Origin: Herbidospora sakaeratensis
GTDB lineage: Bacteria; Actinomycetota; Actinomycetes; Streptosporangiales; Streptosporangiaceae
DNA: 64,000 nt
Assembly: GCF_001570525.1 (NCBI RefSeq)
Contig: NZ_BBXC01000022.1
Coordinates: forward strand, 108,385 to 172,384
Direction: 5' to 3'
The position numbers and the translations under genes are program-made. This document shows positions 1 to 64,000 of this stretch, in pieces. The number at the start of each line of letters is the position of its first letter. Positions within the stretch are counted from its first letter, which is position 1. The notes below the pieces were generated by a model that searched no databases, had not been told where the DNA came from, and saw nothing but the letters and a program-made list of their open reading frames with translations.

Positions 1-1395
1 GCCTCGCAGGCGGGTGACGCGGCCGTGGTCGAGCCCGCCACCGGCGGCGAACTCGGCCGCATCGGCGTCGCCGGGGCCGACGACGTGCGGGCCGCCACCC
101 GCCGGGCCGCCGAGGCGCAGAAGGAGTGGGCGGCGACCAACTTCGAGGAGCGCGCCGCCGTGCTCCGCCGCGCGGGCGCCCTCTTCGAGCAGTACGCCGA
201 CGAGATCCACCAGTGGATCATCCGGGAGACCGGATCCGTACCGCCGAAAGCCGGCCTGGAGACCCACGTCGCCGCGCAGGAGTGCTTCGAGGCGGCCGCG
301 CTGGCCTCCGGGACGACCGGGGAGATCCTGCCGACCAACCGCAAGCGGCTCAGCCTGGCCCGGCGCATCCCGGTCGGGGTGGTCGGCGTGATCGCGCCCT
401 TCAACGTGCCGCTGATCCTGGGCATCCGGTCGGTCGCGCCCGCGCTGGCGCTGGGCAACGCCGTCGTGCTGAAGCCCGACCCCCGGACCGCCGTCTCCGG
501 CGGCGTGGTGATCGCCCGGGTGCTGGAGGAGGCCGGGCTGCCCGAAGGGCTGCTGCACGTGCTGCCCGGCGGGCCCGAGGCGGGGGAGGCGCTGGTCGCC
601 GACCCGCTGGTGCCGGTCATCTCGTTCACCGGCTCGACCGCCGCCGGGCGCAGGGTCGGCGAGGCGTGCGGACGCCTGCTCAAGCGCGCCCACCTGGAGC
701 TCGGCGGGAACTCGGCGCTGGTCGTGCTCGACGACGCCGACCTCGACCTGGCCGCCGCGGCCGGGGCGTGGGGCTCGTTCCTGCACCAGGGCCAGATCTG
801 CATGACCACCGGCCGCCACCTCGTGCACGCCTCGCTGGCCGACGAGTACGTCGAGCGCCTCGCCGCCAAGGCCGACCACCTGCCCGTGGGCGACCCGGCC
901 ACCCAGCAGGTCGCCCTCGGGCCGCTGATCTCGGCGGGCCAGCGCGACAAGGTGCACGCCCTGGTCACCGGCAGCGTCGAGGCGGGCGCGCGGCTGGCGG
1001 CGGGCGGCACGTACGAGGACCTGTTCTACCGCCCAACGGTGCTGGCCGGGGCGGGGCCCGCGTACGACAACGAGGTGTTCGGGCCGGTCGCCCCCGTCAT
1101 GCCCTTCCACACGATCGAGGAGGCGGTGGCCCTGGCGGGCGACAGCGAGTACGGCCTGTCGCTCGGCATCCTCACCCGGGACGTCATGAAGGCGATGCAC
1201 CTGGCCGAGCAGATCCCGACCGGGATCGTGCACATCAACGACCAGACCGTCGACGACGAGGCGGTCGCGCCCTTCGGCGGGCTGGGCGCCTCGGGCACCG
1301 GATCGAGGTTCGGCGGACCCCGCGCGAACGCCGACGCGTTCACCCACACCCAGTGGGTGACCGTCCAGGGTGACATCGCCGTATATCCGTTTTGA
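1..1395 (+). CDS. Aldehyde dehydrogenase, benzaldehyde/vanillin dehydrogenase-like (5' truncated by window edge)
   Basis: NAD(P)-dependent oxidation of an aldehyde, probably aromatic, to the acid. The open frame runs to the first base, so the true start lies upstream; about 464 residues are visible against the usual 480-490. The FTGSTAAGR nucleotide-binding segment, the general-base Glu in LELGGNSALVVLDDADLD and the nucleophilic Cys in QGQICMTTGRH are all present, and the C-terminal PFGGLGASGTGSRFGGP block is typical of the family. The stop codon overlaps a TTG of the next frame, but that transporter more likely starts at 1419. Substrate is inferred from family resemblance only. Confidence 0.9.
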   Translation, partial: ASQAGDAAVVEPATGGELGRIGVAGADDVRAATRRAAEAQKEWAATNFEERAAVLRRAGALFEQYADEIHQWIIRETGSVPPKAGLETHVAAQECFEAAALASGTTGEILPTNRKRLSLARRIPVGVVGVIAPFNVPLILGIRSVAPALALGNAVVLKPDPRTAVSGGVVIARVLEEAGLPEGLLHVLPGGPEAGEALVADPLVPVISFTGSTAAGRRVGEACGRLLKRAHLELGGNSALVVLDDADLDLAAAAGAWGSFLHQGQICMTTGRHLVHASLADEYVERLAAKADHLPVGDPATQQVALGPLISAGQRDKVHALVTGSVEAGARLAAGGTYEDLFYRPTVLAGAGPAYDNEVFGPVAPVMPFHTIEEAVALAGDSEYGLSLGILTRDVMKAMHLAEQIPTGIVHINDQTVDDEAVAPFGGLGASGTGSRFGGPRANADAFTHTQWVTVQGDIAVYPF

Positions 1396-1418
1396 CCGAT
1401 CTTGTAGGTTCGGGGGTC

Positions 1419-2579
1419 ATGAGAAAGAACGGCTGGTTGTTGCTGGTCGCCGGGTTCGTCCTGGCCGCCCTCAACCTGCGACCGGCGCTCGCCGGAGTCT
1501 CGCCGCTTCTGGGCGAGATCATGTCCGACCTGTCCCTATCCCCCGCCGCGGCCGGGGCCATCACCACCGTCATGTTGTTGTGCCTCGGCCTGCTGGGCCC
1601 GCTGGGCCCGATCCTGTCCTCCCGCCTCGGTCTCGACCGCACCCTGATGGCGGGCATGCTGCTGCTGATCGCCGGAGTCGTGATCCGCAGCTCCGGCGGC
1701 GTGGTCACGCTCTACCTGGGCGCGGCGATGGCCGGCACCGCCATCGCGTTCATGAACGTGATCATGCCCGGCCTGGTCAAGCAGCACTTCCCCGACCGGG
1801 TGGGGCTGTTCACCGGCCTCTACGTCACCAGCCTGGTCAGCGGCGCCGCCCTCGGCTCGGCCGTGATGGTGCCGCTGGCCCAGGAGATGGGCTGGCGCTG
1901 GGCCGCCGCCACGACGGCGGTCTTCGCCCTGGTCTCGGCGATCGTCTGGTTGCCGCAGGTGCTGAAGCCCCCGACCCCGCCCCCTCCGCAGGCGCCGCGC
2001 CCCTTCCGCGCGCTGATGCGGCGGCGGGTGACCTGGTACGTCGCGACGTACATGGGCGTGCAGTCGATGACCTTCTACATCATGCTCGCCTGGTTGCCGA
2101 CGATCTTCCAGGACGCCGGGCTCAGCGCCGACGACGCCGGATACCTCCTGGGCCTCACCAACCTGGCCCAGATCGCCGCCACCCTGACCGTGCCGATTCA
2201 CGCGGGGAAGGCGAAATCGCAGGTACCGCACGTCGTCTGGGCGGCCGTGATCACCATCGTCGGATACGTCGGGGTGCTGTTCTGGCCGACCACCGTCCCG
2301 TGGTTGTGGATGATCGTGCTCGGCCTCGGCCAGGGCGCGTCGATCGCGCTCGCGCTGCTGATCATCACGCTGCGCGCCCCCGACCCCCGTTCGGTCACCG
2401 CCCTGTCGGCCGTCGCCCAGTCGACCGGCTACACCCTGGCCGCCATCGGCCCGGTCGTGATCGGCGCCATCTACCAGGTCAGCGGGAACTGGACGGTTCC
2501 CCTGGTCGTGGGGCTCGGCGTCTGCGGGGTGCAATTGGTGTTGGGTTATCTCGCCGCACGTCAACCGCACGGCACCTGA
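1419..2579 (+). CDS. MFS transporter, CynX/NimT (cyanate/nitroimidazole) family
   Basis: Integral membrane protein of about 386 residues with roughly 12 hydrophobic segments. The N-terminal LNLRPALAGVSPLL stretch is characteristic of the CynX/NimT branch of the major facilitator superfamily. The ATG at 1419 with a G-rich stretch just upstream is preferred; an in-frame TTG at 1392 that overlaps the dehydrogenase stop would add nine non-hydrophobic residues. It follows the aldehyde dehydrogenase closely and may be co-transcribed, in which case it could move a small anion or aromatic acid. The substrate cannot be told from the sequence. Confidence 0.85.
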   Translation: MRKNGWLLLVAGFVLAALNLRPALAGVSPLLGEIMSDLSLSPAAAGAITTVMLLCLGLLGPLGPILSSRLGLDRTLMAGMLLLIAGVVIRSSGGVVTLYLGAAMAGTAIAFMNVIMPGLVKQHFPDRVGLFTGLYVTSLVSGAALGSAVMVPLAQEMGWRWAAATTAVFALVSAIVWLPQVLKPPTPPPPQAPRPFRALMRRRVTWYVATYMGVQSMTFYIMLAWLPTIFQDAGLSADDAGYLLGLTNLAQIAATLTVPIHAGKAKSQVPHVVWAAVITIVGYVGVLFWPTTVPWLWMIVLGLGQGASIALALLIITLRAPDPRSVTALSAVAQSTGYTLAAIGPVVIGAIYQVSGNWTVPLVVGLGVCGVQLVLGYLAARQPHGT

Positions 2580-2609
2580 TCTTCACCTCACCCCTTTACC
2601 GTCCGGCCC

Positions 2610-3692
2610 ATGAGTCTCACGCGCAGAGGCGCGATCACCGTGCTCGCGGCCGGAACGGCCGCCGGCGCCCTGATGGGCACCACCCCCGCGTCCGCCAAGC
2701 GCCGCTTCGGCGACGTCACCGTGATCGGTCACCGGGGCGCCAGCGCCGTCCGTCCGGAGCACACCCTGCTCTCGTACGAGGCGGCCATCGCCCTGGGGGC
2801 CGACTACATCGAGCCCGACCTCGTCTCCACCAAGGACGGCGTGCTCGTCGCCCGGCACGAGAACGAGATCGGCGGCACCACCGACGTCTCGACCCGCACC
2901 GAGTTCGCGGGCCGCCGCACCACCAAGATCATCGACGGCCGCCCGATCACCGGCTGGTTCACCGAGGACTTCACCCTCGCCGAGCTGAAGACCCTGCGGG
3001 CCACCGAGCGCATCCCCGACCTGCGGCCGAACAACGCCGCCTTCAACGGCCTGGCCGAGATCCCCACCCTGGAGGAGGTGATCCAGCTGGCGCAGCGTCA
3101 CGAGGTCGGCATCTACCCGGAGACGAAGCACCCCACGTACTTCGACTCCATCGGCCTCTCCCTGGAGGAGCCGCTGCTCGACGTGCTCTCCCGCTACGGC
3201 TGGACCCGCTCCGGCGACCCGGTCATCATCCAGTCGTTCGAGGTCGGCAACCTGAAGGCGCTGCGCCCGAAGACCAAGCTCAAGCTGGCCCAGCTCATCG
3301 ACGCCGCCGGCAAGCCGTTCGACACCGCGACCCTCACCTACGACCAGATGGTCACCCGCGAGGGCCTGCGCGAGATCCGCGCCTACGCCAACGGCATCGG
3401 CGTCAACACCCGCCGGATCCTCCCGGTCGGCCCCGACGGCCGCACCACCGCGCCGACCCGCCTGGTGCACGACGCCCACCGCGAGGACCTGATCGTGCAC
3501 GCCTGGACGCTGCGCAACGAGAACTCGCAGCTGCCGGTCGACTACCAGTTCGGCAACCCGGCCAACCCGGCGTTTCCGCGCGCGGTCGGCAACGTCATGG
3601 GCTTCGCGGCGGCCCTGTTCGAGCAGGAGATCGACGGCATCTTCGCCGACGACCCCTCGATGCCCCGCGCCGTGCTCAGCTCGGACAGGTGA
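2610..3692 (+). CDS. glpQ: Secreted glycerophosphodiester phosphodiesterase (GDPD, GlpQ type)
   Basis: Hydrolyses glycerophosphodiesters outside the cell to glycerol-3-phosphate and an alcohol. The 360-residue product starts with a Tat-like signal (SLTRRGAITVLAAG) ending near residue 30. The GDPD signature follows: VIGHRGASAVRPEHTLLSY holds the catalytic His and Arg, YIEPDLVSTKDGVLVARHE the metal-binding Glu/Asp and second His, then YPETKHP and IDGIFADDP near the end. Length and motif order fit secreted GlpQ enzymes. It ends one base before the convergent cupin gene, so there is no room for a separate terminator between them. Confidence 0.92.
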   Translation: MSLTRRGAITVLAAGTAAGALMGTTPASAKRRFGDVTVIGHRGASAVRPEHTLLSYEAAIALGADYIEPDLVSTKDGVLVARHENEIGGTTDVSTRTEFAGRRTTKIIDGRPITGWFTEDFTLAELKTLRATERIPDLRPNNAAFNGLAEIPTLEEVIQLAQRHEVGIYPETKHPTYFDSIGLSLEEPLLDVLSRYGWTRSGDPVIIQSFEVGNLKALRPKTKLKLAQLIDAAGKPFDTATLTYDQMVTREGLREIRAYANGIGVNTRRILPVGPDGRTTAPTRLVHDAHREDLIVHAWTLRNENSQLPVDYQFGNPANPAFPRAVGNVMGFAAALFEQEIDGIFADDPSMPRAVLSSDR

Positions 3693-3693
3693 C

Positions 3694-4233
3694 TCAGTCG
3701 ACAGGCCGCAGCTCGTCGGCGTAGCTCACCGACTGGCGGCGCATCATGCCGTCGTCGCTGATCGAGTACTGACCGAGCCGCCACAGGGGCGGGGAGTAGG
3801 CGTGGATCGACACGCTCCCGTGCTCCGCCCCTGTGAGGCGGTGGATGTGGTCGGGGCCGAAGCTGAACGAGGTCCCGGCGCTCACGCTGGTCTCCAGGTG
3901 TTCGCCGCCGATGCGCGGGTTGGCCTCCACCAGCGTGCCCCGGACCACGTTGACCGCGCCCGACGAGACGTCGTGGTCGTGCCAGCCCGTGTCGTCCTCG
4001 GGCCGCCAGCACAGCAGCCAGACGTCGACGTAGGCGTCGCGGTAGAGCGAGGCGTAGTGGCGGCCGCCGTCCGCGGAACCCTCGAACGACAGGTGCTCCT
4101 GCCAGAGCTCCGGCTTGACGGCCAGGTCGTCGACCAGTTCCCGCAGCTCACGCCGGTCGAGCGCGCGTGGTGGCAGCGACTCGAAAGGGGCCGGGGGACA
4201 GGTCGCGGGCACCGGGAGGGTGGGCGTGCTCAT
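3694..4233 (-). CDS. Cysteine dioxygenase-family cupin
   Basis: Small non-haem iron thiol dioxygenase of the cysteine dioxygenase type, 179 residues. The cupin metal site is visible as WHDHD (His85, His87) and the later PDHIHRL (His129/131), with SIHAYSPPL supplying the conserved His-x-Tyr near the C-terminus. Its ATG overlaps the stop of the upstream amidohydrolase in an ATGA arrangement, so the two are translationally coupled. The pairing suggests joint turnover of a sulfur-containing or related small metabolite; the actual substrate is unknown. Confidence 0.8.
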   Translation of the reverse strand: MSTPTLPVPATCPPAPFESLPPRALDRRELRELVDDLAVKPELWQEHLSFEGSADGGRHYASLYRDAYVDVWLLCWRPEDDTGWHDHDVSSGAVNVVRGTLVEANPRIGGEHLETSVSAGTSFSFGPDHIHRLTGAEHGSVSIHAYSPPLWRLGQYSISDDGMMRRQSVSYADELRPVD

Positions 4234-5114
4234 GAGGACGGCTCCTTTCGTGTCAGCAATCTGGCGGGATTCGCCACGGTGATGGCGTGCCGGGCGGCCG
4301 GCCCGAAGTCGAGCACCGGCGCTTCGGCGTAAGGGCGGTCGGACCCGTTGACGATCACGTCGATGCCGAGTTCCCTGATCACCGCGTCGACGGCCCGGGG
4401 GCCGTAGGACGAGGTCTCCACGAACACGGCCGGATCGACCTGGCCGCGGCCCGAGCCGCCGCGGGTGATCTGACGTTCGGCGTGCAGCGGCGCGAGGCCG
4501 GCCAGCAGCGCGAAACACACGTTGAGCCGAGGGTGCCGGGCCCGGCCGAACGCCTGGAAGGCGTACCAGGCGGCGTGCATCTGCTGCACGTAGGGCACGA
4601 CGGCCGGCCACCAGGGCGGGGTGCCGGGCGCCGAGGCCGGCCCGGGGTGCACGAACAGCGGGCGCTCGCCCAGGGCGTCGAGCAGCGGGGCGACCCGCGC
4701 GAGCCCGTCGGCGTCCTGCACGGCGGTGGCGGGAAGCTGGAGGCCGACCGCTCCGGCGTCGAGCGCCTCGGTCAGTTTCGGCACGGAGACGTCGGTGACC
4801 GGCGCGGACGCCCAGAAGCCGAAGGGCTCGGGGAGGGCCGCCGCGCCCTCGTGGAAGGCGTCGATGAGCGGCCACGCCTCGTCGGGCGGGAGGTGCTCGA
4901 TGCCCAGCGGGCTCGACAACGAGACGAGCGCGAGATCGAGCGTGGCGTTGAGCTTGGCCCGGGCGGCGGGGTCGTGGTCGGCCGGGTTCACCTCGTAGGC
5001 CGGTTCGCCGTCGAGCAGCAGGGTCCAGCCGTCGAGGCGGGGGTTGGCGGTCCGTGATCGCAGCGCGTCGAGGAAAGGCGCAGGCCAGAGGTGCTGGTGC
5101 ACGTCCACAGCCAT
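4230..5114 (-). CDS. Amidohydrolase-family metal-dependent hydrolase (TIM barrel)
   Basis: About 294 residues of the amidohydrolase-2 type (decarboxylase/hydrolase branch). The N-terminal VDVHQHLWP is the metal-binding H-x-H strand, LFVHPGP the central His and IVNGSDRPY the late Asp. The ATG at 5114 is chosen because GGAGGAGG lies five bases upstream; a TTG at 5129 lies inside that ribosome-binding site. It is the first gene of a two-gene operon with the cupin dioxygenase and diverges from a LacI-type regulator, so three LacI-like half-palindromic sites upstream probably control it. The substrate is not evident. Confidence 0.78.
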   Translation of the reverse strand: MAVDVHQHLWPAPFLDALRSRTANPRLDGWTLLLDGEPAYEVNPADHDPAARAKLNATLDLALVSLSSPLGIEHLPPDEAWPLIDAFHEGAAALPEPFGFWASAPVTDVSVPKLTEALDAGAVGLQLPATAVQDADGLARVAPLLDALGERPLFVHPGPASAPGTPPWWPAVVPYVQQMHAAWYAFQAFGRARHPRLNVCFALLAGLAPLHAERQITRGGSGRGQVDPAVFVETSSYGPRAVDAVIRELGIDVIVNGSDRPYAEAPVLDFGPAARHAITVANPARLLTRKEPSS

Positions 5115-5173
5115 CTCCGCCTCCTCCAACCCGAATTCCCTACTAATAATACAGGTATATCGATCTGAGGCTA

Positions 5174-5213
5174 GTGAACCGCTTCACTGATTCGCTTCAG
5201 TGAACCGTTTCAC
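5174..5213. promoter_or_regulatory. Three phased LacI-type operator sites
   Basis: Three 14-bp elements of form GTGAAnCGnTTCAC lie end to end with centres exactly 13 bp apart: GTGAACCGCTTCAC (5174-5187), CTGATTCGCTTCAG (5187-5200) and GTGAACCGTTTCAC (5200-5213). Outer copies have perfect GTGAA/TTCAC arms; the middle one has changed outer bases. They sit between the divergent amidohydrolase and lacI-family genes, so autoregulation and control of the catabolic pair is the simple reading. Confidence 0.75.
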
Positions 5214-5240
5214 CCCATATGTGTCAAGTACGCTGGATCG

Positions 5241-6221
5241 ATGCCCCAACGGAAGCGAGCGACGATCCGTGAGGTGGCGCAGGCGACCGGCCTGTCCACC
5301 GCCGCCGTCAGCTACGCGCTACGGGGGCTCCAGGTCTCCGAGGAGACCATGCACCGGGTCCGCCGCGCCGCGGCCGAGCTCGGCTACGAGGCCGATCCCA
5401 ACGCGCGGGCGCTGGCGAGCGGGCGTACCGGGATGATCGGGGTGCTCTGCGGCTCGCTCGAAGACCTCTGGCAGCAGTCGCTGGCCGTCGGCATCGGCCG
5501 GTCGCTGCGCGAGAAGGACCACTACGGCCTCATCCTCGACGCCGCCGGCGACCCCGACCGCGAGCGCACCCTGGCCCGGCAGCTGCGGGGGGTCGACGGG
5601 CTGATCGTGCAGCCGGTCGACCCGGCCGCGCCGTTCTGGGCGGGAATCGCGGAGGACATCCCACTCGTCACGATCGGCGACGCCCTGAAGGAGGCCCGGA
5701 CCGCCGCCGAGGTGGTGTTCGACAACCAGAGCGGGGTCACGCTGGCCCTCGAATACCTGGCTGGTCGCGGCCACAGGCGGGTCGCGGTGCTGACCTCGAC
5801 CCTGGCCGAGACGCCCGACCGCCCCGCCGACCGCCTGGTCACCGCCGAGGCCGCCCGGCTCGGCCTGGAGGCGACCGTGGCGACCTGCCCGCAGGCCCTC
5901 GGCCCGGCCGCCGAGACGGCCCGCGCCGTGCTCAGGGACCGGCCGAGCGCGGTGTTCTGCTTCTCCGACTCGATCGCCTACGGCGTCCTGAAGGCCGCCG
6001 GCGACCTGGGCCTGTCGGTTCCGGGCGACGTCTCCGTCATGGGCTACGACGACCATCCGATGTCGGAGCTGCTCGGCCTGACCACGGTGAGCTGGGATCT
6101 CGACACGATCGTCCGGTCGGCGGTCAGGCTGGTGCTGGGGGCGGCCGACGGCACGCTGCGGCGCCGCCGGGTGGTGCAGAAGCCGACGCTGCGCGAGCGG
6201 GGGTCGGTCGGTCGCCGCTGA
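5241..6221 (+). CDS. LacI-family transcriptional regulator
   Basis: Repressor of 326 residues. The N-terminal helix-turn-helix (TIREVAQATGLSTAAVSYAL) and hinge helix (PNARALASGRTGMIGVL) are typical, followed by a periplasmic-binding-protein-like effector domain with VFCFSDSIAYGVLKA and VMGYDDHP blocks. The ATG at 5241 begins 28 bases after the operator run. It is divergent from the amidohydrolase/cupin operon and is the likely local regulator of it. The effector is unknown. Confidence 0.93.
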   Translation: MPQRKRATIREVAQATGLSTAAVSYALRGLQVSEETMHRVRRAAAELGYEADPNARALASGRTGMIGVLCGSLEDLWQQSLAVGIGRSLREKDHYGLILDAAGDPDRERTLARQLRGVDGLIVQPVDPAAPFWAGIAEDIPLVTIGDALKEARTAAEVVFDNQSGVTLALEYLAGRGHRRVAVLTSTLAETPDRPADRLVTAEAARLGLEATVATCPQALGPAAETARAVLRDRPSAVFCFSDSIAYGVLKAAGDLGLSVPGDVSVMGYDDHPMSELLGLTTVSWDLDTIVRSAVRLVLGAADGTLRRRRVVQKPTLRERGSVGRR

Positions 6222-6281
6222 CCGGGCGGCTCCGAAGCGGCCGGTGTCGTGCGGCCGGGCTGCCGGGTGGTTTCGACGCGG

Positions 6282-7607
6282 TCAGTCCGCCAATGCTGAT
6301 CGGGCCGCGTCGATCTCGGCCTCCAGTGATCGGTCTTCCGGCGTTTCGCCGGCCCGGATGGCCAGGGCGCGGTCGGCGGCCACCAGCTCGCAGGCCAGGA
6401 TGATCTCGTAGGGCTCGCGCGCCGCCAGGCAGGCCCGCGCGGCCTGGGTGCCGAAGCCCGCGTGGTCCTCGACGCTGCGCGACAGGACCGCGCCGCCCAG
6501 GGTCACCGGCGCGGCCAGCTGCCGGAGCGAGGCGAGGGCGTCGTGGGCGACGTACTCGAGGATCAGCGCGCCCGACTTCCCGGGCGACCCGGCCAGGAAG
6601 GGCAGCAGGCCGGTGTAGGCCGGTTCCATCAGGGTGGCCAGCCGGGCGGTCGAGAGCGACGCCGTCTGCACCAGTGCGGCCCGCAGGGCGTCGAGGGCCA
6701 GCGCGACCGGGGCGGTGTGGAAGTTGCCGTTGTGCCAGGCCGCCTCGCCGGCGATCAGCGGGTTCTCGGCGGCCGAGTTCATGTCGATGGTGACCGCGCG
6801 GCGGGCCACGTCGAGGGCGTCGAACGCCGCGCCGTGGACCTGCGGCAGCGCGCGGTAGCCGTAGGGATCCTGGAGGCGGCCCGCGGGGGAGTGGTCGTCG
6901 AGGAGGGCGCTCAGCGCGGCGGCGACCCTGGCCTGACCGGGGTGGCGGCGGGCGCGCTGGACCTCGTACGCGAGCGGCTCGACCGAGGCCCCGGCGGCCC
7001 GCCACGTGCGGGCGGCGACCCGCACCGACGCCTCCAGCAGCCGGGCCAGATCGGCGCAGGCCAGCGCGGCGTCGGCCAGGGTCAGGGCGTTGGAGCTGAT
7101 GAACGGCAGGGCGTCGGCGGAGGCCAGCGGGAAACGCGGACCGTTCCAGGGCGTCTCGCCGAGCAGGCACAGGGCCGTGGTCGACAGGGCGGTGAGGTCG
7201 CCGGTGCCGATCGCCCCATAAAGGCGGATCGGCGGGGCGGCCCCCGCGTTGATCGCCTCGGCCAGCACCGGCAGCAGCGCCGGGTCGATGCCGGAACCGC
7301 CCCGGAGGAGCTGGTTGAGGCGGACGGTCAGCATCGCGGTCGCGCGGGCCGGTTCGACCAGCGGCCCGGCGCCTCCGGCGTGGCTGCGCAGCAGGTCGAG
7401 GCCCGGTTCGTGCACCTCGACGTCCTTGTTGGCCCCCACGCCGGTGGTGCGGCCGTAGACCGGGCCGGTCTGCTCCCGGGCGGCGGCGAAGGCGTCTTCG
7501 GCCCGGGCCGGGGAGCCCAGCTCGACCGTCGCCGTGCCGTAGCCGACCGCCCTGACCTCGTCGCAGGTCAGGGTCGAGCCGTCGAGCAGGACCGTCCTAG
7601 TCGTCAA
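6282..7607 (-). CDS. Aromatic amino acid lyase (HAL/PAL superfamily) with Gly-Thr-Gly at the MIO position
   Basis: Member of the histidine/phenylalanine ammonia-lyase superfamily, 441 residues (usual HAL about 510). The catalytic Tyr loop is VYGRTTGVGANKD (Tyr51), the Asn loop SAAENPLI, and NGNFHTAPVALALDAL and SVEDHAGFGTQAA match HAL blocks. The triad that normally becomes the MIO electrophile, Ala-Ser-Gly, reads Gly134-Thr135-Gly136 in GAIGTGDL, confirmed at codon level (GGC ACC GGC). Start is a TTG at 7607 inside the last codons of the upstream membrane protein, with which it overlaps by 11 bases. Whether it is an active lyase or a changed enzyme is open. Confidence 0.8.
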   Translation of the reverse strand: MTTRTVLLDGSTLTCDEVRAVGYGTATVELGSPARAEDAFAAAREQTGPVYGRTTGVGANKDVEVHEPGLDLLRSHAGGAGPLVEPARATAMLTVRLNQLLRGGSGIDPALLPVLAEAINAGAAPPIRLYGAIGTGDLTALSTTALCLLGETPWNGPRFPLASADALPFISSNALTLADAALACADLARLLEASVRVAARTWRAAGASVEPLAYEVQRARRHPGQARVAAALSALLDDHSPAGRLQDPYGYRALPQVHGAAFDALDVARRAVTIDMNSAAENPLIAGEAAWHNGNFHTAPVALALDALRAALVQTASLSTARLATLMEPAYTGLLPFLAGSPGKSGALILEYVAHDALASLRQLAAPVTLGGAVLSRSVEDHAGFGTQAARACLAAREPYEIILACELVAADRALAIRAGETPEDRSLEAEIDAARSALAD

Positions 7608-7971
7608 TTCCGAGGATCAGGTCGAGCAGCCAGGAGATCACGCCGATGATGATCGCTCCCCAGAAGGCCGCCCAGAAACCGACGACCTCGAACGGGAGAG
7701 TCAGCTGATCGGCGATCCAGCTGGTCAGGAGCAGCAGGCCGGCGTTCACGACGAGCGCGAACAGACCCAGCGTGAGGACATAGAAGGCGCAGCCGATCGT
7801 TTTGATGATCGGCTTCAGGAGGGCGTTGATCACCCCGAAGATCAGCGCGACCGCGAGCAGCGTGCCGATCTCTTTGGCGGTCGACTCGCCGCCGACCGTG
7901 ATTCCGTCGACGACGCGGGTCGACACCCACAAGGCCGCCGCGACCACGAGGATCTTGACGATGTATTTCAC
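7597..7971 (-). CDS. Small four-helix membrane protein, phage-holin-4-like (YvlD/DUF360-type) family
   Basis: About 124 residues with four hydrophobic helices: KYIVKILVVAAALWVS, the IGTLLAVALIFGVINALL segment, a long YVLTLGLFALVVNAGLLLL segment and GFWAAFWGAIIIGVISWLL. This pattern is the mycobacterial/Gram-positive 'phage holin family' membrane protein, which is chromosomal and not a lysis gene. GTG at 7971 is chosen since family members begin at the equivalent of KYIVKIL and GAGG lies upstream; an earlier ATG would add a polar 23-residue leader. It overlaps the lyase start. Function unknown. Confidence 0.72.
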   Translation of the reverse strand: MKYIVKILVVAAALWVSTRVVDGITVGGESTAKEIGTLLAVALIFGVINALLKPIIKTIGCAFYVLTLGLFALVVNAGLLLLTSWIADQLTLPFEVVGFWAAFWGAIIIGVISWLLDLILGIDD

Positions 7972-8087
7972 GAGGGTGATCCTCGCATGTCCGCCCCCGT
8001 CTGGGCGAAGGTCGTGTGACTCTGACCCGTTGTTGGGCATAGGTGGTGATCGTCCCGGGAAATCACCGCTTGGGGGTGGGCCAGATC

Positions 8088-8369
8088 ATGAACGTCGACC
8101 AGCTCGAACAGCTCTCCGCGAAGGAACTGCACGACCGCGCGGTCCGGTATGCCGTGCGCCACGGCGACTTCGGCTTCCTGTGGGACCTGCTGAAGGTCAT
8201 CCCGGCCGCCCAGGGTGCGAGCGGCCGCGAGGAGGAGACCGCCAACGATCTGAGCAGGGTCTCCGCGCTGCTGAGCGACGCCATGGCCGCCGGCGAGGGC
8301 AAGCTGGGAGAGGCACTGCGCCCGGTCTACATCGAGTACCTCTCCAAACACAACGACCTCGACGACTAG
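8088..8369 (+). CDS. Small hypothetical acidic helical protein
   Basis: A 93-residue protein that I do not recognise at family level. It is rich in predicted helix and charged (NVDQLEQLSAKELHDRAVRY, then DFGFLWDLLKVIP) and ends SKHNDLDD. ATG at 8088 is preferred over an upstream start at 8043, because the added residues are low in character and GGGGG precedes 8088. Its stop is shared, through a CTAG palindrome, with the convergent apbE-like gene. Likely cytosolic; no function is assigned. Confidence 0.6.
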   Translation: MNVDQLEQLSAKELHDRAVRYAVRHGDFGFLWDLLKVIPAAQGASGREEETANDLSRVSALLSDAMAAGEGKLGEALRPVYIEYLSKHNDLDD

Positions 8370-9172
8370 CTCGCCTTGACGTCGGGTCCGTACACGAGGA
8401 ACCCCGGCGTGCTGGTCACCCGGCCGTCGAGCCCGGTGAGCATCACGTCGTAGGGGGTCGCCTGGGTGTCCTTCGGCAGCGCGATCTCCCGGGCGAACCG
8501 GCGCGCCCGGACCGAGCCCATGGCGTGCAGCGCCGTGGCGTACGCCCCTGCCGTCGCGAGGTCGGGCCCCACGACGGTCACGGAGGCCAGGTCGCCCTGC
8601 GCGCCCGAGCCGTTCGGCCGCTCGGCGGTGGCGACCGCCAGGTCGTGGGCGAACACGACGCGTGACACGGCCCCTTCACTGGGGTCCTTGAGCCCGACCC
8701 GCCAGGGCACCCCCGGCCGGGCCGATCCCCGGACGCGGACGTCGCCGTCGGCGCTGACGCAGTGGTCCACCGCCCCGGCGGCGGCCAGCGCGCGGGACAC
8801 CCGTTCGAGGGCCCAGTCGCGCACGTACCCCGACCCCGCCGACTCGCCGGTCGAGCCGCCGAAGAACCCGTCGGTGATCCGGTCGAGCTCCGCGATGCGC
8901 TGCAGGACCTCGGTCAGTTCGGGCGCCGCCTCCTCGGGCGTGATCTCCTTGCGCGCCAGCCGGTTGAGCTGGCTGTCGGGCCGCCGGGTGCTGAACGTCT
9001 CTTCGACCCAGCGCAGCCACTGGAACGCGTCGTCGAGGAGCGGGCGCAGCTCCCGCTGCGGGAGAGCCGTACGGATGTCGATCCCGACATGCGATCCCAT
9101 CAGGTCCTCAGCTCGGTGAGCACCGGGGAAGCGGTCGATGCGGCGGGTGGTGGTGTCCGTAGAGGTAGTCAT
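8366..9172 (-). CDS. apbE: FAD:protein FMN transferase (ApbE family)
   Basis: Attaches FMN to Thr/Ser of target flavoproteins, or is an ApbE-like relative. The 268-residue protein shows the early MGSHVGIDI strand, WVEETFSTRRPDSQLNRL (substrate-side block), and the closing TPYDVMLTGLDGRVTSTPGF strand pair found in ApbE proteins. No obvious signal peptide precedes it, whereas many ApbE proteins are lipoproteins. No FMN-binding-domain gene is next to it, so its flavinylation target must lie elsewhere. It diverges from the two-component system at 9322. Confidence 0.8.
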   Translation of the reverse strand: MTTSTDTTTRRIDRFPGAHRAEDLMGSHVGIDIRTALPQRELRPLLDDAFQWLRWVEETFSTRRPDSQLNRLARKEITPEEAAPELTEVLQRIAELDRITDGFFGGSTGESAGSGYVRDWALERVSRALAAAGAVDHCVSADGDVRVRGSARPGVPWRVGLKDPSEGAVSRVVFAHDLAVATAERPNGSGAQGDLASVTVVGPDLATAGAYATALHAMGSVRARRFAREIALPKDTQATPYDVMLTGLDGRVTSTPGFLVYGPDVKAS

Positions 9173-9321
9173 CGCACTCCTTCGTCTCCGAGCTGAGATA
9201 CGCGCCGGAGCAGGGACGCGTTCAAGCCCGATAACGATTCAATCTCAGAACGTTCGTCCCTTTTAAGAGGTATGTCGGATTCTTTACTTTACTCAGCGAC
9301 TTTTCATGAACCGACGGCAGA

Positions 9322-10008
9322 ATGTCCGCTGTGCCAGAGACCCGAGTGCTCGTCGTGGACGACGAGCCCGAAGTGCGGACCGCCATCGCCCGCGCGCTCC
9401 GCGTCGAGGGCCACCGCGTGGCCAGCGCCGTCGACGGCGTCACCGCCCTCGCCGCCATCGCCGGGAACGCTCCCGACGTGGTCGTCCTGGACGTGATGAT
9501 GCCCGACATGGACGGCCTGGAGGTCTGCCGCCGCCTCCGCAAGAACGGCGACCGCACCCCGGTTCTGATGCTGACGGCGCTCGACGGCGTGGGTGACCGG
9601 GTGGCCGGTCTGGACGCCGGCGCCGACGACTACCTGGTCAAGCCGTTCGCCCTGGAGGAGCTCTTCGCCCGCGTCCGCGCGCTGCTGCGGCGGGCCGCCC
9701 CGCCCCCGGAGACCTCCTTCGCCGACCTGCACCTGATGCCCGACCGCCGCCAGGCCCGCCGCGGCACCCGCGTCTTCGACCTCACCCGCACCGAGTACGC
9801 CCTGCTGGAGCTGCTGATCCGCAACGGCGGCCAGGTGCTGACCCGCGAGGTCATCCTGGAGCGGATCTGGGGCTACGAGTTCACCCCCGGGTCGAACTCC
9901 CTGGAGGTCTACATCCGCTACCTGCGCCGCAAGACCGAGGCCGACGGCGAACCCCGGCTCATCCAGACCGTCCACGGCCTGGGCTACGCACTCAGGGAGC
10001 GCTCGTGA
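9322..10008 (+). CDS. OmpR/PhoB-family response regulator (MprA-like)
   Basis: Transcription regulator of 228 residues. The receiver holds [11 protein letters not shown], the phospho-acceptor Asp in [15 protein letters not shown], and Thr and Lys in MLTALDG and YLVKPF. The winged-helix output domain is marked by [29 protein letters not shown] and the [10 protein letters not shown] recognition region. Its stop overlaps the start of the downstream kinase (GTGA), so the pair is co-translated. Target genes are not evident; the divergent apbE-like gene is one candidate. Confidence 0.95.
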
Positions 10009-11045
10009 AACTCCACTGGCGGATGGCCCTGGCCTCGGCGCTCGCCGGGGCGGTGAGCGTCAGCGTGGTCGTCTACGCGGCCTACCGCATCACCTGCAAC
10101 CGCTTCGAGTCGGCGATGGGCAGCTACGGCTACCGCCCGCCGTCGGGCGTGCTGGCCGGCCTCGCCGAGGTGACCGACCTCGGCTGGCCCTTCTTCGCCA
10201 TCGCCCTGGGAGGCCTGTGCCTGTCGGGGGCGCTGGGCTGGATCGCCGCCTGGACCGGCCTGCGCCCGGTCGGCAAGTTCAAGGACGCCGCCCAGCGGGT
10301 GACCGACACCAGCGACCTGACCACCCGGATCGACGTCACCGGCGAGGACGAACTCGGCAGCCTGGCCCGCAGCTTCAACACCATGCTCGACGCCCTCGAA
10401 CGCTCGGCCAAGGCCCAGAAACGCCTGGTCGCCGACGCCTCCCACGAGCTGCGCACCCCGCTGACGGCGGTCCGCACCAACGCCGAACTCCTCCAGCGCG
10501 GCCGCCTGCCCGCCGACGAACGGGAGGAGGTGGCCGCCGCGATGATCAGCGGGATCGAGGAACTGACCGGCCTGGTCTCCGACATCGTCGAACTCGCCCG
10601 CGACGAGGAACCCCAGGCGCTCGTGGAGCCGCTGCGCCTCGACGAGATCGTCTCCCGGGAGATCGTCCGCGCCTCCTCCCACTGGCCGCGCACCAGGTAC
10701 ACCTCCGAACTCGACCAGGTCGTCGTCCTGGGCGTCGCCGACCGGCTCGCCCGCGCGGTCGGCAACGTGCTCGACAACGCCGCCAAGTACAGCCCTTCGG
10801 GCGCGACCGTGGAGGTCCTGCTGCGCGACGGCGTCCTGACCGTCCGCGACCACGGCCCCGGCATCGCCGTCGAAGACCTCCCGCACGTCTTCGACCGCTT
10901 CTACCGCGCCTCCGGCGCCCGCGCCATGCCCGGCTCCGGCCTCGGCCTGGCCATCGTCCGCCAGGTCGTCGACAGCCACGGCGGTTCCGTCTCCGCAGGT
11001 CCCGCCCCCGGTGGGGGCACGCTCGTGAAGCTGGCCTTCCCGTAG
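10005..11045 (+). CDS. Sensor histidine kinase (MprB-like), partner of the regulator at 9322
   Basis: 346-residue membrane kinase. Two transmembrane segments (about residues 6-27 and 60-82) bracket a short extracellular loop of some 35 residues; a HAMP segment follows ([14 protein letters not shown]), then the H-box [15 protein letters not shown]-box [11 protein letters not shown]-box VRDHGPGI and G2 box GSGLGLAIV. The small sensory loop argues for membrane or intramembrane sensing. GTG start overlaps the regulator's stop by four bases. Confidence 0.94.
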
Positions 11046-11055
11046 GGTGCTTTTC

Positions 11056-11445
11056 ATGGGAGATGTACGGGTCACCCGGACCCCGTCCGGTTTCGTGGCG
11101 ACCAACGACCGGGGCGCCTCCGTGGCCCTGGGCCACGGCGAGGGGGAGTTCGGCGCGGTCGAACTGCTCCAGGTCGCCGTGGGGGCCTGCAACGCCATGA
11201 CCGTCGAGCCGCTGACCGCCCAGCGCGGCCTCCGGCTCCCCGAGCTTTCTGTGACGATCAGCGCAGAAAGGTCTGCTCCGACCCTGCTGGGCAAAGTGAC
11301 GGTCAGCTACGAAATCGAGCTGCCCGAGGGCATGCCGATGGCCAAGTTCCACGAAATAGCCCAGCGCGTACACGACAGGCACTGCGTCGTGAGCCGATCG
11401 CTGGAAGCCGGGACAGAGGTCAAGCTCGACCTGCCGGACTCCTGA
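11056..11445 (+). CDS. OsmC-family peroxidase-like protein
   Basis: Thiol-dependent organic hydroperoxide reductase fold, 129 residues. Both family cysteines are visible: VGACNAMTVEPL and HDRHCVVSRSL. ATG at 11056 gives GDVRVTRTPSGF, a normal first strand; a GTG at 11047 just after the kinase stop is less likely. It probably detoxifies small hydroperoxides in the cytosol. It is only 10 bases past the kinase gene and may be in the same transcript, which hints that the two-component system responds to oxidative or envelope stress. Confidence 0.85.
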   Translation: MGDVRVTRTPSGFVATNDRGASVALGHGEGEFGAVELLQVAVGACNAMTVEPLTAQRGLRLPELSVTISAERSAPTLLGKVTVSYEIELPEGMPMAKFHEIAQRVHDRHCVVSRSLEAGTEVKLDLPDS

Positions 11446-11520
11446 GACTTAGACCAACAACCGGCAGTGCCATTGCGCGGTCCTTAAGGTCGGTTCAGTA
11501 ACGTGGAAGCAGGTCAAGGG

Positions 11521-11735
11521 GGCTGGAAAGCCACCACACAAGCCTTTTTCCCATAAGGGCGCGGAGGGGGAACCGCGCCCGAGAGCGGGGGAAGCCGTCC
11601 AGATGCCTTTGGGGGAGGGCGTCTCGGCGGCACCGCTTGGAGTCGGGGCCGGCGCAGTTGGGGGACTGCGTCGGCCCCGACGTATGTCCGGAGGTTGTCG
11701 CGACTCTGTGCGACATTGGAGCTACTACTGGTAGC
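11521..11735 (+). ncRNA. Candidate structured RNA with G5-loop hairpins (leader of, or independent RNA before, the NYN gene)
   Basis: The 342-base stretch between OsmC (ends 11445) and the NYN gene (starts 11788) holds no convincing gene but at least six hairpins in a row: GGCT-GGAA-AGCC (11521-11532), GGGCGCGG/CCGCGCCC with loop AGGGGGAA (11557-11580), AGATGCC/GGCGTCT with loop TTTGGGGGAG (11601-11624, extended by GCCG/CGGC outside), a 15-bp stem with loop TTGGGGGA (11643-11680), TGTCGC/GCGACA (11696-11715) and GCTAC/GTAGC (11721-11735). Imperfect positions are G.U pairs on this strand but A.C on the other, which favours a plus-strand RNA. No U-tract closes it, so a 5' leader is also possible. 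No known family is assigned. Confidence 0.5.
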
Positions 11736-11787
11736 GTGCGGCCGAAAGTGCCAATGCCCCCGTTTCCGATTCTGCGAGGCATCCCCC

Positions 11788-12414
11788 GTGCCCGATCGTG
11801 TGATCCTGTTTCTGGACTACCAGAACGTCTACAAGGGTGCTCGCGAGACCTTCCATGAGCCGTCTCTGGCTCCGGGGACGGACGGGCAGATCGATCCGGT
11901 CCGCCTCGGCCGTTGGCTGATCGAGAACAGCCCCTACGACCGTGAACTGGTCGAAGTGCGTATCTATCGCGGCCAGCCGCACCCGTCGCGCGACGCCCGA
12001 GGGCATGCGGCTTTCGTCCGGCAGCGGGTCGCCTGGGAGAGCGATCCGCGGGTCGTCGGGGTCTTCCGTGACCTGCGCTACCCACGCGGGTGGCCGGATC
12101 GGTGCGCGCCCGGGCTCAAGCCCCAGGAGAAGGGCATCGACGTCGCCCTCGCGATCGACTACGTCAAGCTGGCCTTGGAGGGCCGATACGACGTCGGCAT
12201 CCTCATGTCGACCGACAGCGACCTGAAGCCCGCGCTCGAAGTCGTCGCGGCCATGCGGCCGAACGGCGGTCCGCGCGTCGAGGCGGCGGCCTGGAAGGGG
12301 CCGGGCGCCAAGCGGCCGCTGACGCTCTCGCAGCCGAAGATCTGGAGTCACCTGTTCGACAAGTCCTGCTACGACGCCGTGCGTGACTCGACCAACTACG
12401 GAGTGCCCATCTAG
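11788..12414 (+). CDS. NYN-domain (PIN-like) nuclease, LabA/DUF88 type
   Basis: Likely RNA-processing nuclease of 208 residues. The PIN-like acidic sites are visible: FLDYQNVYK near the start, EKGIDVALAIDYVKLA in the middle and MSTDSDLKPAL after it, giving the Asp set used for metal binding. GTG at 11788 is chosen because VPDRVILFLDYQN begins the first strand directly; upstream in-frame residues are non-conserved and lie in the hairpin region. A strong terminator follows. The structured RNA immediately upstream is a possible substrate or control element; this link is inference. Confidence 0.85.
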   Translation: MPDRVILFLDYQNVYKGARETFHEPSLAPGTDGQIDPVRLGRWLIENSPYDRELVEVRIYRGQPHPSRDARGHAAFVRQRVAWESDPRVVGVFRDLRYPRGWPDRCAPGLKPQEKGIDVALAIDYVKLALEGRYDVGILMSTDSDLKPALEVVAAMRPNGGPRVEAAAWKGPGAKRPLTLSQPKIWSHLFDKSCYDAVRDSTNYGVPI

Positions 12415-12454
12415 CACGGGTTGCGATCAATGAGTGACTCCTGGTAGTCTCCAG

Positions 12455-13162
12455 TCACTGTTCCCCGCCATCCACTGGATTGGCGGGGCTATTTTTTTGC
12501 TCCTCGAACTCGCAGACGGCGGCCATGAACTCGTCGTGGTGGCCGTACCAGACGTGGTGGTCGGCGCCCCTGATCGTGACCGCCCCCGGCGTCTCCTCCG
12601 GTACGAACCGGCTCCCCTCCGCCCGGATGACGAGCCCCGGTCGCGTCGGCGTGTAGTCCCTCCCCCCGGACGCGACCAGCAGCGCCACCGCCGTCTCCAC
12701 GTCGAACAGCTTCGCCGCCTCGGCCTCGGCCTCCCGGTCGAACACGTCCCAGCCGGGGTGCTTGTCCGTCAGCGCCTCCAGGGTGCGCCGGGACTTGGCC
12801 TTCTCGTACGTCCCCCACCACGCCTCCGCCGGCATCCGGTGCCCCGCCCCCGTGGGCGCGTCCACGTAGACGAACCGCGAAGGGGCCAGGGCCGCCCCCG
12901 CGATGAACGAGCCCATCGAGTGCGCCACCGCCAGGTCGACCTCGGCCGGTACCGCCAGGCGCAGCTCCTGGGCCATGCGTTCGACCGTCGCGTCGGGCAT
13001 CGGGGCGCTGCGGCCGTGGCCGGGGAGGTCGACGGCCACCACGCGGTAGCCGCGGGAGGCCAGGTCGGGGCCGACGCGCCACCAGCAGCCCGAGTCCGAC
13101 AGGATGCCGTGCACCAGGACGGCCGTCTTCGGGCCGGTGCCCCATTCTCGGACGTTCAGCAT
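12455..13162 (-). CDS. Alpha/beta hydrolase, last gene of the benzoxazole-type operon
   Basis: 235-residue alpha/beta-fold hydrolase. The HG oxyanion block is VLVHGILSDSG, the nucleophile elbow is LAVAHSMGS (Ala replaces the usual first Gly of GHSMG) and a late His lies in GADHHVWYG. Its start overlaps the phzE-like stop by seven bases, so it is translated with the pathway. It could act as an editing thioesterase or hydrolyse an ester intermediate or product; this is inference. Its last codons encode the opposite-strand terminator of the NYN gene. Confidence 0.8.
   Translation of the reverse strand: MLNVREWGTGPKTAVLVHGILSDSGCWWRVGPDLASRGYRVVAVDLPGHGRSAPMPDATVERMAQELRLAVPAEVDLAVAHSMGSFIAGAALAPSRFVYVDAPTGAGHRMPAEAWWGTYEKAKSRRTLEALTDKHPGWDVFDREAEAEAAKLFDVETAVALLVASGGRDYTPTRPGLVIRAEGSRFVPEETPGAVTIRGADHHVWYGHHDEFMAAVCEFEEQKNSPANPVDGGEQ
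12463..12498 (+). terminator. Rho-independent terminator of the NYN gene
   Basis: CCCCGCCA (12463-12470) and TGGCGGGG (12481-12488) form a perfect 8-bp stem followed by CTATTTTTTT. A further 7-bp hairpin, AGTGACT/AGTCACT, lies just before it (12431-12459). The terminator lies inside the 3' end of the convergent alpha/beta hydrolase gene. Confidence 0.85.
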
Positions 13163-15006
13163 GTGGCTTCCTCTCTCGTCAGGGTGGTGAGCAGGTCGGC
13201 GAGGATCTCCACGCCGTTGCGCGTCAGCACCGAGGCCGGGTGGAACTGGACCGACGCGAAGCCGGGGCCCATGAGGGCGTGGACCTCGTCTCCTTCCCTG
13301 GAGACGGTGATGTCACCGAGGGCGTCGGCGTTGCAGCGGGCGGCGAAGGTGTTGTAGAAGCCGGCCTGTTCCATGCGGCCGAAGAACGGGATGGTGCGCT
13401 GGACGCCCTGGTTCGGGAACGGGTTGCGGGTGATGTCGAGGCCGAGCAGGGTGCACAGGACCTGGTGGCCCAGGCAGACCGACAGGAAGGGGATACGCCG
13501 GTCGAGCAGTTCCCGGGTGGTGGCGCGCAGGCGGGCGATCTTCGGGTGGGTGAAGTCGCGGGGGTCGCCGGGGCCGGGGCCGACGATCACCACGTCGTAC
13601 GCGCCGACGTCGTAGGCGTCGGAGTAGCGGGTGACCGTGACCTCGCAGCCCAGGGCGTGGATGATGTGGCGGGCCATCGCCGTGAAGGTGTCCTCCGCGT
13701 CGATGACCAGCACCTTCAGGCCGCACAGCGCCGGGATGCGGCGGTCACGGCAGTCGGGGCCCTCGAACCAGAAGCCGGCCAGGGGCTCGTTGCGCGACAT
13801 CAGCGCCTGGTAGATGGCCGGGTGGCCGCCCACGTCGGCGGGGGCGTCGCGACAGGCGCCTCCACGGAGGGCTTCCAGTAGGCCTGCGGCTTTGGCCCTC
13901 GTCTCCGCCGCCTCCGACGCCGGGTCGCTGTCGCGCACCAGGGTCGCGCCGACCGAGACGCGCAGGTCGCCCGACGCGGCGACGTCGGCGGTGCGGATCA
14001 GGATCGCCGAGTCGAGGGCGCGGGCGCCTGCCGTGTCGCGGCCGATCAGGGCGACCATGCCGGCGTAGTAGTCGCGGCCCTCCGGTTCGAACTTGGAGAT
14101 CACGCGGCAGGCGCTCTCCAGCGGGCCGCCGGTGACCGTGGGGGCGAACAGGGTCTCGCGGAGGATGTCCCGGACGTCCAGGGAGCTGCGGCCCTCGATG
14201 AGGTATTCGGTGTGGGCGATGCGGGCCAGCTGCTTCAGGTGCGGGCCGAGGGCCCGGCCGCCCTGGTCGCAGACGCGGCCCATCATCTTGAGCTCCTCGT
14301 CGAGGACCATGTAGAGCTCGCCGGCCTCCTTCTCGTCGTCCAGGAAGTCGAGCACGCCGGGCAGTTCGGGGCCGCCGCGCGGGTAGCGGTAGGTGCCGCT
14401 GATGGGGTTCATCACGACGGTGCCGGCGTCGAGGGTGATGTGGCGTTCGGGGGAGGAGCCGACGAACGTGCGGGCGCCGGTCCAGATCACGAAGGTCCAG
14501 TGGGCGCCGGGGTCGCGGCCCAGGAGGCGGCGGAAGCACGACAGGGCCGTGCGGGGCGACCAGCCCTCGATCGACGCCTGGTAGGTGCGCTTGATGACGA
14601 AGTTGGCGCCGGTGCCCTCGCCGATCTCCTCGGCCAGGATCCGGCGCACCACCGCTTCGTACTCCTCGTCGGAGGTGTCGAAGTCGCCGTCGCGCAGCTC
14701 GACGGGGTCGTCGGGGAGGACCCGCCGCGCCTCGTCCACGGAGAGGGCCGACTGGTCGGTCACGGTCATCGCCAGCAGGGGCGCGGCGTCGTCGGGGCAG
14801 GCGTAGCCGCGCTCGCGGATCTGGCGGTAGGGGAGCACGACCAGCGTCTCGTGGCCCTCGCCTCCCTCGTCGGACAGGGGGATGTCGGCGATCCGGTCGA
14901 GCGGCACGACCTCGCCGGACAGCACGTCGATGTCGGCCACGCCCGAGCCCGGGCGGTGCAGCAGCGCGAACGGGGGCGGGTCGGCGTCCAGCAGGCGGGT
15001 CAGCAT
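13156..15006 (-). CDS. phzE: 2-amino-2-desoxyisochorismate synthase, PhzE-like (TrpE-TrpG fusion)
   Basis: Converts chorismate plus glutamine-derived ammonia to ADIC, the first step to 3-hydroxyanthranilate. The 616-residue protein has an anthranilate-synthase component I-like part (about 1-410, with NPISGTYRYPRGG, RIAHTEYLIEGRS and TVTGGPLESACRV) and a class I glutamine amidotransferase part (about 430-616) with nucleophile FLSVCLGHQVL. The position normally FHPES reads FHPAS, so the triad Glu appears to be Ala. It overlaps phzD by seven bases. Neighbouring PhzD and a DHBA-dehydrogenase-like SDR favour PhzE over anthranilate synthase. Confidence 0.88.
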   Translation of the reverse strand: MLTRLLDADPPPFALLHRPGSGVADIDVLSGEVVPLDRIADIPLSDEGGEGHETLVVLPYRQIRERGYACPDDAAPLLAMTVTDQSALSVDEARRVLPDDPVELRDGDFDTSDEEYEAVVRRILAEEIGEGTGANFVIKRTYQASIEGWSPRTALSCFRRLLGRDPGAHWTFVIWTGARTFVGSSPERHITLDAGTVVMNPISGTYRYPRGGPELPGVLDFLDDEKEAGELYMVLDEELKMMGRVCDQGGRALGPHLKQLARIAHTEYLIEGRSSLDVRDILRETLFAPTVTGGPLESACRVISKFEPEGRDYYAGMVALIGRDTAGARALDSAILIRTADVAASGDLRVSVGATLVRDSDPASEAAETRAKAAGLLEALRGGACRDAPADVGGHPAIYQALMSRNEPLAGFWFEGPDCRDRRIPALCGLKVLVIDAEDTFTAMARHIIHALGCEVTVTRYSDAYDVGAYDVVIVGPGPGDPRDFTHPKIARLRATTRELLDRRIPFLSVCLGHQVLCTLLGLDITRNPFPNQGVQRTIPFFGRMEQAGFYNTFAARCNADALGDITVSREGDEVHALMGPGFASVQFHPASVLTRNGVEILADLLTTLTREEATC

Positions 15007-15626
15007 GTCGGCTCCAGTTCGTCCAGTACGCCGGCCGTCGGGATCGTCACGGCGCAGCGGGCGGCGGCGTAGTCGAGGGCCAGGCGGTGGAAGTCCGGCG
15101 TGAAGTCGGCGATCGCGTCGGCCACGACGAAGGTCTGGATGTCGTTGGAGAAGCTCTCGTGGGCGGTCATCAGGATGCCCACGTGGGCGTACACGCCGCA
15201 GATGACGAGCTGGTCGCGGCCCTGGTCGCGGAGCCGGCGCAGCAGGTCGGTGCGGCAGAACGCGCTCGGCCGCCACTTGGTCAGCACCACGTCGCCGGGG
15301 GAGGGTGCCAGGGCCGGGACGATGGCCCGGTGGGCGGGGTCGGTGGTCATGCCGGGGCCCCAGAAGTCCATCAGCAGGCCCCGGTCCTCGGTGCTCATGC
15401 CGCCGGGCTGGGCGGTGTAGAAGACCGGTGCGCCGCAGGCCGTGAACCGCTCCTTGAGCGCGCCGACGTTCGCCAGCAGCGCCGAGGGGTCGGTGAACGG
15501 GCTGAGGAAGTAGTTCTGCATGTCGTGGACGAGCAACGCCGCCCGCCGCGGATCCACCCGCCACGGGGCGATGTTGTCGGGCAGCTCGGTCGGCATCGGA
15601 TAGGGCTCTATCGCGGGGATCGCCAT
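15000..15626 (-). CDS. phzD: Isochorismatase-type PhzD (ADIC to DHHA)
   Basis: Hydrolyses the enol ether of 2-amino-2-desoxyisochorismate to trans-2,3-dihydro-3-hydroxyanthranilate and pyruvate. The 208-residue protein begins [16 protein letters not shown] and has the catalytic Asp in [11 protein letters not shown] (Asp35), Lys in [10 protein letters not shown] (Lys117) and [10 protein letters not shown], where the Cys of amidase relatives is absent as in PhzD/EntB. It overlaps phzE and follows the SDR by 36 bases, so carbon flow is phzE, phzD, then SDR. Confidence 0.92.
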
Positions 15627-15662
15627 GACTTTCTCCTTTCGGACGCCCAGAAGGCGCCTCCG

Positions 15663-16355
15663 TCAGACGCCCAGGCAGGCGCCTCCGTCGACCGTCAGGT
15701 CCTGCATGGTGATGTGGGCGGCGCGGTCGGAGAGCAGGAACGCGACCGCTTCTGCGACGTCCGAGGGGCTGGCCACCCGGCCCAGCGGAATGCCCACCCG
15801 GTACGCCCCGGGCGCGCCCTCGACCGAGGTCCGGATCGCGTCGGAACCGTCCCAGAGGCCGGTCAGCATCGGGGTGTCGGTGGAGCCGGGCGCGACCACG
15901 TTGCAGCGGATGCCGAACTCGGCCAGCTCCAGCCCGAGGCACTTGGTGAACACGGTGGCTGCGGCCTTGGAGGCGGCGTAGGCGGCCATGTTCTGGCGGG
16001 CGGTCTTGGCGGCGTTCGAGGCCACGGTCACGATCGCGCCCGAATGCCGGGGGATCATCCGCCGCGCCACCGCGCGGGAGACGTGGAAGACGCCCGAGGC
16101 GTTCACCGCCAGGGTGTCGGCCCATTCGGCGTCCGACAGGTCGACGGCCCGGCCGGTCCGCAGCACTCCCGCCGCGTTGACCAGCGCGGTGATGGGCCCC
16201 GAGGTCTCCACGTGGTCGACGAAGGACTCGACCTGTGCCGAGGAGGTGACGTCGATCTCGGCGTCCAGGCCGACCACCGTGTAACCGTCGTCGGCCAGGC
16301 GTTCGCACACGGCCGAGCCGATGCCGCCGGACGCGCCGGAGACGAGGGCGATCAT
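15663..16355 (-). CDS. SDR, 2,3-dihydro-2,3-dihydroxybenzoate dehydrogenase-like (DHHA to 3-hydroxyanthranilate)
   Basis: Classical short-chain dehydrogenase of 230 residues: [10 protein letters not shown] dinucleotide motif, NAAG, Ser112 and Tyr126-x3-Lys130 (YAASK). It resembles EntA/DhbA, which aromatise a dihydro-diol. In this operon the natural substrate would be the PhzD product DHHA, giving 3-hydroxyanthranilate, as in benzoxazole and calcimycin-type pathways. Start overlaps the amidohydrolase stop (ATGA). Assignment of the reaction rests on the PhzE/PhzD context. Confidence 0.85.
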
Positions 16356-17704
16356 GGCAGCTCCACCCCCAGGCACCGGACCGAGAACGAGCGCAGGGCC
16401 TCCAGGTAGTCGTCGCGGAGCGTCTGCTCGTCGGCCTTGACGACCCGGCCGTTCACGATGACGGTCTCGACGTCGGCCGACCCGCCGAGGGTCAGGAACG
16501 CCTCCAGCGGGCGCGGGTTGAGCAGGTAGCGCCAGTCGTCGGCGCGGATCAGCACCAGGTCGGCGCGGTTGCCGACCTCCAGCGAGCCGACGTCGGCGAA
16601 CCCGAGCCCCTTCGCGGCGATCCGGGTGGCCATCGCGAGGGCGTCGGTCGGCAGCAGGGCGGTCGGGTCGGCGGCCATCTCCGTGTACGCCTGCCACGCC
16701 GCCGTCATGTTCTCCGCCATCCCCGGGACGGGCAACGACGCCCCGTCGGTCGACAACGACACGTCGAGCCCGGCGGCCCGCAGGGCGGGGATCTGCCGGG
16801 TCTCGGTCAGGGTCGACTCCCCGGCGGGGCCGTACTTGGCGGGGGAGTGGGTGATGTGCGCCCCGGCCCGTACGAGCAGCTCCCGCTCCTCGGGCGTGGC
16901 GAACGCGCAGTGCACGGCGGTGAACCGCTCGTCGAGCAGGCCGAGGTCGGCGAACCGGCGTACCGGGGTGAGCCCGAAGTACTCCCGCATGGCCCGGGCC
17001 TCGTTCCGCAGCGCGCCCACGTGGGCGGCGAACGGCAGGTCGTGCGCGGCGCACAGGTCGCGCAGCCCTGATCCGAGCTCGTCGGTCATGTTGGTGGCGT
17101 ACACGGCGGTGGGTCTGACCCGCACGAACGCGTCCTGGAGCGCCATGAGCCCCTCGACGCGCGCGAGCGCTTCGGCGGCGTCGCGGGTGCGGCGGCCGCA
17201 GACCGCGTCGCTGACCCACGCCGACACCGAGAGCCGCATGCCGAACTCGCGCGCCGCCTGGGCCAGCGCGGCCGGCTTGTTGACCGACCCGACGTCGCCG
17301 AGCGTGGTGACGCCGGAGCGCAGCTGCGTCCAGAGCGAGTAGCGGGCCACGGCCAGGGCCTCGTCGTCGGTGAGGGCGTCGACCAGGCCGTGGAAACGGT
17401 CGAACGCGGTCGAGATGGCCGGGATGTCGCCGCCGTGGGCCATGAAGGCCGGTTTGTCGCCCCGGTCGGACGGCGGCCGCAGCGCCCCCTTGAACGGGTA
17501 GCGCAGGGCGAACATCTCGTGCCAGTGCGGGTTCACGAACCCGGGCAGCACCAGCATGCCGGTGGCGTCGAGCACCTCAGCGTCTGAGCTGTCCTCGAAT
17601 CCGGCGATCACGCCGTCGTCGACCAGCACAGAGCCGCCCGGAGTGACGGTGTGGTCGGGGTCGGCCCGGTAGACGGTGCCGCCCCTGATCAGCAGGCGGC
17701 TCAT
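16352..17704 (-). CDS. Amidohydrolase-family enzyme, candidate benzoxazole cyclase
   Basis: 450-residue metal-dependent amidohydrolase (chlorohydrolase/ATZ-TRZ type): N-terminal [10 protein letters not shown], metal site [10 protein letters not shown], mid-barrel [15 protein letters not shown], late Asp in [10 protein letters not shown], and the C-terminal [17 protein letters not shown] strand. In A33853, caboxamycin and nataxazole clusters an amidohydrolase of this kind (BomN in A33853) takes part in closing the benzoxazole ring. Its gene sits between the carrier protein and the 3-hydroxyanthranilate SDR and overlaps both. Cyclase function is inferred from this context. Confidence 0.82.
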
Positions 17705-17928
17705 GCGCTCGCCTCCTCCAGGCGCGCGGACCAGGCCGAGATGGTCGGCACGGCCGCCAGGTCGCGGAACTCGACCTTCAAGCCGGCCCGCCGCCACCTG
17801 GTGACCAGGCGCATCATCTCCAGCGAGCCCAGCCCCAGGACGACCAGGTTGTCGTCGTCGGCGAGGGACGCGGGGTCGGCGCCGACGAGATCGGCGACGG
17901 TGCTGCGCAGTTCTTCCTTGACGCTCAT
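17701..17928 (-). CDS. Acyl (aryl) carrier protein
   Basis: Stand-alone carrier protein of 75 residues. The phosphopantetheine Ser is Ser35 in LGLGSLEMMRLV, with the usual four-helix pattern around it (SVKEELRSTVADLVG, then VEFRDLAAVPTISAW). It overlaps the adenylating enzyme upstream and the amidohydrolase downstream, each by four bases, and is probably loaded with salicylate or 3-hydroxyanthranilate by that ligase. Residues after the Ser (EMMRL) resemble siderophore-type aryl carrier proteins. Confidence 0.88.
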   Translation of the reverse strand: MSVKEELRSTVADLVGADPASLADDDNLVVLGLGSLEMMRLVTRWRRAGLKVEFRDLAAVPTISAWSARLEEASA

Positions 17929-19457
17929 GCCTGTTCCTTCCAGCCCCGGGCCGCCAGCGGATCGGCCGCGGCGGCGGCCAGGGTCTTCTTGTCGACCTTG
18001 CCGAGAGGGGTCAGCGGGAAGGCGTCCACGAACTCGACGCGGTCGGGCAGCTTGAAGTCGGCCAGCCCGCGTTCGTGCAGGGCCCGCTTGAGGTCGGTCA
18101 GCGACGGGCGGACCCGGCGGCTGACCAGGAACGCGTAGATGCGCTCGCCGAGGAACTCGTCGGGCACCGGCACCACGGCCGCGCGGTCGACGTCGGGGTG
18201 GCTGAGCAGGTGCCCCTCCACCTCGCCGGCCGCGATCTTGTCGCCGCCCCGGATGACCACGTCCTTGATGCGCCCCTCGATGACGAGGTCGCCGTCGGGG
18301 GTGACCGAGGCCAGGTCGCCGGTCCGGTAGAAGCCGTCGCCGGTGAACGCCCGCGCGTTGTGCTCGTCGGCGTTGTAGTAACCGCGCAGCGTGTACGGTC
18401 CGCGCGCCAGCAGTTCGCCGTCGACGATCCGGATCTCGTCGAACGGGGAGACGGGCCGCCCCTGCGTGTGGATCACCCGGTCGGCCGGGTCGTCGAGGCG
18501 GGACATCGACAGCAGGCCCTCGGCCATCCCGAACACCTGCTGCAACCGGCAGCCCAGCTCGGGTTCGATCCGGGCGGCCAGCTCCGGCTGGAGCCGGGCC
18601 CCGCCGATCTGCACCAGCCGCAACGACGACAGGTCGTCGTCCAGGAACTCGCGGGACTCCAGCCACAGGTGCGCGACCGTCGGCACCAGCGAGGTGACGG
18701 TGACCTTCTCGCGCGCGATCAGCGCGAAGCAGCCGTCGGCGCCCGGGTCGTCGGCCAGCACGACCGTGCCGCCCCGGCCCAGGGTCCCGATGACGCCCGG
18801 ACAGCCCCACGTGAAGTTGAACTCGACGGGGAGGGCCGCGAGGTAGACGTCGTCAGCGCTCACCTCGCACAGGTCGGCGACGATCCGGGTCTGGTAGGCG
18901 TAGTCGTCGTGGGTCCGCGGGATCAGCTTCGGCAGCGCGGTCGTCCCGCCGGAGAGCAGGAAGAACGCCACGTCCGAGGGGTCGGCCGCCGGGTGCTCGA
19001 CGGGGTCGCCGTCGAGGTCTTCCGGGGACAGGACGTGCTCGATGCCCAGCTCCACCGCGAGGTCGTGGTTCGGGCCGACGTATCCGACGGCGCCCGACAC
19101 CGAGGCCAGGTGGCCGACCTCGTTCGACCGGTGGGAGGCGAGCGAGAACACCGCCTTCACCCCCGCCTTGAACATCGCGAACGCGACGACCACGAAGTCG
19201 GGCGTGTTCGGCAGCTGGAGCACCACCCGGTCACCGGGCTCGATGCCGTGCTCGGCGAACCCGGCGGCGGTGCGGTCGACCCGCGCCGCCAGGTCCCGGT
19301 ACGACAGGCGCTCGTCGCGCCAGACCAGGGCGGTGCGGTCGCCGAACTCGCGGGCCCACTCGGCCGGCAGGCCGCCCAGGGTGGTGCCCTGCCAGACGTG
19401 CCGGGATCGGTAGTGGGCGGCCAGCTCGTCCGGCCACGGGGTGCAACCGGGCAACAT
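17925..19457 (-). CDS. Aryl-AMP ligase (DhbE/EntE/salicylate-AMP ligase-like)
   Basis: Stand-alone adenylating enzyme of 510 residues, closest in layout to 2,3-dihydroxybenzoate and salicylate AMP ligases. It begins with the typical WPDELAAHYRSRHVWQGTTL segment, has the P-loop LLSGGTTALPKLIPRTHDDY, the substrate region LPVEFNFTWGCPGVIG, FGMAEGLL, YRTGDL and the hinge RIKDVVIRGGDKIAAGEVE, and the catalytic Lys in LGKVDKKTL. It should activate salicylate or 3-hydroxyanthranilate and load the adjacent carrier protein. Choice between the two acids cannot be settled by eye. Confidence 0.88.
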   Translation of the reverse strand: MLPGCTPWPDELAAHYRSRHVWQGTTLGGLPAEWAREFGDRTALVWRDERLSYRDLAARVDRTAAGFAEHGIEPGDRVVLQLPNTPDFVVVAFAMFKAGVKAVFSLASHRSNEVGHLASVSGAVGYVGPNHDLAVELGIEHVLSPEDLDGDPVEHPAADPSDVAFFLLSGGTTALPKLIPRTHDDYAYQTRIVADLCEVSADDVYLAALPVEFNFTWGCPGVIGTLGRGGTVVLADDPGADGCFALIAREKVTVTSLVPTVAHLWLESREFLDDDLSSLRLVQIGGARLQPELAARIEPELGCRLQQVFGMAEGLLSMSRLDDPADRVIHTQGRPVSPFDEIRIVDGELLARGPYTLRGYYNADEHNARAFTGDGFYRTGDLASVTPDGDLVIEGRIKDVVIRGGDKIAAGEVEGHLLSHPDVDRAAVVPVPDEFLGERIYAFLVSRRVRPSLTDLKRALHERGLADFKLPDRVEFVDAFPLTPLGKVDKKTLAAAAADPLAARGWKEQA

Positions 19458-20527
19458 CACGTGCTCCTTTCGGTGATCTCGACGACCGCGCAGGCGGCCT
19501 CCATCCCGGGGGCCGTGCCGATGAGCAGCACGTGGTCGCCGGGTTCGACGTCGCCCCGCGTCCACAACCACTCCAGGCCGATGAAGGGGTCGCCGGCCCC
19601 GGCGTGGCCGGTGGTCCGGGTGAGCTCCCAGGTGCCCTTGGCGGCGTCGACGCCGAGCGGGTCGAGGTAGATGGCGGTGAGCGGGCCCTCGGTGAAGCCG
19701 ACGTGGCAGACCCGCTTCACGCGGTCGATCGAGCTGCCGGCCTCCTCCAGGGTTCGTTCGGCGACCTCGGCGACGAGTTCGCCCAGGTGGCCCATGGGCG
19801 GGGCGACGCCCTCGGCCCAGCGGGCCCGCCACCAGGCGGTGCGCTCCTCGAAGTTGAGGCCGCGCGACAGGTCGGGCGGGAACAGCGTCTCGCCGCCCCG
19901 GTGCAGCTCCTCCATCGCCGGGTTCGACACCGCCCCGGCCGCCAGGACCTTCGCGAACCCGCCCCGCCGCGACGCGACGACGGCCGCGCCGCCGTCGGCC
20001 AGCAGGAACATCCGCGAGGCGTTCCACCGGTCGACCAGCGGGCCTCCGTAGTTGTCGCCGGCGGTCAGCAAGACGGCGTCGGCGCCGGTGTCCGACAGGC
20101 CCGCGTCGCCTTCGACGTCCGGCAGACCGGCGTGGCTTCTGTTGGTGAGCAGTCCGGCGGCGATCTGCAGGCCGGACAACATCCCGAGGCAACCCTGGCG
20201 CACTTCGAGGGCGGTGATCGGGCGGTCGACGGTGTTGCGCAGCACGTAGTGGGGCGCGGACCAGCCGTCGGGGCCCTGGTGGTAGCTGCCGCTGTGCAGC
20301 AGGGCGACGAAGTCGCCGGGCTCGTGCCCGGAGCGCTTGATCGCGATGTTCCCGGCCTCGGCGGCCAGGTCGACGGCGGGCGTCTCGCCGGCCACCATCA
20401 CGCCGAGCATGCCCGACATTTCGCGGTCTGCCGGGTCATAGAGGCCGCGTGAGACGGCCTCGCTCGTGGTGACCGTACCGGGCAGGGCAGAACCGATCCC
20501 GGCCAGGTAGAGGTTGTCGAATCTCAT
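19457..20527 (-). CDS. KAS III-like acyltransferase/ketosynthase with Cys nucleophile
   Basis: 356-residue thiolase-fold protein of the FabH group. Cys113 in VRQGCLGMLSGLQ is the nucleophile; His275 (VCHVGFTEG) matches the FabH His; the position of the FabH Asn is His308 in RTTGHAGAGDP, so the triad appears to be Cys-His-His. In A33853 a KAS III-like enzyme (BomK) joins the aryl units. Here it would transfer an aryl group from the carrier protein to the amine or hydroxyl of 3-hydroxyanthranilate. Start shares ATGA with the salicylate synthase stop; its stop shares TGATG with the ligase. Confidence 0.85.
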   Translation of the reverse strand: MRFDNLYLAGIGSALPGTVTTSEAVSRGLYDPADREMSGMLGVMVAGETPAVDLAAEAGNIAIKRSGHEPGDFVALLHSGSYHQGPDGWSAPHYVLRNTVDRPITALEVRQGCLGMLSGLQIAAGLLTNRSHAGLPDVEGDAGLSDTGADAVLLTAGDNYGGPLVDRWNASRMFLLADGGAAVVASRRGGFAKVLAAGAVSNPAMEELHRGGETLFPPDLSRGLNFEERTAWWRARWAEGVAPPMGHLGELVAEVAERTLEEAGSSIDRVKRVCHVGFTEGPLTAIYLDPLGVDAAKGTWELTRTTGHAGAGDPFIGLEWLWTRGDVEPGDHVLLIGTAPGMEAACAVVEITERST

Positions 20528-21828
20528 GCCGCGCCCCTCACCAGGTGACGCGCGACGCTGTCGAGCTTCTCGCACGTCTCCTCGAACTCGCGCTCCGGCG
20601 TCGACTGGCCGACGATGCCGGCCCCGGCGCGCAACCAGGTCCGGCCGTCGCGGCGGTAGGCCGAGCGGAGGACCAGCGCGGCGTCCATCGCGCCCGTGTG
20701 GTCGACGGTCATGACGGCCCCGCTGTAGAGGCCGCGCGCCTCCGGCTCGTGCGCCCGGATCGCCTCGTAGGCGGCCTTCTTCGGCACGCCCGACGCGGTG
20801 ACGGCCGGGAAGACGGCGCCGAAGGCGTCCCAGGCGCGCATGCCGGGCGACAGGCGGCCCGACACCCGGGAGGCCAGGTGCTGGACGCTGCCGCGCTCGC
20901 GGATCGCCATGAACTCCGGCACCTCGACCGAGTCGGGCTCGCACACGCCGACCAGCTCGTCGGTGCCGACCTTGACGGAAATGGCGTGCTCGTAGACCTC
21001 CTTGGCCGAGCCGTAGAGGTCGGCCCGCAGGGCCGCGTTCACCGCCTCGTCGGGGGTGAGCGCGCGGGTCCCGGCGAGCGGCTGCGACACCACGTGCCCG
21101 TCGGCGGAGACCTGAACGACGATCTCGGGGCTGAACCCGGTCGCCTCCAGCCCGCCCAGGTCGAGCAGGAAGGAGCGGGCCGGGTTGTTGCCGCGCCGGC
21201 CGGCCAGGTAGGTGGCGGTCAGGTCGACCTCGCCGGGCACCTCGACCACCCGCGACAGGATGACCTTGTGCAGCTCGCCGGCGTTGATCGACTCGACGGC
21301 CAGCTTCACGGCCTCGCGGTAGGCGTCCTCGCCGGTGCCCCACACGTCGAGGGGCGTCGACCTCGTGGCCCGCGCCGCGGCCGGGCTCCGGACGACCGCG
21401 AGCAACGCGGTCAGCGTCGTGGTGTCGGCCGCGCGCAGCCGGGCGTGCCCGTCGGCGATGCGCGCCTCGGCCTCGGGGACGATCAGGTGCAGCAGCCGCC
21501 CGTCGCCCACGTGCTCCTCGGTGTACGACAACTCGAACGCCGCCCAGCCGTAGGCCCGCCACTCGGGGATCGACACGGTGTCGAGCAGCCCGGCGACCTG
21601 GTGCAGCGGGTCGCCGTTCCACGGCTCGAACACCTCGTCGCGGCCCTCGTGCCGGAGCAGCGCCCCGGACCGGTCGAGGGTCAGCTCGGCGCGGGCCCCG
21701 CCGGCGTAGGACCAGACACCGCCGTTCTCGTAGACGACGTGGTCGGCGAAGAGGCCGGAGTCGGCGAGCCGGGCCGCGACCTCGACCGCGTCCTCGGTGA
21801 GGGGGACCTGGGTCTCGAAGTAATGCAT
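20524..21828 (-). CDS. Salicylate synthase (MbtI/Irp9-like, chorismate to salicylate)
   Basis: Chorismate-utilising enzyme of 434 residues. Blocks matching MbtI include QPLAGTRALT, KEVYEHAISVKVGTDELV, FMAIRERGSVQHLASRVSGR, FPAVTASGVPKKAAYEAI, GLYSGAVMTVD and LRAGAGIVGQSTPEREFEET. The HAISV and TASGxPK blocks separate salicylate synthases from plain isochorismate synthases and anthranilate synthases. Salicylate would be one half of a caboxamycin-like benzoxazole. It lies seven bases after the A-T didomain gene in the same operon. Confidence 0.9.
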   Translation of the reverse strand: MHYFETQVPLTEDAVEVAARLADSGLFADHVVYENGGVWSYAGGARAELTLDRSGALLRHEGRDEVFEPWNGDPLHQVAGLLDTVSIPEWRAYGWAAFELSYTEEHVGDGRLLHLIVPEAEARIADGHARLRAADTTTLTALLAVVRSPAAARATRSTPLDVWGTGEDAYREAVKLAVESINAGELHKVILSRVVEVPGEVDLTATYLAGRRGNNPARSFLLDLGGLEATGFSPEIVVQVSADGHVVSQPLAGTRALTPDEAVNAALRADLYGSAKEVYEHAISVKVGTDELVGVCEPDSVEVPEFMAIRERGSVQHLASRVSGRLSPGMRAWDAFGAVFPAVTASGVPKKAAYEAIRAHEPEARGLYSGAVMTVDHTGAMDAALVLRSAYRRDGRTWLRAGAGIVGQSTPEREFEETCEKLDSVARHLVRGAA

Positions 21829-21835
21829 GCCGTCC

Positions 21836-23941
21836 TCATTTCGCGGCGATGGCCAGGGCCATGCGCTCGATCGTCGGGTCGTCGAAGAGGTCGTCGATGT
21901 CGGCGTCGGTGGCGAACCGGGCCCGGATGCGGTCGGTCAGCGCGGCCGCGCGCATCGAGTCGCCGCCCAGGTCGAAGAAGTTGTCCTTCACGCCGATGCC
22001 GTCGAGGTCGAGCGTGGTCGCCCACATGTCGCGCAGCGTGTGCTCGACGTCGGTGCGCGGCTCCTCGTAAGGGCTGTCGACGTCGGGCCGCTCCTTGGGC
22101 GGCTCGGGCAGCGCGTTGCGGTCGATCTTGCCGTTGGTGGTCAGCGGGAACCGGCCGACGACGTACGCCGACGGCACCATGAACGACGGCAGCAGCTTGG
22201 CCAGGGCCCGCCGCAGGTCGCGGATCGAGGGGTCGCCCTCGACGTAGGCGACCAGGCGGGTGTCGCCGGAGGCGTCCTGCTTGGCCAGCACGGCCGCCTG
22301 GGCGACCCCGGGCTGGGCGGCGATGACGACCTCGATCTCGCCGAGGTGCACCCGGTTGCCGCGCACCTTCACCTGGTTGTCGGTCCGGCCGACGATCTCG
22401 ATGCTGCCGTCGGTCCAGAACCGGGCCAGGTCGCCGGTCCGGTAGAGGGCGCCCACCTCGTGGGAGACCCACTTCTCGGCGGTCGCCTCGGGCCGGTTCA
22501 GGTAGCCGGACGACAGGCTCTCCCCGGCGACGCACAGTTCGCCGACCACCCCGGGCGGGACGGGCCGCAGGCGCTCGTCCAGGACGTAGGTGCGCACGTT
22601 CGGGGTCGGGCGGCCGATGGGCGGCAGTCTTCTGGCCCGCTCGCGTTCGCCGAGTTCCCGGCCCAGTTCGGTGATGTCGCAGGTCGCCACGACGGTGGCC
22701 TCGGCGGAGCCGTAGAGGTTGAAGACGTGGAACGGCAGGTCGAGCGGCCACGACTGGACCCGCTCGCCGCAGATGCGGATGTTGGTCAGCACGGTCTCGG
22801 TCGGCCACTCCAGCCCCCACAGGCGTTCGCACATGGCCTTCATGAGCAGCGTGTGGGTGATCCGGCTGCCGACGAGCCAGTCGCGCAGCCACTCGGGGCT
22901 GGTCACGACCGACGGCTCGGGGATGTGGACGGGGGCCCCGGCGGCCAGCACCGAGAAGCACTCGACCTCGACCATGCCGTAGCCGGGCGCGGCCAGCCAG
23001 GTGCCCCGCGACGCCGGGGTGACGCCGCAGATCGTGCGCATGGAGTAGATGAGGTTGCGGGCCGCGCCGTGGCGGACCATGACGGCCTTCGGCTTGCCGG
23101 TCGACCCGGAGGTGTAGCAGATGTGGATCAGGTCGTCGGGGCCGGCGGGCGTGTTGATCGGGGCGGCCGGCTCCCGCCGCCAGTCGTCGCCGTCGAGGGT
23201 GACCACCTGACCGGTGACGACCTCACGGTGGGCGTCCATGGTCAGGGTCAGCTTCGCCTCGCCGTCGACGATCATGAACTGGACCCGGTCGGCGGGGAAG
23301 TCGGGGTCGAGCAGGATCGCCGCCGCGCCGGCCTTGAAGCAGGCCAGCTGGGCGATCAGGCTCTCGGGCCCGCGCGGGAAGCAGGTGCCGACCCGGTCGC
23401 CGCGCCGCACGCCCAGCCCGGTCAGGCGGTGGGCGAGCCGGTTGGCGTCGGCGTCGAGCTCGCCGAAGGTCAGCGTGCCGCCCGGCCAGACGACGGCCGG
23501 GGCGTCGGGGGTGGCCCGCGCGATCTCGGCGACGCGCTCGTGGAAGTAGGGCGCCGGGACCGGCTCGGCGGTCTGGTTCCAGGCGACCAGCATGCGCTCG
23601 GTCTCTTCGGCGGTGAGGATCTCGACGTCGCGGACCCTCGCGGCCGGGTCGGTGAAGCGGCCCAGGTGGGCGGCGTACTGGTCGGCGGCGTCGGCGTCGA
23701 AGTCCGAGCCCCGCATCCGCAGGGTGGTCCCGTCGAACGACAGCGGGCCGATCGTGATCGGCAGCGCCGCGGCGATCTCGCCGACGGTCAGGTCGCCGGT
23801 GACGTGCGATCCGGCGATCTCGGTCTCGCCGGTGTAGCGGTGCAGCAGGGCGACGAGGGCGCGGCCCGGGGCCTCGACCCGGCGTTCGTGCGTGACGGCC
23901 GGGTCCCCGCCGGGACGGGCCAGGGGAAGGGCGGTTTCCAT
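21836..23941 (-). CDS. NRPS-like A-T didomain with condensation-domain tail at its N-terminus
   Basis: 701 residues. Residues about 1-125 resemble the end of a condensation domain running into the C-A linker (EETERMLVAWNQTAEPVP), without a C-domain active site. The adenylation domain follows: YTSGSTGKPKAVMV, NLYGSAEATV, YRTGDLARFW, GRTDNQVKVRGNRVHLGE and catalytic Lys in NGKIDRNALP; then a carrier domain with DNFFDLGGDSMRAA. At the FDxS position (Asp235 of GrsA) the text is GYGMVEVE, so the Asp that holds an alpha-amino group is missing, which suggests a non-alpha-amino acid such as an aryl or hydroxy acid. Product unknown. Confidence 0.85.
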   Translation of the reverse strand: METALPLARPGGDPAVTHERRVEAPGRALVALLHRYTGETEIAGSHVTGDLTVGEIAAALPITIGPLSFDGTTLRMRGSDFDADAADQYAAHLGRFTDPAARVRDVEILTAEETERMLVAWNQTAEPVPAPYFHERVAEIARATPDAPAVVWPGGTLTFGELDADANRLAHRLTGLGVRRGDRVGTCFPRGPESLIAQLACFKAGAAAILLDPDFPADRVQFMIVDGEAKLTLTMDAHREVVTGQVVTLDGDDWRREPAAPINTPAGPDDLIHICYTSGSTGKPKAVMVRHGAARNLIYSMRTICGVTPASRGTWLAAPGYGMVEVECFSVLAAGAPVHIPEPSVVTSPEWLRDWLVGSRITHTLLMKAMCERLWGLEWPTETVLTNIRICGERVQSWPLDLPFHVFNLYGSAEATVVATCDITELGRELGERERARRLPPIGRPTPNVRTYVLDERLRPVPPGVVGELCVAGESLSSGYLNRPEATAEKWVSHEVGALYRTGDLARFWTDGSIEIVGRTDNQVKVRGNRVHLGEIEVVIAAQPGVAQAAVLAKQDASGDTRLVAYVEGDPSIRDLRRALAKLLPSFMVPSAYVVGRFPLTTNGKIDRNALPEPPKERPDVDSPYEEPRTDVEHTLRDMWATTLDLDGIGVKDNFFDLGGDSMRAAALTDRIRARFATDADIDDLFDDPTIERMALAIAAK

Positions 23942-23952
23942 GATCAGTCCTT

Positions 23953-25023
23953 TCAGGCGGCGACGGTCGTGCTGCGTCCGGCGGTGACGGCGTCGGCGAG
24001 CTGGGCGATCATGCGGGTCGTGCGGTCCCAGCCGACGCAGGCGTCGGTGACGCTCTGGCCGAAGACGAGGCGGTCGGGTGAACCCAGCACCAGCTCCTGC
24101 CGGCCGGAGGCCAGGAAGCTCTCGACCATCAGCCCGGCGATGCCGCGTTCACCGGCGGCGATCCGGCGGGCGACGTCGGCGACGACGACCGGCTGGCGTT
24201 CGTGGTCCTTGCCGCTGTTGCCGTGGCTGGCGTCGATGACGAGGCGGCGCGGCAGGCCGGCGCCGCCGAGGGCGTCGAGCGCGCGGGCGACGTCGAGCGG
24301 CCCGTAGTTCGGCCCGGCCGCGCCGCCGCGCAGCACGACGTGGCAGTCGGGGTTGCCGCTGGTCTGGATGACCGAGGCCAGGCCGTCGTCGTCGATGCCG
24401 GGGAACACGTGGCCGTGGGAGGCGCAGACGATCGCGTCGATGGCGTCGCCGACCGCGCCGGTCGTGGTGTTCTTCATGCCGACCGGCATCGCCAGGCCGC
24501 TGGTCAGCTGCCGGTGCGTCTGGCTCTGCACGGTCCGGGCGCCGATCGCGCCCCAGCAGACCACGTCGGACAGGTAGCGGGCCACGGTCGGGTCGAGGAA
24601 CTCGCAACCGGTGGGCAGACCGAGGTCCAGCACCTTCGCGAGCAGTTCGCGCGAGAGCCGGATGCCCTCGTTGACGTCGTCGCTGCCGTCGAGGTGCGGG
24701 TCGGTGACCAGGCCCTTCCAGCCCAGCCGGGTACGCGGCTTCTCGACGTACACGCGCATGACGAGCAGCAGCGTGTCGGACACCTCCTCGGCCAGGCCGG
24801 CCAGGCGCTCGGCGTAGGTGAGCGCGGCGGCCGGGTCGTGCACCGAGCACGGGCCGGTCACGACCAGCAGGCGGTCGTCGGTGCCGTCGAGCACCCGGGC
24901 GACCTCCTCCCGGCCCCTGAGCAGGGTGCGGGCGGCCCGGTCGCCGACCGGGACCTCGGCCCGCAGTTCGGCCGGGGTGAGCAGCGGTTCGACCGCGGAG
25001 ATGCGGGCGTTCACCGGACGCAT
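23953..25023 (-). CDS. 3-deoxy-7-phosphoheptulonate (DAHP) synthase, AroG type
   Basis: Condenses PEP and erythrose-4-phosphate at the entry to the shikimate pathway; 356 residues of the type I alpha (AroFGH) class. LVVTGPCSVHDPAAAL, YVEKPRTRLGWKGL, GARTVQSQTHRQLTSGLAMPVGMKN, and DASHGNSGKDHERQ supply the conserved metal and substrate residues. A dedicated copy inside a chorismate-consuming operon is a usual way to raise precursor supply and often escapes feedback control. It overlaps the upstream KAS III-like gene by 13 bases. Confidence 0.95.
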   Translation of the reverse strand: MRPVNARISAVEPLLTPAELRAEVPVGDRAARTLLRGREEVARVLDGTDDRLLVVTGPCSVHDPAAALTYAERLAGLAEEVSDTLLLVMRVYVEKPRTRLGWKGLVTDPHLDGSDDVNEGIRLSRELLAKVLDLGLPTGCEFLDPTVARYLSDVVCWGAIGARTVQSQTHRQLTSGLAMPVGMKNTTTGAVGDAIDAIVCASHGHVFPGIDDDGLASVIQTSGNPDCHVVLRGGAAGPNYGPLDVARALDALGGAGLPRRLVIDASHGNSGKDHERQPVVVADVARRIAAGERGIAGLMVESFLASGRQELVLGSPDRLVFGQSVTDACVGWDRTTRMIAQLADAVTAGRSTTVAA

Positions 25024-26048
25024 GGCGTGTCCTCCCTGGTAAGCACTGCCGCGGAGAAGGTGAAGCCCATGCCGGTGCCGAGCACCAGCACCGTGGCCCC
25101 GGGCGCGAGCAGGTCGTCGCGGATCAGGTGGTGCAGCGCGTAGAGGCCGTCGGCCGGGCCGAGGTGCCCGGTGGTCAGGCCCAGTTCGTGGACGGTGTTC
25201 TTCGGGGTGAAGCCGTCGAAGGGGCGCACGAAGCTGTCGTGGAAGAGGGCCCGCCCGACGAACGGGGTGACGAACCAGTCGACGTCGCCGAGGCTCTTGC
25301 CCGCCTCGTCGAGCGCGCGGGTCACCACGCTGTGGGTGCGCTCGGCCGAGCGCCGCCGCACGTCCTTCAGCGAGAGGCCGCCGTGGGCGAGGAACGCCCG
25401 GGTCCGGCCGCGCATGTCGGATCCCGGCTGGGGCGCGGTGCGGAACGGCTCGTCCCCCCGCGACAGACCCTCGAGCGCGGCGTCGGTCTCCGACACCAGG
25501 CTGCGGAGCCGGAGTTGCCCGCTTCCCCTGGTCAGCACGGCCGCCGCCGCGCCGTCGCCGAACACCATGCCGGGCGACAGGTACCACCGGTCGGCGGGCG
25601 GCGCGAACCGGTCGGCGACGGTGATCAGCGCCGACGGGGTGTGGGGCCGGGCGATGAGCATGTGCGCCGCGATCTCCAGGCTGCCCAGCGACCCGTTGGA
25701 GGCCGCCTGGACCGACATCGGCAGGCTGCGCAGATCGGTGCCGAGGAGCTCCCCGGCGATCCAGCAGGCGGCCGGCCACATGTCGACGCCCTGGAAGTGG
25801 CTGTGGCTGTGCAGGTAGAAGGTGTCGGGGCCGACGGTCGCGCCGCCGTCCTCGGCCGACTTGACGGCGCGGCGCCCGGCGGCGACCGCCATCTCGGGCG
25901 GGGCCTGCCGCGACATGGCGACCGAGACCTGCCCGGTGCTCTTCGCGGCGTCGGCCGAGTAGTCGCCGCTGGCGACGGCCCGCTCGACCGGCACCCGTTC
26001 GCCGAGCGTGCCGCCGGTTCCGGCGACCCAAATGTCATCGAACCGCAT
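25011..26048 (-). CDS. KAS III-like protein with Ser in place of the catalytic Cys
   Basis: 345 residues, homologous to the other KAS III-like protein of this operon (shared N-terminal MRFDxxxxAGxG, IAA and TTGH blocks). At the nucleophile position the text is VQAASNGSLGSLE, so Ser117 aligns with Cys113 of the paralog. The His near residue 275 of the paralog is also lost (FVTPFVG), while the later TTGHLGPADG His is kept. Ser for Cys is known in the daunorubicin starter enzyme DpsC. It may be a specialised acyltransferase, a structural partner of the active KS, or a gatekeeper. Confidence 0.8.
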   Translation of the reverse strand: MRFDDIWVAGTGGTLGERVPVERAVASGDYSADAAKSTGQVSVAMSRQAPPEMAVAAGRRAVKSAEDGGATVGPDTFYLHSHSHFQGVDMWPAACWIAGELLGTDLRSLPMSVQAASNGSLGSLEIAAHMLIARPHTPSALITVADRFAPPADRWYLSPGMVFGDGAAAAVLTRGSGQLRLRSLVSETDAALEGLSRGDEPFRTAPQPGSDMRGRTRAFLAHGGLSLKDVRRRSAERTHSVVTRALDEAGKSLGDVDWFVTPFVGRALFHDSFVRPFDGFTPKNTVHELGLTTGHLGPADGLYALHHLIRDDLLAPGATVLVLGTGMGFTFSAAVLTREDTPCVR

Positions 26049-27195
26049 CGCTCGGGATCCTTTCTGCTAGATCGAAGGCGTGTAACCAGGCCACGTGGTC
26101 GTGCAGGTCCGTCTCGGACAGCGCGGCCAGGGTGGCGTTCCGGTCGCGGGCGGCCTCGCCCGCCGGGTGGTAGAGGTGCTCGCCGAGCCATCGGGCGGTG
26201 CGCGTCGCCTCGGCGGTGCGCTCCCGCCGCAGCGCGGCGTAGGCGTCGAGGTCGGGGAAGACCCTGCCGAGCACGACCGCGTCCTCCAGGGCCGTGCAGG
26301 CGCCCTGGGCGGCGTACTGGAGCATGGGGTGGGCCGCGTCGCCCAGCAGGGCCACCCGGCCGTCGACCCAGGTCGTGACGGGGTCGCGGTCGCAGAGCAC
26401 CCAGGTCCGCCACTCGTCGCCGAGCTCCAGCAGAGCTCTGGCCGTGGCGCTGAGACCCGGGAACCGGTTCTGGACGAGGTCTCGCGCGACCGGCTCGCCC
26501 GCGACCTCCCGGGCGGCCCCGTCGTCGTGGGTGGCGGCCAGGTTGAGGAACCGGCCGCCGCCGATCGGGTAGTGCACGAAGTGCCACTTGGGCCCGGCCC
26601 ACAGGGTGACGACGTTCCACCGCAGCTCGGCCGGGACCCGGTCCATCGGGATGACCGACCGGTAGATCGTGTGGCCGGAGACCCGGGGACGGCCGTCGCC
26701 GACCAGCTGGGCCCGGACCGCCGAGCGGATGCCGTCGGCGCCGATCAGGCAGTCGGCCTCGAAGCCGTCGACGACGACCTTGCCGGCGGTCTGCGTGTAG
26801 CCGGTGACCGGGTGGCCCGGCAGCAGCTCGATGCGGCCGTCGGCGCGGCAGGCGTCCAGGAGCGGCTGGTAGAGGTCGCCCCGGGAGACGACCGCGTAGG
26901 GGTTGCCGAAACGTTCCCGGTAGGCGCCCGTGAGGGGCAGGCCGGTCACGCGCTCGCCCGTGGTGCCTTCCATGAAGCGCAGTTCGTCGATGAAGACCGC
27001 GCGGTCGCGCACCCGGTCGCCCACGCCGAGCAGGTCGAGGGCGCGGAACGCGTTGGGCGCGAGCTGGATCCCCGCGCCGAGTTCGGCGAACCGGTCACCG
27101 CGTTCGAGCACGGTCACGCGATTGCCCTCTCGGGCGATCGAGAGCGCGGCCGCCAGGCCGCCGATCCCGCCGCCGGCGATCAGTGTGTTCGCCAT
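26035..27195 (-). CDS. FAD-dependent aromatic-ring monooxygenase (salicylate hydroxylase-like)
   Basis: First gene of the 13-gene operon, 386 residues. Group A flavoprotein hydroxylase motifs: GxGxxG in LIAGGGIGGLAAALS, the DG motif CLIGADGIRSAVR, and GRVALLGDAAHPMLQYAAQG (GD motif). ATG at 27195 with GAAAGGAC upstream is chosen; an upstream in-frame start at 27258 would place the coding region over the promoter and inverted repeat. It may hydroxylate a salicylate or 3-hydroxyanthranilate ring, or tailor the final product. It overlaps the following KAS III-like gene by 14 bases. Confidence 0.85.
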   Translation of the reverse strand: MANTLIAGGGIGGLAAALSIAREGNRVTVLERGDRFAELGAGIQLAPNAFRALDLLGVGDRVRDRAVFIDELRFMEGTTGERVTGLPLTGAYRERFGNPYAVVSRGDLYQPLLDACRADGRIELLPGHPVTGYTQTAGKVVVDGFEADCLIGADGIRSAVRAQLVGDGRPRVSGHTIYRSVIPMDRVPAELRWNVVTLWAGPKWHFVHYPIGGGRFLNLAATHDDGAAREVAGEPVARDLVQNRFPGLSATARALLELGDEWRTWVLCDRDPVTTWVDGRVALLGDAAHPMLQYAAQGACTALEDAVVLGRVFPDLDAYAALRRERTAEATRTARWLGEHLYHPAGEAARDRNATLAALSETDLHDHVAWLHAFDLAERIPSDAVR

Positions 27196-27210
27196 GTCCG
27201 TCCTTTCGCT

Positions 27211-27239
27211 GTTACCGCTTACAACGCTATGGCGGTAAC
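27211..27239. promoter_or_regulatory. 29-bp inverted repeat operator before the benzoxazole-type operon
   Basis: GTTACCGC (27211-27218) and GCGGTAAC (27232-27239) are perfect 8-bp arms around a 13-base spacer. The repeat lies 15 bases upstream of the monooxygenase ATG, a position suited to repression. Seen as GTTACC-N17-GGTAAC it matches the architecture of the site at 28748-28776, which points to one regulator for both promoters. Confidence 0.7.
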
Positions 27240-27282
27240 TACGGCCGAACAATGGCATCTCGATTAGCGCTAGTTATGCAAT

Positions 27283-27319
27283 AAAAAGAGCCGGTCTCCT
27301 CGAAAGGAGACCGGCTTTT
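27283..27319 (-). terminator. Rho-independent terminator of the MFS exporter gene
   Basis: GCCGGTCTCC (27290-27299) and GGAGACCGGC (27306-27315) form a perfect 10-bp stem with a 6-base loop, flanked by AAAAAGA on the left and TTTT on the right. It therefore can terminate in both directions; its natural client is the exporter that ends at 27331 on the minus strand, insulating it from the downstream operon promoter. Confidence 0.88.
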
Positions 27320-27330
27320 CCGCGGTTCTG

Positions 27331-28722
27331 TCAGGCGTCGACTTTCTCCCTTTCGACCGCGGGCCTCCGCGACGGCAGCACGGCGGCCGCGATCAGCGCG
27401 ATCAGCACCGACAGGACCGTGCTGATGCCGAACGCGACGTGGTAGCTGCCGATGTTCTGCGGGTCGGTCGACGGCACCGCCGCCGTCACGGCGACGGCCA
27501 GCAGCAGCCCGACCCCGAGCTGGCGCAGCGAGTTGTACAGGCCGCTGGCCAGGCCCATGCGCGGCCCGTCGACCCCGGTCGTGGCGGCCACCGCCGTGGA
27601 GATCATCATGACGGTGACGCCGAGCCCGATCAGCACGCCGCCGGGCAGCACGTGCAGCCAGTAGCTGCCGCCTGCGGGCACCGTGAGCAGCCAGGCCGAA
27701 CCGGCGGTCAGGAACGCCGCCCCGCCGATGAGCACCGGCCGGGGCCCGACCCGCCCGGTCAGGTCGGCCACGAACTTGGCCGACAACACGGTCACGACGG
27801 CCTGCGGGAAGAACGCGACGCCGGTCTGGATGGCGGAGTAGCCGAGGCCGTGCTGCATGTAGAGGGTCAGGAAGTAGGTCGAGATCGACATGACGCCGCC
27901 CGACAGGAACGCGATCGAGTCGCCCGCGACGACGCCGCGGATCTTGAAGATCGACAGCGGCACCAGCGGGTTCGCCCGCCGGGTCTGGAGCACGAAGAAC
28001 GCGGCGAGCAGCACCGCCGCCCCGATCAGCGGGTAGACGACGCCGGGGGCGCCCCAGCCGTGGTCGGTGGCCGTGGTGAGGGCGTAGGTCAGCGCGCACA
28101 TCCCGGCCGTGACCAGGATCGCGCCGGGCACGTCGATCTTCTGGGTGCGCGCCGAGACGTGGTCGGGGGCCAGCCGGCCGACCGCCCGCAGCACCAGCGC
28201 GACGCCGACCGGGACGTTCACGAACATGACCGCCCGCCACCCGAACAACTCGGTGAGGATGCCGCCGAAGAGCACCCCGCCGGTGAACCCGGCCGAGGCG
28301 ACCGCGCCGAAGATGCCCATGGCCTTCGCGCGCTCCCTGCCTTCGGGGTAGCCCGCCGCGATCAGCGCCAGCACGGCCGGCGACACCGCCGCCGCCGAGA
28401 GGCCCTGCAGCGCGCGGGCGACGATGAGCACGATCGGCTCGGTCGCGACCCCGCCGGCCAGCGAGGCCGCGGTGAAGACGGCCAGCCCGCCGACGAACAT
28501 CCTCTTGCGTCCCACGATGTCGCCGAGCCGCCCGCCGATCAGCAGGAACCCGCCGAAGAACAACGCGTACGCGCCGACGACCCACTGCAGGGCGCTGTCG
28601 GTGAAGCCGAGGTCACGCTGGATGGAGGGCAGTGCGACGTTGACGATCGCGAAGTCCAGGACCAGCACGAACTGGGCCATGCACAGCAGTGCCAGGGCCG
28701 GCTTGCGGTTCTCCTGGAACAT
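27331..28722 (-). CDS. MFS drug exporter, DHA2 family (14 TM)
   Basis: 463-residue transporter with about 14 hydrophobic segments. Motif C-type FVLVLDFAIVNVALPSIQRDL, motif A-type GGRLGDIVGRKRMFVGG and the following ARALQGLSAAAVSPA stretch place it among drug:H+ antiporters of the QacA/EmrB group. ATG at 28722 has GAGGAGGAAAA upstream. It diverges from the CGNR regulator across a shared inverted repeat and lies beside the benzoxazole-type operon, so it is probably its export and self-protection gene. Confidence 0.9.
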   Translation of the reverse strand: MFQENRKPALALLCMAQFVLVLDFAIVNVALPSIQRDLGFTDSALQWVVGAYALFFGGFLLIGGRLGDIVGRKRMFVGGLAVFTAASLAGGVATEPIVLIVARALQGLSAAAVSPAVLALIAAGYPEGRERAKAMGIFGAVASAGFTGGVLFGGILTELFGWRAVMFVNVPVGVALVLRAVGRLAPDHVSARTQKIDVPGAILVTAGMCALTYALTTATDHGWGAPGVVYPLIGAAVLLAAFFVLQTRRANPLVPLSIFKIRGVVAGDSIAFLSGGVMSISTYFLTLYMQHGLGYSAIQTGVAFFPQAVVTVLSAKFVADLTGRVGPRPVLIGGAAFLTAGSAWLLTVPAGGSYWLHVLPGGVLIGLGVTVMMISTAVAATTGVDGPRMGLASGLYNSLRQLGVGLLLAVAVTAAVPSTDPQNIGSYHVAFGISTVLSVLIALIAAAVLPSRRPAVEREKVDA

Positions 28723-28747
28723 GGGTTTTCCTCCTCGTACTTGATTT

Positions 28748-28776
28748 GTTACCAGTGAACTGTCTTTACTGGTAGC
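28748..28776. promoter_or_regulatory. 29-bp inverted repeat in the exporter/regulator divergent promoter
   Basis: TACCAGT (28750-28756) and ACTGGTA (28768-28774) are perfect 7-bp arms with an 11-base spacer; including flanks the site is GTTACC-N17-GGTAGC, the same 29-bp layout as 27211-27239. It ends two bases before the regulator's ATG and overlaps both possible promoters, a position that would allow control in both directions. Confidence 0.7.
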
Positions 28777-28777
28777 C

Positions 28778-29368
28778 ATGAAGGGGCAGCCGGGAGACAG
28801 GGAGATCGCGCCGGGTCCGCTGGCGCTGGTGCAGTCGTTCGTGAACAGCCTCAACGTGGAGTTCGGGCCCGACGAGTTCGCGACGACCGAGGCGGCCGGG
28901 CGCTGGCTCGCCCGCCACGGCTTCCCGCTGGAGGTGGCCGAGCTCGACCGGCGCGACGCCGTCACCCTGCGGGAGGCGCTGCGCGCCGTGCTCCGCGAGA
29001 ACAACGGTGGCACGCCCGACTCCGAGGCCCGGCTGACGATCGGCCACATCGCCCGCGACTGCCCGCTGGTGCTGTCGGGCGAGACTCTGGGCCTGCGCCC
29101 GGTGCAGCCCGACCTGCGTGGCGTGTTCGCGACCATCCTCGGTTCCGTCGCCTCGGCCGTGGCCGACGGCTCGTGGTCCCGCCTGAAGGCCTGCCGCGAA
29201 CACCGCTGCGAGTGGGCCTTCTACGACCGCTCCCGCAACCGGGGCAGCCGCTGGTGCTCGATGGCCGTCTGCGGCACGAGGGCGAAGATGCGCACCTACC
29301 GCCGGGGCGCGGCCGACCGGGCCGAGTCCCGAGCGGGCGACGGCACCGACGCCGGACCGGTGACCTGA
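28778..29368 (+). CDS. CGNR zinc-finger (ABATE-domain) regulator
   Basis: 196 residues. The N-terminal ABATE-like region (about 15-140, starting ALVQSFVNSLNVEFG) is followed by a zinc finger with Cys at CREHRC, WCSMAVCG and the usual trailing AKMRTYRR. The signature CGNR reads CGTR. No ribosome-binding site precedes the ATG, and TTGATT (28741) and TTTACT (28765) are spaced as -35/-10 elements for a transcript that would begin at the ATG, so a leaderless mRNA is plausible. It probably binds the paired GTTACC-N17-GGTARC sites. Confidence 0.8.
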   Translation: MKGQPGDREIAPGPLALVQSFVNSLNVEFGPDEFATTEAAGRWLARHGFPLEVAELDRRDAVTLREALRAVLRENNGGTPDSEARLTIGHIARDCPLVLSGETLGLRPVQPDLRGVFATILGSVASAVADGSWSRLKACREHRCEWAFYDRSRNRGSRWCSMAVCGTRAKMRTYRRGAADRAESRAGDGTDAGPVT

Positions 29369-29382
29369 GACCTTCCGGCCGG

Positions 29383-30522
29383 TCACGGGGCCGCCTCCCG
29401 TCCCAGCAGGTGACGGGCGACCACGAGTTTGGTCGCGGCGGCGGTGCCGTCGGCCAGTTGCAGGCCGATGACGTCGCGCAGCCGCTGGGCCACCGGGCCG
29501 TCCTCCGACCAGCCGAGGTGGCCCATCGTGAGGAGCGACTGGTGCACGGCCTCCATGGCGGCCTTGGGGGCCCACCACTTGGCCATGTTCGCGGGCAACC
29601 GGGGGTCGCGGCCGGCGTCGGCGGCGGCCAGGGCCTCGTAGGAGACCAGGCGGGCCGCGTGGAGCATGGTCGCGTGTTCGACCAGCGGGAACGCGACCGA
29701 CTGGAACTTCCCGATGGGCTGGCCGAAGGCTTCGCGCCGGCCGGCGTGGGCCATGGCCTCGTCGAGGGCGGCGCGGCCGACGGCGATCGCCATCAGGGAG
29801 ATCAGCGCCCGGGAGACCCCGAAGCCGCGCATGACCTCCACGAAGCCCGCGCCCGGCCGGCCGACGAGGTCCTCGTCGGCGACCCGCAGGCCGTCGAGGC
29901 GGAAGCGGCCCCGCCCGCCCGAGCGGCAGCCCAGGTCGGTGTGCAGCTCCCGGGGCACCCCGTGCAGCGGGGTGTAGAAGGCGCTGATGCCGCGGGCCCC
30001 GGCCCCGCCGGTGCGGGCGAACAGCAACCCGTGGGTGGCGTAGGCGGTGGCCATGATGGACGTCTTCTCGCCGGTCAGCCGCCAGCCGTCGGCGGCGTGT
30101 TCGCCGACGGTCTCGATGGCCGCCGCGTCGGTGCCGTGGCCGGCCTCGGTCAGGCCGAGGGCGACGATCGACGTGCCGGCGGCGAGGCCGGGCAACCAGC
30201 GGGCCAGCTGGGCCGGGGTGCCGTTGGCGGCCAGCACGCCGCCGACCAGCGCCGCGTTGAGCACCGGGTAGCAGACCGACAGGTCGGCCGAGGCGAGCTC
30301 TTCGAGCACGATGCCGGCGCTGACGGCGTCCAGGCCCTGACCGCCGAACTCCTCCGGGACGCGCAGACCGAAGAGTCCTTCGGCGGCCATCTCGGCCAGC
30401 AGCCCGGGGCGGTATTCGGCCCGCCGGTCGCTCTCGGCCCGGAAGGGCGCGACGCGGTCGGCGGCGAACTCGCGCACCCGTTTGGCCAGCGTCTCCTGTT
30501 GGGGTGTGAAGTCGAAGTTCAT
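29383..30522 (-). CDS. Acyl-CoA dehydrogenase
   Basis: FAD-dependent dehydrogenase of 379 residues introducing an alpha,beta double bond into an acyl thioester. Blocks: GLRVPEEFGGQGLD, ALGLTEAGHGTD, TGEKTSIMATAYATH, GFGVSRALISLMAIAVGRAA, and the C-terminal GHLGWSEDGPVAQRLRDVIG with LQLADGTAAATKLVVARHLLG. The closing block resembles cyclohexanecarboxyl-CoA dehydrogenase-type enzymes. It is the last gene of the AmCP operon, coupled by ATGA to the acyl-CoA ligase, and the pair probably makes an unsaturated acyl building block or modifies an amino acid side chain. Confidence 0.88.
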   Translation of the reverse strand: MNFDFTPQQETLAKRVREFAADRVAPFRAESDRRAEYRPGLLAEMAAEGLFGLRVPEEFGGQGLDAVSAGIVLEELASADLSVCYPVLNAALVGGVLAANGTPAQLARWLPGLAAGTSIVALGLTEAGHGTDAAAIETVGEHAADGWRLTGEKTSIMATAYATHGLLFARTGGAGARGISAFYTPLHGVPRELHTDLGCRSGGRGRFRLDGLRVADEDLVGRPGAGFVEVMRGFGVSRALISLMAIAVGRAALDEAMAHAGRREAFGQPIGKFQSVAFPLVEHATMLHAARLVSYEALAAADAGRDPRLPANMAKWWAPKAAMEAVHQSLLTMGHLGWSEDGPVAQRLRDVIGLQLADGTAAATKLVVARHLLGREAAP

Positions 30523-31982
30523 CGCAGCCCCTCCCGCAGGGCGAATTTCTGGATCTTCCCGGACGGCGTGCGCGGCAGCGCCTCGACGAGCTCCAGCCGT
30601 TCGGGCCAGTACTGCTTGGCCATGCCGAGCCCGGCCAGGTGCACGCGCAGGTCGTCGAGCGTCACCCCGGAGGGGGCGACCAGGACCGCGCAGGCCCGCT
30701 CGCCGAGCCGCGCGTCGGGGTAGCCGACGACCGCGACGTCACGAATGGAGGAGTGCCGGAGCAGGGCGGCCTCGACCTCGACGACCGGGATGTTCTCGGC
30801 GCCGCGCATGATGACGTCCTTGGCGCGCCCGGTGATCCGGATGCCGCCGTGGCCGTCGTCGCGGGCCAGGTCGCCGGTGTCGAACCAGCCGTCGCCGGTG
30901 AGGCAGGCCTGGTAGAGGTGCTCGCGCCGGAAGTAGCCGGCGCACTGCGACGCGCCCCTGACCTGTAAGCGGCCCTCGCCGGTGACGCGCACCTCCATGC
31001 CCGGCACGACCGTTCCGTCGCTCTCGGCGGCCCGCATCGGCGGGTCCTCCGGCCTGGTGATGGTGACGCAGCCGTTCTCGGTCATGCCCCACAGGGCGTA
31101 GAGGCGGCAGCCGAGCACGTCGCGGGCGCGTTCGACCAGGTAGGGCGCGATCGGCGCGCTGCCGGTCGCGAACGTCTCCAGTTTCGTCAGATCCCTCGGC
31201 CGCTCGGCCTGCGCCTCGATGAGGTCGGCCAGGAACGTGGGGGCGCCCATGAAGAAGCTCACCCCGCGCTCCTGGAGCACGTCGAGCATGCGGCCGGCGT
31301 CCCACGACTCGACGTGCACGGCGGTGCCGCCCAGCAGCAGCGGCATGAACAGGTTCCAGGTGAACCCGGCCTGGTGCGTCGTCGGCGACCCCATGGCCGT
31401 GACGACGTCCGACGTCAGGTGGAGCACGTCGGCCTGCGCCCGGTTCATCGCGTAGAGGCTGTCGTGGGTGTGCACGACGCCCTTCGGCTCGCCGGTCGTG
31501 CCGGAGGTGAACGCGACCTGCGCCGGGTCGCCGGGACCCGACTCCTCGGCCCCGGCCAGGTCGGCCGGGGGCAGCTCCAGGTCGTCGACGAACAGGGCGT
31601 GACGCAGGTGCGGCGCGTCCACGTCGTCGATCATCCGCCGGTACGAGAACCCGCGGAACTCCGCCTTGGCGAGGTAGACCGGGCTCTCGGTGAGGTTCAG
31701 CATGAACTGCACCTCACGCCGCCGCATGATCGGCACCACCGGCCCGGGAATCGCCCCGATCCGGTAACACGCCAGGATCAGCGCCGCCAGCTGCCACGAG
31801 TTGGGCAGCTGCAACGTCACGACCTGGCCCCTGCCGACGCCGAGCCGGCGCAGCAGGGTGGCCATCCGGTCGACGCGGTCGAGCAGTTCTCCGTACGTCA
31901 GCTCCACGACCCCGCCGTCCTGGTGGCAGACCAGGGCGAGCTTGCCGGGAGGATGGGCGCGCAGGTCGTCCATGATGGTCAT
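30519..31982 (-). CDS. Acyl-CoA ligase (AMP-binding, cyclohexanecarboxylate-CoA ligase-like)
   Basis: 487-residue adenylate-forming ligase. AFTSGTTGEPKGVVHTHDSL is the P-loop, YALWGMTENGCVTI the aromatic-substrate motif, FDTGDLARDDGHGGIRITGR the hinge area and SGKIQKFALR the catalytic Lys. ATG at 31982 is chosen because it overlaps the transketolase stop as ATGA; another Met lies three codons in. With the adjacent dehydrogenase it resembles an activation-dehydrogenation pair. Alternative reading: it loads a carrier protein elsewhere. Confidence 0.85.
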   Translation of the reverse strand: MTIMDDLRAHPPGKLALVCHQDGGVVELTYGELLDRVDRMATLLRRLGVGRGQVVTLQLPNSWQLAALILACYRIGAIPGPVVPIMRRREVQFMLNLTESPVYLAKAEFRGFSYRRMIDDVDAPHLRHALFVDDLELPPADLAGAEESGPGDPAQVAFTSGTTGEPKGVVHTHDSLYAMNRAQADVLHLTSDVVTAMGSPTTHQAGFTWNLFMPLLLGGTAVHVESWDAGRMLDVLQERGVSFFMGAPTFLADLIEAQAERPRDLTKLETFATGSAPIAPYLVERARDVLGCRLYALWGMTENGCVTITRPEDPPMRAAESDGTVVPGMEVRVTGEGRLQVRGASQCAGYFRREHLYQACLTGDGWFDTGDLARDDGHGGIRITGRAKDVIMRGAENIPVVEVEAALLRHSSIRDVAVVGYPDARLGERACAVLVAPSGVTLDDLRVHLAGLGMAKQYWPERLELVEALPRTPSGKIQKFALREGLR

Positions 31983-32905
31983 CGCGGCGACCTCCCCAGC
32001 GCTGATCGGGCTTTGGCGGCGACCGCGGCCGAGGTGACGCCTCCGCGTTCGGCGAGATACCGCTGCCCGCCGGAGACGGGCACGAACGCGTCCGGCATCG
32101 CAACCCGGAGCACCAGGCTGGGCGTGATCTCGGCCAGCGACTCGGCGACGGCGGCGCCGAAGCCGGCGTTCCGCCAGTGCTCCTCGACGGTCACCACGAC
32201 GCCCGAACGTTGTGCGTGCGCGGCGATCGTGGCGACGTCCAGGGGCTTCACGGTGTGCACGTTCAGCACCGAGGCGCGGACGCCCTCGTCGGCGAGCGCG
32301 TCGGCGGCGTCGAGCGCGGCCAGCACCGGGTAGGGCCCGCACGCGGCGAGCGTGACGTCGGCGCCGTCGCGCAGCACCTGCGCCAGGCCGAGCGTGACCG
32401 GCGGCGCCTCGGGCAGCTCGGGGGTCGCGTTGCGGCCGAGCCGCAGGTAGACCGGGCCGTTGACGCGCAGCGACTGCCGGAACAGGGTCCCGGTCTGCGG
32501 GCCGTCGGCCGGCACGACCACGGTCATGTTGGGCAACGTCCGCATCACGGCCAGGTCCTCCAGCGCGTGGTGGGTCGGCCCGAGGTGGCCGGCGGACACG
32601 CCCGAATGGGTCGCGGCGATGCGCACCGGCAGGTTGTTGAGGGCGATGTCGATCTTCACGGCCTCGTTGGCGCGCGACGACGCGAACGCCGCCATCGTGT
32701 TGACCAGCGGCATCCGGCCCGACTTGGCGAGCCCGGCCGCCGCGCCCATCAGGGTGTGCTCGGCGATGCCGAGGTTGACGTAGCGCTCCGGGAAGGCGGC
32801 CGCGTCGAACAGGCCGGTGTCGGAGTCGAGGCAGACCAGCCGGTCGTCCTGCGGGAGCAGGTCGAGCACGGCGTCGCGGTAGACCTCGCGGGACGAGGCG
32901 GTCAT
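31979..32905 (-). CDS. Transketolase, C-terminal subunit
   Basis: Second half of a split thiamine-diphosphate transketolase, 308 residues. It carries the pyrimidine-binding half (RYVNLGIAEHTLMGAAAGLA with the conserved Glu) and the C-terminal domain (VNVHTVKPLD-like segment and VTVEEHW). Partner of the N-terminal subunit immediately upstream, overlapped by four bases. In AmCP clusters such as vazabitide and azinomycin a split transketolase adds a two-carbon ketol unit to the LysW-bound semialdehyde; the same role is inferred here. Confidence 0.9.
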   Translation of the reverse strand: MTASSREVYRDAVLDLLPQDDRLVCLDSDTGLFDAAAFPERYVNLGIAEHTLMGAAAGLAKSGRMPLVNTMAAFASSRANEAVKIDIALNNLPVRIAATHSGVSAGHLGPTHHALEDLAVMRTLPNMTVVVPADGPQTGTLFRQSLRVNGPVYLRLGRNATPELPEAPPVTLGLAQVLRDGADVTLAACGPYPVLAALDAADALADEGVRASVLNVHTVKPLDVATIAAHAQRSGVVVTVEEHWRNAGFGAAVAESLAEITPSLVLRVAMPDAFVPVSGGQRYLAERGGVTSAAVAAKARSALGRSPR

Positions 32906-33732
32906 GACGCGGCCCCCCTTCGCAGCGCGGCGAGGGCCTTGGCGTGCTGGCGCTCGCCCAGCTTGGCGTAGTGGCTGCGCGGCTGGTCCTCGACGAACGG
33001 GAGGCCCTTGCCCTTCACGGTGTGCGCGATCACGACGGTTGGGCGGCCCGGGGTCGGCGGCTCGGTGAGCGCGGCCTCCAGCTCCTCGCAGGAGTGGCCG
33101 TCGACCTGGCGTACCGTCCAGCCGAAAGCCGACCAGCGGTCGGCCAGCGGTTCGAGCGCGTCGATCGTCTCGGTCGCGCCGGTGATCTGGAGCCGGTTGC
33201 GGTCGACGATCGCGACCAGGGTGTCGAGCCGCTGGGCGGCGGCCACCGAGGCGGCCTCCCAGACCGAGCCCTCCTGGAGTTCACCGTCGCCCATGACGAC
33301 GAAGCAGCGCCGGTCGGCGCCGTCGAGGCGGAAGCCCAGGCCGAAACCGACCGCCAGCGCCAGCCCGTGGCCGAGCGAGCCCGAGGGCATCTCGACGCCG
33401 GGGATCTCGGCGTGGGGGTGGGCCATGAACTCGCCGCCGGGCCGGCCGTATTCGGCGAGCCGCTCGGCGGGGAAGAACCCGGCCTCGGTCAGCGCGGCGT
33501 AGAGCGCCAGGCCGCCGTGGCCCTTGCTGAGCAGCAGCACGTCACGGCCGGGGAACGCCGGGTCGAGGGGGTCGACCCGCAGCACCCGCGTGTAGAGGGT
33601 GGCGAGGATCTCCGCGAGCGACATCGAGCCGCCCAGGTGGCCGCCCTCGGGGCCGGCGCACAGGTTGACGACGTGCTCCCTGATCCGGGCGGCCGTCCCG
33701 GCCGCCGGAGGGGCGTCGATGGTGGTGGTCAT
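32902..33732 (-). CDS. Transketolase, N-terminal subunit
   Basis: 276-residue ThDP-binding half. The GDG...N cofactor motif is VVMGDGELQEGSVWEAAS followed by VAIVDRNRLQI; SKGHGGLALYAAL and SGSLGHGLALAVG are further transketolase blocks. A short Ala/Pro-rich N-terminal extension (TTTIDAPPAAGTAAR) precedes the fold. It begins eight bases after the LysY-like gene and overlaps the C-terminal subunit, so both halves are made in step. Confidence 0.92.
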   Translation of the reverse strand: MTTTIDAPPAAGTAARIREHVVNLCAGPEGGHLGGSMSLAEILATLYTRVLRVDPLDPAFPGRDVLLLSKGHGGLALYAALTEAGFFPAERLAEYGRPGGEFMAHPHAEIPGVEMPSGSLGHGLALAVGFGLGFRLDGADRRCFVVMGDGELQEGSVWEAASVAAAQRLDTLVAIVDRNRLQITGATETIDALEPLADRWSAFGWTVRQVDGHSCEELEAALTEPPTPGRPTVVIAHTVKGKGLPFVEDQPRSHYAKLGERQHAKALAALRRGAAS

Positions 33733-33740
33733 CGCTTCTC

Positions 33741-34775
33741 CTAGTTCGGGTGCAGGCCGACGAACTCCAGGCCCTCGCGCTCGGGGCGCCCGTGGCGGAT
33801 GTTCATGCACTGCACGGCGTTGCCGGCGCCCCCCTTGACGAGGTTGTCGAGGGCCGCGATCACGGTGACCGTGGTCGAACCGGCGTCGAGGGCGAAGCCG
33901 ACGTCGCAGAAGTTGGAGCCGGAGAGGATCTTGGCGTCCGGGAACCGGTGCAGGCCGCGCCGGTGGGCGACCACCCGCACGAAGTGCTCGTCGGCGTAGC
34001 GGTCGCGGTAGGCCGACCGGATCGCGCGCTCGTCGGCGCCCCCGGCCAGCCGGGCCTTGCAGAGCAGCTGCACGCCGCGCACGGCCTCGACGCCGGTCGC
34101 CGTCATCCGCACCGGCAGCCCGGTGGCCTGGGCGATCTCCGCCTCGTGCCGGTGCCGGGTGGGCGCGAACACGCGCAGCGCGCCGCTGCGTTCGGCGTGC
34201 AGGTTCTCCGCGCCGGCGGTCGCGCCGGCGCCGCTCGACCCGGTGCGGGCGTCGACGGTCAGCTCGCCGTCGATCAGCCCGGCCTCGGCCAGCGGGGTCA
34301 GCGCCAGGATGCCGGCGTTGGCCATGCACCCGGGCACGCTGATGCGGCTCGCGACCTGGAGTTCCTCGCGGTGCAGCTCCGGCACACCGGTCGTGAAGCC
34401 GTCGATGAGCTCGGGCGCGGCGTGCTCGACGCCGTAGTAGTCGGCGTAGACCGCCGGGTCGCGCAGCCGGAAGTCGCCCGACAGGTCGACGACGGTCGCG
34501 GCCAGCCCGAGGAACTCGGGCATCCGCCGCATCGTCTCGCGATGGGGCGTGGCCAGGAACAACACGTCGTAGGGGCCGTCCTGGTCGAGCTCCTCGTCGG
34601 AGACGAAGGCCAGCCGGGTGCGGCCCCGGAGGTTGGGGTGGGCGCCGTCGATCTGCCGGCCGCGCAGCCGCCGCGAGGTGGTGGCCACCAGCTCGGCCGA
34701 TGGGTGCCCGGTGAGGATGCGCAGGAGTTCGCCGCCGATGTAGCCGGCGCCTCCCACGACGGCGCATCTGATCAT
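33741..34775 (-). CDS. lysY: LysW-gamma-glutamyl/aminoadipyl phosphate reductase (ArgC/LysY)
   Basis: NADPH-dependent reductase of 344 residues that turns the carrier-bound acyl phosphate into a semialdehyde. N-terminal VVGGAGYIGGELLRIL is the dinucleotide fold; Cys in ISVPGCMANAGI is the thiohemiacetal nucleophile; GSSGAGATAG and the closing LDNLVKGGAGNAVQCMN are ArgC blocks. With LysW and LysX just upstream it acts on the LysW conjugate and not on N-acetylglutamyl phosphate. Start overlaps the LysX stop (ATGA). Confidence 0.92.
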   Translation of the reverse strand: MIRCAVVGGAGYIGGELLRILTGHPSAELVATTSRRLRGRQIDGAHPNLRGRTRLAFVSDEELDQDGPYDVLFLATPHRETMRRMPEFLGLAATVVDLSGDFRLRDPAVYADYYGVEHAAPELIDGFTTGVPELHREELQVASRISVPGCMANAGILALTPLAEAGLIDGELTVDARTGSSGAGATAGAENLHAERSGALRVFAPTRHRHEAEIAQATGLPVRMTATGVEAVRGVQLLCKARLAGGADERAIRSAYRDRYADEHFVRVVAHRRGLHRFPDAKILSGSNFCDVGFALDAGSTTVTVIAALDNLVKGGAGNAVQCMNIRHGRPEREGLEFVGLHPN

Positions 34776-35620
34776 GCCTCTGCCCTCGTGATGAGATGGG
34801 AGGCGACCACGTCGGCGACGTCGATCTCGTGGGCGTCCTGGAAGCCGCGGAACTCCACGCGGTCGTTGACCTCCAGGACGGTCAGGTGCCCGTCGGCGTC
34901 TTCGAGCAGGTCCACCCCGGCGATCTCGGCGCCGACCGCCTCGGCGGCGGCGACGGCGAGCTTCGTGTGGACGTCGGTCAGGTCGCACCGGGTCGAGACG
35001 GCGCCCCGGGCGACGTTGGTGCGCCACTCGTCGCCGCGCCGGTAGGTCGCGCCCAGCGCCTCGCCGCCGACGACCAGCACCCGGATGTCCCGGTCGGCCT
35101 TCTCGACGAGTTCCTGCACGTAGACGACGTGCTGCTGGGGCGAGGGCAGGGCCGCGACGTGTTCGAGCACGGCGGTGGCGGTGGGCCGGTCGGGGATCGC
35201 GGTGACGAGGCGTCCCCACGATCCGACCAGCGGTTTCACGACCGCCGGGTAGCCGATCTGGTCGAGCGCGTCGACGGCCGCCTCGGGCGTCATGGCCAGG
35301 GCCGTGCGGGGGGTCGGCAGGCCCGCGGCCAGGAGCGCCGAGGTGGTCAGCCACTTGTCGCCGCTGACGTGGGTGGCGGCGGCGCTGTTCAGCACCGTCG
35401 CCCCCGCCGACTCCAGCGCGCTCGCGGCGTAGAGGGCCCGGTAGTGGCCGACCTCGCGGTTCAGCACGAATCCGGACCGGGAAACGCCGTCGGCCACGAC
35501 CAGAGACCGGGGATCGAGGTGGACGAATGTCGCGCCGCGCCGGTCGAGCGCGGCCATGATCTGCTTCTCCTCGAACCGCACCCGTGACGCGAGCACGGCG
35601 AGGCGACGGCCGGAGCGCAT
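34772..35620 (-). CDS. lysX: LysX-like ATP-grasp ligase, attaches an amino acid to LysW
   Basis: RimK/LysX-group ATP-grasp enzyme, 282 residues, joining the alpha-amino group of glutamate or aminoadipate to the C-terminal Glu of LysW. Blocks: SGDKWLTTSALLAAGLPTPR, YPAVVKPLVGSWGRLV (ATP grasp), VYVQELVEKADRDIRVLVVG and the metal/substrate end VLEVNDRVEFRGFQ. In LysX/ArgX enzymes the residues of that last block discriminate aminoadipate from glutamate; here NDRVEFRGF is not diagnostic by eye. It shares TAATG with LysW. Confidence 0.9.
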   Translation of the reverse strand: MRSGRRLAVLASRVRFEEKQIMAALDRRGATFVHLDPRSLVVADGVSRSGFVLNREVGHYRALYAASALESAGATVLNSAAATHVSGDKWLTTSALLAAGLPTPRTALAMTPEAAVDALDQIGYPAVVKPLVGSWGRLVTAIPDRPTATAVLEHVAALPSPQQHVVYVQELVEKADRDIRVLVVGGEALGATYRRGDEWRTNVARGAVSTRCDLTDVHTKLAVAAAEAVGAEIAGVDLLEDADGHLTVLEVNDRVEFRGFQDAHEIDVADVVASHLITRAEA

Positions 35621-35802
35621 TACTCCCCCCAGTCCTCTTCGACCTCGGGGGCGAGGGTGAGGGACGGCGGCGTGACGGAGGAGATCTCCAGCTCACTGCG
35701 GCAGTCGAGGCATTCGACGATCTCGCTCACCCGGGCGTCGGCGTCGATGGAGACCGGCGCCGCGCACTCGGGACACTCGGGGGCGTTCATAACCTTCTGC
35801 AT
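35620..35802 (-). CDS. lysW: LysW amino-group carrier protein (AmCP)
   Basis: 60-residue carrier protein. Two zinc pairs, CPECAAP and CLDCRSE, and the C-terminal EEDWGE, whose last Glu accepts the amino acid through its side-chain carboxylate, are diagnostic. It protects the alpha-amino group of a glutamate/aminoadipate-derived intermediate while the side chain is rebuilt. Start at 35802 (or a Met four codons later at 35790). It is first in the minus operon and diverges from the encapsulin operon; arginine/lysine biosynthesis neighbours are absent, so it belongs to secondary metabolism. Confidence 0.95.
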   Translation of the reverse strand: MQKVMNAPECPECAAPVSIDADARVSEIVECLDCRSELEISSVTPPSLTLAPEVEEDWGE

Positions 35803-36026
35803 GGCTCGTCCCTATGTCGTCGGGGAAATATCGGCGTTTCAACCGTAACCAGAACCGGCGTGAAATCGCCAATAAGGGTTGCCGATCGAAGTGAATTCCC
35901 GCGCTTATGGGGGGCCGTATAAACAGGTGATTCGCCGGGCATAAGCGCTCCTACTCGATTTGGTACGGAAATTCATCCGCGCAATTCATAGGCTCAATGG
36001 GAGTCGTATATCCCTAGGAGGGCTCA
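35803..36026. promoter_or_regulatory. Divergent promoter region of the AmCP and encapsulin operons
   Basis: A 224-base region clearly richer in A+T than its surroundings separates the two operons. AGGAGGG lies 6-12 bases before the encapsulin ATG. TAGGCT near 35990 is a possible -10 for the plus strand, with no good -35 at standard spacing. I see no strong palindrome and no copy of the GTTACC-N17-GGTARC site, so this pair seems to be under separate control. Confidence 0.5.
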
Positions 36027-36863
36027 ATGCGAGCGATCGCCCTGCACGAAGCCCCGGCCGCCCTGTCCCATGAAGGGTCGCCGGGTGAGCGGTTCGCCGC
36101 CGAGGTGGCCGCCGGGGCCCGCGAGGTCCCGTTCGGCCTGCACCTTCCGGCCGCGTTCCCGCTGTTCGCCTCCCGGCCGCGCTACACGGTCCGGCACCTG
36201 CTGAAGACCGCAGACGTGGCCGACGGCTCGGTGTCCTACGTCCACGAGCCGCCCCAGGGCCGGATCGAGGCCGCGGGCACCGCCTACGGCGCCACCCCGG
36301 AGGCCGCGTTCGCGCCCCGCCTGATGCGGGCGCCGCTGACCGACCTGTCCGTCGAGGTGCCGCTGCCCGGCGGCGTCGCCGACGACCCCGCGCTGCTGGC
36401 CGCCTACGTCGACTACCGGGTGCTGGTGCGCCTGTCGGTCGTCGAGAACGAGTCGCTGCTGCACGGCACCGCCGACGGCGCGATCACCGGCCTGCTGGGC
36501 CTGCCGGGCAGCCGCTCGGCCGAGAGCCACGACGACCTGGCGACCACGGTCACCCGGGCCGCCGGGGAGATCGAGGAGACCGGCGGGTCGTGCGACGGCG
36601 TGGTGGCGCACCCGGAGACGTACTGGAAGATGGTCCGCGACGACCTGTTGGTGCGGTTCCAGAACGCCGGCATCACCGTCTCGCGCACCCGCATGATGCC
36701 CAAGGACACCCTGCTCATGGGCGACTTCCGGGCCGCCTGCACGCTGCTCATGCCGGGCGTCGCGTCGATCGGGCTGGTGCCGGGGGCGGTGCGGGCCACG
36801 TCCAGGATCGGGCTGGCGGTGCACCTGCCGCAGCACCTGATGGCGGTGAAGTGGCATGGGTGA
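36027..36863 (+). CDS. Family 3 (natural-product) encapsulin shell protein, HK97 fold
   Basis: 278 residues with the segment order of an HK97-type capsid protein. An N-arm (1-50) is followed by the E-loop strands (about 68-115: SVSYVHEPP, AAGTAYGATPEAAFAP, LSVEVPLPGG), the spine helix (119-144, DDPALLAAYVDYRVLVRLS) running into NESLLHGTADGAITGLLGLP as in HK97 gp5, an A-domain with GVVAHPETYWKMVRDD and MPKDTLLMGDFRAA, and a closing P-domain strand GLAVHLPQHLMAVKW. No phage gene is nearby. It opens a biosynthetic operon and overlaps the sulfotransferase by eight bases, so it should form a cytosolic nanocompartment for the pathway. Confidence 0.85.
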   Translation: MRAIALHEAPAALSHEGSPGERFAAEVAAGAREVPFGLHLPAAFPLFASRPRYTVRHLLKTADVADGSVSYVHEPPQGRIEAAGTAYGATPEAAFAPRLMRAPLTDLSVEVPLPGGVADDPALLAAYVDYRVLVRLSVVENESLLHGTADGAITGLLGLPGSRSAESHDDLATTVTRAAGEIEETGGSCDGVVAHPETYWKMVRDDLLVRFQNAGITVSRTRMMPKDTLLMGDFRAACTLLMPGVASIGLVPGAVRATSRIGLAVHLPQHLMAVKWHG

Positions 36864-37770
36864 GCCGCGCGTCCTCTACATCACCGGCTGGTTGCGCAGC
36901 GGCAGCACCATGCTCGGCAACGTGCTGGGCGAACTGCCCGGCGTGCTGCACGCCGGCGAGCTGCACTACCTGTGGCAGAACGGCATCCTCAGGGCCGGCA
37001 CCAACTCGACCTGCGGCTGCGGCGCCGACGTGACCGCCTGCGACCTGTGGTCGAAGGTGATCACCTCGACGGGTGGTGACCGGCTGGGCGAGGCGCGGCT
37101 GATGACGCTCCGGCAGCGGGCGCTGCTGCGCACCCGCCACACCCGCGACCGGATCGCCGAGTCGACCGGCCGGGCGCCCACCGCGCCGGGCGTGGCCGAG
37201 GCGATCTCGCGTACCGCCGAGGTCTACCGCACCCTCGCCGCGCACGGCGGTGAGCGGCTGATCGTCGACGGCTCGAAGTTCCCGGCCGAGGCGGCGGCCC
37301 TGCTGGGCCGCGCCGACCTCGACGTGCGGGTGCTGCACATGGTGCGCGACCCGCGCGCGACCGCGTTCTCCTACGCGAAGGCCAAGGACTACATCGACCC
37401 GATGAGCCCGGCCCGCAGCAGCGGCTTCTGGACCGGCTTCAACCTGGCCTCCGAACTGTCCGGCCACGCCGCCCCCGACCGCTACCTGCGGGTGCGCCAC
37501 GAGGATCTGTGCCGCGACCCGCGCGGCACGCTCGCGCGGGTGTTGCGGTTCGCCGGCCTCGACGACGACCCGCCCGCCGACGCCGACGGCAACGTCACGC
37601 TGGGCGTGAACCACACGGTCACCGGCAACCCCGACCGCCTGTCGGCCGGCCCGGCGCGCATCCGCGCCGACGAACGCTGGCGCACCGGGCTGCCGGCCCG
37701 CGCCCGCGCCGCCGCCACGGCCCCGGCCCTGCCCCTGCTCGGCCGGTACGGCTACCCGATTCTGACCTGA
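36856..37770 (+). CDS. PAPS-dependent sulfotransferase
   Basis: 304 residues. The 5'-phosphosulfate loop is YITGWLRSGSTMLGNVL and the 3'-phosphate site is VLHMVRDPRATAFSYAKA; YLRVRHEDLCRDPRGTL is the third family block. It resembles the carbohydrate/small-molecule sulfotransferases. In vazabitide and azinomycin biosynthesis sulfation of an AmCP-bound hydroxyl creates the leaving group for aziridine closure; the same activation step is inferred here. Overlap with the shell gene makes it the first candidate for encapsulated cargo. Confidence 0.88.
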   Translation: MGEPRVLYITGWLRSGSTMLGNVLGELPGVLHAGELHYLWQNGILRAGTNSTCGCGADVTACDLWSKVITSTGGDRLGEARLMTLRQRALLRTRHTRDRIAESTGRAPTAPGVAEAISRTAEVYRTLAAHGGERLIVDGSKFPAEAAALLGRADLDVRVLHMVRDPRATAFSYAKAKDYIDPMSPARSSGFWTGFNLASELSGHAAPDRYLRVRHEDLCRDPRGTLARVLRFAGLDDDPPADADGNVTLGVNHTVTGNPDRLSAGPARIRADERWRTGLPARARAAATAPALPLLGRYGYPILT

Positions 37771-37782
37771 GGGGGACATCCC

Positions 37783-38550
37783 ATGGATCTGCGCCTGAAA
37801 GGGCGGGTCGCCCTGGTGGCCTGCTCCAGCAGCGGCCTCGGCCTGGGCGTCGCCAAGGCCCTGGCCGCCGAGGGGGCCAGCGTGGCCATCTGCGGCCGCG
37901 ACCCCGGCAAGCTCGCCCGCGCCCACGTCGAGGTGAGCGCGATGGGCGACGGCGACGTGCTGAGCGTGCCCGTCGACCTGACCGACGAGAACGCCGCGGC
38001 CGCCTGGGTCCGCGACGCCGCCGCCACCCTCGGCGGCGTCGACATCCTCGTGACCAACTCCGGCGGGGTGCCGTTCGGCCCCGTCGACGCGTTCGGCGTG
38101 GCCGACTACCGGGCCGCGATCGACGCCAACCTGATCCCGCACATCGCCCTGACGCTGGCCGCGCTGCCCTACCTGAAGAAGGACGGCTGGGGCCGGCTGC
38201 TGATGATCGCCTCCGAGTCGGTCCGGCAGCCGCACCCCGAGAGCGGCCTGTCGTCGGTGGCCCGGCTGGGGCTGCTCGGCTACATGAAGGGCCTGGTCTC
38301 CGTGCTGGGCGCGAGCGGGGTGACGGTGAACGTGCTGGCCCCCGGCTTCCACCGCACCCCGATCCTCGACGAGCAGTTCGGCGCCTCCGTGGAGGAGGAG
38401 CTCGCCGCCGTCGCGCGGCGGATCCCGCTGGGCCGGATCGGCGACGTCGACGACTTCGGCGCGCTGGCCGCCTTCCTCGCCAGCGACCAGGCCGCCTATG
38501 TCACCGGCACGGTCTTCGTGGCCGACGGCGGCAACACCAGAGGAGTGTGA
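37783..38550 (+). CDS. Short-chain dehydrogenase/reductase with replaced catalytic Tyr/Lys
   Basis: 255-residue SDR with a classical Rossmann start (ALVACSSSGLGLGVAKAL) and TNSGG at the NAG position. Where Y-x3-K is expected after the Ser (MIASESVRQ) the text reads GLSSVARLGLLGY, so Tyr and Lys appear as Ser and Arg. Such 'S-N/S-x-x-R' SDRs exist as a subgroup, and their chemistry need not be simple ketone reduction. It lies 12 bases after the sulfotransferase. It could reduce the transketolase-made ketone or act in another step. Confidence 0.85.
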   Translation: MDLRLKGRVALVACSSSGLGLGVAKALAAEGASVAICGRDPGKLARAHVEVSAMGDGDVLSVPVDLTDENAAAAWVRDAAATLGGVDILVTNSGGVPFGPVDAFGVADYRAAIDANLIPHIALTLAALPYLKKDGWGRLLMIASESVRQPHPESGLSSVARLGLLGYMKGLVSVLGASGVTVNVLAPGFHRTPILDEQFGASVEEELAAVARRIPLGRIGDVDDFGALAAFLASDQAAYVTGTVFVADGGNTRGV

Positions 38551-38553
38551 GAA

Positions 38554-40428
38554 GTGTCTGTTCTCGGTGAGGTCGCCACCACCCACACGGCGGCCCTCTA
38601 CGTCATCAAGATCGGCAGCGCCAGCCTCGCCCACGAGAGCGTCTTCGACGAAGTGGCCCGCCTGCGCGGGCGCGGCGCGAAGATCCTCCTGGTGGCGGGC
38701 GGCGCGGCCGGCATCGCGGCCCACTACGCGGCCATCGGCCGCCCGGTGCGCTCGCTCACCCTGAAGAACGGCTCCACCGCGCGCTACTGCCCGCCGGAGG
38801 AGATGGACCACATCGTGGCCGCCTACGAGCGGGTCACCCTGCCCCGCGTGCACGCCGCGCTGACCGCGCGCGGGCTGACCAGCTTCACCTCGACGGCCCA
38901 GGCGGGCTCGCTGGTGACGGCCCGGCCCAACCCGCCGCTGCGGGCGGTGTCGGGCGGTCGCACGATGGTCGTGCGCGACCACCGCGCCGGGGTCGTCTCG
39001 TCGGTGGACGCCGACTGCCTGGCCACGCTGCTCGACGCGTTCGACGTCGTCTGCCTGGCGCCCCCGGCCGCCGCCGCAGGCGGCGGGTCGCCGCTGAACG
39101 TGGACGCCGACGTGCTGGCCGCCGAACTGGCCAACGCGCTCGACGCCGACCACCTGCGACTGGTGACCGGGACGCCGGGGCTGCTCGCGGACCCTTCCGA
39201 TGAGTCCTCCGGCCTCGCCGACCTCGGCCGCGGCGAAGGGCTTCACTACGCCGAGGGCCGCATGCGGCAGAAGGTGCGCGCGGCCGAGATCGCCCTCGAC
39301 GGCAGCGCCGACGTGGCCATCACCGGCCCCCACTCCCTGGAGGTCGGCACCCGCTTCTGGCGGGCCGCCGCGCCCGCCGGCGACCTCACGCTGCTGTCGC
39401 GGGCCGTGGAGATCTCCTCGGTCTCCCGCGACGAGCGCGAGCTGGCCGAATACCTGGTCTCGTGGTGCCGCGAGCGCGGCATCGACGCCGGGATCGACGA
39501 GGCCGGCAACCTCGTGGCCTCGAAGGGCTCCGGCCGCCGCCGCCTCCTCATGCTCGGCCACCTCGACACCGTCCCGCACCGCTGGCCGGTGCGCTGGGAC
39601 GGCGGCACCATCTCCGGCCGGGGCTGCGTCGACGCCAAGGGCAGCCTGGTCGCCTACCTGGAGACGCTGCACGAGCTCGACGTGCCGCCCGACGCCCAGG
39701 TCAGGGTGGTCGGCGCGGTCGAGGAGGAGATCACCTCGGCGGGCGCGTTCTTCGTCCGCGACCACTACCGCGCCGACGCCGTCGTGATCGGCGAGCCGTC
39801 CGGCGCGGGCGCGCTGACCATCGGCTACTACGGCCTGCTGAAGGTCCGGGTGGCCGTCGCCGACCCCGTCGGGCACACCGCGGGCCAGGGCGTCACCACG
39901 GCGGCCGACCAGATGGTCGACGTGCTCGCCCGGTTGCGCGCCGCGCTGGCCGAGGCGGGGCCCGACGCCCTGCTGGCCGTGCTCGGCATCCACGCCGTCA
40001 ACGGCGGCGACGAGCAGCGCGGCGAGGCGGTCGTGGACGTCCGGGTGCCCGCCGACCTGTCGGTCGCCGACCTGACCCGGCTGATCCGCACCGTCGCCCA
40101 TCCGATCGAGGTGGAGGTGCTGCGGGCCACCCCCGGCCACCTCACCGCCCGCACCAGCCCGCTGGTCAAGGCCTTCTCGCGGGCCTTCCGCGCCGAGGGC
40201 GTGGTCAACCGGTTCCTGGCCAAGAAGGGCAGCAGCGACATGAACACGCTGGCCACGACGTGGCAGGGGGTGCCGATGGTGGCGTACGGCCCCGGCGACG
40301 CCAAGCTCGACCACACCCCGCACGAGCACCTGGACGCCGTCGAGTACCGGCGGGCCCGCGCGGTGTTGTCGCGCGCGGTCGCCGAGTGGATCGCGGCCGA
40401 GACCCGGCTCGTCGAAAGGGCGGCGTGA
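38554..40428 (+). CDS. LysZ-LysK fusion: LysW-amino acid kinase joined to M20 peptidase
   Basis: 624-residue bifunctional protein. Residues about 15-265 form an amino acid kinase of the LysZ/ArgB type (YVIKIGSASL, LLVAGGAAG, NVDADVLAAELANAL, LVTGTPGLL, MRQKVRAAEIAL), which phosphorylates the side-chain carboxylate on LysW. Residues about 275-615 form an M20 metallopeptidase like LysK (MLGHLDTVPHRW, GRGCVDAKGSLVAYLE, VGAVEEEITSAG, GEPSG, KKGSSDMNTLA), which frees the finished amino acid from LysW. Fusing the second and last steps of the carrier pathway in one chain is unusual. GTG start with AGGAG upstream. Confidence 0.88.
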   Translation: MSVLGEVATTHTAALYVIKIGSASLAHESVFDEVARLRGRGAKILLVAGGAAGIAAHYAAIGRPVRSLTLKNGSTARYCPPEEMDHIVAAYERVTLPRVHAALTARGLTSFTSTAQAGSLVTARPNPPLRAVSGGRTMVVRDHRAGVVSSVDADCLATLLDAFDVVCLAPPAAAAGGGSPLNVDADVLAAELANALDADHLRLVTGTPGLLADPSDESSGLADLGRGEGLHYAEGRMRQKVRAAEIALDGSADVAITGPHSLEVGTRFWRAAAPAGDLTLLSRAVEISSVSRDERELAEYLVSWCRERGIDAGIDEAGNLVASKGSGRRRLLMLGHLDTVPHRWPVRWDGGTISGRGCVDAKGSLVAYLETLHELDVPPDAQVRVVGAVEEEITSAGAFFVRDHYRADAVVIGEPSGAGALTIGYYGLLKVRVAVADPVGHTAGQGVTTAADQMVDVLARLRAALAEAGPDALLAVLGIHAVNGGDEQRGEAVVDVRVPADLSVADLTRLIRTVAHPIEVEVLRATPGHLTARTSPLVKAFSRAFRAEGVVNRFLAKKGSSDMNTLATTWQGVPMVAYGPGDAKLDHTPHEHLDAVEYRRARAVLSRAVAEWIAAETRLVERAA

Positions 40429-41306
40429 TGACGACCACCACTCACTTGGAGGCGCTGGAGGCCGAGGCCGCGCACATCATGCGCGAGACCGCCGGCGAGT
40501 TCGACCGGCCGGTGCTGCTGTTCTCCGGCGGCAAGGACTCCATCGTCATGCTGCACGTCGCCGCGAAGGCGTTCGCCCCCGCGCCGGTGCCCTTCCCGCT
40601 CCTGCACGTCGACACCGGCCACAACTTCCCCGAGGTCATCGAGTTCCGCGACCGGGTGACGGCCGGCCTGCGGCTGGAGGTCGCCTCCGTGCAGGACTAC
40701 ATCGACCGGGGGGCGCTGCCGGACGTACCGGAGAGGAACGGGCTGCAGACCACGCCCCTGCTGGACGCCATCGAGGCCGGCGGTCACGACGCCGTCTTCG
40801 GCGGCGGCCGGCGCGACGAGGAGAAGGCCCGCGCGAAGGAGCGCGTGTTCTCCCTCCGCGACGAGTTCGGAGGATGGGACCCGCGCCGCCAGCGCCCCGA
40901 ACTGTGGAACCTCTACAACGGCCGCCACAACCCGGGGGAGCACGTGCGCGTCTTCCCGTTGTCGAACTGGACCGAGCTCGACGTCTGGCAGTACATCGCG
41001 GCCGAGGACATCGCACTGCCGTCGATCTACTACGCCCACGAGCGCGCGGTGTTCGACCGGCGCGGCATGTGGTTGTGCCCCGGCGCGTGGGGCGGGCACG
41101 GGGAGCGGCTGGTGCGCCGGACGGTGCGTTACCGCACGGTCGGCGACATGTCGTGCACCGGCGCGGTCGAGTCGGCCGCCCGCACGCCCGGCGAGGTGAT
41201 CGAGGAGATCGCGGCCTCGCGCATCACCGAACGCGGCGCGACCCGCGCCGACGACCGGCTGGCCGAGGCCGCCATGGAGGACCGCAAACGAGAGGGGTAC
41301 TTCTGA
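40428..41306 (+). CDS. cysD: Sulfate adenylyltransferase subunit 2 (CysD)
   Basis: ATP sulfurylase small subunit, 292 residues, making APS from ATP and sulfate. The PP-loop is LLFSGGKDSIVMLHVA, followed by LHVDTGHNFPEVIEFRD and GGGRRDEEKARAKER; the C-terminal MEDRKREGYF is standard. The ATG shares TGATG with the kinase-peptidase stop. Its presence in this operon supplies activated sulfate for the sulfotransferase. Confidence 0.95.
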   Translation: MTTTTHLEALEAEAAHIMRETAGEFDRPVLLFSGGKDSIVMLHVAAKAFAPAPVPFPLLHVDTGHNFPEVIEFRDRVTAGLRLEVASVQDYIDRGALPDVPERNGLQTTPLLDAIEAGGHDAVFGGGRRDEEKARAKERVFSLRDEFGGWDPRRQRPELWNLYNGRHNPGEHVRVFPLSNWTELDVWQYIAAEDIALPSIYYAHERAVFDRRGMWLCPGAWGGHGERLVRRTVRYRTVGDMSCTGAVESAARTPGEVIEEIAASRITERGATRADDRLAEAAMEDRKREGYF

Positions 41307-42463
41307 TGTCCACGCTGCTCAGGCTGGCCACCGCCGGCTCCGTCGACGACGGCAAGTCGACCCTGGTCGGACGTCTGCTGCACGACTCCAAGTCGGTCAT
41401 GTCCGACCAGCTGGAGAAGATCGCCTCGCCCAGCGACCTGGCCCTGCTCACCGACGGCCTGCGCGCCGAACGGGAGCAGGGCATCACGATCGACGTCGCC
41501 TACCGCTACTTCGCCACCCCGCGCCGCCGGTTCGTGCTGGCCGACACCCCGGGCCACGTGCAGTACACGCGCAACATGGTCACCGGCGCCTCGACGGCCG
41601 AGCTCGTCGTGCTCGTGGTCGACGCCCGCAGGGGCGTGACCGAGCAGACCCGCCGCCACGCCGCCGTGGCCGGGCTGCTGCGGGTGCCGTCGCTGGTGCT
41701 GGCCGTCAACAAGATGGACCTGGTCGGCTGGTCGGAGGAGGTCTTCGCGGCCATCGCCGACGACCTCGACTACCCCGGCGAGGTGACCGCCATCCCGATC
41801 TCGGCCCTGACCGGCGACAACGTGGTGACCCCGTCGGAGCACATGGACTGGTACGCCGGGCCGACCGTGCTGGAGTTCCTGGAGACGGCCGAGACCGGCG
41901 AGGACCTGACCGCGCTGCCCGCGCGGCTCCCGGTCCAGTACGTCATCAAGACACGCGGCCGCCGCGCCTACGCCGGCCAGCTCACGGGCGGCATCCTGCA
42001 CGTCGGCGAACGGGTGGTCGTCCAGCCCGGCGGCCGCACGACGACGGTGGCGGGCATCGACGTGCTGGGGGAGCCGGTGACGATGGCCTGGGCGCCGCAG
42101 TCGATCGCGGTCCGGCTGGCCGACGACCTCGACGTGTCGCGCGGGGCGCTCATCTCGCCCGCCGCGACCGCGCCCGGGACCACCCGCGAGCTGCGCGCCA
42201 CGGTCTGCCACCTGCACGAGAAGGCGCTGACGGTGGGCGAGAAGGTGCTGGTCAAGCACACGACCCGGACCGTCCACGCGGTGGTGGAGCACATCGGGAC
42301 GGGCGGCCCGCTGGGCGTCAACGACATCGGCGACGTGGTCGTGCGCACGGCCGCCGACCTGGCGGTCGACGACTACGCCGAGAGCCGGATCACCGGCGCC
42401 TGCCTGCTGATCGACCCGGGCGACGGCGCGACCCGGTCGGCCGGCATGATCTCGGTCGGCTGA
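41306..42463 (+). CDS. cysN: Sulfate adenylyltransferase subunit 1 (CysN, GTPase)
   Basis: 385-residue GTPase subunit that drives APS synthesis. G1 is AGSVDDGKSTLVGRL, G3 DTPGHVQYTRNM, G4 NKMD; EREQGITIDVAYRYF is the switch region. It is shorter than CysN/NodQ fusions and carries no APS kinase domain, and no cysC gene lies in the window, so the second step to PAPS must come from elsewhere in the genome. Start shares TGATG with cysD. Confidence 0.94.
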   Translation: MSTLLRLATAGSVDDGKSTLVGRLLHDSKSVMSDQLEKIASPSDLALLTDGLRAEREQGITIDVAYRYFATPRRRFVLADTPGHVQYTRNMVTGASTAELVVLVVDARRGVTEQTRRHAAVAGLLRVPSLVLAVNKMDLVGWSEEVFAAIADDLDYPGEVTAIPISALTGDNVVTPSEHMDWYAGPTVLEFLETAETGEDLTALPARLPVQYVIKTRGRRAYAGQLTGGILHVGERVVVQPGGRTTTVAGIDVLGEPVTMAWAPQSIAVRLADDLDVSRGALISPAATAPGTTRELRATVCHLHEKALTVGEKVLVKHTTRTVHAVVEHIGTGGPLGVNDIGDVVVRTAADLAVDDYAESRITGACLLIDPGDGATRSAGMISVG

Positions 42464-42464
42464 T

Positions 42465-43046
42465 TCACCACGTCTGCTCGCCGGCCCGGACCAGCATCTC
42501 GTTGACCGCGACCCGCCGCTCCCGGGTGACCATGTAGACGACCGCGTCGGCGACGTCCTCCGGGCGTAGCAGCTCCATGTCCCCGAGCTGGCCGGCGACG
42601 GCCTCCCTGATCCCGGGGCGCAGGTGGGTGGACAGTTCGGTGGCGACGGTCCCGGGGCCCACGACGCCGACGCGCACCCGCTTCGGCTGCAACTCCTGCC
42701 GCAGCGACTCGGAGAAGGCGTTCACCCCCGACTTGGTCAGGCTGTAGACCGCCTGACCGGCGCGGGCCACCCGGCCGGCGGTCGAGCTGATCGTGACCAG
42801 GTCGGCGACGCGCCGGGGCGAATCGGCCGCCGCGCCGACGAGGTGGGGGAGCGCCGCCCGGGTGACGTGCAGCAGGCCCTCGACGTTGACCGCGAGCATG
42901 CGGTCCCACTCGTCCTCGGGGGCAGCCTCGGCCGGGCCGACCAGCGCCAGGCCCGCGTTGTTGACCACGACGTCGAGGCGGCCGAACTCGGCGACGGCCC
43001 GGCCGACCGCCTGCCGCGCCTGATCGCGGTCGGCGACGTCGGCGGG
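42465..43046 (-). pseudogene. SDR remnant lacking its N-terminal Rossmann segment
   Basis: Homology to a classical SDR begins abruptly at ADVADRDQARQAVGRAVAEF, which is normally residue 55-60 of such proteins, and continues intact through VVVNNAGLALVG, VTISSTAGRVARAG, the YSLTK active site and the C-terminus. The GxxxGIG nucleotide-binding start, ribosome-binding site and promoter are missing. Upstream lies the remnant of a divergent tetR gene. The open frame extends further but with unrelated sequence. Confidence 0.75.
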
Positions 43047-43070
43047 CGCCGCCGCCGCCGTGCCGCCGCC

Positions 43071-43377
43071 CGCGCGGCTGCGGCCCTGGATGGAGGGCTT
43101 CCTCGACTTCCTGGCCGCCAAGCGGGCCATGGCCGAGGCGCTGAAGGCCGTGCTCGCGGGCGACGAGGAGCGGCGGCTCGTGATCCGCGCCCGGATCACC
43201 GGCGCGCTCGCCGCGCTGCTCGCCGCCGACGGGTCGGTCCGGGACGACGTCGCGGCCCTCGACGTGCTGATGGCGCTGGGCGGGATCTCCCTCATCGCCG
43301 GTGAGCCCGGCCAACGCGACCAGGCCGGGCGGCTGCTCGATCTTCTGATGGACGGATTGCGTCCGCTATGTGCCTGA
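43071..43377 (+). pseudogene. TetR-family regulator remnant, C-terminal domain only
   Basis: LRPWMEGFLDFLAAKRAMAE and the following RARITGALAALLAADGSVRDD and GRLLDLLMDGLRPLC match the ligand-binding C-terminal half of SbtR-like TetR regulators. The N-terminal helix-turn-helix (about 80 residues) is absent and no start site is plausible. It faces away from the SDR remnant, so both lost their 5' ends to one deletion at about 43047-43070. Confidence 0.72.
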
Positions 43378-43453
43378 TGACGATTTGTGTCCTGTTCAGT
43401 CAGTAACGTGAGACTCGTCTGTCGCACCCTTCGCACACCCGGAAGGCTCGAAC

Positions 43454-44932
43454 GTGACAGACAACCACTTCTCCCGCCGCCAGCTGGTCAGGTACGCCGG
43501 AATCGGCGCGACCCTGGTCGCCGCGAGCCCCTTGGCCACGGGCACCGCCGCCGCCGATGACGACGCCGCCGTCCGGGGCCACGGCGGGCCCGCCGCCCCC
43601 CAGGGCCGGATCTGGCGGGCCGGCGACCACCACATCCACTCGGAGTACAGCGGCGCCTTCGACACCTCCGTCACCCCGCCCAAGTTCAGCAAGGGCGCCG
43701 ACGCCGTCTACCCGATCGTGACGAACGCGATCATGGCGAAGCACTTCGGCCTCACTTGGGCCATGTGCACCGACCACGGCGGCCCGACGCACTCCAAGGT
43801 GAACCTGGAGCAGGCCTACCCCGACCTGCTGCGCTCCCGCGTCCTGGTGCCCGAGGTCCTGCAGTTCTGGGGCATGGAGTTCGACGCGCCCGCGCAGGAC
43901 CACCACACGCTGATGATCCCGCACCACCGCGACGAGGCCCAGCAGCTGTTCGAGCTGGAGCAGCGCTTCGCCAAGCACGACGCGTTCCCCGCCGACCCCG
44001 GGCGCGACACCGAAGCCAAGATGATCGAGTTCCTCAAGGCCGCCAAGGGCATGCCCCACAAGCCCCTGGTGATCGCCCACCACGCCGCGCGCTCCGCGAC
44101 CGGCCTGGGCGTCTACGGCCAGGACACCCCGCGCGAGTTCCGCAACGGCAACGACGTCGCGCCCGACGTCTACGTGGGCTTCGAGGGCGCGCCCGGCCAC
44201 CAGGCCGCCCCGCTGCTCGGCGGCGCGCGCGGCGGTTACGGCAACCACCCCACCTACGGCGGCTTCGACCAGATGACCGCCCGCGTCGGCGGCCTGTGGG
44301 ACGCCCTGCTCGGCGAGGGACGCCGCTGGTGGATCACCGCCACCTCCGACTCCCACGTGCACTGGACGCGCGGCGGCGCCGACTTCTGGCCCGGCGAGTA
44401 CAGCAAGACCTACGTGTACGCCCGCCAGGACTACGCCGACATCATGGACGGCCTGCGCAACGGCCGCATCTGGGTCACCACCGGCGACCTGGTCAGCACC
44501 CTCGACCTGACCGCGCGCGGCCAGGGCCGCGAGGCCGCGATGGGCGAGACCGTCGTCCTCAGCCGCCGCAACCGCGGCGACGTCGAGATCGAGATCCGGT
44601 TCCGCCCGCGCCTGCTCGCCAACGGCAACGGCGACCGCCCCGAGGTCCGCCGCGTCGACCTGATCGTCGGCCAGATCACCGGCCCGAACGCCGACCGCGA
44701 CGCCGACACCAACCCCACCACCAAGGTCGTGGCCCGCTTCGGCCCCCGCGACTGGCGCCGCCAGGGCGAGGAGTACGTCATCCGGCACACCCTGCGCGAC
44801 GTCCAGACCGACCTCTACGCCCGGGTCCGCGGCACCGGCACCGACGAGGCCGAGCCGCTGGCCGACGGCAAGGAGAGCCCCTGGGACGACCTCTGGTTCT
44901 ACTCCAACCCCGTCTTCGTCGAGGTTCGGTAA
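43454..44932 (+). CDS. Tat-exported PHP-domain metal-dependent phosphoesterase-like protein
   Basis: 492 residues with a Tat signal (FSRRQLVRYAGIGATLVAASPL) and a signal-cleavage region near residue 35. The PHP-type metal motif is AGDHHIHSEYSG; CTDHGGPTH, VIAHHAAR and TSDSHVHWTRGG supply further His/Asp ligands. A beta-rich C-terminal part (about 360-492) follows. Probably a secreted phosphoesterase or related hydrolase. GTG at 43454 starts the signal peptide. Confidence 0.8.
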   Translation: MTDNHFSRRQLVRYAGIGATLVAASPLATGTAAADDDAAVRGHGGPAAPQGRIWRAGDHHIHSEYSGAFDTSVTPPKFSKGADAVYPIVTNAIMAKHFGLTWAMCTDHGGPTHSKVNLEQAYPDLLRSRVLVPEVLQFWGMEFDAPAQDHHTLMIPHHRDEAQQLFELEQRFAKHDAFPADPGRDTEAKMIEFLKAAKGMPHKPLVIAHHAARSATGLGVYGQDTPREFRNGNDVAPDVYVGFEGAPGHQAAPLLGGARGGYGNHPTYGGFDQMTARVGGLWDALLGEGRRWWITATSDSHVHWTRGGADFWPGEYSKTYVYARQDYADIMDGLRNGRIWVTTGDLVSTLDLTARGQGREAAMGETVVLSRRNRGDVEIEIRFRPRLLANGNGDRPEVRRVDLIVGQITGPNADRDADTNPTTKVVARFGPRDWRRQGEEYVIRHTLRDVQTDLYARVRGTGTDEAEPLADGKESPWDDLWFYSNPVFVEVR

Positions 44933-44979
44933 CCGGCGAGATCATCATCCGAGCCGGGTGGTCCCCTAGGATCGTCCGC

Positions 44980-45924
44980 GTGGACCTGGACGCCATCGCC
45001 GCCCGGCTCGGAGTTCCCCCCGACGAGGTCGACCGCGTGCACCGGCTCGCCGGTGACCTGCCGTCGGCCCCGCTGCCCGGCAAGGCCGACGCGCCGGCGC
45101 TCCTCGCCCGGCTCGCGGTCGGGCCCGACGACGCCGCCGAGATCATGGCGGGCTGGCCCGATCCCGGCTCCCCGTGGTGGACGCCGGAGCTGCGCTGGCT
45201 GCTCGACCGCTCCATCGCCCTGGTCCGCGCCGATCTCGGCGGGCCCGGCTGGCTGCCGCCCGGCCCCGAGCTGCCCCGCGAGCGCGGGCCCGCCTACCGG
45301 CACCTCTACGTGTACGCCTACCTGGCCCTGGTCGACGTCACCACGAGGTTCCACCGCGACCACGGCGTGCCAGAAGACGTGACCTGGCTGACCCTGTCCG
45401 ACCTCGGCCGCAACCTCGCGATCGACCGGCGGATGAACGGCGAGGGCTGGCCGGTCATGCAGAGCTGGCTGACGCTGCACGCCCGCGGGTCGGTCTACGA
45501 ACTGGGCCGGCTCCAGTTCCACCGCGGCGGCGCCACCCTCGACCTGCACATCCCCGAGACGGGACCGCTGACCCCCGAGGCGGTCGACGCCTCGCTCGGC
45601 CTGGCCCGCGCGTTCTTCCCGCGGCACTTCCCCGATGAGACCTACCCGGCGTTCGCCTGCGGTTCGTGGTTGCTCGACCCGCAACTGGCGGAGTATCTGC
45701 CCGGCGACTCCAACATCGTCCGGTTCCAGCGCAGGTTCGAGCTGGAGCCCGATGAGGAGCCCGAGGGCATCGACGCCGACGTCGAGGTGCTGCGGTTCGC
45801 GTTCCGTTCGCTGACCACGCCGCTCGACCGGCTGCCGCGCGGCACCGCGCTGCAGCGCGCGATCGTCGATCATCTTCAGGCCGGCCGCCACTGGCGGTGG
45901 CGTCGAGGTTCCTTCCCGGTCTAG
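44980..45924 (+). CDS. Acyltransferase-domain protein (NAT_N/GNAT_C-like)
   Basis: 314 residues, cytosolic. It resembles actinobacterial two-domain acyltransferase-like proteins: an N-terminal helical part (to about 130, with [20 protein letters not shown]) and a C-terminal GNAT-like part ([40 protein letters not shown]). GTG at 44980 with AGGA upstream begins a conserved-looking [10 protein letters not shown] segment. Its stop is shared with the convergent permease gene via CTAG. Substrate unknown. Confidence 0.68.
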
Positions 45925-47819
45925 CCGACGTGCACGACCGGACGGCGCGCCGGGTCGGGCTCGGCCTGGCGCAGCACCTCGCGGGTCAGCGGCGGGATGT
46001 CGCCGCCGCCGAAGACCAGGTAGCGCAGCAGCGCGCCGATCGGGTTGCCCTCGGCGGCCCAGTGGAAGTAGACCTGCGGCGTCTTGCCGGTCAGGTCGCG
46101 CAGGTGCAGCAGCAGGGCCGCGATCGAGTTGGCGACGGTCGTGCTCTGCATGCGCAGGACGCGGAACCCGTGCCGCTCCTCGCCGATCACCCGCAGCTCC
46201 CCGGCGAACTCCGAGGCGTCCGGCACGGTCACCTCCAGGAACAGCAGGCCCTCGCGGGTGCGCAGGCGGTGCAGTTCCCACGCCTCGCGGGCCTTGTCGA
46301 CGTACTCCTTCGCGTCGCGGTTGTTCGGCTCGTTGGCGATGAGGTGGAGCTCGCCCGCCTCGTTGACGAACCGGCGGGCCGCGTCGTCGAGGCTGATGCG
46401 GGTGACCCGCAGTTCGGTCGAGCGGGTGGCCCGGGAGACCAGCGAGACGACCACGATGGCCAGCACGAACAGCAGCGCGATGACCAGGCCGTCGGGGCGT
46501 TCGATGATGTTGGCGACGGTGGCGTACCCGAAGACCAGGGTGACCGCCCCGAAGAAGAGCGCGGGACGCACGCGCCGGCTCGTCCAGGCCGACAGGGCGA
46601 CCGCCACGGCCGCCGACAGGATCAGCGCCAGCACCCCGGTCGCGTACGCGCCGCCCTGCGCCTCGACCTCCGCGCCGAAGACGACGGTGATGACGAAGGC
46701 GATGGCGGTGAAGACCAGCACCATGGGCCGCGAGGCGCGCGTCCAGTCGGGCGCCATGCCGTAGCGGGGCAGGTACCGCGGCACGATGTTCAGCAGCCCG
46801 GCCAGCGCGGAGGCCCCCGCGAACCACAGGATGGCGATGGTCGACAGGTCGTAGGCGGTGCCGAACCAGTCGCCGAGATAGAGATGGGCCAGGTAGGCCA
46901 GCGCCCGCCCGTTCGCCGAGCCGCCCTCGGCGAACTCCGCGGGCGGGATGAGCACGGTGGTGGCGAGGCTGGACGCGATCAGGAAGACGCTCATGATGAG
47001 GGCGGCCGTGGTCAGCAGCTTGCGCGCGCCCCTGACCCGCTCGGCGACGTCGCCCCTGACCAGCGGCATCACCGCCACCCCGGTCTCGAAGCCCGACAGG
47101 CCGAGGGCGAGTTTCGGCATCACGTAGAGCGCGACCGCGACCATCGCCAGCGGGCTGGCGTAGTCGCTGTTCAGCGTCTGCTGCCAGTCGTGCACCTTCT
47201 CCGGCGCGGTGATCACGTGCTGGACGGCGGTGGCCACCACGACCACGTTGAGCACCAGGTAGACGGCCACCAAAACGACCGCGACCGAGATCGCCTCGCT
47301 GAACCCGGCCAGGAAGACCGCGCCCAGCGCCGCGATGAGCAGCAGCGTGACCGGCACCTGCCAGCCCGCCAGCGCCTGCGGCACGAACGGGTTGTGCAGG
47401 ATGTGCGCGGTCGCGTCGGCGGCCGACAGGGTGATGGTGACGATGAACGCCGTCGCGACGAACCCGAGCAGGAACAGCACCAGCAGCTTGCCGCGCCACC
47501 CCGGCATCAGCCGCTCCAGCATCGACAACGAGCCGAGCCCGTGCGGGCTCTGCTCGGCCACCGCCCGGTACGTCGGCAGCGCGCCGAACAGCGTCAGCGC
47601 GACCAGCACCAGCGTGGCGACCGGGCTGAGCGCGCCGGCCGCCAGCGCGGCGATGCCCGGCTGGTAGCCGAGGGTGGAGAAGTAGTCGACCCCGGTCAGG
47701 CACATCACCTGCCACCAGGAGTGCTGGTGCTCGGGCGGCTCCTCGTCGTGGGTGCCGCCGACCAGACCTTCGGGCCGCTTGAGCCCCTTCAGCAACCATC
47801 GCCGGAGCGTGCCGGTCAC
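45921..47819 (-). CDS. APC-superfamily permease
   Basis: 632-residue integral membrane protein with about 12 transmembrane helices in the first 480 residues and a cytosolic C-terminal tail of roughly 150 residues. [20 protein letters not shown] is the characteristic first helix, and [13 protein letters not shown] a later conserved block. Related proteins are annotated as amino acid permeases, with some similarity to K+ uptake permeases; the substrate is not determined by sequence. Confidence 0.85.
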
Positions 47820-47928
47820 CGAGTACCTCCGCTATCCGGGCAAATCAGACGAGTGGTCACGCTACTGACGGCACACGTCGTTGCCCGGGAACCGGGGCGT
47901 CAAGAAAACGTAAAAATATACGGTCCCT

Positions 47929-48414
47929 TTACGGCTCGCCGAAGCCGAAGTTGTCGTGCACGACGTTCGACCTCTTGGTCATGCGCGGATAACCGGGCGC
48001 CTCGAAAATGATCTTCGTGTAGATCTCGTCGCCGAAGTCGAACGGCGGCTTGTCGTCCTCGTCGAGGTGCTTCACGCACGACAACTTCAGGTCGGAGACG
48101 ATGAACAGCCCGCCCCCGTTCCGGTCCGAGATCGCGCTCAGGCTCGCCTTCGGCGCCTTGTAGACGCGGTTGTCGTAGATCGGGTCCTCGGCCCAGACCT
48201 CGACCCGCGCCGTCGCGCCGTTGTCCACGAGGTACTGGGCCTGGGCGTTGGTCATGCCGATCTTGCCGACGGTGAGCACCCGGCACTCGCTGCCGCTCCC
48301 CGTGATGGTCAGCCGGGCCGACAGTTTGCCGGCTTCGTCGGCCGCGAGGGCGGGGGTGGTCAGGGCGATCACGGTGACGCCGAACGCGGCGAGCGCGCTT
48401 CTGAAGGAGGTCAT
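47929..48414 (-). CDS. Secreted hypothetical protein
   Basis: 161 residues with a clear Sec signal peptide (FRSALAAFGVTVIALTTPALA, cleavage near Ala-Asp at 25). The mature part is beta-rich, with two Cys (ECRVLTV and LSCVKHL) that could form a disulfide. I do not recognise the family. It stands alone between the permease and a DUF6461-like gene, all on the minus strand. Confidence 0.7.
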   Translation of the reverse strand: MTSFRSALAAFGVTVIALTTPALAADEAGKLSARLTITGSGSECRVLTVGKIGMTNAQAQYLVDNGATARVEVWAEDPIYDNRVYKAPKASLSAISDRNGGGLFIVSDLKLSCVKHLDEDDKPPFDFGDEIYTKIIFEAPGYPRMTKRSNVVHDNFGFGEP

Positions 48415-48530
48415 GCCCCACGGTCGGGCGGCCGGCTTGCGACGGGCTTGACACCCGGCGACCGACGCCGCCCATCGGGTCTCTGACCTCGGACGACGGT
48501 CCGGTCCACTTGCGCCGGGCCACTTCGCCG

Positions 48531-49136
48531 CTACGTCGTCGGGTCGGAGAGGTAGTAGCCCTGGAAGGCGAGTTCGGTCAGCATGCGCGGGGTCAACGTG
48601 ATGCCGGTGAGACTTTCGGTCAGGGCGAAGACCGGGCCCTCGTCGATTTCGAACCAGTCGGGGAACTCCGCGTCGATGCGGGCCATGGGTGCGACGAGCT
48701 CGGGAAACTCCTGGGGATCCACGTGCAGGTCATCCGCCATGAAGCCCTCCTGCGCGTAGAAGCCGATGCGCAGGTGCCCGTCTTCGGCCCATCGCCACTC
48801 ATGCAGGCCCTTCACCTCGAGCAGCGAGTGGGACACGACGCGGGTGCCGACCGACAGCCGCTCGACGATCTTCTCGTCGACGCCGATCCAGCGGGAGTCG
48901 ACGACCAGCGTCCAGCCGCCGACGGCGGCCACGGCGACGAACGCGTCTTCCTCCTCGTAGATGTTCCACCAGGAATCGATCATCTCGCCGAAGGTCATCG
49001 GGGAGAACGCGGCGGGATTCCCGCCCCAGCGGGTGACCACATCGGCCGGGGACACGCCCTTCACCCAGGCGACGGTCTTGCAGTCGAGTAACTCGGCCAG
49101 TTCTGCGTACATGAGCGGCATGATCGCAGAGCGCAC
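48531..49136 (-). CDS. DUF6461-like hypothetical protein
   Basis: 201 residues (or fewer if a later Met is used). The order of blocks, KTVAWVKGVSPADVV, VAAVGGWTLVVDSRW, LSVGTRVVSHSLLEVKGL and DGHLRIGFYAQEG, fits the actinobacterial DUF6461 group, which is often found multi-copy near toxin-immunity or regulatory genes. No catalytic motif is visible. It starts seven bases after the LysR gene and is probably co-transcribed with it. Confidence 0.65.
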   Translation of the reverse strand: MRSAIMPLMYAELAELLDCKTVAWVKGVSPADVVTRWGGNPAAFSPMTFGEMIDSWWNIYEEEDAFVAVAAVGGWTLVVDSRWIGVDEKIVERLSVGTRVVSHSLLEVKGLHEWRWAEDGHLRIGFYAQEGFMADDLHVDPQEFPELVAPMARIDAEFPDWFEIDEGPVFALTESLTGITLTPRMLTELAFQGYYLSDPTT

Positions 49137-49143
49137 CGACAGA

Positions 49144-50010
49144 TCAGGCGAACGGATAATCGCGCAGAGCCTGCTGAATGGCCCGCTCCGCGATCGGCAC
49201 GTACTCCGAATCCGTCGCGTTCGCGGAAAGGGCCACCGTCACCGGCAGCGGACCAGGGGCCGAAGGGAGCGCGTTGCGCGCCGCACGTGGCAGCCCCCAC
49301 AACTCGTCGCCGTTGGCGACCAGGCAGGCGACCCCCAGCCCCGCCTTGGCGGCGGAGCGCAGCCCGACGAGCTCCGGCCCCTCGTAGGCCACCCGCCACG
49401 GCACCTCCGAGGCGTCGAGGGCGTCGACGATACGCCGGCGCAGCGTGCACGGCTCGGTGAAGAGGGTCAGCGGAAGGGCCGCGCCCTCGCCGTGGGCCGG
49501 GCGGCCGAACCAGTCCATGCGCATCTCGCCCAGCTGGTGGGCGGGCCCGGCGACCGGCTCCGACTGGAGCAGCAGGGCCAGGTCGAGCTGCCCCGACGAC
49601 ACCTGGTTCTCCAGCGACTCGCTCAACCCCGTCTGCACCCCGACCTGCACGTGCGGCAGACCCCGGTTCAGCAGCCGCAGGATCTCCGGCAGCGCCTCGG
49701 CGAGCTGGTTGACCACCCCGATCGTCAGCCGGGCCGCGCCCGACGGCGGCACGAACCGGCCCACCGCCTCGTCGTTCAGGGCGACGATCCGGCGGGCGTA
49801 CCCGAGCAGTTCCTCGCCCTCGGTGCTCAGCTCCAGGCTGCGCCCGGTCGAGGTGAAAATGGGCCCCTTCACGAGACCGCCGAGCTGACGGATCTGCTGG
49901 CTCACCGCCGGCTGGGTCACGTGCAGCGCCTCGGCCGCCTTCCGGAACCCGCCGAGCTCGACCACGGTCACCAAGGCCCTCAGCCGATTGACTTGCAGAT
50001 CGTGATACAT
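49144..50010 (-). CDS. LysR-family transcriptional regulator
   Basis: 288 residues. N-terminal winged helix-turn-helix LVTVVELGGFRKAAEALHV followed by TQPAVSQQIRQL is canonical; an effector-binding domain follows (LTIGVVNQLAEALPEIL, LDLALLLQSEP). It diverges from the RiPP precursor gene across 239 bases that contain an inverted repeat, so it is the best candidate regulator of that locus. Confidence 0.92.
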   Translation of the reverse strand: MYHDLQVNRLRALVTVVELGGFRKAAEALHVTQPAVSQQIRQLGGLVKGPIFTSTGRSLELSTEGEELLGYARRIVALNDEAVGRFVPPSGAARLTIGVVNQLAEALPEILRLLNRGLPHVQVGVQTGLSESLENQVSSGQLDLALLLQSEPVAGPAHQLGEMRMDWFGRPAHGEGAALPLTLFTEPCTLRRRIVDALDASEVPWRVAYEGPELVGLRSAAKAGLGVACLVANGDELWGLPRAARNALPSAPGPLPVTVALSANATDSEYVPIAERAIQQALRDYPFA

Positions 50011-50163
50011 GCGCTTTCCCTCAATAAGGCAGATGGACGCCTGACGGCGTACGCGTGTCGATGTCCCGGACCGTCCCGGGCCGCGGCCTCTTGGGCCGGC
50101 GGAGAAGAATTCGATTCACGCGGCTCAGCCTAGAAGCGCTTACATCGCCGGGTCTGCATCCGG

Positions 50164-50184
50164 TTTCACGATCCCGGCGTGAAA
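50164..50184. promoter_or_regulatory. Inverted repeat between lysR-family and RiPP precursor genes
   Basis: TTTCACG (50164-50170) and CGTGAAA (50178-50184) form a perfect 7-bp repeat with a 7-base spacer. A second, long-distance pair flanks it: TCGATTCACG (50111-50120) and CGTGAATCGA (50200-50209). All four arms share the TTCACG core, which suggests a regulator binding several sites in this 239-base intergenic region. Confidence 0.6.
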
Positions 50185-50249
50185 ATCTCACATTCGGCTC
50201 GTGAATCGATGACTAGGGCCATCCGGCCCGCCTGCGGAGAATCGAACGC

Positions 50250-50489
50250 ATGACCACGATGACTCACGCGGACGAAGACTGGCGTTTCGCCGAACTGGTG
50301 ATGCGGGCGTGGACGGAACCCGATCTGGCCGCCCGCTACGAAGACGACCCGGCCGCCACCCTGGCCCAGTTCGGCATCGACCTGGGCGACGACGACGCGC
50401 CCCCGCTGTCGGCGGGCGGTGACCCCCTCCACATCGCCGACCTGAGCAAGCCGTCCCTTTCGTCTGCGAAATGGACGTATTGCGGATGA
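50250..50489 (+). CDS. TOMM (azole/azoline RiPP) precursor peptide, nitrile-hydratase-like leader
   Basis: 79-residue peptide. The leader-like half WRFAELVMRAWTEPDLAARY, then DDPAATLAQFGIDLGDDD, has the short nitrile-hydratase-alpha-like pattern known from NHLP/TOMM leaders. The likely core after about residue 50 holds Ser54, Ser66, Ser69, Ser71, Ser72, Thr76 and Cys78 and ends KWTYCG. Its stop shares ATGA with the cyclodehydratase start. Only one Cys is available, so Ser/Thr-derived oxazolines or a single thiazoline would dominate. Confidence 0.75.
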   Translation: MTTMTHADEDWRFAELVMRAWTEPDLAARYEDDPAATLAQFGIDLGDDDAPPLSAGGDPLHIADLSKPSLSSAKWTYCG

Positions 50490-52435
50490 AAGTCGGATTC
50501 AAGCGGCACTGGCGGGCGCTGACCGTGCCCGGTGACGGGGTCTACCTGACCTCGGCGCGGGCCACCGTCGCGTTGCACGGCGACCACATCGAAGAGGTCG
50601 CGCCGCTGCTCGACGGCAGCCACGACCTGGCCGGGCTGCACGAGCGCACCGGGCTCGGCGCGGCCGACCTCGGGCGGCTGCTCGGGCGGCTGGCCGAGGC
50701 CGACCTGGTCGCGCCGCAGGCCGACGACGGCGTGCCGCCGGAGGTCGCCGCCTTCTGGGACCTGGCCGGGCTGGACGTCCCTGACGGCACGGTCGAGGTG
50801 ATCGGGCGGTCGCCGCTCGTCGATCGGGCGCTCGCCGACCTGGGGTTGCGCGCCGGTGGCGAAGGGCCCGTCGTGGTGGTCTGCGACGACTACCTCGACC
50901 CGGTGCTCGCCTCGGTCAACGCCGATCGGCTGGCCGACGGGCGGCCGTGGTTGCCCGTCGCCGTCAACGGGCCCGACCTGTGGATCGGCCCCGGCTTCCA
51001 TCCGGGGGACACGGCCTGCTGGGAGTGCCTGGCGGCCCGGTTGCGGATCCGGCGGCAGGCGCCGCTCGGGCTCGCGCCGCGCGCCGCGTTGCCGGTCACG
51101 TCGTCGGTCGGCGCGCAGCTCGCGGCCCTCCAGGTCGCGCGGTGGCTGGCGGGGCGGCGGCTCGGCACCCTGTGGACGTTCGACCCGCTCACCCTGGAGG
51201 CCGCGCACCACCGGGTCACCCGCAGGCCGCAGTGCCCGGCGTGCGGCGACCCCTCGGTGCGGAGCGCTCCGGTGGAGATCACGTCCCGGCCCAAGGCGCA
51301 CGCCCACCGGTCGGCCGGGCCGCAGGAGACCTGGGACCGGTACGTCCACCTCACCGACCCCGTCACCGGCGTGGTCGACCGGGTCCGCCGCGATCCCCGC
51401 GCGCCCGGGTTCCTCAACAGCTACCTGTCGGGCCGCAACCTGGCGCTGCCGGTCTCGGGCCTGCGGGCCAACAGCGGCGGCAAGGGCGGCACCCCGCTCG
51501 AAGCGAAGGTGGGCGCGCTCTGCGAGGCGGTCGAACGCTACTGCGGTTCCCGGCTCGGCGAGGAGCACGTCGTCCACGACTCCTACCGGGGGCTGGGCAC
51601 GGCGGCCGTGCACCCCGACGACGTGCTGCTCTACGACGCGCGCCAGCGCGACCCCTTCGACGAGACCGCCGTGACCGAGTGGACGCCCCTGTTCACCCTC
51701 GACGGCCGCCGGCGTTACCTGCCGACCGGCCTGCTCTACTTCACCGAGGGCGGCCAGGCCGACTCCAACGGCAACGCCGCCGGCTCGTCGATCGAGGACG
51801 CGATCCTCCAGGGCTTCCTCGAACTGGTCGAACGCGACGCGGTCGGCATCTGGTGGTACAACCGCACCCGCCAGCCGGAGGTCGTGCTCGACGACCCGTG
51901 GACCGCCGGGCTGCGCGACGACTACGCGGGGCTGGGCCGCGACGTCCACGTGCTCGACCTGACGACCGACCTGGGCATCCCGGCCATGGCCGCGGTGTCG
52001 ACCAAGGACGGCGAGGAGGTCATGCTGGGCTTCGGCGCCCACTTCGACCCCGCGACGGCCGCCCGCCGCGCCCTGACGGAGCTCGGCCAGCTGCTGCCCG
52101 CCGCCCAGGACCTCGACATGCGCCCGTGGTGGGGGCGGGTCTCGGCCCGCAGCCATCCGTGCCTGCTGCCCGACGGGGTGGCGGCGCCCCATCCGTACAC
52201 GCCGAACCACGACCTCAAAGACGACCTCGACCTGATCAGGCCCTTCGACCCGTTGATCCTCGACCAGACCCGGCCCGACATCGGGCTGCCGGTGGTCAAG
52301 GTCGTCGTGCCGGGGCTGCGGCATTTCTGGCCGCGGTTCGCCCCGGGGCGGCTGTTCGACGTCCCGGTGGCACTGGGGCGGCTCGACCGGCCGATCGCCT
52401 ACGACGACCTGAACCCGGTCGCCCTGTTCATGTGA
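50486..52435 (+). CDS. TOMM cyclodehydratase, fused leader-binding/ThiF-like and YcaO domains
   Basis: 649 residues. The N-terminal part (about 1-270) is the leader-binding, E1-like C protein with zinc cysteines at CWEC (178/181) and CPAC (250/253). The YcaO part (about 290-649) has GTPLEAKVGALCEAVERYC, GSSIEDAILQGFLELVERDA and LTELGQLL, which line the ATP site. It activates backbone amides with ATP to form azolines in the precursor. ATG at 50486 is chosen for its ATGA overlap. The C-terminus ends NPVALFM, with no PxPxP tail. Confidence 0.9.
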   Translation: MKVGFKRHWRALTVPGDGVYLTSARATVALHGDHIEEVAPLLDGSHDLAGLHERTGLGAADLGRLLGRLAEADLVAPQADDGVPPEVAAFWDLAGLDVPDGTVEVIGRSPLVDRALADLGLRAGGEGPVVVVCDDYLDPVLASVNADRLADGRPWLPVAVNGPDLWIGPGFHPGDTACWECLAARLRIRRQAPLGLAPRAALPVTSSVGAQLAALQVARWLAGRRLGTLWTFDPLTLEAAHHRVTRRPQCPACGDPSVRSAPVEITSRPKAHAHRSAGPQETWDRYVHLTDPVTGVVDRVRRDPRAPGFLNSYLSGRNLALPVSGLRANSGGKGGTPLEAKVGALCEAVERYCGSRLGEEHVVHDSYRGLGTAAVHPDDVLLYDARQRDPFDETAVTEWTPLFTLDGRRRYLPTGLLYFTEGGQADSNGNAAGSSIEDAILQGFLELVERDAVGIWWYNRTRQPEVVLDDPWTAGLRDDYAGLGRDVHVLDLTTDLGIPAMAAVSTKDGEEVMLGFGAHFDPATAARRALTELGQLLPAAQDLDMRPWWGRVSARSHPCLLPDGVAAPHPYTPNHDLKDDLDLIRPFDPLILDQTRPDIGLPVVKVVVPGLRHFWPRFAPGRLFDVPVALGRLDRPIAYDDLNPVALFM

Positions 52436-52446
52436 GAGGAGCCGAC

Positions 52447-53895
52447 ATGCACGACTCGCTCCCCCCGTTCCCCCTGTGGTCGTTCCGCGAGGACGTCTTC
52501 GTCGAACCCGACCCGGACCAGGGTGTGATCGTCGTGCACTCGCGCTGGGAGGACAGCGTCCTCCCGCTGCCCGCGCCGGGCGTCGTGGAGGCGCTGCGCC
52601 GGATGAGCCTGGGGCCGATCTCGCTCGGCAACGTCATCAGGTCGGGCGCGGAGCGGCGGGCCCTCGGCGCGCTGCTCGACCGGCTGGGGCACCTGGTCGT
52701 GCGGTCGTTCGGCGTCGACCGGGAGCAGCCGCTCATCTCGGTCGTGCCGCTCACCCCGCAGGCGGGCTTCCGGCTGCCCGACCGGCCGCCGGTCCACCCG
52801 GTGAGGTTGTCGCGGTTCGCCGTCCTCACCACCGACGGCGGCAACTACCTGCTGGAATCGCCGCTGTCGCACCACCGCGTGATCCTGCACCGCGCCGACG
52901 CCATCGCCCACCTGGGCGCCCTGATGCGCCCTTCCCCGGCCTCGGCGGCCGGGCCGGCGACCCGGTCGGTGATCTCCTACCTGATGGCGGCCGGGATGGT
53001 CGTCGAGGCGGAGGCCGGCGACCCGTTCCAGCGGGTGGTGTTCGCCGAGGACCACGATCCCGCGCTGACCGCGTGGACCCCGATCGACCTGATGTTCCAC
53101 ACCCGCTCCACGCTGGGCCGCCACGACCAGGACTTCGGCGTGACCTATCCGCTCGGCGAGCACGGCAGCGTCGAGCCGGTCGTGAAGGAGGCGGCCGACG
53201 GCGTCGCGCTGCCCCGGCCGTCGTGGCACGACCTGGCCGCCGACCCGCCCTTCTCGGCCGTCGTGGAGGCCCACCGGCCGGCGCAGACGTTCTCGGGCGA
53301 GGCGATGACGCTGACCGACCTGGGGGCGCTGCTCTACCGGACCGCCCGGGTCCGGTCGCTGACCGGCTCGCCGTCGACCGAGGCGACCGCCACCACGAGC
53401 GACCGTCCCCATCCGACCAGCGGCGACTGCCACGAGCTGGAGCTCTACGCCGTCGTCGACCGGTGCGCCGGGCTGGCGCGCGGCGTCTACCACTACGACC
53501 CCTACCGGCACGCCCTGAACCCCCTCGACGGCGATCCCGACGAGCTGCTCGTCTCGGCCAACCTGGGCGCCCCGCCGCCGGTGCTGCTGATGGTCACCGC
53601 GCGGTTCCGGCGGTTGTCGTGGAAGTACAACGGGCTCGGCTACTCGCTCGTGCTCACCGACGCGGGCGCGCTGGTGCAGACGTTGTCGCTGGTCGCGACG
53701 GCGCTGGGGCTCGCGGGGCGCCGTCTCGACGGGCCCGACATCGAGGCGTCGGCGCACGTGTTCGGGCTCGACTGGCGGACCGAGTCGAGCGTGTGCGGCT
53801 TCGCCGTCGGCCACGCCGGGAGCGGCCCCGCCGACGAGGGATTTCCGGTCAACGACGCCGAGTGGCCGATGCTGGCCGCCGCACTTCTCGCATAA
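52447..53895 (+). CDS. SagB-type FMN-dependent azoline dehydrogenase
   Basis: 482 residues: an N-terminal extension of about 220 residues with no recognised motif and a C-terminal nitroreductase-fold SagB domain (YRTARVRSLTGSPS, HPTSGDCHELELYAVVDR, GVYHYDPYRHALNPL, and a WKYNGLGYSLVLTDAGAL flavin block). It would oxidise azolines to azoles. It lies 11 bases after the cyclodehydratase. The presence of precursor, C-D fusion and B protein is a complete minimal TOMM set; no protease or exporter gene is next to it. Confidence 0.88.
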   Translation: MHDSLPPFPLWSFREDVFVEPDPDQGVIVVHSRWEDSVLPLPAPGVVEALRRMSLGPISLGNVIRSGAERRALGALLDRLGHLVVRSFGVDREQPLISVVPLTPQAGFRLPDRPPVHPVRLSRFAVLTTDGGNYLLESPLSHHRVILHRADAIAHLGALMRPSPASAAGPATRSVISYLMAAGMVVEAEAGDPFQRVVFAEDHDPALTAWTPIDLMFHTRSTLGRHDQDFGVTYPLGEHGSVEPVVKEAADGVALPRPSWHDLAADPPFSAVVEAHRPAQTFSGEAMTLTDLGALLYRTARVRSLTGSPSTEATATTSDRPHPTSGDCHELELYAVVDRCAGLARGVYHYDPYRHALNPLDGDPDELLVSANLGAPPPVLLMVTARFRRLSWKYNGLGYSLVLTDAGALVQTLSLVATALGLAGRRLDGPDIEASAHVFGLDWRTESSVCGFAVGHAGSGPADEGFPVNDAEWPMLAAALLA

Positions 53896-53927
53896 GCCGA
53901 CATTTCCCGGTAAGTGAGGGCTCCGTG

Positions 53928-56132
53928 GTGTCGTTAGGGATGCGCCCCGTACTGATGGCGCGCGGCGTCATCGGCGCCGTGTTGTTCGGCTACACCTTCA
54001 ACGCCCTGATGTTCGTCTGGGACGAGGGCCTGCGCGGATGGTCCCTCGGCGTCTTCGCGCTCTGCCTGCTCGCCGGCTTCGGGCTGCAGCTCGTCCACTC
54101 GACCCGCGATGTGGTGTCGTGGCCGGTGCGGCGCACGGCGGTGACGTTGTCGGCGCAGGCCCTCGTCACCTTCGCGCCGTTCGCGTGGGCCGGTCCGCAG
54201 GCCGGTTCCCTCGCCGGGTTCCTCGCCGGCTCGATGCTCCTCGCCGTCGCGGGCCCACTGCGCTGGGCCCTGTACGCCGCCGTCCCCGCCGCCATGTCGA
54301 TCGCGCTCACCTGGACGGGCCTGGCCACGGTCGACGTCGTCTACGGCGCCTACTTCACCGCGCTGACCGGGCTGATGGTCTACGGCGTGAGCTCCCTGGC
54401 GTCGCTGGCGCTGACCGTCCACGCCGCCCGGGGCGAGCTCGCCGGGGTGGCCGTCGCCCAGGAACGCCTCCGGGTCGCCCGCGACCTGCACGACCTGCTC
54501 GGCTACAACGTCTCGGCGCTCACCCTGAAGAGCGAACTGGCCTACCGCCTGCTGCCCGGCTCGGCCGAACGCGCCCGCCGCGAACTGCGCGACGTGCTCA
54601 CGCTGTCGCGCCAGGCGCTCGGCGACGTGCGGGTGGTCGCCGGGGGCAGCCGCCCGATGTCGCTGGCCGCCGAGGCGCGCTCGGCCGAGTCGATGCTGAT
54701 CGCGGCCGACATGGACGTCGAGGTGCGCCTTGAGCCCGGCCCGCTGCCGGAGGAGGTCGACACCGTCCTGGCCATCGTGCTGCGCGAGGCGGTGACCAAC
54801 GTGCTGCGGCACAGCAAGGCGCAGTACTGCCTGGTGGAGACCGCCCGACAGGGCGACCACATCGTGTTGCGGGTGGTCAACGACGCCGCCGACGTCGGCG
54901 GCCCGGAGCCCGGCGGGGGAGCGGGCCTCGACAACCTGTCGGCCCGCGTCGAGGAGGCCGGGGGCGTCAGCACCACCAGCCTCGACGGCGAGTGGTTCAC
55001 CTTCACCGCGAGGGTCCCGGCCGCCGGTCCGGCCGCGCCGGTCGCCGACGACCCGGTGACGTGGACGTTCGCGCAGATCACCGGCCAGCCCTGGCACCTG
55101 CGGGTGGCCCGCACGATCGCCGTCGTCGTGCTGCTCGGCTACGGCGTGCTGATGGTCGTGAACGTGCTCGGCCGCCACCCGGAGGCGCTGAGCCTGCTGG
55201 AGTTCGCCCTGTGCGCGGCCGTGCTGGTCGGCGTCCAGATCGCGGTCTCCCTCGGCTTCCTGCGCCGGATCGCGCTGCCGGTCCAGGCCGTCGCCACCTA
55301 CCTGCCGCTGCTCTGGATCGGCGAACCGTGGGGTTCCATGGGCGGCTTCCTGGCCGGCACCGCGCTGACGGTGCTGCCGGCCGTGTGGCGCTGGGGCTGC
55401 TACGCCGCCGTCGGCGTCAGCGTGGCCGCCCTGTCGGTCGCCAACGGCGACGCGGGGGAGTGGACCGCCTACCTCGCCCTCTCGACCCTGCTGACCGGCC
55501 TGGTCGTGTACGGCATCGGCGAACTGTCCGGCCTCGTCGCCCAGGTCGACCAGGCCCGTGACGACCTCGCGCGCGGCGCGGTCACCCGGGAACGACTACG
55601 CGTCGCCCGCGAACTGCACGACCTGCTCGGCCACGACCTGGCCGCCATGACGGTCAAGAGCGAACGCGCCTACCGCCTGCTCCCCGGTTCGGGCGACCGG
55701 GCCCGCGCCGAACTCGCCGACGTCCTGGACGTGGCCCGCCGCGCCGTCGCCGACGTCAGGTCGGTGGCCAGCGGCTACCGCCACATGTCCTTCACCGCCG
55801 AACTCGACTCCGCCCGCGCGACCCTGGCGGCGGCCGGGGTGTGCGTTCGGGCCGGGGCCCGCGACGTCCCGCCGGAGCTCGACGCGGTCCTCGCGGTCGT
55901 GCTGCGCGAGGCCGTGACCAACGTGTTGCGGCACAGCGCCGCCACCTACTGCGAGATCACCTTCGCCGACGGCTCGCTGACCGTCTGGAACGACGGGGTC
56001 GTCACGCTGATGACCCCGGCCGAGCCCGGCACCGCCCTTGATGACCTGGCCGAACGCCTGGAATCCCTCGGCGGTTCGTTGAAATGTGAACGAACGGCCG
56101 GTACGTTCCGCCTAAAAGCCGACATCTCATAA
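53928..56132 (+). CDS. Tandem-duplicated NarL-type sensor histidine kinase
   Basis: A 734-residue chain with two complete kinase bodies. Each half has about five or six membrane helices, then a HisKA_3 box: ERLRVARDLHDLLGYN (His188) in the first and ERLRVARELHDLLGHD (His564) in the second, then LREAVTNVLRHS as N-box. The first half keeps GAGLDNL as a G2 box; the second reads GTALDDLAERL, so its ATP lid may be degraded. GTG at 53928 is chosen for GAGGG seven bases upstream. It follows sagB and precedes a response regulator, so it may control the RiPP locus. Confidence 0.88.
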   Translation: MSLGMRPVLMARGVIGAVLFGYTFNALMFVWDEGLRGWSLGVFALCLLAGFGLQLVHSTRDVVSWPVRRTAVTLSAQALVTFAPFAWAGPQAGSLAGFLAGSMLLAVAGPLRWALYAAVPAAMSIALTWTGLATVDVVYGAYFTALTGLMVYGVSSLASLALTVHAARGELAGVAVAQERLRVARDLHDLLGYNVSALTLKSELAYRLLPGSAERARRELRDVLTLSRQALGDVRVVAGGSRPMSLAAEARSAESMLIAADMDVEVRLEPGPLPEEVDTVLAIVLREAVTNVLRHSKAQYCLVETARQGDHIVLRVVNDAADVGGPEPGGGAGLDNLSARVEEAGGVSTTSLDGEWFTFTARVPAAGPAAPVADDPVTWTFAQITGQPWHLRVARTIAVVVLLGYGVLMVVNVLGRHPEALSLLEFALCAAVLVGVQIAVSLGFLRRIALPVQAVATYLPLLWIGEPWGSMGGFLAGTALTVLPAVWRWGCYAAVGVSVAALSVANGDAGEWTAYLALSTLLTGLVVYGIGELSGLVAQVDQARDDLARGAVTRERLRVARELHDLLGHDLAAMTVKSERAYRLLPGSGDRARAELADVLDVARRAVADVRSVASGYRHMSFTAELDSARATLAAAGVCVRAGARDVPPELDAVLAVVLREAVTNVLRHSAATYCEITFADGSLTVWNDGVVTLMTPAEPGTALDDLAERLESLGGSLKCERTAGTFRLKADIS

Positions 56133-56222
56133 TGACGTTCTGTCAAGAATGTCGGCATTGCCTATTCGCGTAACCTCGGTACAAGATTCCTTTTGACCTT
56201 GTGGACCGGCCGGGGGAATGGC

Positions 56223-56834
56223 GTGCTGACGTTACGGATCCTCCTCGCCGAGGACGTTCGCATCGTCCGGGGCGCCCTGGCCGCCCTGCTGGAACTGGAG
56301 CCCGACCTCACCGTCGTGGCCCAGGTCGGCAGCGGCGCCGACATCGTCCCGGCGGCCCTGGAACACCGCCCCGACGTGGCGATCCTCGACGTCGACCTGC
56401 CCGTGGTCGACGGACTGTCGGCGGCCGAGGAACTGCACGCCAAACTTCCCTCGTGCCGCACGCTCATCCTCACGGGCCTGGGCCGTCCCGGCACGCTGCG
56501 GCGGGCGTTGTCGGTCTCGGTGTCGGGCTTCCTGCTGAAGGACACCCCGTCGGAGCGGCTGGCGCAGGCCGTACGGGAGGTGGCCGCCGGCCGCCGCATC
56601 ATCGACCCGCAACTGGCGCTGACCGCCTGGGACGTCGGCGACATCCCCCTGTCGGGCCGCGAGATCCAGGTGCTCCGCCTGGCGGCCGGCGGCGCGGAAC
56701 CCCCGGAGATCGCCGCTCAAATGCACGTTTCGGTCGGAACGGTACGAAACTATCTGACCAAAATCGTCACCAAACTCAACGCGCGAAATCGGGTGGACGC
56801 GATACGCATAGCCACGGAAGCGGGCTGGATCTGA
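56223..56834 (+). CDS. NarL/FixJ-family response regulator
   Basis: 203 residues. Receiver: RILLAEDVRIVRGALAALL, phospho-acceptor Asp in VAILDVDLPVVDGLS, LILTGLG and FLLKDT. Output: LuxR-type helix-turn-helix LSGREIQVLRLAAGG followed by PPEIAAQMHVSVGTVRNYL. GTG at 56223 with GGGGGAA upstream is preferred to the TTG at 56193. Partner of the duplicated kinase 90 bases upstream. Confidence 0.92.
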   Translation: MLTLRILLAEDVRIVRGALAALLELEPDLTVVAQVGSGADIVPAALEHRPDVAILDVDLPVVDGLSAAEELHAKLPSCRTLILTGLGRPGTLRRALSVSVSGFLLKDTPSERLAQAVREVAAGRRIIDPQLALTAWDVGDIPLSGREIQVLRLAAGGAEPPEIAAQMHVSVGTVRNYLTKIVTKLNARNRVDAIRIATEAGWI

Positions 56835-56873
56835 ATTCCTGCCCCGGTTATTCTCGCCACGGGGTGATAGGCG

Positions 56874-58106
56874 ATGACATATACGGTTTTGCGCGGCAAT
56901 TTCGTGATCAGATATTCCGATCTCCCGCGCCAGGGCCCCGAGCCCGACGGTGACACGATCAAGTTCCTCCCCGACACGCCGGCGCTCATCGAGGCGCTGC
57001 CCAGGCCGTCGGGCACCTCGCCCGACCTGAACCGGCGCGGCATCTCGGTCCGCCTGGAGGCGATCGACGCCCTGGAGACCCACTTCGAGGAGACCCACCA
57101 GCGGCTGGAGTGGGCGAACGCCGCCCGCGACCGGCTCCTTGAGCTTCTCGGCTTCACCGGCGTCGAGTTCTTCGACGACCTGCCGAACAAGGTGGAACGC
57201 GCCGACCAGGACACGATCAGGGGCCACGTCCTGTCGAACGGCATCGACGCCAACGGCCGCCTGATCGCGTTCGTCTACGGCGGCCCGACCGACATTCCCG
57301 ACGGCGCGCCGGTCTACCTGACGCCGGAGCTGGCCGACGCGTCGGCCAACCGCGTCCTGCTGGCCGAGGGCCTGGCCTACCCGGCCTACTACGCCACCCT
57401 GCCGGTCGAACTGCGCGACCACCTGGCGGGCGTCTCCCGCGCCGCCCGCCCCGCCACCGGCCTGTGGCCCCACGCCGACGGCCATCCCGGCGAACCCGCC
57501 ACCGTGACGGCCGGCAACCTCGACGAGACGATCATCTGGCCGAAGTTGTTCCGCCGTCTGGTGCCCTACTTCGCGGCCGGCTTCCCCGACTTCGACCAGT
57601 TCGACACCTGGTTGCGCGCCGACCCGGTCCACCGCGACGATGCGATCTGGCTGATCGGCCGGCAGGAACGCGGCAACCTGCACGACGTGGTGCGCGCCTC
57701 GGGCGACCAGATCGAGCTCACGGTCTGGCCCGAGGACTTCGTCATCGCCCCCGACCCGGCCACCGGCCCGACCACTCCGCCGACGGCGGTCACCGGCGAC
57801 CTGGTCATCGTGGCCGCCCTGCCTAACCCGGCCGGCGCCGACGCGGGCGCGGAGAAGATCACCCTGCTGAACGTGACCGCCGACCCGGTCGACGTCGGTG
57901 GCTGGCACCTGCGCGACACCTCGGGCAACCGGACGGCGTTGTCGGGCGCGATCGAGGCGGGCGACGTCAGGGTCGTGAAGGTGAGCTGGCTGAACAACGA
58001 CGGCGACTCGATCATGCTGGTCGGGCCGGATGACGTGGTGATCGACACGGTGACGTACAAGAAGGAGCAGGTCCGCACCGGCCGCACGATCGCCTTCGGC
58101 CGCTGA
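56874..58106 (+). CDS. SNase-like nuclease domain plus lamin-tail domain protein
   Basis: 410 residues, no signal peptide visible. The N-terminal third has thermonuclease features: DGDTIKFLPD and VRLEAIDALETHFEE (in place of the usual VRLxGIDAPE), then an RDRLLELLG helix and GRLIAFVYGG. The C-terminal about 100 residues (LVIVAALPNPAGADAGAEKI, VDVGGWHLRDTSGNR, IMLVGPDDVVIDTVTYKK) form a lamin-tail domain. It might cut or bind DNA; catalytic Arg/Glu spacing is not clearly kept. Confidence 0.7.
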   Translation: MTYTVLRGNFVIRYSDLPRQGPEPDGDTIKFLPDTPALIEALPRPSGTSPDLNRRGISVRLEAIDALETHFEETHQRLEWANAARDRLLELLGFTGVEFFDDLPNKVERADQDTIRGHVLSNGIDANGRLIAFVYGGPTDIPDGAPVYLTPELADASANRVLLAEGLAYPAYYATLPVELRDHLAGVSRAARPATGLWPHADGHPGEPATVTAGNLDETIIWPKLFRRLVPYFAAGFPDFDQFDTWLRADPVHRDDAIWLIGRQERGNLHDVVRASGDQIELTVWPEDFVIAPDPATGPTTPPTAVTGDLVIVAALPNPAGADAGAEKITLLNVTADPVDVGGWHLRDTSGNRTALSGAIEAGDVRVVKVSWLNNDGDSIMLVGPDDVVIDTVTYKKEQVRTGRTIAFGR

Positions 58107-58109
58107 GGC

Positions 58110-60566
58110 TCACGAGGCGAGCTGGCGGGTGATGGTCGGGTCGGTGATCGCGGTGTCGGCGGCGAGCAGGAACGCCTTCGACAGGATGATCGACAACATG
58201 CCGCCGTCCTCCTCGAACGGCAGGAACACCTGCTGCTCCGGGCGGCCGGGCACGATGCACAGGTAGGCGTCGTTGGGTTCCATCAGGATGTTGCCGGACC
58301 CCAGGTGGATCTTGTAGGTGCGCAGGTCACCGCGCACCCGCAGGAACCGCTCGGTCAGCTCGGCGCGCCCGGCGAGGCTCAGCCGGGGCAGCAGGCGGGC
58401 CAGCGCGTCGCGGCGCGTGCGCGCCGTCTCGGTCAGCTCGCCGAAGCCGTGGGAGCGCCAGTAGTCCTCGTGGCCCGCGACCACCTGCGGGTCGAGGCCG
58501 ATGGAGGTGACGCCCACGGCCAGGTCGGCGTCGCGCAGCGCCTCCGACAACACCAGCGGCGGCACCTCGGCCAGCGGCAGACCCTCGCGGGCGTAGCCGT
58601 AGACGTCGGTTTCATCCTGGTCGGCGCGGTAGAAGCGGATCTGCTCACTGGCGCAGAAGGACGCCGTGCCCCAGCCGTCGGCCTCGGGGTCGGCGTTGAC
58701 CGACATGTCCCAGCGGACCCGGTAGCCGGACAGCTCCTTGACCGCCGCGCCCTGGTCGCCGCCGCACTCGTAGTCCCAGTGGCCGATCGACAGGCCCGTC
58801 CAGCCGCGCTGGTTCAGCAGCGCCTTGGCCTGGCCGTAGCGCAGGGTGTGCCCGGCGAACCGGTTGGAGTAGGCGCCGGTCTGCTCCTCGGCCGGGGTGA
58901 GCAGGTAGACCTCGCGGAAGGCCTGCTTGAAGGGCTGCCGCACGCCCGCGTCGAGCAGGTGGTCGCGCCAGGCCCGGACCGTCTCCCGCGTCTCGCCGAT
59001 GGGATGCCACAGGTGAAGAGGGGTGTTCGGATCGGGCTGGATGCGGCGGCCCGCGGGGTCGGTGAGCTCCCAGCCGTCTTCGGTCCGCACCGGGAGGCCG
59101 GCCGGGCCCTGGAGGACGCGCCAGATCAGGGTGCGCGCGTAGAGGCCGGTGACCGGGTGGTCGAGGAAGAACTCGGTCACCTCGTGCCACCGCCAGATCC
59201 GCTCCTCGATCAGGGCGCGCTCCAGGCGGAACCGCTCGGCCGGGAGCAGCTGCCTGAGCTCCTTGAGCGTCGCCTTCAGCTCGGCCAGCGCCGGGTCTTT
59301 CCTGATCGCCGCCGGGGCCGCCTTGACGGTTTTGCCCTTGGCGTTGACGAACTCCAGCGCCTGCGCGCCGGCCCGCAGCCGCACCAGGCAGTCGCCGACC
59401 GGCTCCTCGCGCACCCCGTCGGGGCCGAGCCCGAACGCCGGCACCGTCCGGTCGAGCAGCCGCTCGGGGGAGAGCCCGGCCGCCTCGGCGACCGCGTCGA
59501 GGGCGCGGGCGACCCCGGCCAGCACGGTCTTCTTGCGCACCTTCGCCTGGACGCGGGCCAGGTGGGGCACGGTGTCGAGACCGCCCCGGCTGGCCAGCGC
59601 GCCGACGGCGGCGTTGGCCAGCTTCTCGTCGCGGCAGCTCGCCCCCGAGCCGCCGACGCCGGTCCCGCAGGTCACGGCGCAGTCGCCCAGCAGCGCGGTC
59701 ACCCAGGGTTCGTCGATCAGCCGGCAGGTCCAGATCAGGCCCCGCAGCGGGGTGGCGGTGCGCTCGTGGAGGAAGACGGTGCTGGTCCACTCCTGACCCT
59801 GGTGGCGCAGCGTGACGGGGCCCTCCCGGTGGGCGGACAACCGCTGGAGGATCTCCCGGACCAGGACGACGGCCTCGGGGGTGAGCAGCCTCCCGGCCGT
59901 GGCGAGCCACTTTCCGCTGGGCTTGGCGGCGGTGGCGCCGTTCCAGTGGCGTAACAGCGGGAAGACCCCGGGGGCCGCGAGCGCGGCCCCGAACTCCGTG
60001 AGGAGCTTGGCGGCGAACCGGTCGTGTTCGCCCAGCAGGGTGGCGACCACCGAGCCCGGGTCGGCGTGTTCGGCGAGGAAGTCGTCGAGCCGCCGGGCCG
60101 TCTCGGCGCGGGCCGTCCACTCGTCGTCGCCCACCGCCTTCCGGGCCTCCTCTGCCTGGGCCACGTAGCGTTCGCGCAGCTCGCGCGGGAGCGACGCGGT
60201 CGCCGTGAGCGGCAGGGTCAGCCTGCGGAGCACCGCCTGCGCGGTGCGTTCACGGGTGAGGCTCAACCGCCACAGCAGATCGGTCTCGTCGGCCGTCCAC
60301 CGGAGTTTGCGGCGGGCCACCCGGGAGGCGACCTCGTCGGCGAGGTAGTGGTAGCTGAGCCGGGTCTGACGATGCTGGGCCCAGAGCCCGAGCACCCGCC
60401 ACTGGGCGTCGTCGAAACCGGCCATGCGCAGCCCGAGTCCGGTCTCGCCGAGCGGCTGGCGCGGCCACCGCCACTCGCGCTCGGCGGGGATCGCGGAGGC
60501 CAGCCGCTCGATCTCGGCGAACAGGTCGGTGTGGCCCCAGCGGTCGAGCTCGGCACTGATCTTCAT
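58110..60566 (-). CDS. DUF4132-domain protein
   Basis: 818-residue cytosolic protein. The DUF4132 region lies in the C-terminal half, marked by WHPIGETRETVRAWRDHLL, PFKQAFREVYLLTPAEEQT, LRYGQAKALLNQRGWTGLSI and VFLPFEEDGGMLSIILSKAF. The family includes MolR-like proteins whose function is unknown. It ends three bases after the convergent SNase gene and starts upstream of the tRNA terminator. Confidence 0.82.
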   Translation of the reverse strand: MKISAELDRWGHTDLFAEIERLASAIPAEREWRWPRQPLGETGLGLRMAGFDDAQWRVLGLWAQHRQTRLSYHYLADEVASRVARRKLRWTADETDLLWRLSLTRERTAQAVLRRLTLPLTATASLPRELRERYVAQAEEARKAVGDDEWTARAETARRLDDFLAEHADPGSVVATLLGEHDRFAAKLLTEFGAALAAPGVFPLLRHWNGATAAKPSGKWLATAGRLLTPEAVVLVREILQRLSAHREGPVTLRHQGQEWTSTVFLHERTATPLRGLIWTCRLIDEPWVTALLGDCAVTCGTGVGGSGASCRDEKLANAAVGALASRGGLDTVPHLARVQAKVRKKTVLAGVARALDAVAEAAGLSPERLLDRTVPAFGLGPDGVREEPVGDCLVRLRAGAQALEFVNAKGKTVKAAPAAIRKDPALAELKATLKELRQLLPAERFRLERALIEERIWRWHEVTEFFLDHPVTGLYARTLIWRVLQGPAGLPVRTEDGWELTDPAGRRIQPDPNTPLHLWHPIGETRETVRAWRDHLLDAGVRQPFKQAFREVYLLTPAEEQTGAYSNRFAGHTLRYGQAKALLNQRGWTGLSIGHWDYECGGDQGAAVKELSGYRVRWDMSVNADPEADGWGTASFCASEQIRFYRADQDETDVYGYAREGLPLAEVPPLVLSEALRDADLAVGVTSIGLDPQVVAGHEDYWRSHGFGELTETARTRRDALARLLPRLSLAGRAELTERFLRVRGDLRTYKIHLGSGNILMEPNDAYLCIVPGRPEQQVFLPFEEDGGMLSIILSKAFLLAADTAITDPTITRQLAS

Positions 60567-60616
60567 GGCCGCAATTGATATCAGCGGCGAACGACAATTC
60601 CCGGAGGGCCGCCGCC

Positions 60617-60658
60617 GAAAAGAGAAAATCCCAACCCGGTCGAACCGAGTTGGGATTT
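60617..60658 (-). terminator. Rho-independent terminator of tRNA-Lys
   Basis: AAATCCCAAC (60626-60635) and GTTGGGATTT (60649-60658) form a perfect 10-bp stem extended inside by CGGT/ACCG. On the minus strand the hairpin is followed by TTTCTCTTTTC. It sits four bases past the tRNA 3' end. Confidence 0.85.
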
Positions 60659-60662
60659 CTTC

Positions 60663-60739
60663 TGGTGCGCCGCCAGGGACTCGAACCCCGGACCCGCTGA
60701 TTAAGAGTCAGCTGCTCTAACCAACTGAGCTAGCGGCGC
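60663..60739 (-). tRNA. tRNA-Lys (anticodon CTT), CCA encoded
   Basis: The minus strand gives a full cloverleaf: acceptor GCGCCGC/GCGGCGC, D-arm GCTCAGTTGGTTAGAGC, anticodon arm CTGACTCTTAATCAG with loop CTCTTAA (anticodon CTT), T-arm GGGGTTCGAGTCCC and an encoded CCA end. No integrase or attachment-site duplication lies beside it. Confidence 0.97.
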
Positions 60740-60791
60740 CCGCGAGGAAGACTTTAGCAGCTCCGAGCCCTCCATCGCACATCGATAAGGC

Positions 60792-61433
60792 TCAGCTCTT
60801 CCACGCGCCGGTCGAGAACGGCACCGGCGCAGCCTTGAGGCCGATCCCGTCGCCCCACTTGGTGATGTGGTATTCGATCGGGATGTGGCCGAAGCCGCCG
60901 TTGTTCTTCACGGCGAGCGTCGTCATGTCGAAGGAGCCGCCGGTCAGCTCGGCGAAGGTCTGCCCGTCGAGGTCGAGCATGATGCCGCGCGACGAGGGGT
61001 TGCCGGGGCCGCGGTCGCCGACGAAGAACGGCTTCTTCACGCCCTTGTAGACCACGTAGCCCTCGGTGCCCAGGGGCCAGCTCGGGGAGGCGGCCATGCC
61101 CTTCTGCATCGGCTTGCCGCTGGCGGGCAGGCCCGTGTCGCCGGCGCGGCCGGAGGAGTCGTCCCAGAAGTAGGAGGCGGTGGTCTTGCCGGTCAGCACG
61201 GCCGGCTTGACGAACGAGGGCTCCTTGATCGCGGGCTTGGCCACGGCGGGCGCCTTCGCGAGGGGCTTGACGACGGCGGCCGTCTGCGGGTGGATCCGGA
61301 CGTGGTTCGTGTGCGGAGGTGCGGCCAGGGCGGTGGCGGCGCCGGTGGTGCCCAGTCCCAGGACGGCCAGGCCGGCGGCGGTGAGCGCGGTGGTCACGGT
61401 CTTGTTCTTCAGGATGCCTTTGAGGGCGTACAT
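60792..61433 (-). CDS. Secreted 3D/double-psi beta-barrel protein
   Basis: 213 residues. A Sec-type signal (LKGILKNKTVTTALTAAGLA, cleavage near ALAAPP) is followed by an Ala/Lys/Pro-rich linker and a C-terminal domain with ASYFWDDSSGRAGDTGLP, MAASPSWPLGTEGYVVYKG, FFVGDRGPGN and GIMLDLDGQTFAELTGG, which fits the 3D/RlpA-like double-psi barrel used in cell-wall lytic or binding proteins. No Shine-Dalgarno sequence is visible before the ATG (the preceding bases are pyrimidine-rich). Confidence 0.78.
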   Translation of the reverse strand: MYALKGILKNKTVTTALTAAGLAVLGLGTTGAATALAAPPHTNHVRIHPQTAAVVKPLAKAPAVAKPAIKEPSFVKPAVLTGKTTASYFWDDSSGRAGDTGLPASGKPMQKGMAASPSWPLGTEGYVVYKGVKKPFFVGDRGPGNPSSRGIMLDLDGQTFAELTGGSFDMTTLAVKNNGGFGHIPIEYHITKWGDGIGLKAAPVPFSTGAWKS

Positions 61434-61750
61434 GAAAAAGGGAGATCTTTCCGTACGACGACAGGACTGCCACGCGAGTCATCAGGGGTGGCGTGTCCGG
61501 TGGGCCCCGCGGGCCGTTCCCGGATCCGATGGTCAAGCGCTGTCTCGTGGGTTGGTCAGCACTTGGCAACGAAAGCGACACTAGCCACCAAACCATGACA
61601 TGGCAAACCTAAGACAGTAAAACATCTCAGATAGCCATGAAACGCCCATAAACAAGGGGATTCCGTGGTCAAGCGTGCCGTTTGCCCTCCCGTGACCGGT
61701 CAGGTGTTGGACTTGGAAACGGTAAGGACCCAAGGGATCGGGAGCCCTGG
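61434..61750. other. Intergenic region with a structured leader on the minus strand
   Basis: 317 bases between the secreted barrel gene and the tetR-family gene. On the minus strand, AAGTGCTG/CAGCGCTT (with one G.U pair), TCCGG/CCGGA around a GC-rich inner stem and CACGC/GCGTG can form successive hairpins in what would be the barrel gene's 5' leader. I tested it against the c-di-AMP (ydaO) riboswitch core and did not find it. The right part (61600-61680) is A+T richer and probably holds both divergent promoters. Confidence 0.4.
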
Positions 61751-62350
61751 ATGGAAAGCCTGCTGCAGGGGGCCACGCGTCTCTTCGCCGCGCTCGGGTA
61801 CGACGCCACGACCTTGAAGCAGATCGCCGAGGCGACCGGGATCGACCCGGCCCAGGAGGGGTTCGGGGGGTCCAAGCGGGACCTCTACCTCGCCGTGATC
61901 GAGCGGGCCTCCCGGATCGAGACCGAGGCGCTCGAAGGCGTCGTCAACGACATGATGGCGGCCGACCACATCACGGCCGCGGCGGCCGTGCACGAGATCG
62001 TCGACCGCTACATCGACTTCTGCGTCGCCAACCCCGAGTTCCCGGCCCTGTGGATCCACCGGTGGCTGTACGACGCCGCCGACCTCACCGGCCTGGAGCG
62101 GCAGTACTCCCAGCCGCTGATCACCATGACGACCTCCGTGCTCGAACAGGCCGCCGAGGCCGGATACATCGACGACACGGCCGACATGGAGTACTGCGTG
62201 TGGACGCTGATCTGGTGCGTCCACGGGTTCGTCCAGGGCGGCGTGCTCGACGAGTCGGGCGACCGGCTGGGGGCGGAGAACCCCGAGGTGCTCGCCCGCT
62301 TCCGCCGGCACCTCCACCGGCTGGCCGCGCGGACCCTGAATCTTTCATAG
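61751..62350 (+). CDS. TetR-family transcriptional regulator
   Basis: 199 residues. The helix-turn-helix region reads LLQGATRLFAALGYDATTLK then QIAEATGIDPAQ, with GSKRDLYLAVIERAS closing the domain; the effector part follows with FCVANPEFPALWIHRWLYD. ATG at 61751 has GGGAG six bases before its spacer; a TTG at 61682 would add 23 poorly conserved residues. It precedes the cellulase gene by about 100 bases but the CelR-type site there points to a LacI-family regulator, not this protein. Confidence 0.82.
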   Translation: MESLLQGATRLFAALGYDATTLKQIAEATGIDPAQEGFGGSKRDLYLAVIERASRIETEALEGVVNDMMAADHITAAAAVHEIVDRYIDFCVANPEFPALWIHRWLYDAADLTGLERQYSQPLITMTTSVLEQAAEAGYIDDTADMEYCVWTLIWCVHGFVQGGVLDESGDRLGAENPEVLARFRRHLHRLAARTLNLS

Positions 62351-62415
62351 GCATCCTGGCCGTATCCCGTCGAACCAGGAAACATGCTGTACACCTCGGC
62401 GAAACGAACCCATGT

Positions 62416-62429
62416 TGGGAGCGCTCCCA
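62416..62429. promoter_or_regulatory. CelR/CebR operator
   Basis: TGGGAGCGCTCCCA is the perfect 14-bp palindrome bound by CelR of Thermobifida fusca and related cellobiose-responsive LacI regulators. It lies 29 bases before the cellulase ATG, so cellobiose induction of the downstream gene is expected. Confidence 0.92.
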
Positions 62430-62458
62430 ATCGTGTATGCCGAGGAGAAGAGAAAGCT

Positions 62459-64000
62459 ATGGGACCCCGATTGAGTTCCTGGCGCAGAGCCGCCATGGCG
62501 GCGGCGGCCATGCTGCTGGCCGTCACCGGGCTCGCCGTCATGCAGACGCCGGCGGGCGCTGCGGTCGCCTGCCAGGTCACGTACGCCAAGCAGTGGGACA
62601 ACGGCAGCGGTTTCGGCGCCAACATCACGATCAACAACCTCGGTGACGCGGTGAACCCGTGGCGGCTCACGTACACGTGGCCGGGGAACCAGACGGTCCA
62701 GCAGGGATGGAACGGCACCTGGAGCCAGTCGGGCCAGAACGTGACCGTGGTCGCCCCCTCGTGGGCCGGCGCCCTGGGCTCCGGCCAGTCGGTGCAGATC
62801 GGCTTCAACGGCCAGTTCAGCGGGACCAACACCAACCCGAGTTCGTTCTCCCTGAACGGCACGGTCTGCAACGGCCCGATCACCTCGCCGTCGCCGTCGG
62901 CGTCGCCGAGCCCCACGCAGCAGGCCCTGATCGTGACCCCGACCAGCGTGAGCGTGCCGGAGGGCGGCACCGCCACCTACTCGGTGCGTCTCCAGTCGCA
63001 GCCCAGCTCCAACGTGACCGTGACCACGAGCGCCGGGTCGGGTGACACCAACCTGTCGGTGAGCTCCGGCTCCAGCCTCACGTTCACCAGCAGCAACTGG
63101 AACACCGCCCAGAACGTCACCCTCGCCGCGGCGCAGGACAGCGACTCGACCAACGGCTCGCGGACCTTCACGGTCGCCTCCAGCGGCCTGACCAGCGTCA
63201 ACGTCACCGCAACCGAGGCCGACGACGACGGCACGCAGACGCAGTCGCTGGTCGTCTCCTCGACCTCCGTGACCGTGCCCGAGGGCGGCACCGCCTCCTA
63301 CACCGTCCGCCTCGCGGCCGCGCCGAGCGGCAACGTGAGCGTGACCAACACGGCCGGCTCCGGTGACACCAACATCACCGTCAGCTCGGGCGCCAGCCTG
63401 ACGTTCACCACGTCGAACTGGCAGACCCCGCAGACCGTCACCCTGGCGGCGGCGCAGGACAGCGACCAGACGAACGGCACCCGGCCGATCACCGTCGCCT
63501 CCTCCGGCCTGACCAGCGTCACCGTCACCGCGACCGAGGGCGACGACGACATCGTCAACCCGGGCCGCGTCGACAACCCCTACGCGGGCGCCACCGGTTA
63601 TGTGAACCCCGACTGGTCGGCCAGCGCGGCCTCCGAGCCGGGCGGCGCGGCGGTCGCCAACACCTCCACGGCCATCTGGCTGGACCGGATCGCCGCCATC
63701 ACCAGCGGTTCGGCCGGTAACAACAGCAAGGGCCTGCGTGACCACCTGGACCTGGCCGTCCAGCAGGACGCCGCCAACGGCTCCGCGCCGTTGACGATCC
63801 AGGTCGTGATCTACAACCTGCCCAACCGCGACTGCTCGGCCCTGGCCTCCAACGGTGAGCTCAAGGTCGCCCAGAACGGCCTCAACCGGTACAAGACCGA
63901 GTACATCGACCCGATCGCCTCGATCATGTCCGACACCGCGTACCGCAACCTGCGCATCGTCGCCATCATCGAGATCGACTCGCTGCCGAACCTGGTCACC
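62459..64000 (+). CDS. Modular GH6 cellulase (CBM2, two Calx-beta-like repeats, GH6), 3' end outside window
   Basis: 514 residues visible. A long signal peptide (ends near PAGAAVA), a CBM2 cellulose-binding module (about 36-140, CQVTYAKQWDNGSGFGANI and NPWRLTYTWPG), a Ser/Pro linker, then two repeats of about 104 residues sharing VPEGGTA, SGDTN, LAAAQDSD and ASSGLTSV, and finally the start of a GH6 catalytic domain (NPYAGATGYVNPDWSA, IWLDRIAAI, VVIYNLPNRDCSALAS, IVAIIEIDSLPNLVT). It resembles Cel6B-type exocellulases. GAGGAGAAG precedes the ATG, and the CelR site lies upstream. Confidence 0.93.
   Translation, partial: MGPRLSSWRRAAMAAAAMLLAVTGLAVMQTPAGAAVACQVTYAKQWDNGSGFGANITINNLGDAVNPWRLTYTWPGNQTVQQGWNGTWSQSGQNVTVVAPSWAGALGSGQSVQIGFNGQFSGTNTNPSSFSLNGTVCNGPITSPSPSASPSPTQQALIVTPTSVSVPEGGTATYSVRLQSQPSSNVTVTTSAGSGDTNLSVSSGSSLTFTSSNWNTAQNVTLAAAQDSDSTNGSRTFTVASSGLTSVNVTATEADDDGTQTQSLVVSSTSVTVPEGGTASYTVRLAAAPSGNVSVTNTAGSGDTNITVSSGASLTFTTSNWQTPQTVTLAAAQDSDQTNGTRPITVASSGLTSVTVTATEGDDDIVNPGRVDNPYAGATGYVNPDWSASAASEPGGAAVANTSTAIWLDRIAAITSGSAGNNSKGLRDHLDLAVQQDAANGSAPLTIQVVIYNLPNRDCSALASNGELKVAQNGLNRYKTEYIDPIASIMSDTAYRNLRIVAIIEIDSLPNLVT

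Follow-up and report, generated by a model that had tools for sequence, protein, structure and literature searches.

Family 3 (natural product) encapsulins are described by Andreas and Giessen (2021; PMC8346489), whose main text calls the role of the shell unknown and proposes that it confines reactive aldehydes or ketones. That text links a single product to a family 3 cluster, chloromyxamide of Myxococcus, which carries 6-chloromethyl-5-methoxypipecolate. The family shares with the locus analysed here an HK97-fold protein, a sulfotransferase, an SDR and a LysW-type carrier in a biosynthetic cluster; the main text, to which this check was confined, names no transketolase, aziridine or leaving group. 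Our sequence comparison appears to add constant partners of the encapsulin, three exclusive supply routes and an SDR without the catalytic Tyr and Lys; the routes, the Tyr-less SDR and the partnership with sulfation go beyond that main text, and its figures and supplements may show part of them.

In azinomycin biosynthesis, according to a passage of PMC9570651, sulfate is a leaving group, sulfation is followed by ring closure, and an aminotransferase supplies the second nitrogen. The C7 pathway of azinomycin and vazabitide, in the part of the literature consulted, would have in common with our locus glutamate, carrier or N-acyl protection, a kinase, a reductase and a transketolase; by domain families, the carrier, ligase, kinase, reductase and transketolase of this gene set are all present here. 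Our cluster differs from that of azinomycin in that the scan of its genes from 17.7 to 42.5 kb turned up no aminotransferase, and in its encapsulin and Tyr-less SDR, neither of which is mentioned in the azinomycin passage.

The encapsulin gene and its neighbours

The window, meaning the whole stretch analysed, is 64,000 nt of Herbidospora sakaeratensis (GCF_001570525.1, contig NZ_BBXC01000022.1, positions 108,385 to 172,384, forward strand). Its features are collected in Table 1.

Table 1. Features of the encapsulin cluster, in window coordinates
Feature	Position	Strand	Evidence
Probable aryl-acid/assembly arm	17701..27258	-	Pfam
MFS exporter	27331..28722	-	PF07690 173.1 bits
Probable CGNR zinc-finger (ABATE-type) regulator	28778..29368	+	ORF; identity from relatives in loci L002, L003 (PF11706, PF07336)
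Acyl-CoA-dehydrogenase-like flavoprotein	29383..30522	-	PF00441, PF02771, PF02770; in 37/46 related loci
AMP-dependent ligase	30519..31982	-	PF00501; in 38/46 related loci
Transketolase C-terminal subunit	31979..32905	-	PF02779, PF02780
Transketolase N-terminal subunit	32902..33732	-	PF00456 148.1 bits
ArgC/LysY-like semialdehyde dehydrogenase	33741..34775	-	PF22698, PF01118
LysX-like ligase, predicted carrier loader	34772..35620	-	RimK, LysX preATP-grasp; TIGR02144 262.7 bits, cut-off 275.6
LysW-like amino-group carrier protein, C-terminus EDWGE	35620..35802	-	PF21344 50.7 bits, cut-off 27
Family 3 encapsulin shell protein (HK97 fold)	36027..36863	+	NF041188, AF2 model, HK97 prohead match
Sulfotransferase	36856..37770	+	Sulfotransfer_3 57.1 bits, cut-off 27; overlaps encapsulin by 8 bases
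Atypical SDR	37783..38550	+	adh_short_C2 147.6 bits; AF2 pLDDT 93.6
LysZ-like amino acid kinase + LysK-like M20 hydrolase fusion	38554..40428	+	AA_kinase, Peptidase_M20
CysD, sulfate adenylyltransferase small subunit	40428..41306	+	TIGR02039 417.8 bits, cut-off 396.6
CysN, sulfate adenylyltransferase large subunit	41306..42463	+	TIGR02034 432.7 bits, cut-off 336.1; GTP_EFTU

The encapsulin matches the curated equivalog NF041188 with 325 bits (cut-off 180), its residues 19-271 covering the whole profile, and on this match it belongs to family 3, as an earlier note on this DNA had proposed. That note had also claimed an HK97 fold and named a fold search as the check; the search was run, and the AF2 model and fold comparison agree with the claim, the HK97 prohead being the top match in the PDB fold comparisons and the 50 matches listed per comparison being capsid or shell proteins or HK97-like entries rather than an unrelated fold. 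Linocin_M18 (Pfam, family 1 encapsulin) reaches 13.6 bits, below its cut-off of 24.3, and family 1 was rejected for this reason; no family 3 structure is among the PDB sequence matches. A phage major capsid protein was likewise rejected, as there is no PHROG match at E<=1, the neighbours scanned from 17.7 to 42.5 kb are biosynthetic genes without a phage Pfam family (the note had seen no phage gene nearby), and resemblance to phage capsids is weak, tblastn matching 68 phage records at E<=1, of which the best has an E of 3e-3 and 27% identity. IMG/VR contigs searched with two conserved patterns gave 26 pattern matches and 0 relatives, and a search of plasmids gave no match. With a dN/dS of 0.13 among six Herbidospora-group sequences (0.126 to 0.361 for six enzymes tested), the gene is, by this measure, under purifying selection. 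A promoter/terminator scan of 35700-36100 found none.

Domain families agree with the note's description of an operon of carrier-protein chemistry and sulfation, and the encapsulin–sulfotransferase overlap has the length it gave. In NCBIfam the two halves of the fusion come closest to the [LysW]-aminoadipate kinase and [LysW]-lysine hydrolase models, reaching neither equivalog cut-off, and the LysW-like protein scores 49.8 bits against TIGR01206, slightly below the cut-off of 53.2. CysC is absent from the cluster, and two APS kinases are encoded elsewhere in the genome. The leftmost arm, which by its position probably belongs to the cluster, encodes by Pfam a carrier protein, an AMP ligase, two KAS-III-like enzymes, a chorismate-binding enzyme, an NRPS A-PCP, a DAHP synthase and an FAD monooxygenase. 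The CGNR-type regulator family recurs in 15 loci (crude gene calls) and leaves the proposed chemistry unchanged.

In the SDR, Ser157 and Arg161 replace the Tyr and Lys of the canonical YxxxK motif, and a classical SDR dehydrogenase was rejected on this ground. Both residues are present in 50/50 aligned SDRs, none of which has the catalytic Tyr or Lys; among the paralogs of the same genome, the alignment shows Tyr kept in 10/11 and Lys in 8/11. The nearest PDB entries are 5va8, 5vps and 5idx, the five nearest solved sequences likewise lack the Tyr, and the titles of 5idy, 5va8 and 5vps describe NADP(H) complexes. AerF and the Burkholderia SDRs (5va8, 5vps, 5idx) miss the catalytic Tyr at the same place as the window enzyme, but AerF has Asn at the position of Arg161, and all are expected to differ from it in genomic setting and in substrates.

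When the sulfotransferase is compared with PDB sequences, a single entry passes E<=0.001: 4gox, which bears the title 'Polyketide synthase' and which we take to be the sulfotransferase domain of an olefin synthase. In CurM (curacin), according to a passage of PMC6274090, sulfation activates a hydroxyl for loss; in contrast with CurM/4gox, the window enzyme is free-standing, and its sulfate is predicted to be lost by nitrogen attack, not decarboxylation. In some loci the sulfotransferase ends in Trp peptides (WTSD, WIWG, LWPGExW), some after flexible linkers, but these were rejected as cargo-loading peptides, as on our reading they are the start region of the SDR gene, or its ribosome site, translated in the frame of the sulfotransferase; the sulfotransferase tails across loci yielded no loading peptide.

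Partners and supply routes in related loci

We compared 46 related loci, found with two patterns; because both were built on actinobacterial sequences, the Myxococcus and Mesorhizobium types are left out, and because crude gene calls missed many genes, the counts rest on tblastn. A sulfotransferase lies within 6 kb of the encapsulin in 46/46 loci (directly downstream, <400 nt, in 39), an SDR within 1.5 kb in 45/46, the missing one being a locus that ends at a contig edge, and CysD is found in 26/46. Supply genes fall into mutually exclusive routes (n=46): LysW in 35 loci, an aspartokinase with a GriI-type aldolase in 4, and a DegT aminotransferase in 7. Neither LysW nor the kinase–M20 fusion was found in the 11 aldolase and DegT loci, 10 of which were covered over the full 20 kb, L045 being cut at the contig end. 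The DegT query (the one aminotransferase family queried there) has no match in the 35 LysW-route loci, and no C7 source was recognised in the seven DegT loci. LysW was rejected as a constant partner because it is missing in these 11 loci, and the shell around LysW-bound intermediates imagined in the earlier note does not fit them; that the shell confines a reactive species, as also proposed there, is possible. The near-constancy of sulfotransferase and SDR, set against the loss of LysW, indicates that the shell follows the sulfation/SDR step and not the carrier, LysW appearing as one of three exclusive supply routes. Together with the encapsulin family, the sulfotransferase found nearby in every locus argues that the protein likely forms a shell, which would hold a reactive, sulfate-activated small molecule during its synthesis.

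In 394 genomes of the class, at most 5 candidates being scored per genome, this sulfotransferase clade (at least 226 bits) occurs in 8, in every case no more than about 2.7 kb from the encapsulin; outside them the best match is 176 bits, and 55 further genomes have weaker matches. A ninth encapsulin genome carries a sulfotransferase of another family, PF19798, directly upstream of the encapsulin. Tree distances (Mantel values from FastTree trees, taxa differing between sets) give for 31 shared taxa an r of 0.87 between encapsulin and SDR, 0.71 between encapsulin and sulfotransferase, and 0.62 for the encapsulin with either ligase or flavoprotein; on the same taxa the sulfotransferase correlates at 0.87 with the ligase and 0.94 with the flavoprotein, above its value with the encapsulin. 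With 22 taxa, encapsulin–ligase and encapsulin–sulfotransferase are equal (0.76).

The aldolase route comprises an aspartokinase, a GriI/ADTH-type aldolase and a HAD phosphatase. In the 3,4-AHBA pathway, the aldol step is the work of GriI. According to a passage of PMC8697445, GriI and GriH together join C4 aspartate semialdehyde to C3 DHAP in an aldol condensation, and a cyclisation then yields 3,4-AHBA. The DhnA-type aldolases of that pathway (GriI, BagB, FevI) are related to the aldolase beside the encapsulin in L035, which falls below the cut-off of NF041223 (357 bits, cut-off 500) and reaches 315 bits with the ADTH synthase model NF005556 (cut-off 241). Whereas 3,4-AHBA formation uses GriH, the four aldolase loci contain no DHQS/GriH-like gene (best E 3.9; positive control 377 bits); of three genomes searched for DHQS, one has no match and two have it beside a second aldolase elsewhere. 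The mutually unrelated LysW–transketolase and aspartokinase–aldolase routes are predicted to lead to C7 2-amino-6-oxo acids of similar structure.

Proposed chemistry and competing explanations

We give a probability of about 0.4 to our preferred reading, in which the encapsulin is a shell that houses or shields the predicted sulfotransferase and the atypical SDR during the conversion of a C7 amino acid to a reactive, sulfate-activated, likely aziridine-type, alkylator. From the observed gene order, domains, partners and missing SDR residues, and from the predicted fold, we infer the chemical steps, as well as shell assembly and cargo. LysX would load glutamate onto LysW, the kinase half of the fusion would, with the ArgC-like enzyme, produce the carrier-bound semialdehyde, and the split transketolase would add two carbons to give 2-amino-5,7-dihydroxy-6-oxoheptanoate. 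The M20 half would release the C7 acid, whose free amine would condense with the C6 ketone into a six-membered cyclic imine; the Tyr-less SDR would reduce this with NADPH to a hydroxymethyl-pipecolate, the sulfotransferase, supplied by CysDN, would sulfate a hydroxyl, and the ring nitrogen would displace the sulfate, inside the shell or on it, to form a bicyclic aziridine. In azinomycin and vazabitide, a separate enzyme closes the aziridine (Vzb10/11, AziU3/U2). No ring-closing enzyme is among the 50 matches listed per encapsulin fold comparison, an absence that excludes nothing. A broader and rather doubtful proposal is that family 3 shells in general make bicyclic aziridines, with unrelated supply routes converging on one type of C7 2-amino-6-oxo acid, a Tyr-less SDR reducing its cyclic imine, sulfate as leaving group and the shell, which would keep ring closure away from the cytoplasm, in place of the ring-closing enzyme; the chloromethyl-pipecolate of chloromyxamide would then be a chloride-opened trace.

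Several observations speak against the preferred reading. The sulfate could stay in the product as a decoration, following Andreas and Giessen (PMC8346489); the search of the sulfotransferase tails gave no loading peptide, no C7 source was recognised in the DegT loci, and the cluster is without CysC; the sulfotransferase tree fits the encapsulin less well than the ligase or the flavoprotein; and azinomycin needs an aminotransferase for its second nitrogen, with none among the genes scanned here.

It is somewhat unlikely that the shell holds sulfotransferase and/or SDR for a stable sulfation, the sulfate being kept in the product, no aziridine being formed, and an aldehyde or ketone being shielded from the cytoplasm. 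Sulfated hydroxyls and aldehyde/ketone sequestration have been proposed in print (main text of PMC8346489), and the CysD count indicates that these loci often bring their own sulfate activation, but chloromyxamide is described in that text without sulfate and with chlorine on the extra carbon, a placement that would be expected from chloride opening of an aziridine (the Myxococcus cluster being known from its description).

It is improbable that the HK97-fold protein acts as an enzyme in its own right, or as a soluble scaffold of the sulfotransferase/SDR pair, with no need of a closed shell. Twenty-five encapsulin positions are identical in 51/51 sequences, 13 of them polar or charged, and the families that recur in at least 5 LysW-route sources beyond the query genes (regulators, YcaO, a glycosyltransferase and another SDR, by crude gene calls) leave none of unknown kind for ring closure. 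Against this, invariant capsid residues are often structural, the fold matches listed point to capsids and shells, and Cys189 is Ala in 6/51 and His195 Asn in 4/51, so that the most enzyme-like residues are not universal. One alignment held the window copy and 25 of 120 listed homologues (284 found), hand-picked for diversity. The Cys/His are invariant in 26 close sequences and variable across the 51, and a catalytic Cys/His was demoted to a rival accordingly. Finally, a domesticated phage capsid remnant with no pathway role, which the weak phage capsid similarity would allow, is very improbable given a dN/dS that matches the most constrained of the six enzymes tested, a sulfotransferase retained near the encapsulin in every locus, and no relative in IMG/VR contigs searched with the two conserved patterns.

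The comparison points to a constant unit of three, the encapsulin, the sulfotransferase and the Tyr-less SDR, to which interchangeable supply routes are joined, and the search for the cargo can therefore begin with two proteins. If the shell does confine a sulfate-activated alkylator, family 3 encapsulins would provide a capsid-derived organelle for toxic small-molecule chemistry.

The gene cluster in the window

The encapsulin gene heads a run of six genes, divergent from which lie the genes of a LysW-type amino acid pathway (table below). The earlier note's proposal that a family 3 encapsulin sits here in a biosynthetic cluster is borne out, and the cluster is a further member of the already known family 3 encapsulin clusters (PMC8346489, in part). 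No paper that treats encapsulins together with the HK97 fold, natural products and biosynthetic gene clusters was found since 2022 in the open-licence literature; subscription journals may have later work. The kinase-M20 fusion resembles LysZ and LysK. The window cluster lacks CysC; the genome has two APS kinases, both on other contigs.

Features of the encapsulin cluster and its surroundings, in map order
Feature	Window position	Strand	Remark
Aryl acid and assembly genes	17701-27258	-	beyond MFS exporter; chorismate-binding enzyme, DAHP synthase, AMP ligases, two KAS-III-like enzymes, NRPS A-PCP
MFS exporter		-
CGNR-type regulator ORF		+	between exporter and flavoprotein genes
Flavoprotein (acyl-CoA-dehydrogenase-like)	29383-30522	-
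AMP-dependent ligase	30519-31982	-
LysW, LysX, ArgC-like reductase, split transketolase		-	divergent from encapsulin run
Encapsulin	36027-36863	+	first gene of run
Sulfotransferase	36856-37770	+
SDR	37783-38550	+
Kinase-M20 fusion	38554-40428	+
CysD, then CysN		+	end of run
LysR regulator	49144-50010	-
Small ORF (79 aa, no Pfam), then YcaO cyclodehydratase (270 bits)	50250-52435	+	likely azole-type RiPP locus

The gene content of the aryl-acid arm suggests that in Herbidospora an aryl acid is linked to the C7 amino acid; within the locus DNA compared by tblastn, this arm was not seen in most other loci. The YcaO family turns up in 8 of 47 sources (window counted, crude gene calls), so the YcaO gene may belong to the encapsulin cluster after all. 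The LysR family occurs in 14 of 47 sources, counted in the same way, and its gene lies between LysW and encapsulin in some Streptomyces loci; this LysR protein is a candidate cluster regulator.

Partners of the encapsulin

A pattern scan of GTDB genomes yielded 46 related actinobacterial loci, in which partners were counted by tblastn with the window genes as queries. The sulfotransferase is present in all 46, always within 6 kb of the encapsulin and directly downstream of it in 39, and the SDR in 45, the sole miss (L045) ending at a contig edge. The AMP ligase is found in 38 loci, the flavoprotein in 37, the kinase-M20 fusion in 34 and CysD in 26. The earlier note had suggested that the shell might enclose LysW-bound, sulfated intermediates, but a LysW-centred role is not general, as LysW is found in 33 of 46 loci versus 46 for the sulfotransferase and 45 for the SDR.

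Encapsulin tree distances over 31 shared taxa correlate with those of the SDR at 0.87, the sulfotransferase at 0.71, and the ligase and flavoprotein at 0.62 each; over 22 taxa the values are 0.92 (SDR), 0.76 (ligase and sulfotransferase), 0.73 (kinase-M20) and 0.55 (flavoprotein). The sulfotransferase, over 31 taxa, follows the flavoprotein (0.94) and the ligase (0.87) more closely than the encapsulin. These correlations speak for the SDR as the encapsulin's closest partner and weaken the idea of a special encapsulin–sulfotransferase tie. In six Herbidospora-group sequences the encapsulin has a dN/dS of 0.13, and six enzymes span 0.126 to 0.361. In three loci (L029, L031, L033) the SDR directly follows the encapsulin and the sulfotransferase lies about 4.7 kb away on the opposite strand, beyond genes for a DegT enzyme, an FAD oxidase and a carbamoyltransferase; there the SDR tie is preserved and the sulfotransferase tie is looser.

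In an independent sample of 394 genomes of the class, with up to five sulfotransferase candidates scored per genome, the encapsulin is above the cut-off in 9 genomes, and 63 genomes match the sulfotransferase at E<=1e-20. The sulfotransferase reaches at least 226 bits in 8 genomes, and in all of them the encapsulin is no more than about 2.7 kb away; outside these, the top match among the candidates scored is 176 bits. The ninth encapsulin genome (G309, locus L102) has a sulfotransferase of a different family, PF19798, directly upstream. Its encapsulin is a distant family 3 member with a long low-complexity N-terminus; by eye, an aldo-keto reductase-like ORF also precedes it, as does an ORF resembling an NRPS whose end looks like a reductase.

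Supply routes and the predicted C7 skeleton

The 46 loci fall into three exclusive groups: a LysW route (35 loci, 33 with LysW, plus L014 and L036 with the kinase-M20 fusion only), an aldolase plus aspartokinase group (L035, L037, L040, L041) and a DegT aminotransferase group (7 loci). A DegT gene is also present in four further distant loci (L103-L106); the DegT group is left unexplained by the C7 supply proposal. Seven LysW-route loci (L023, L024, L027, L028, L030, L034, L039) form a distinct subgroup with a second LysW type, 38-44% identical, and a 2OG-Fe dioxygenase gene in front.

The product of GriI is a 2-amino-6-oxo C7 acid with a phosphate on C7. The aldolase group encodes a GriI/BagB-like enzyme and a HAD phosphatase, and the aspartokinase of L035 has counterparts 73-82% identical in the other three loci. 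In the known pathway GriI and GriH turn aspartate semialdehyde and DHAP into 3,4-AHBA (PMC8697445, in part). The four aldolase-group loci contain no GriH-like gene (best E 3.9; the L108 copy served as positive control). Among three genomes searched, G395 gave no GriH-like match, and in G394 and G396 such a gene adjoins a second aldolase. LysW with transketolase matches the carrier and transketolase logic of azinomycin and vazabitide (PMC9570651, in part), and would lead to 2-amino-5,7-dihydroxy-6-oxoheptanoate. LysW–transketolase and GriI-type chemistries thus both predict an imine-forming C7 acid, in which attack of the free amine on the ketone would give a six-membered imine; the aldolase-route product would bear one more hydroxyl. 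The two routes are predicted to converge on one kind of C7 skeleton.

Proposed reduction, sulfation and ring closure

At the usual SDR Tyr and Lys positions, the alignment columns hold Ser157 and Arg161 in 50/50 sequences; among 11 SDR paralogs of the same genome, Tyr is kept in 10 and Lys in 8. The nearest solved relatives (5va8, 5vps, 5idx, AerF 6jh7, 2z1n) also lack the Tyr, and 5idy, 5va8, 5vps and AerF 6jha are, by title, NADP(H) complexes. On these grounds we prefer the reading that the SDR would perform a hydride transfer that does not need the Tyr acid, such as iminium reduction.

At E<=0.001 the PDB offers a single relative of the sulfotransferase, 4gox; its deposited name is 'Polyketide synthase', and the structure is that of a sulfotransferase domain. 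Sulfation as activation has precedents in azinomycin (PMC9570651, in part) and curacin (PMC6274090, in part). The chloromyxamide residue, 6-chloromethyl-5-methoxypipecolate (PMC8346489, in part), would be the expected remnant if chloride had opened a bicyclic aziridine built on a C7 skeleton of this kind; the main text of that paper uses none of the terms aziridine, leaving group or transketolase. Crude gene calls on the LysW-route sources, taken for families outside the query genes, returned as recurring leftovers CGNR, LysR and LuxR-type regulators, YcaO, a glycosyltransferase and another SDR. Within these crude calls, then, no gene of unknown kind remains as a candidate ring-closing enzyme.

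The interest of these loci is raised by the constant unit of encapsulin, sulfotransferase and Tyr-less SDR, and by the meeting of two supply routes in one predicted kind of skeleton.
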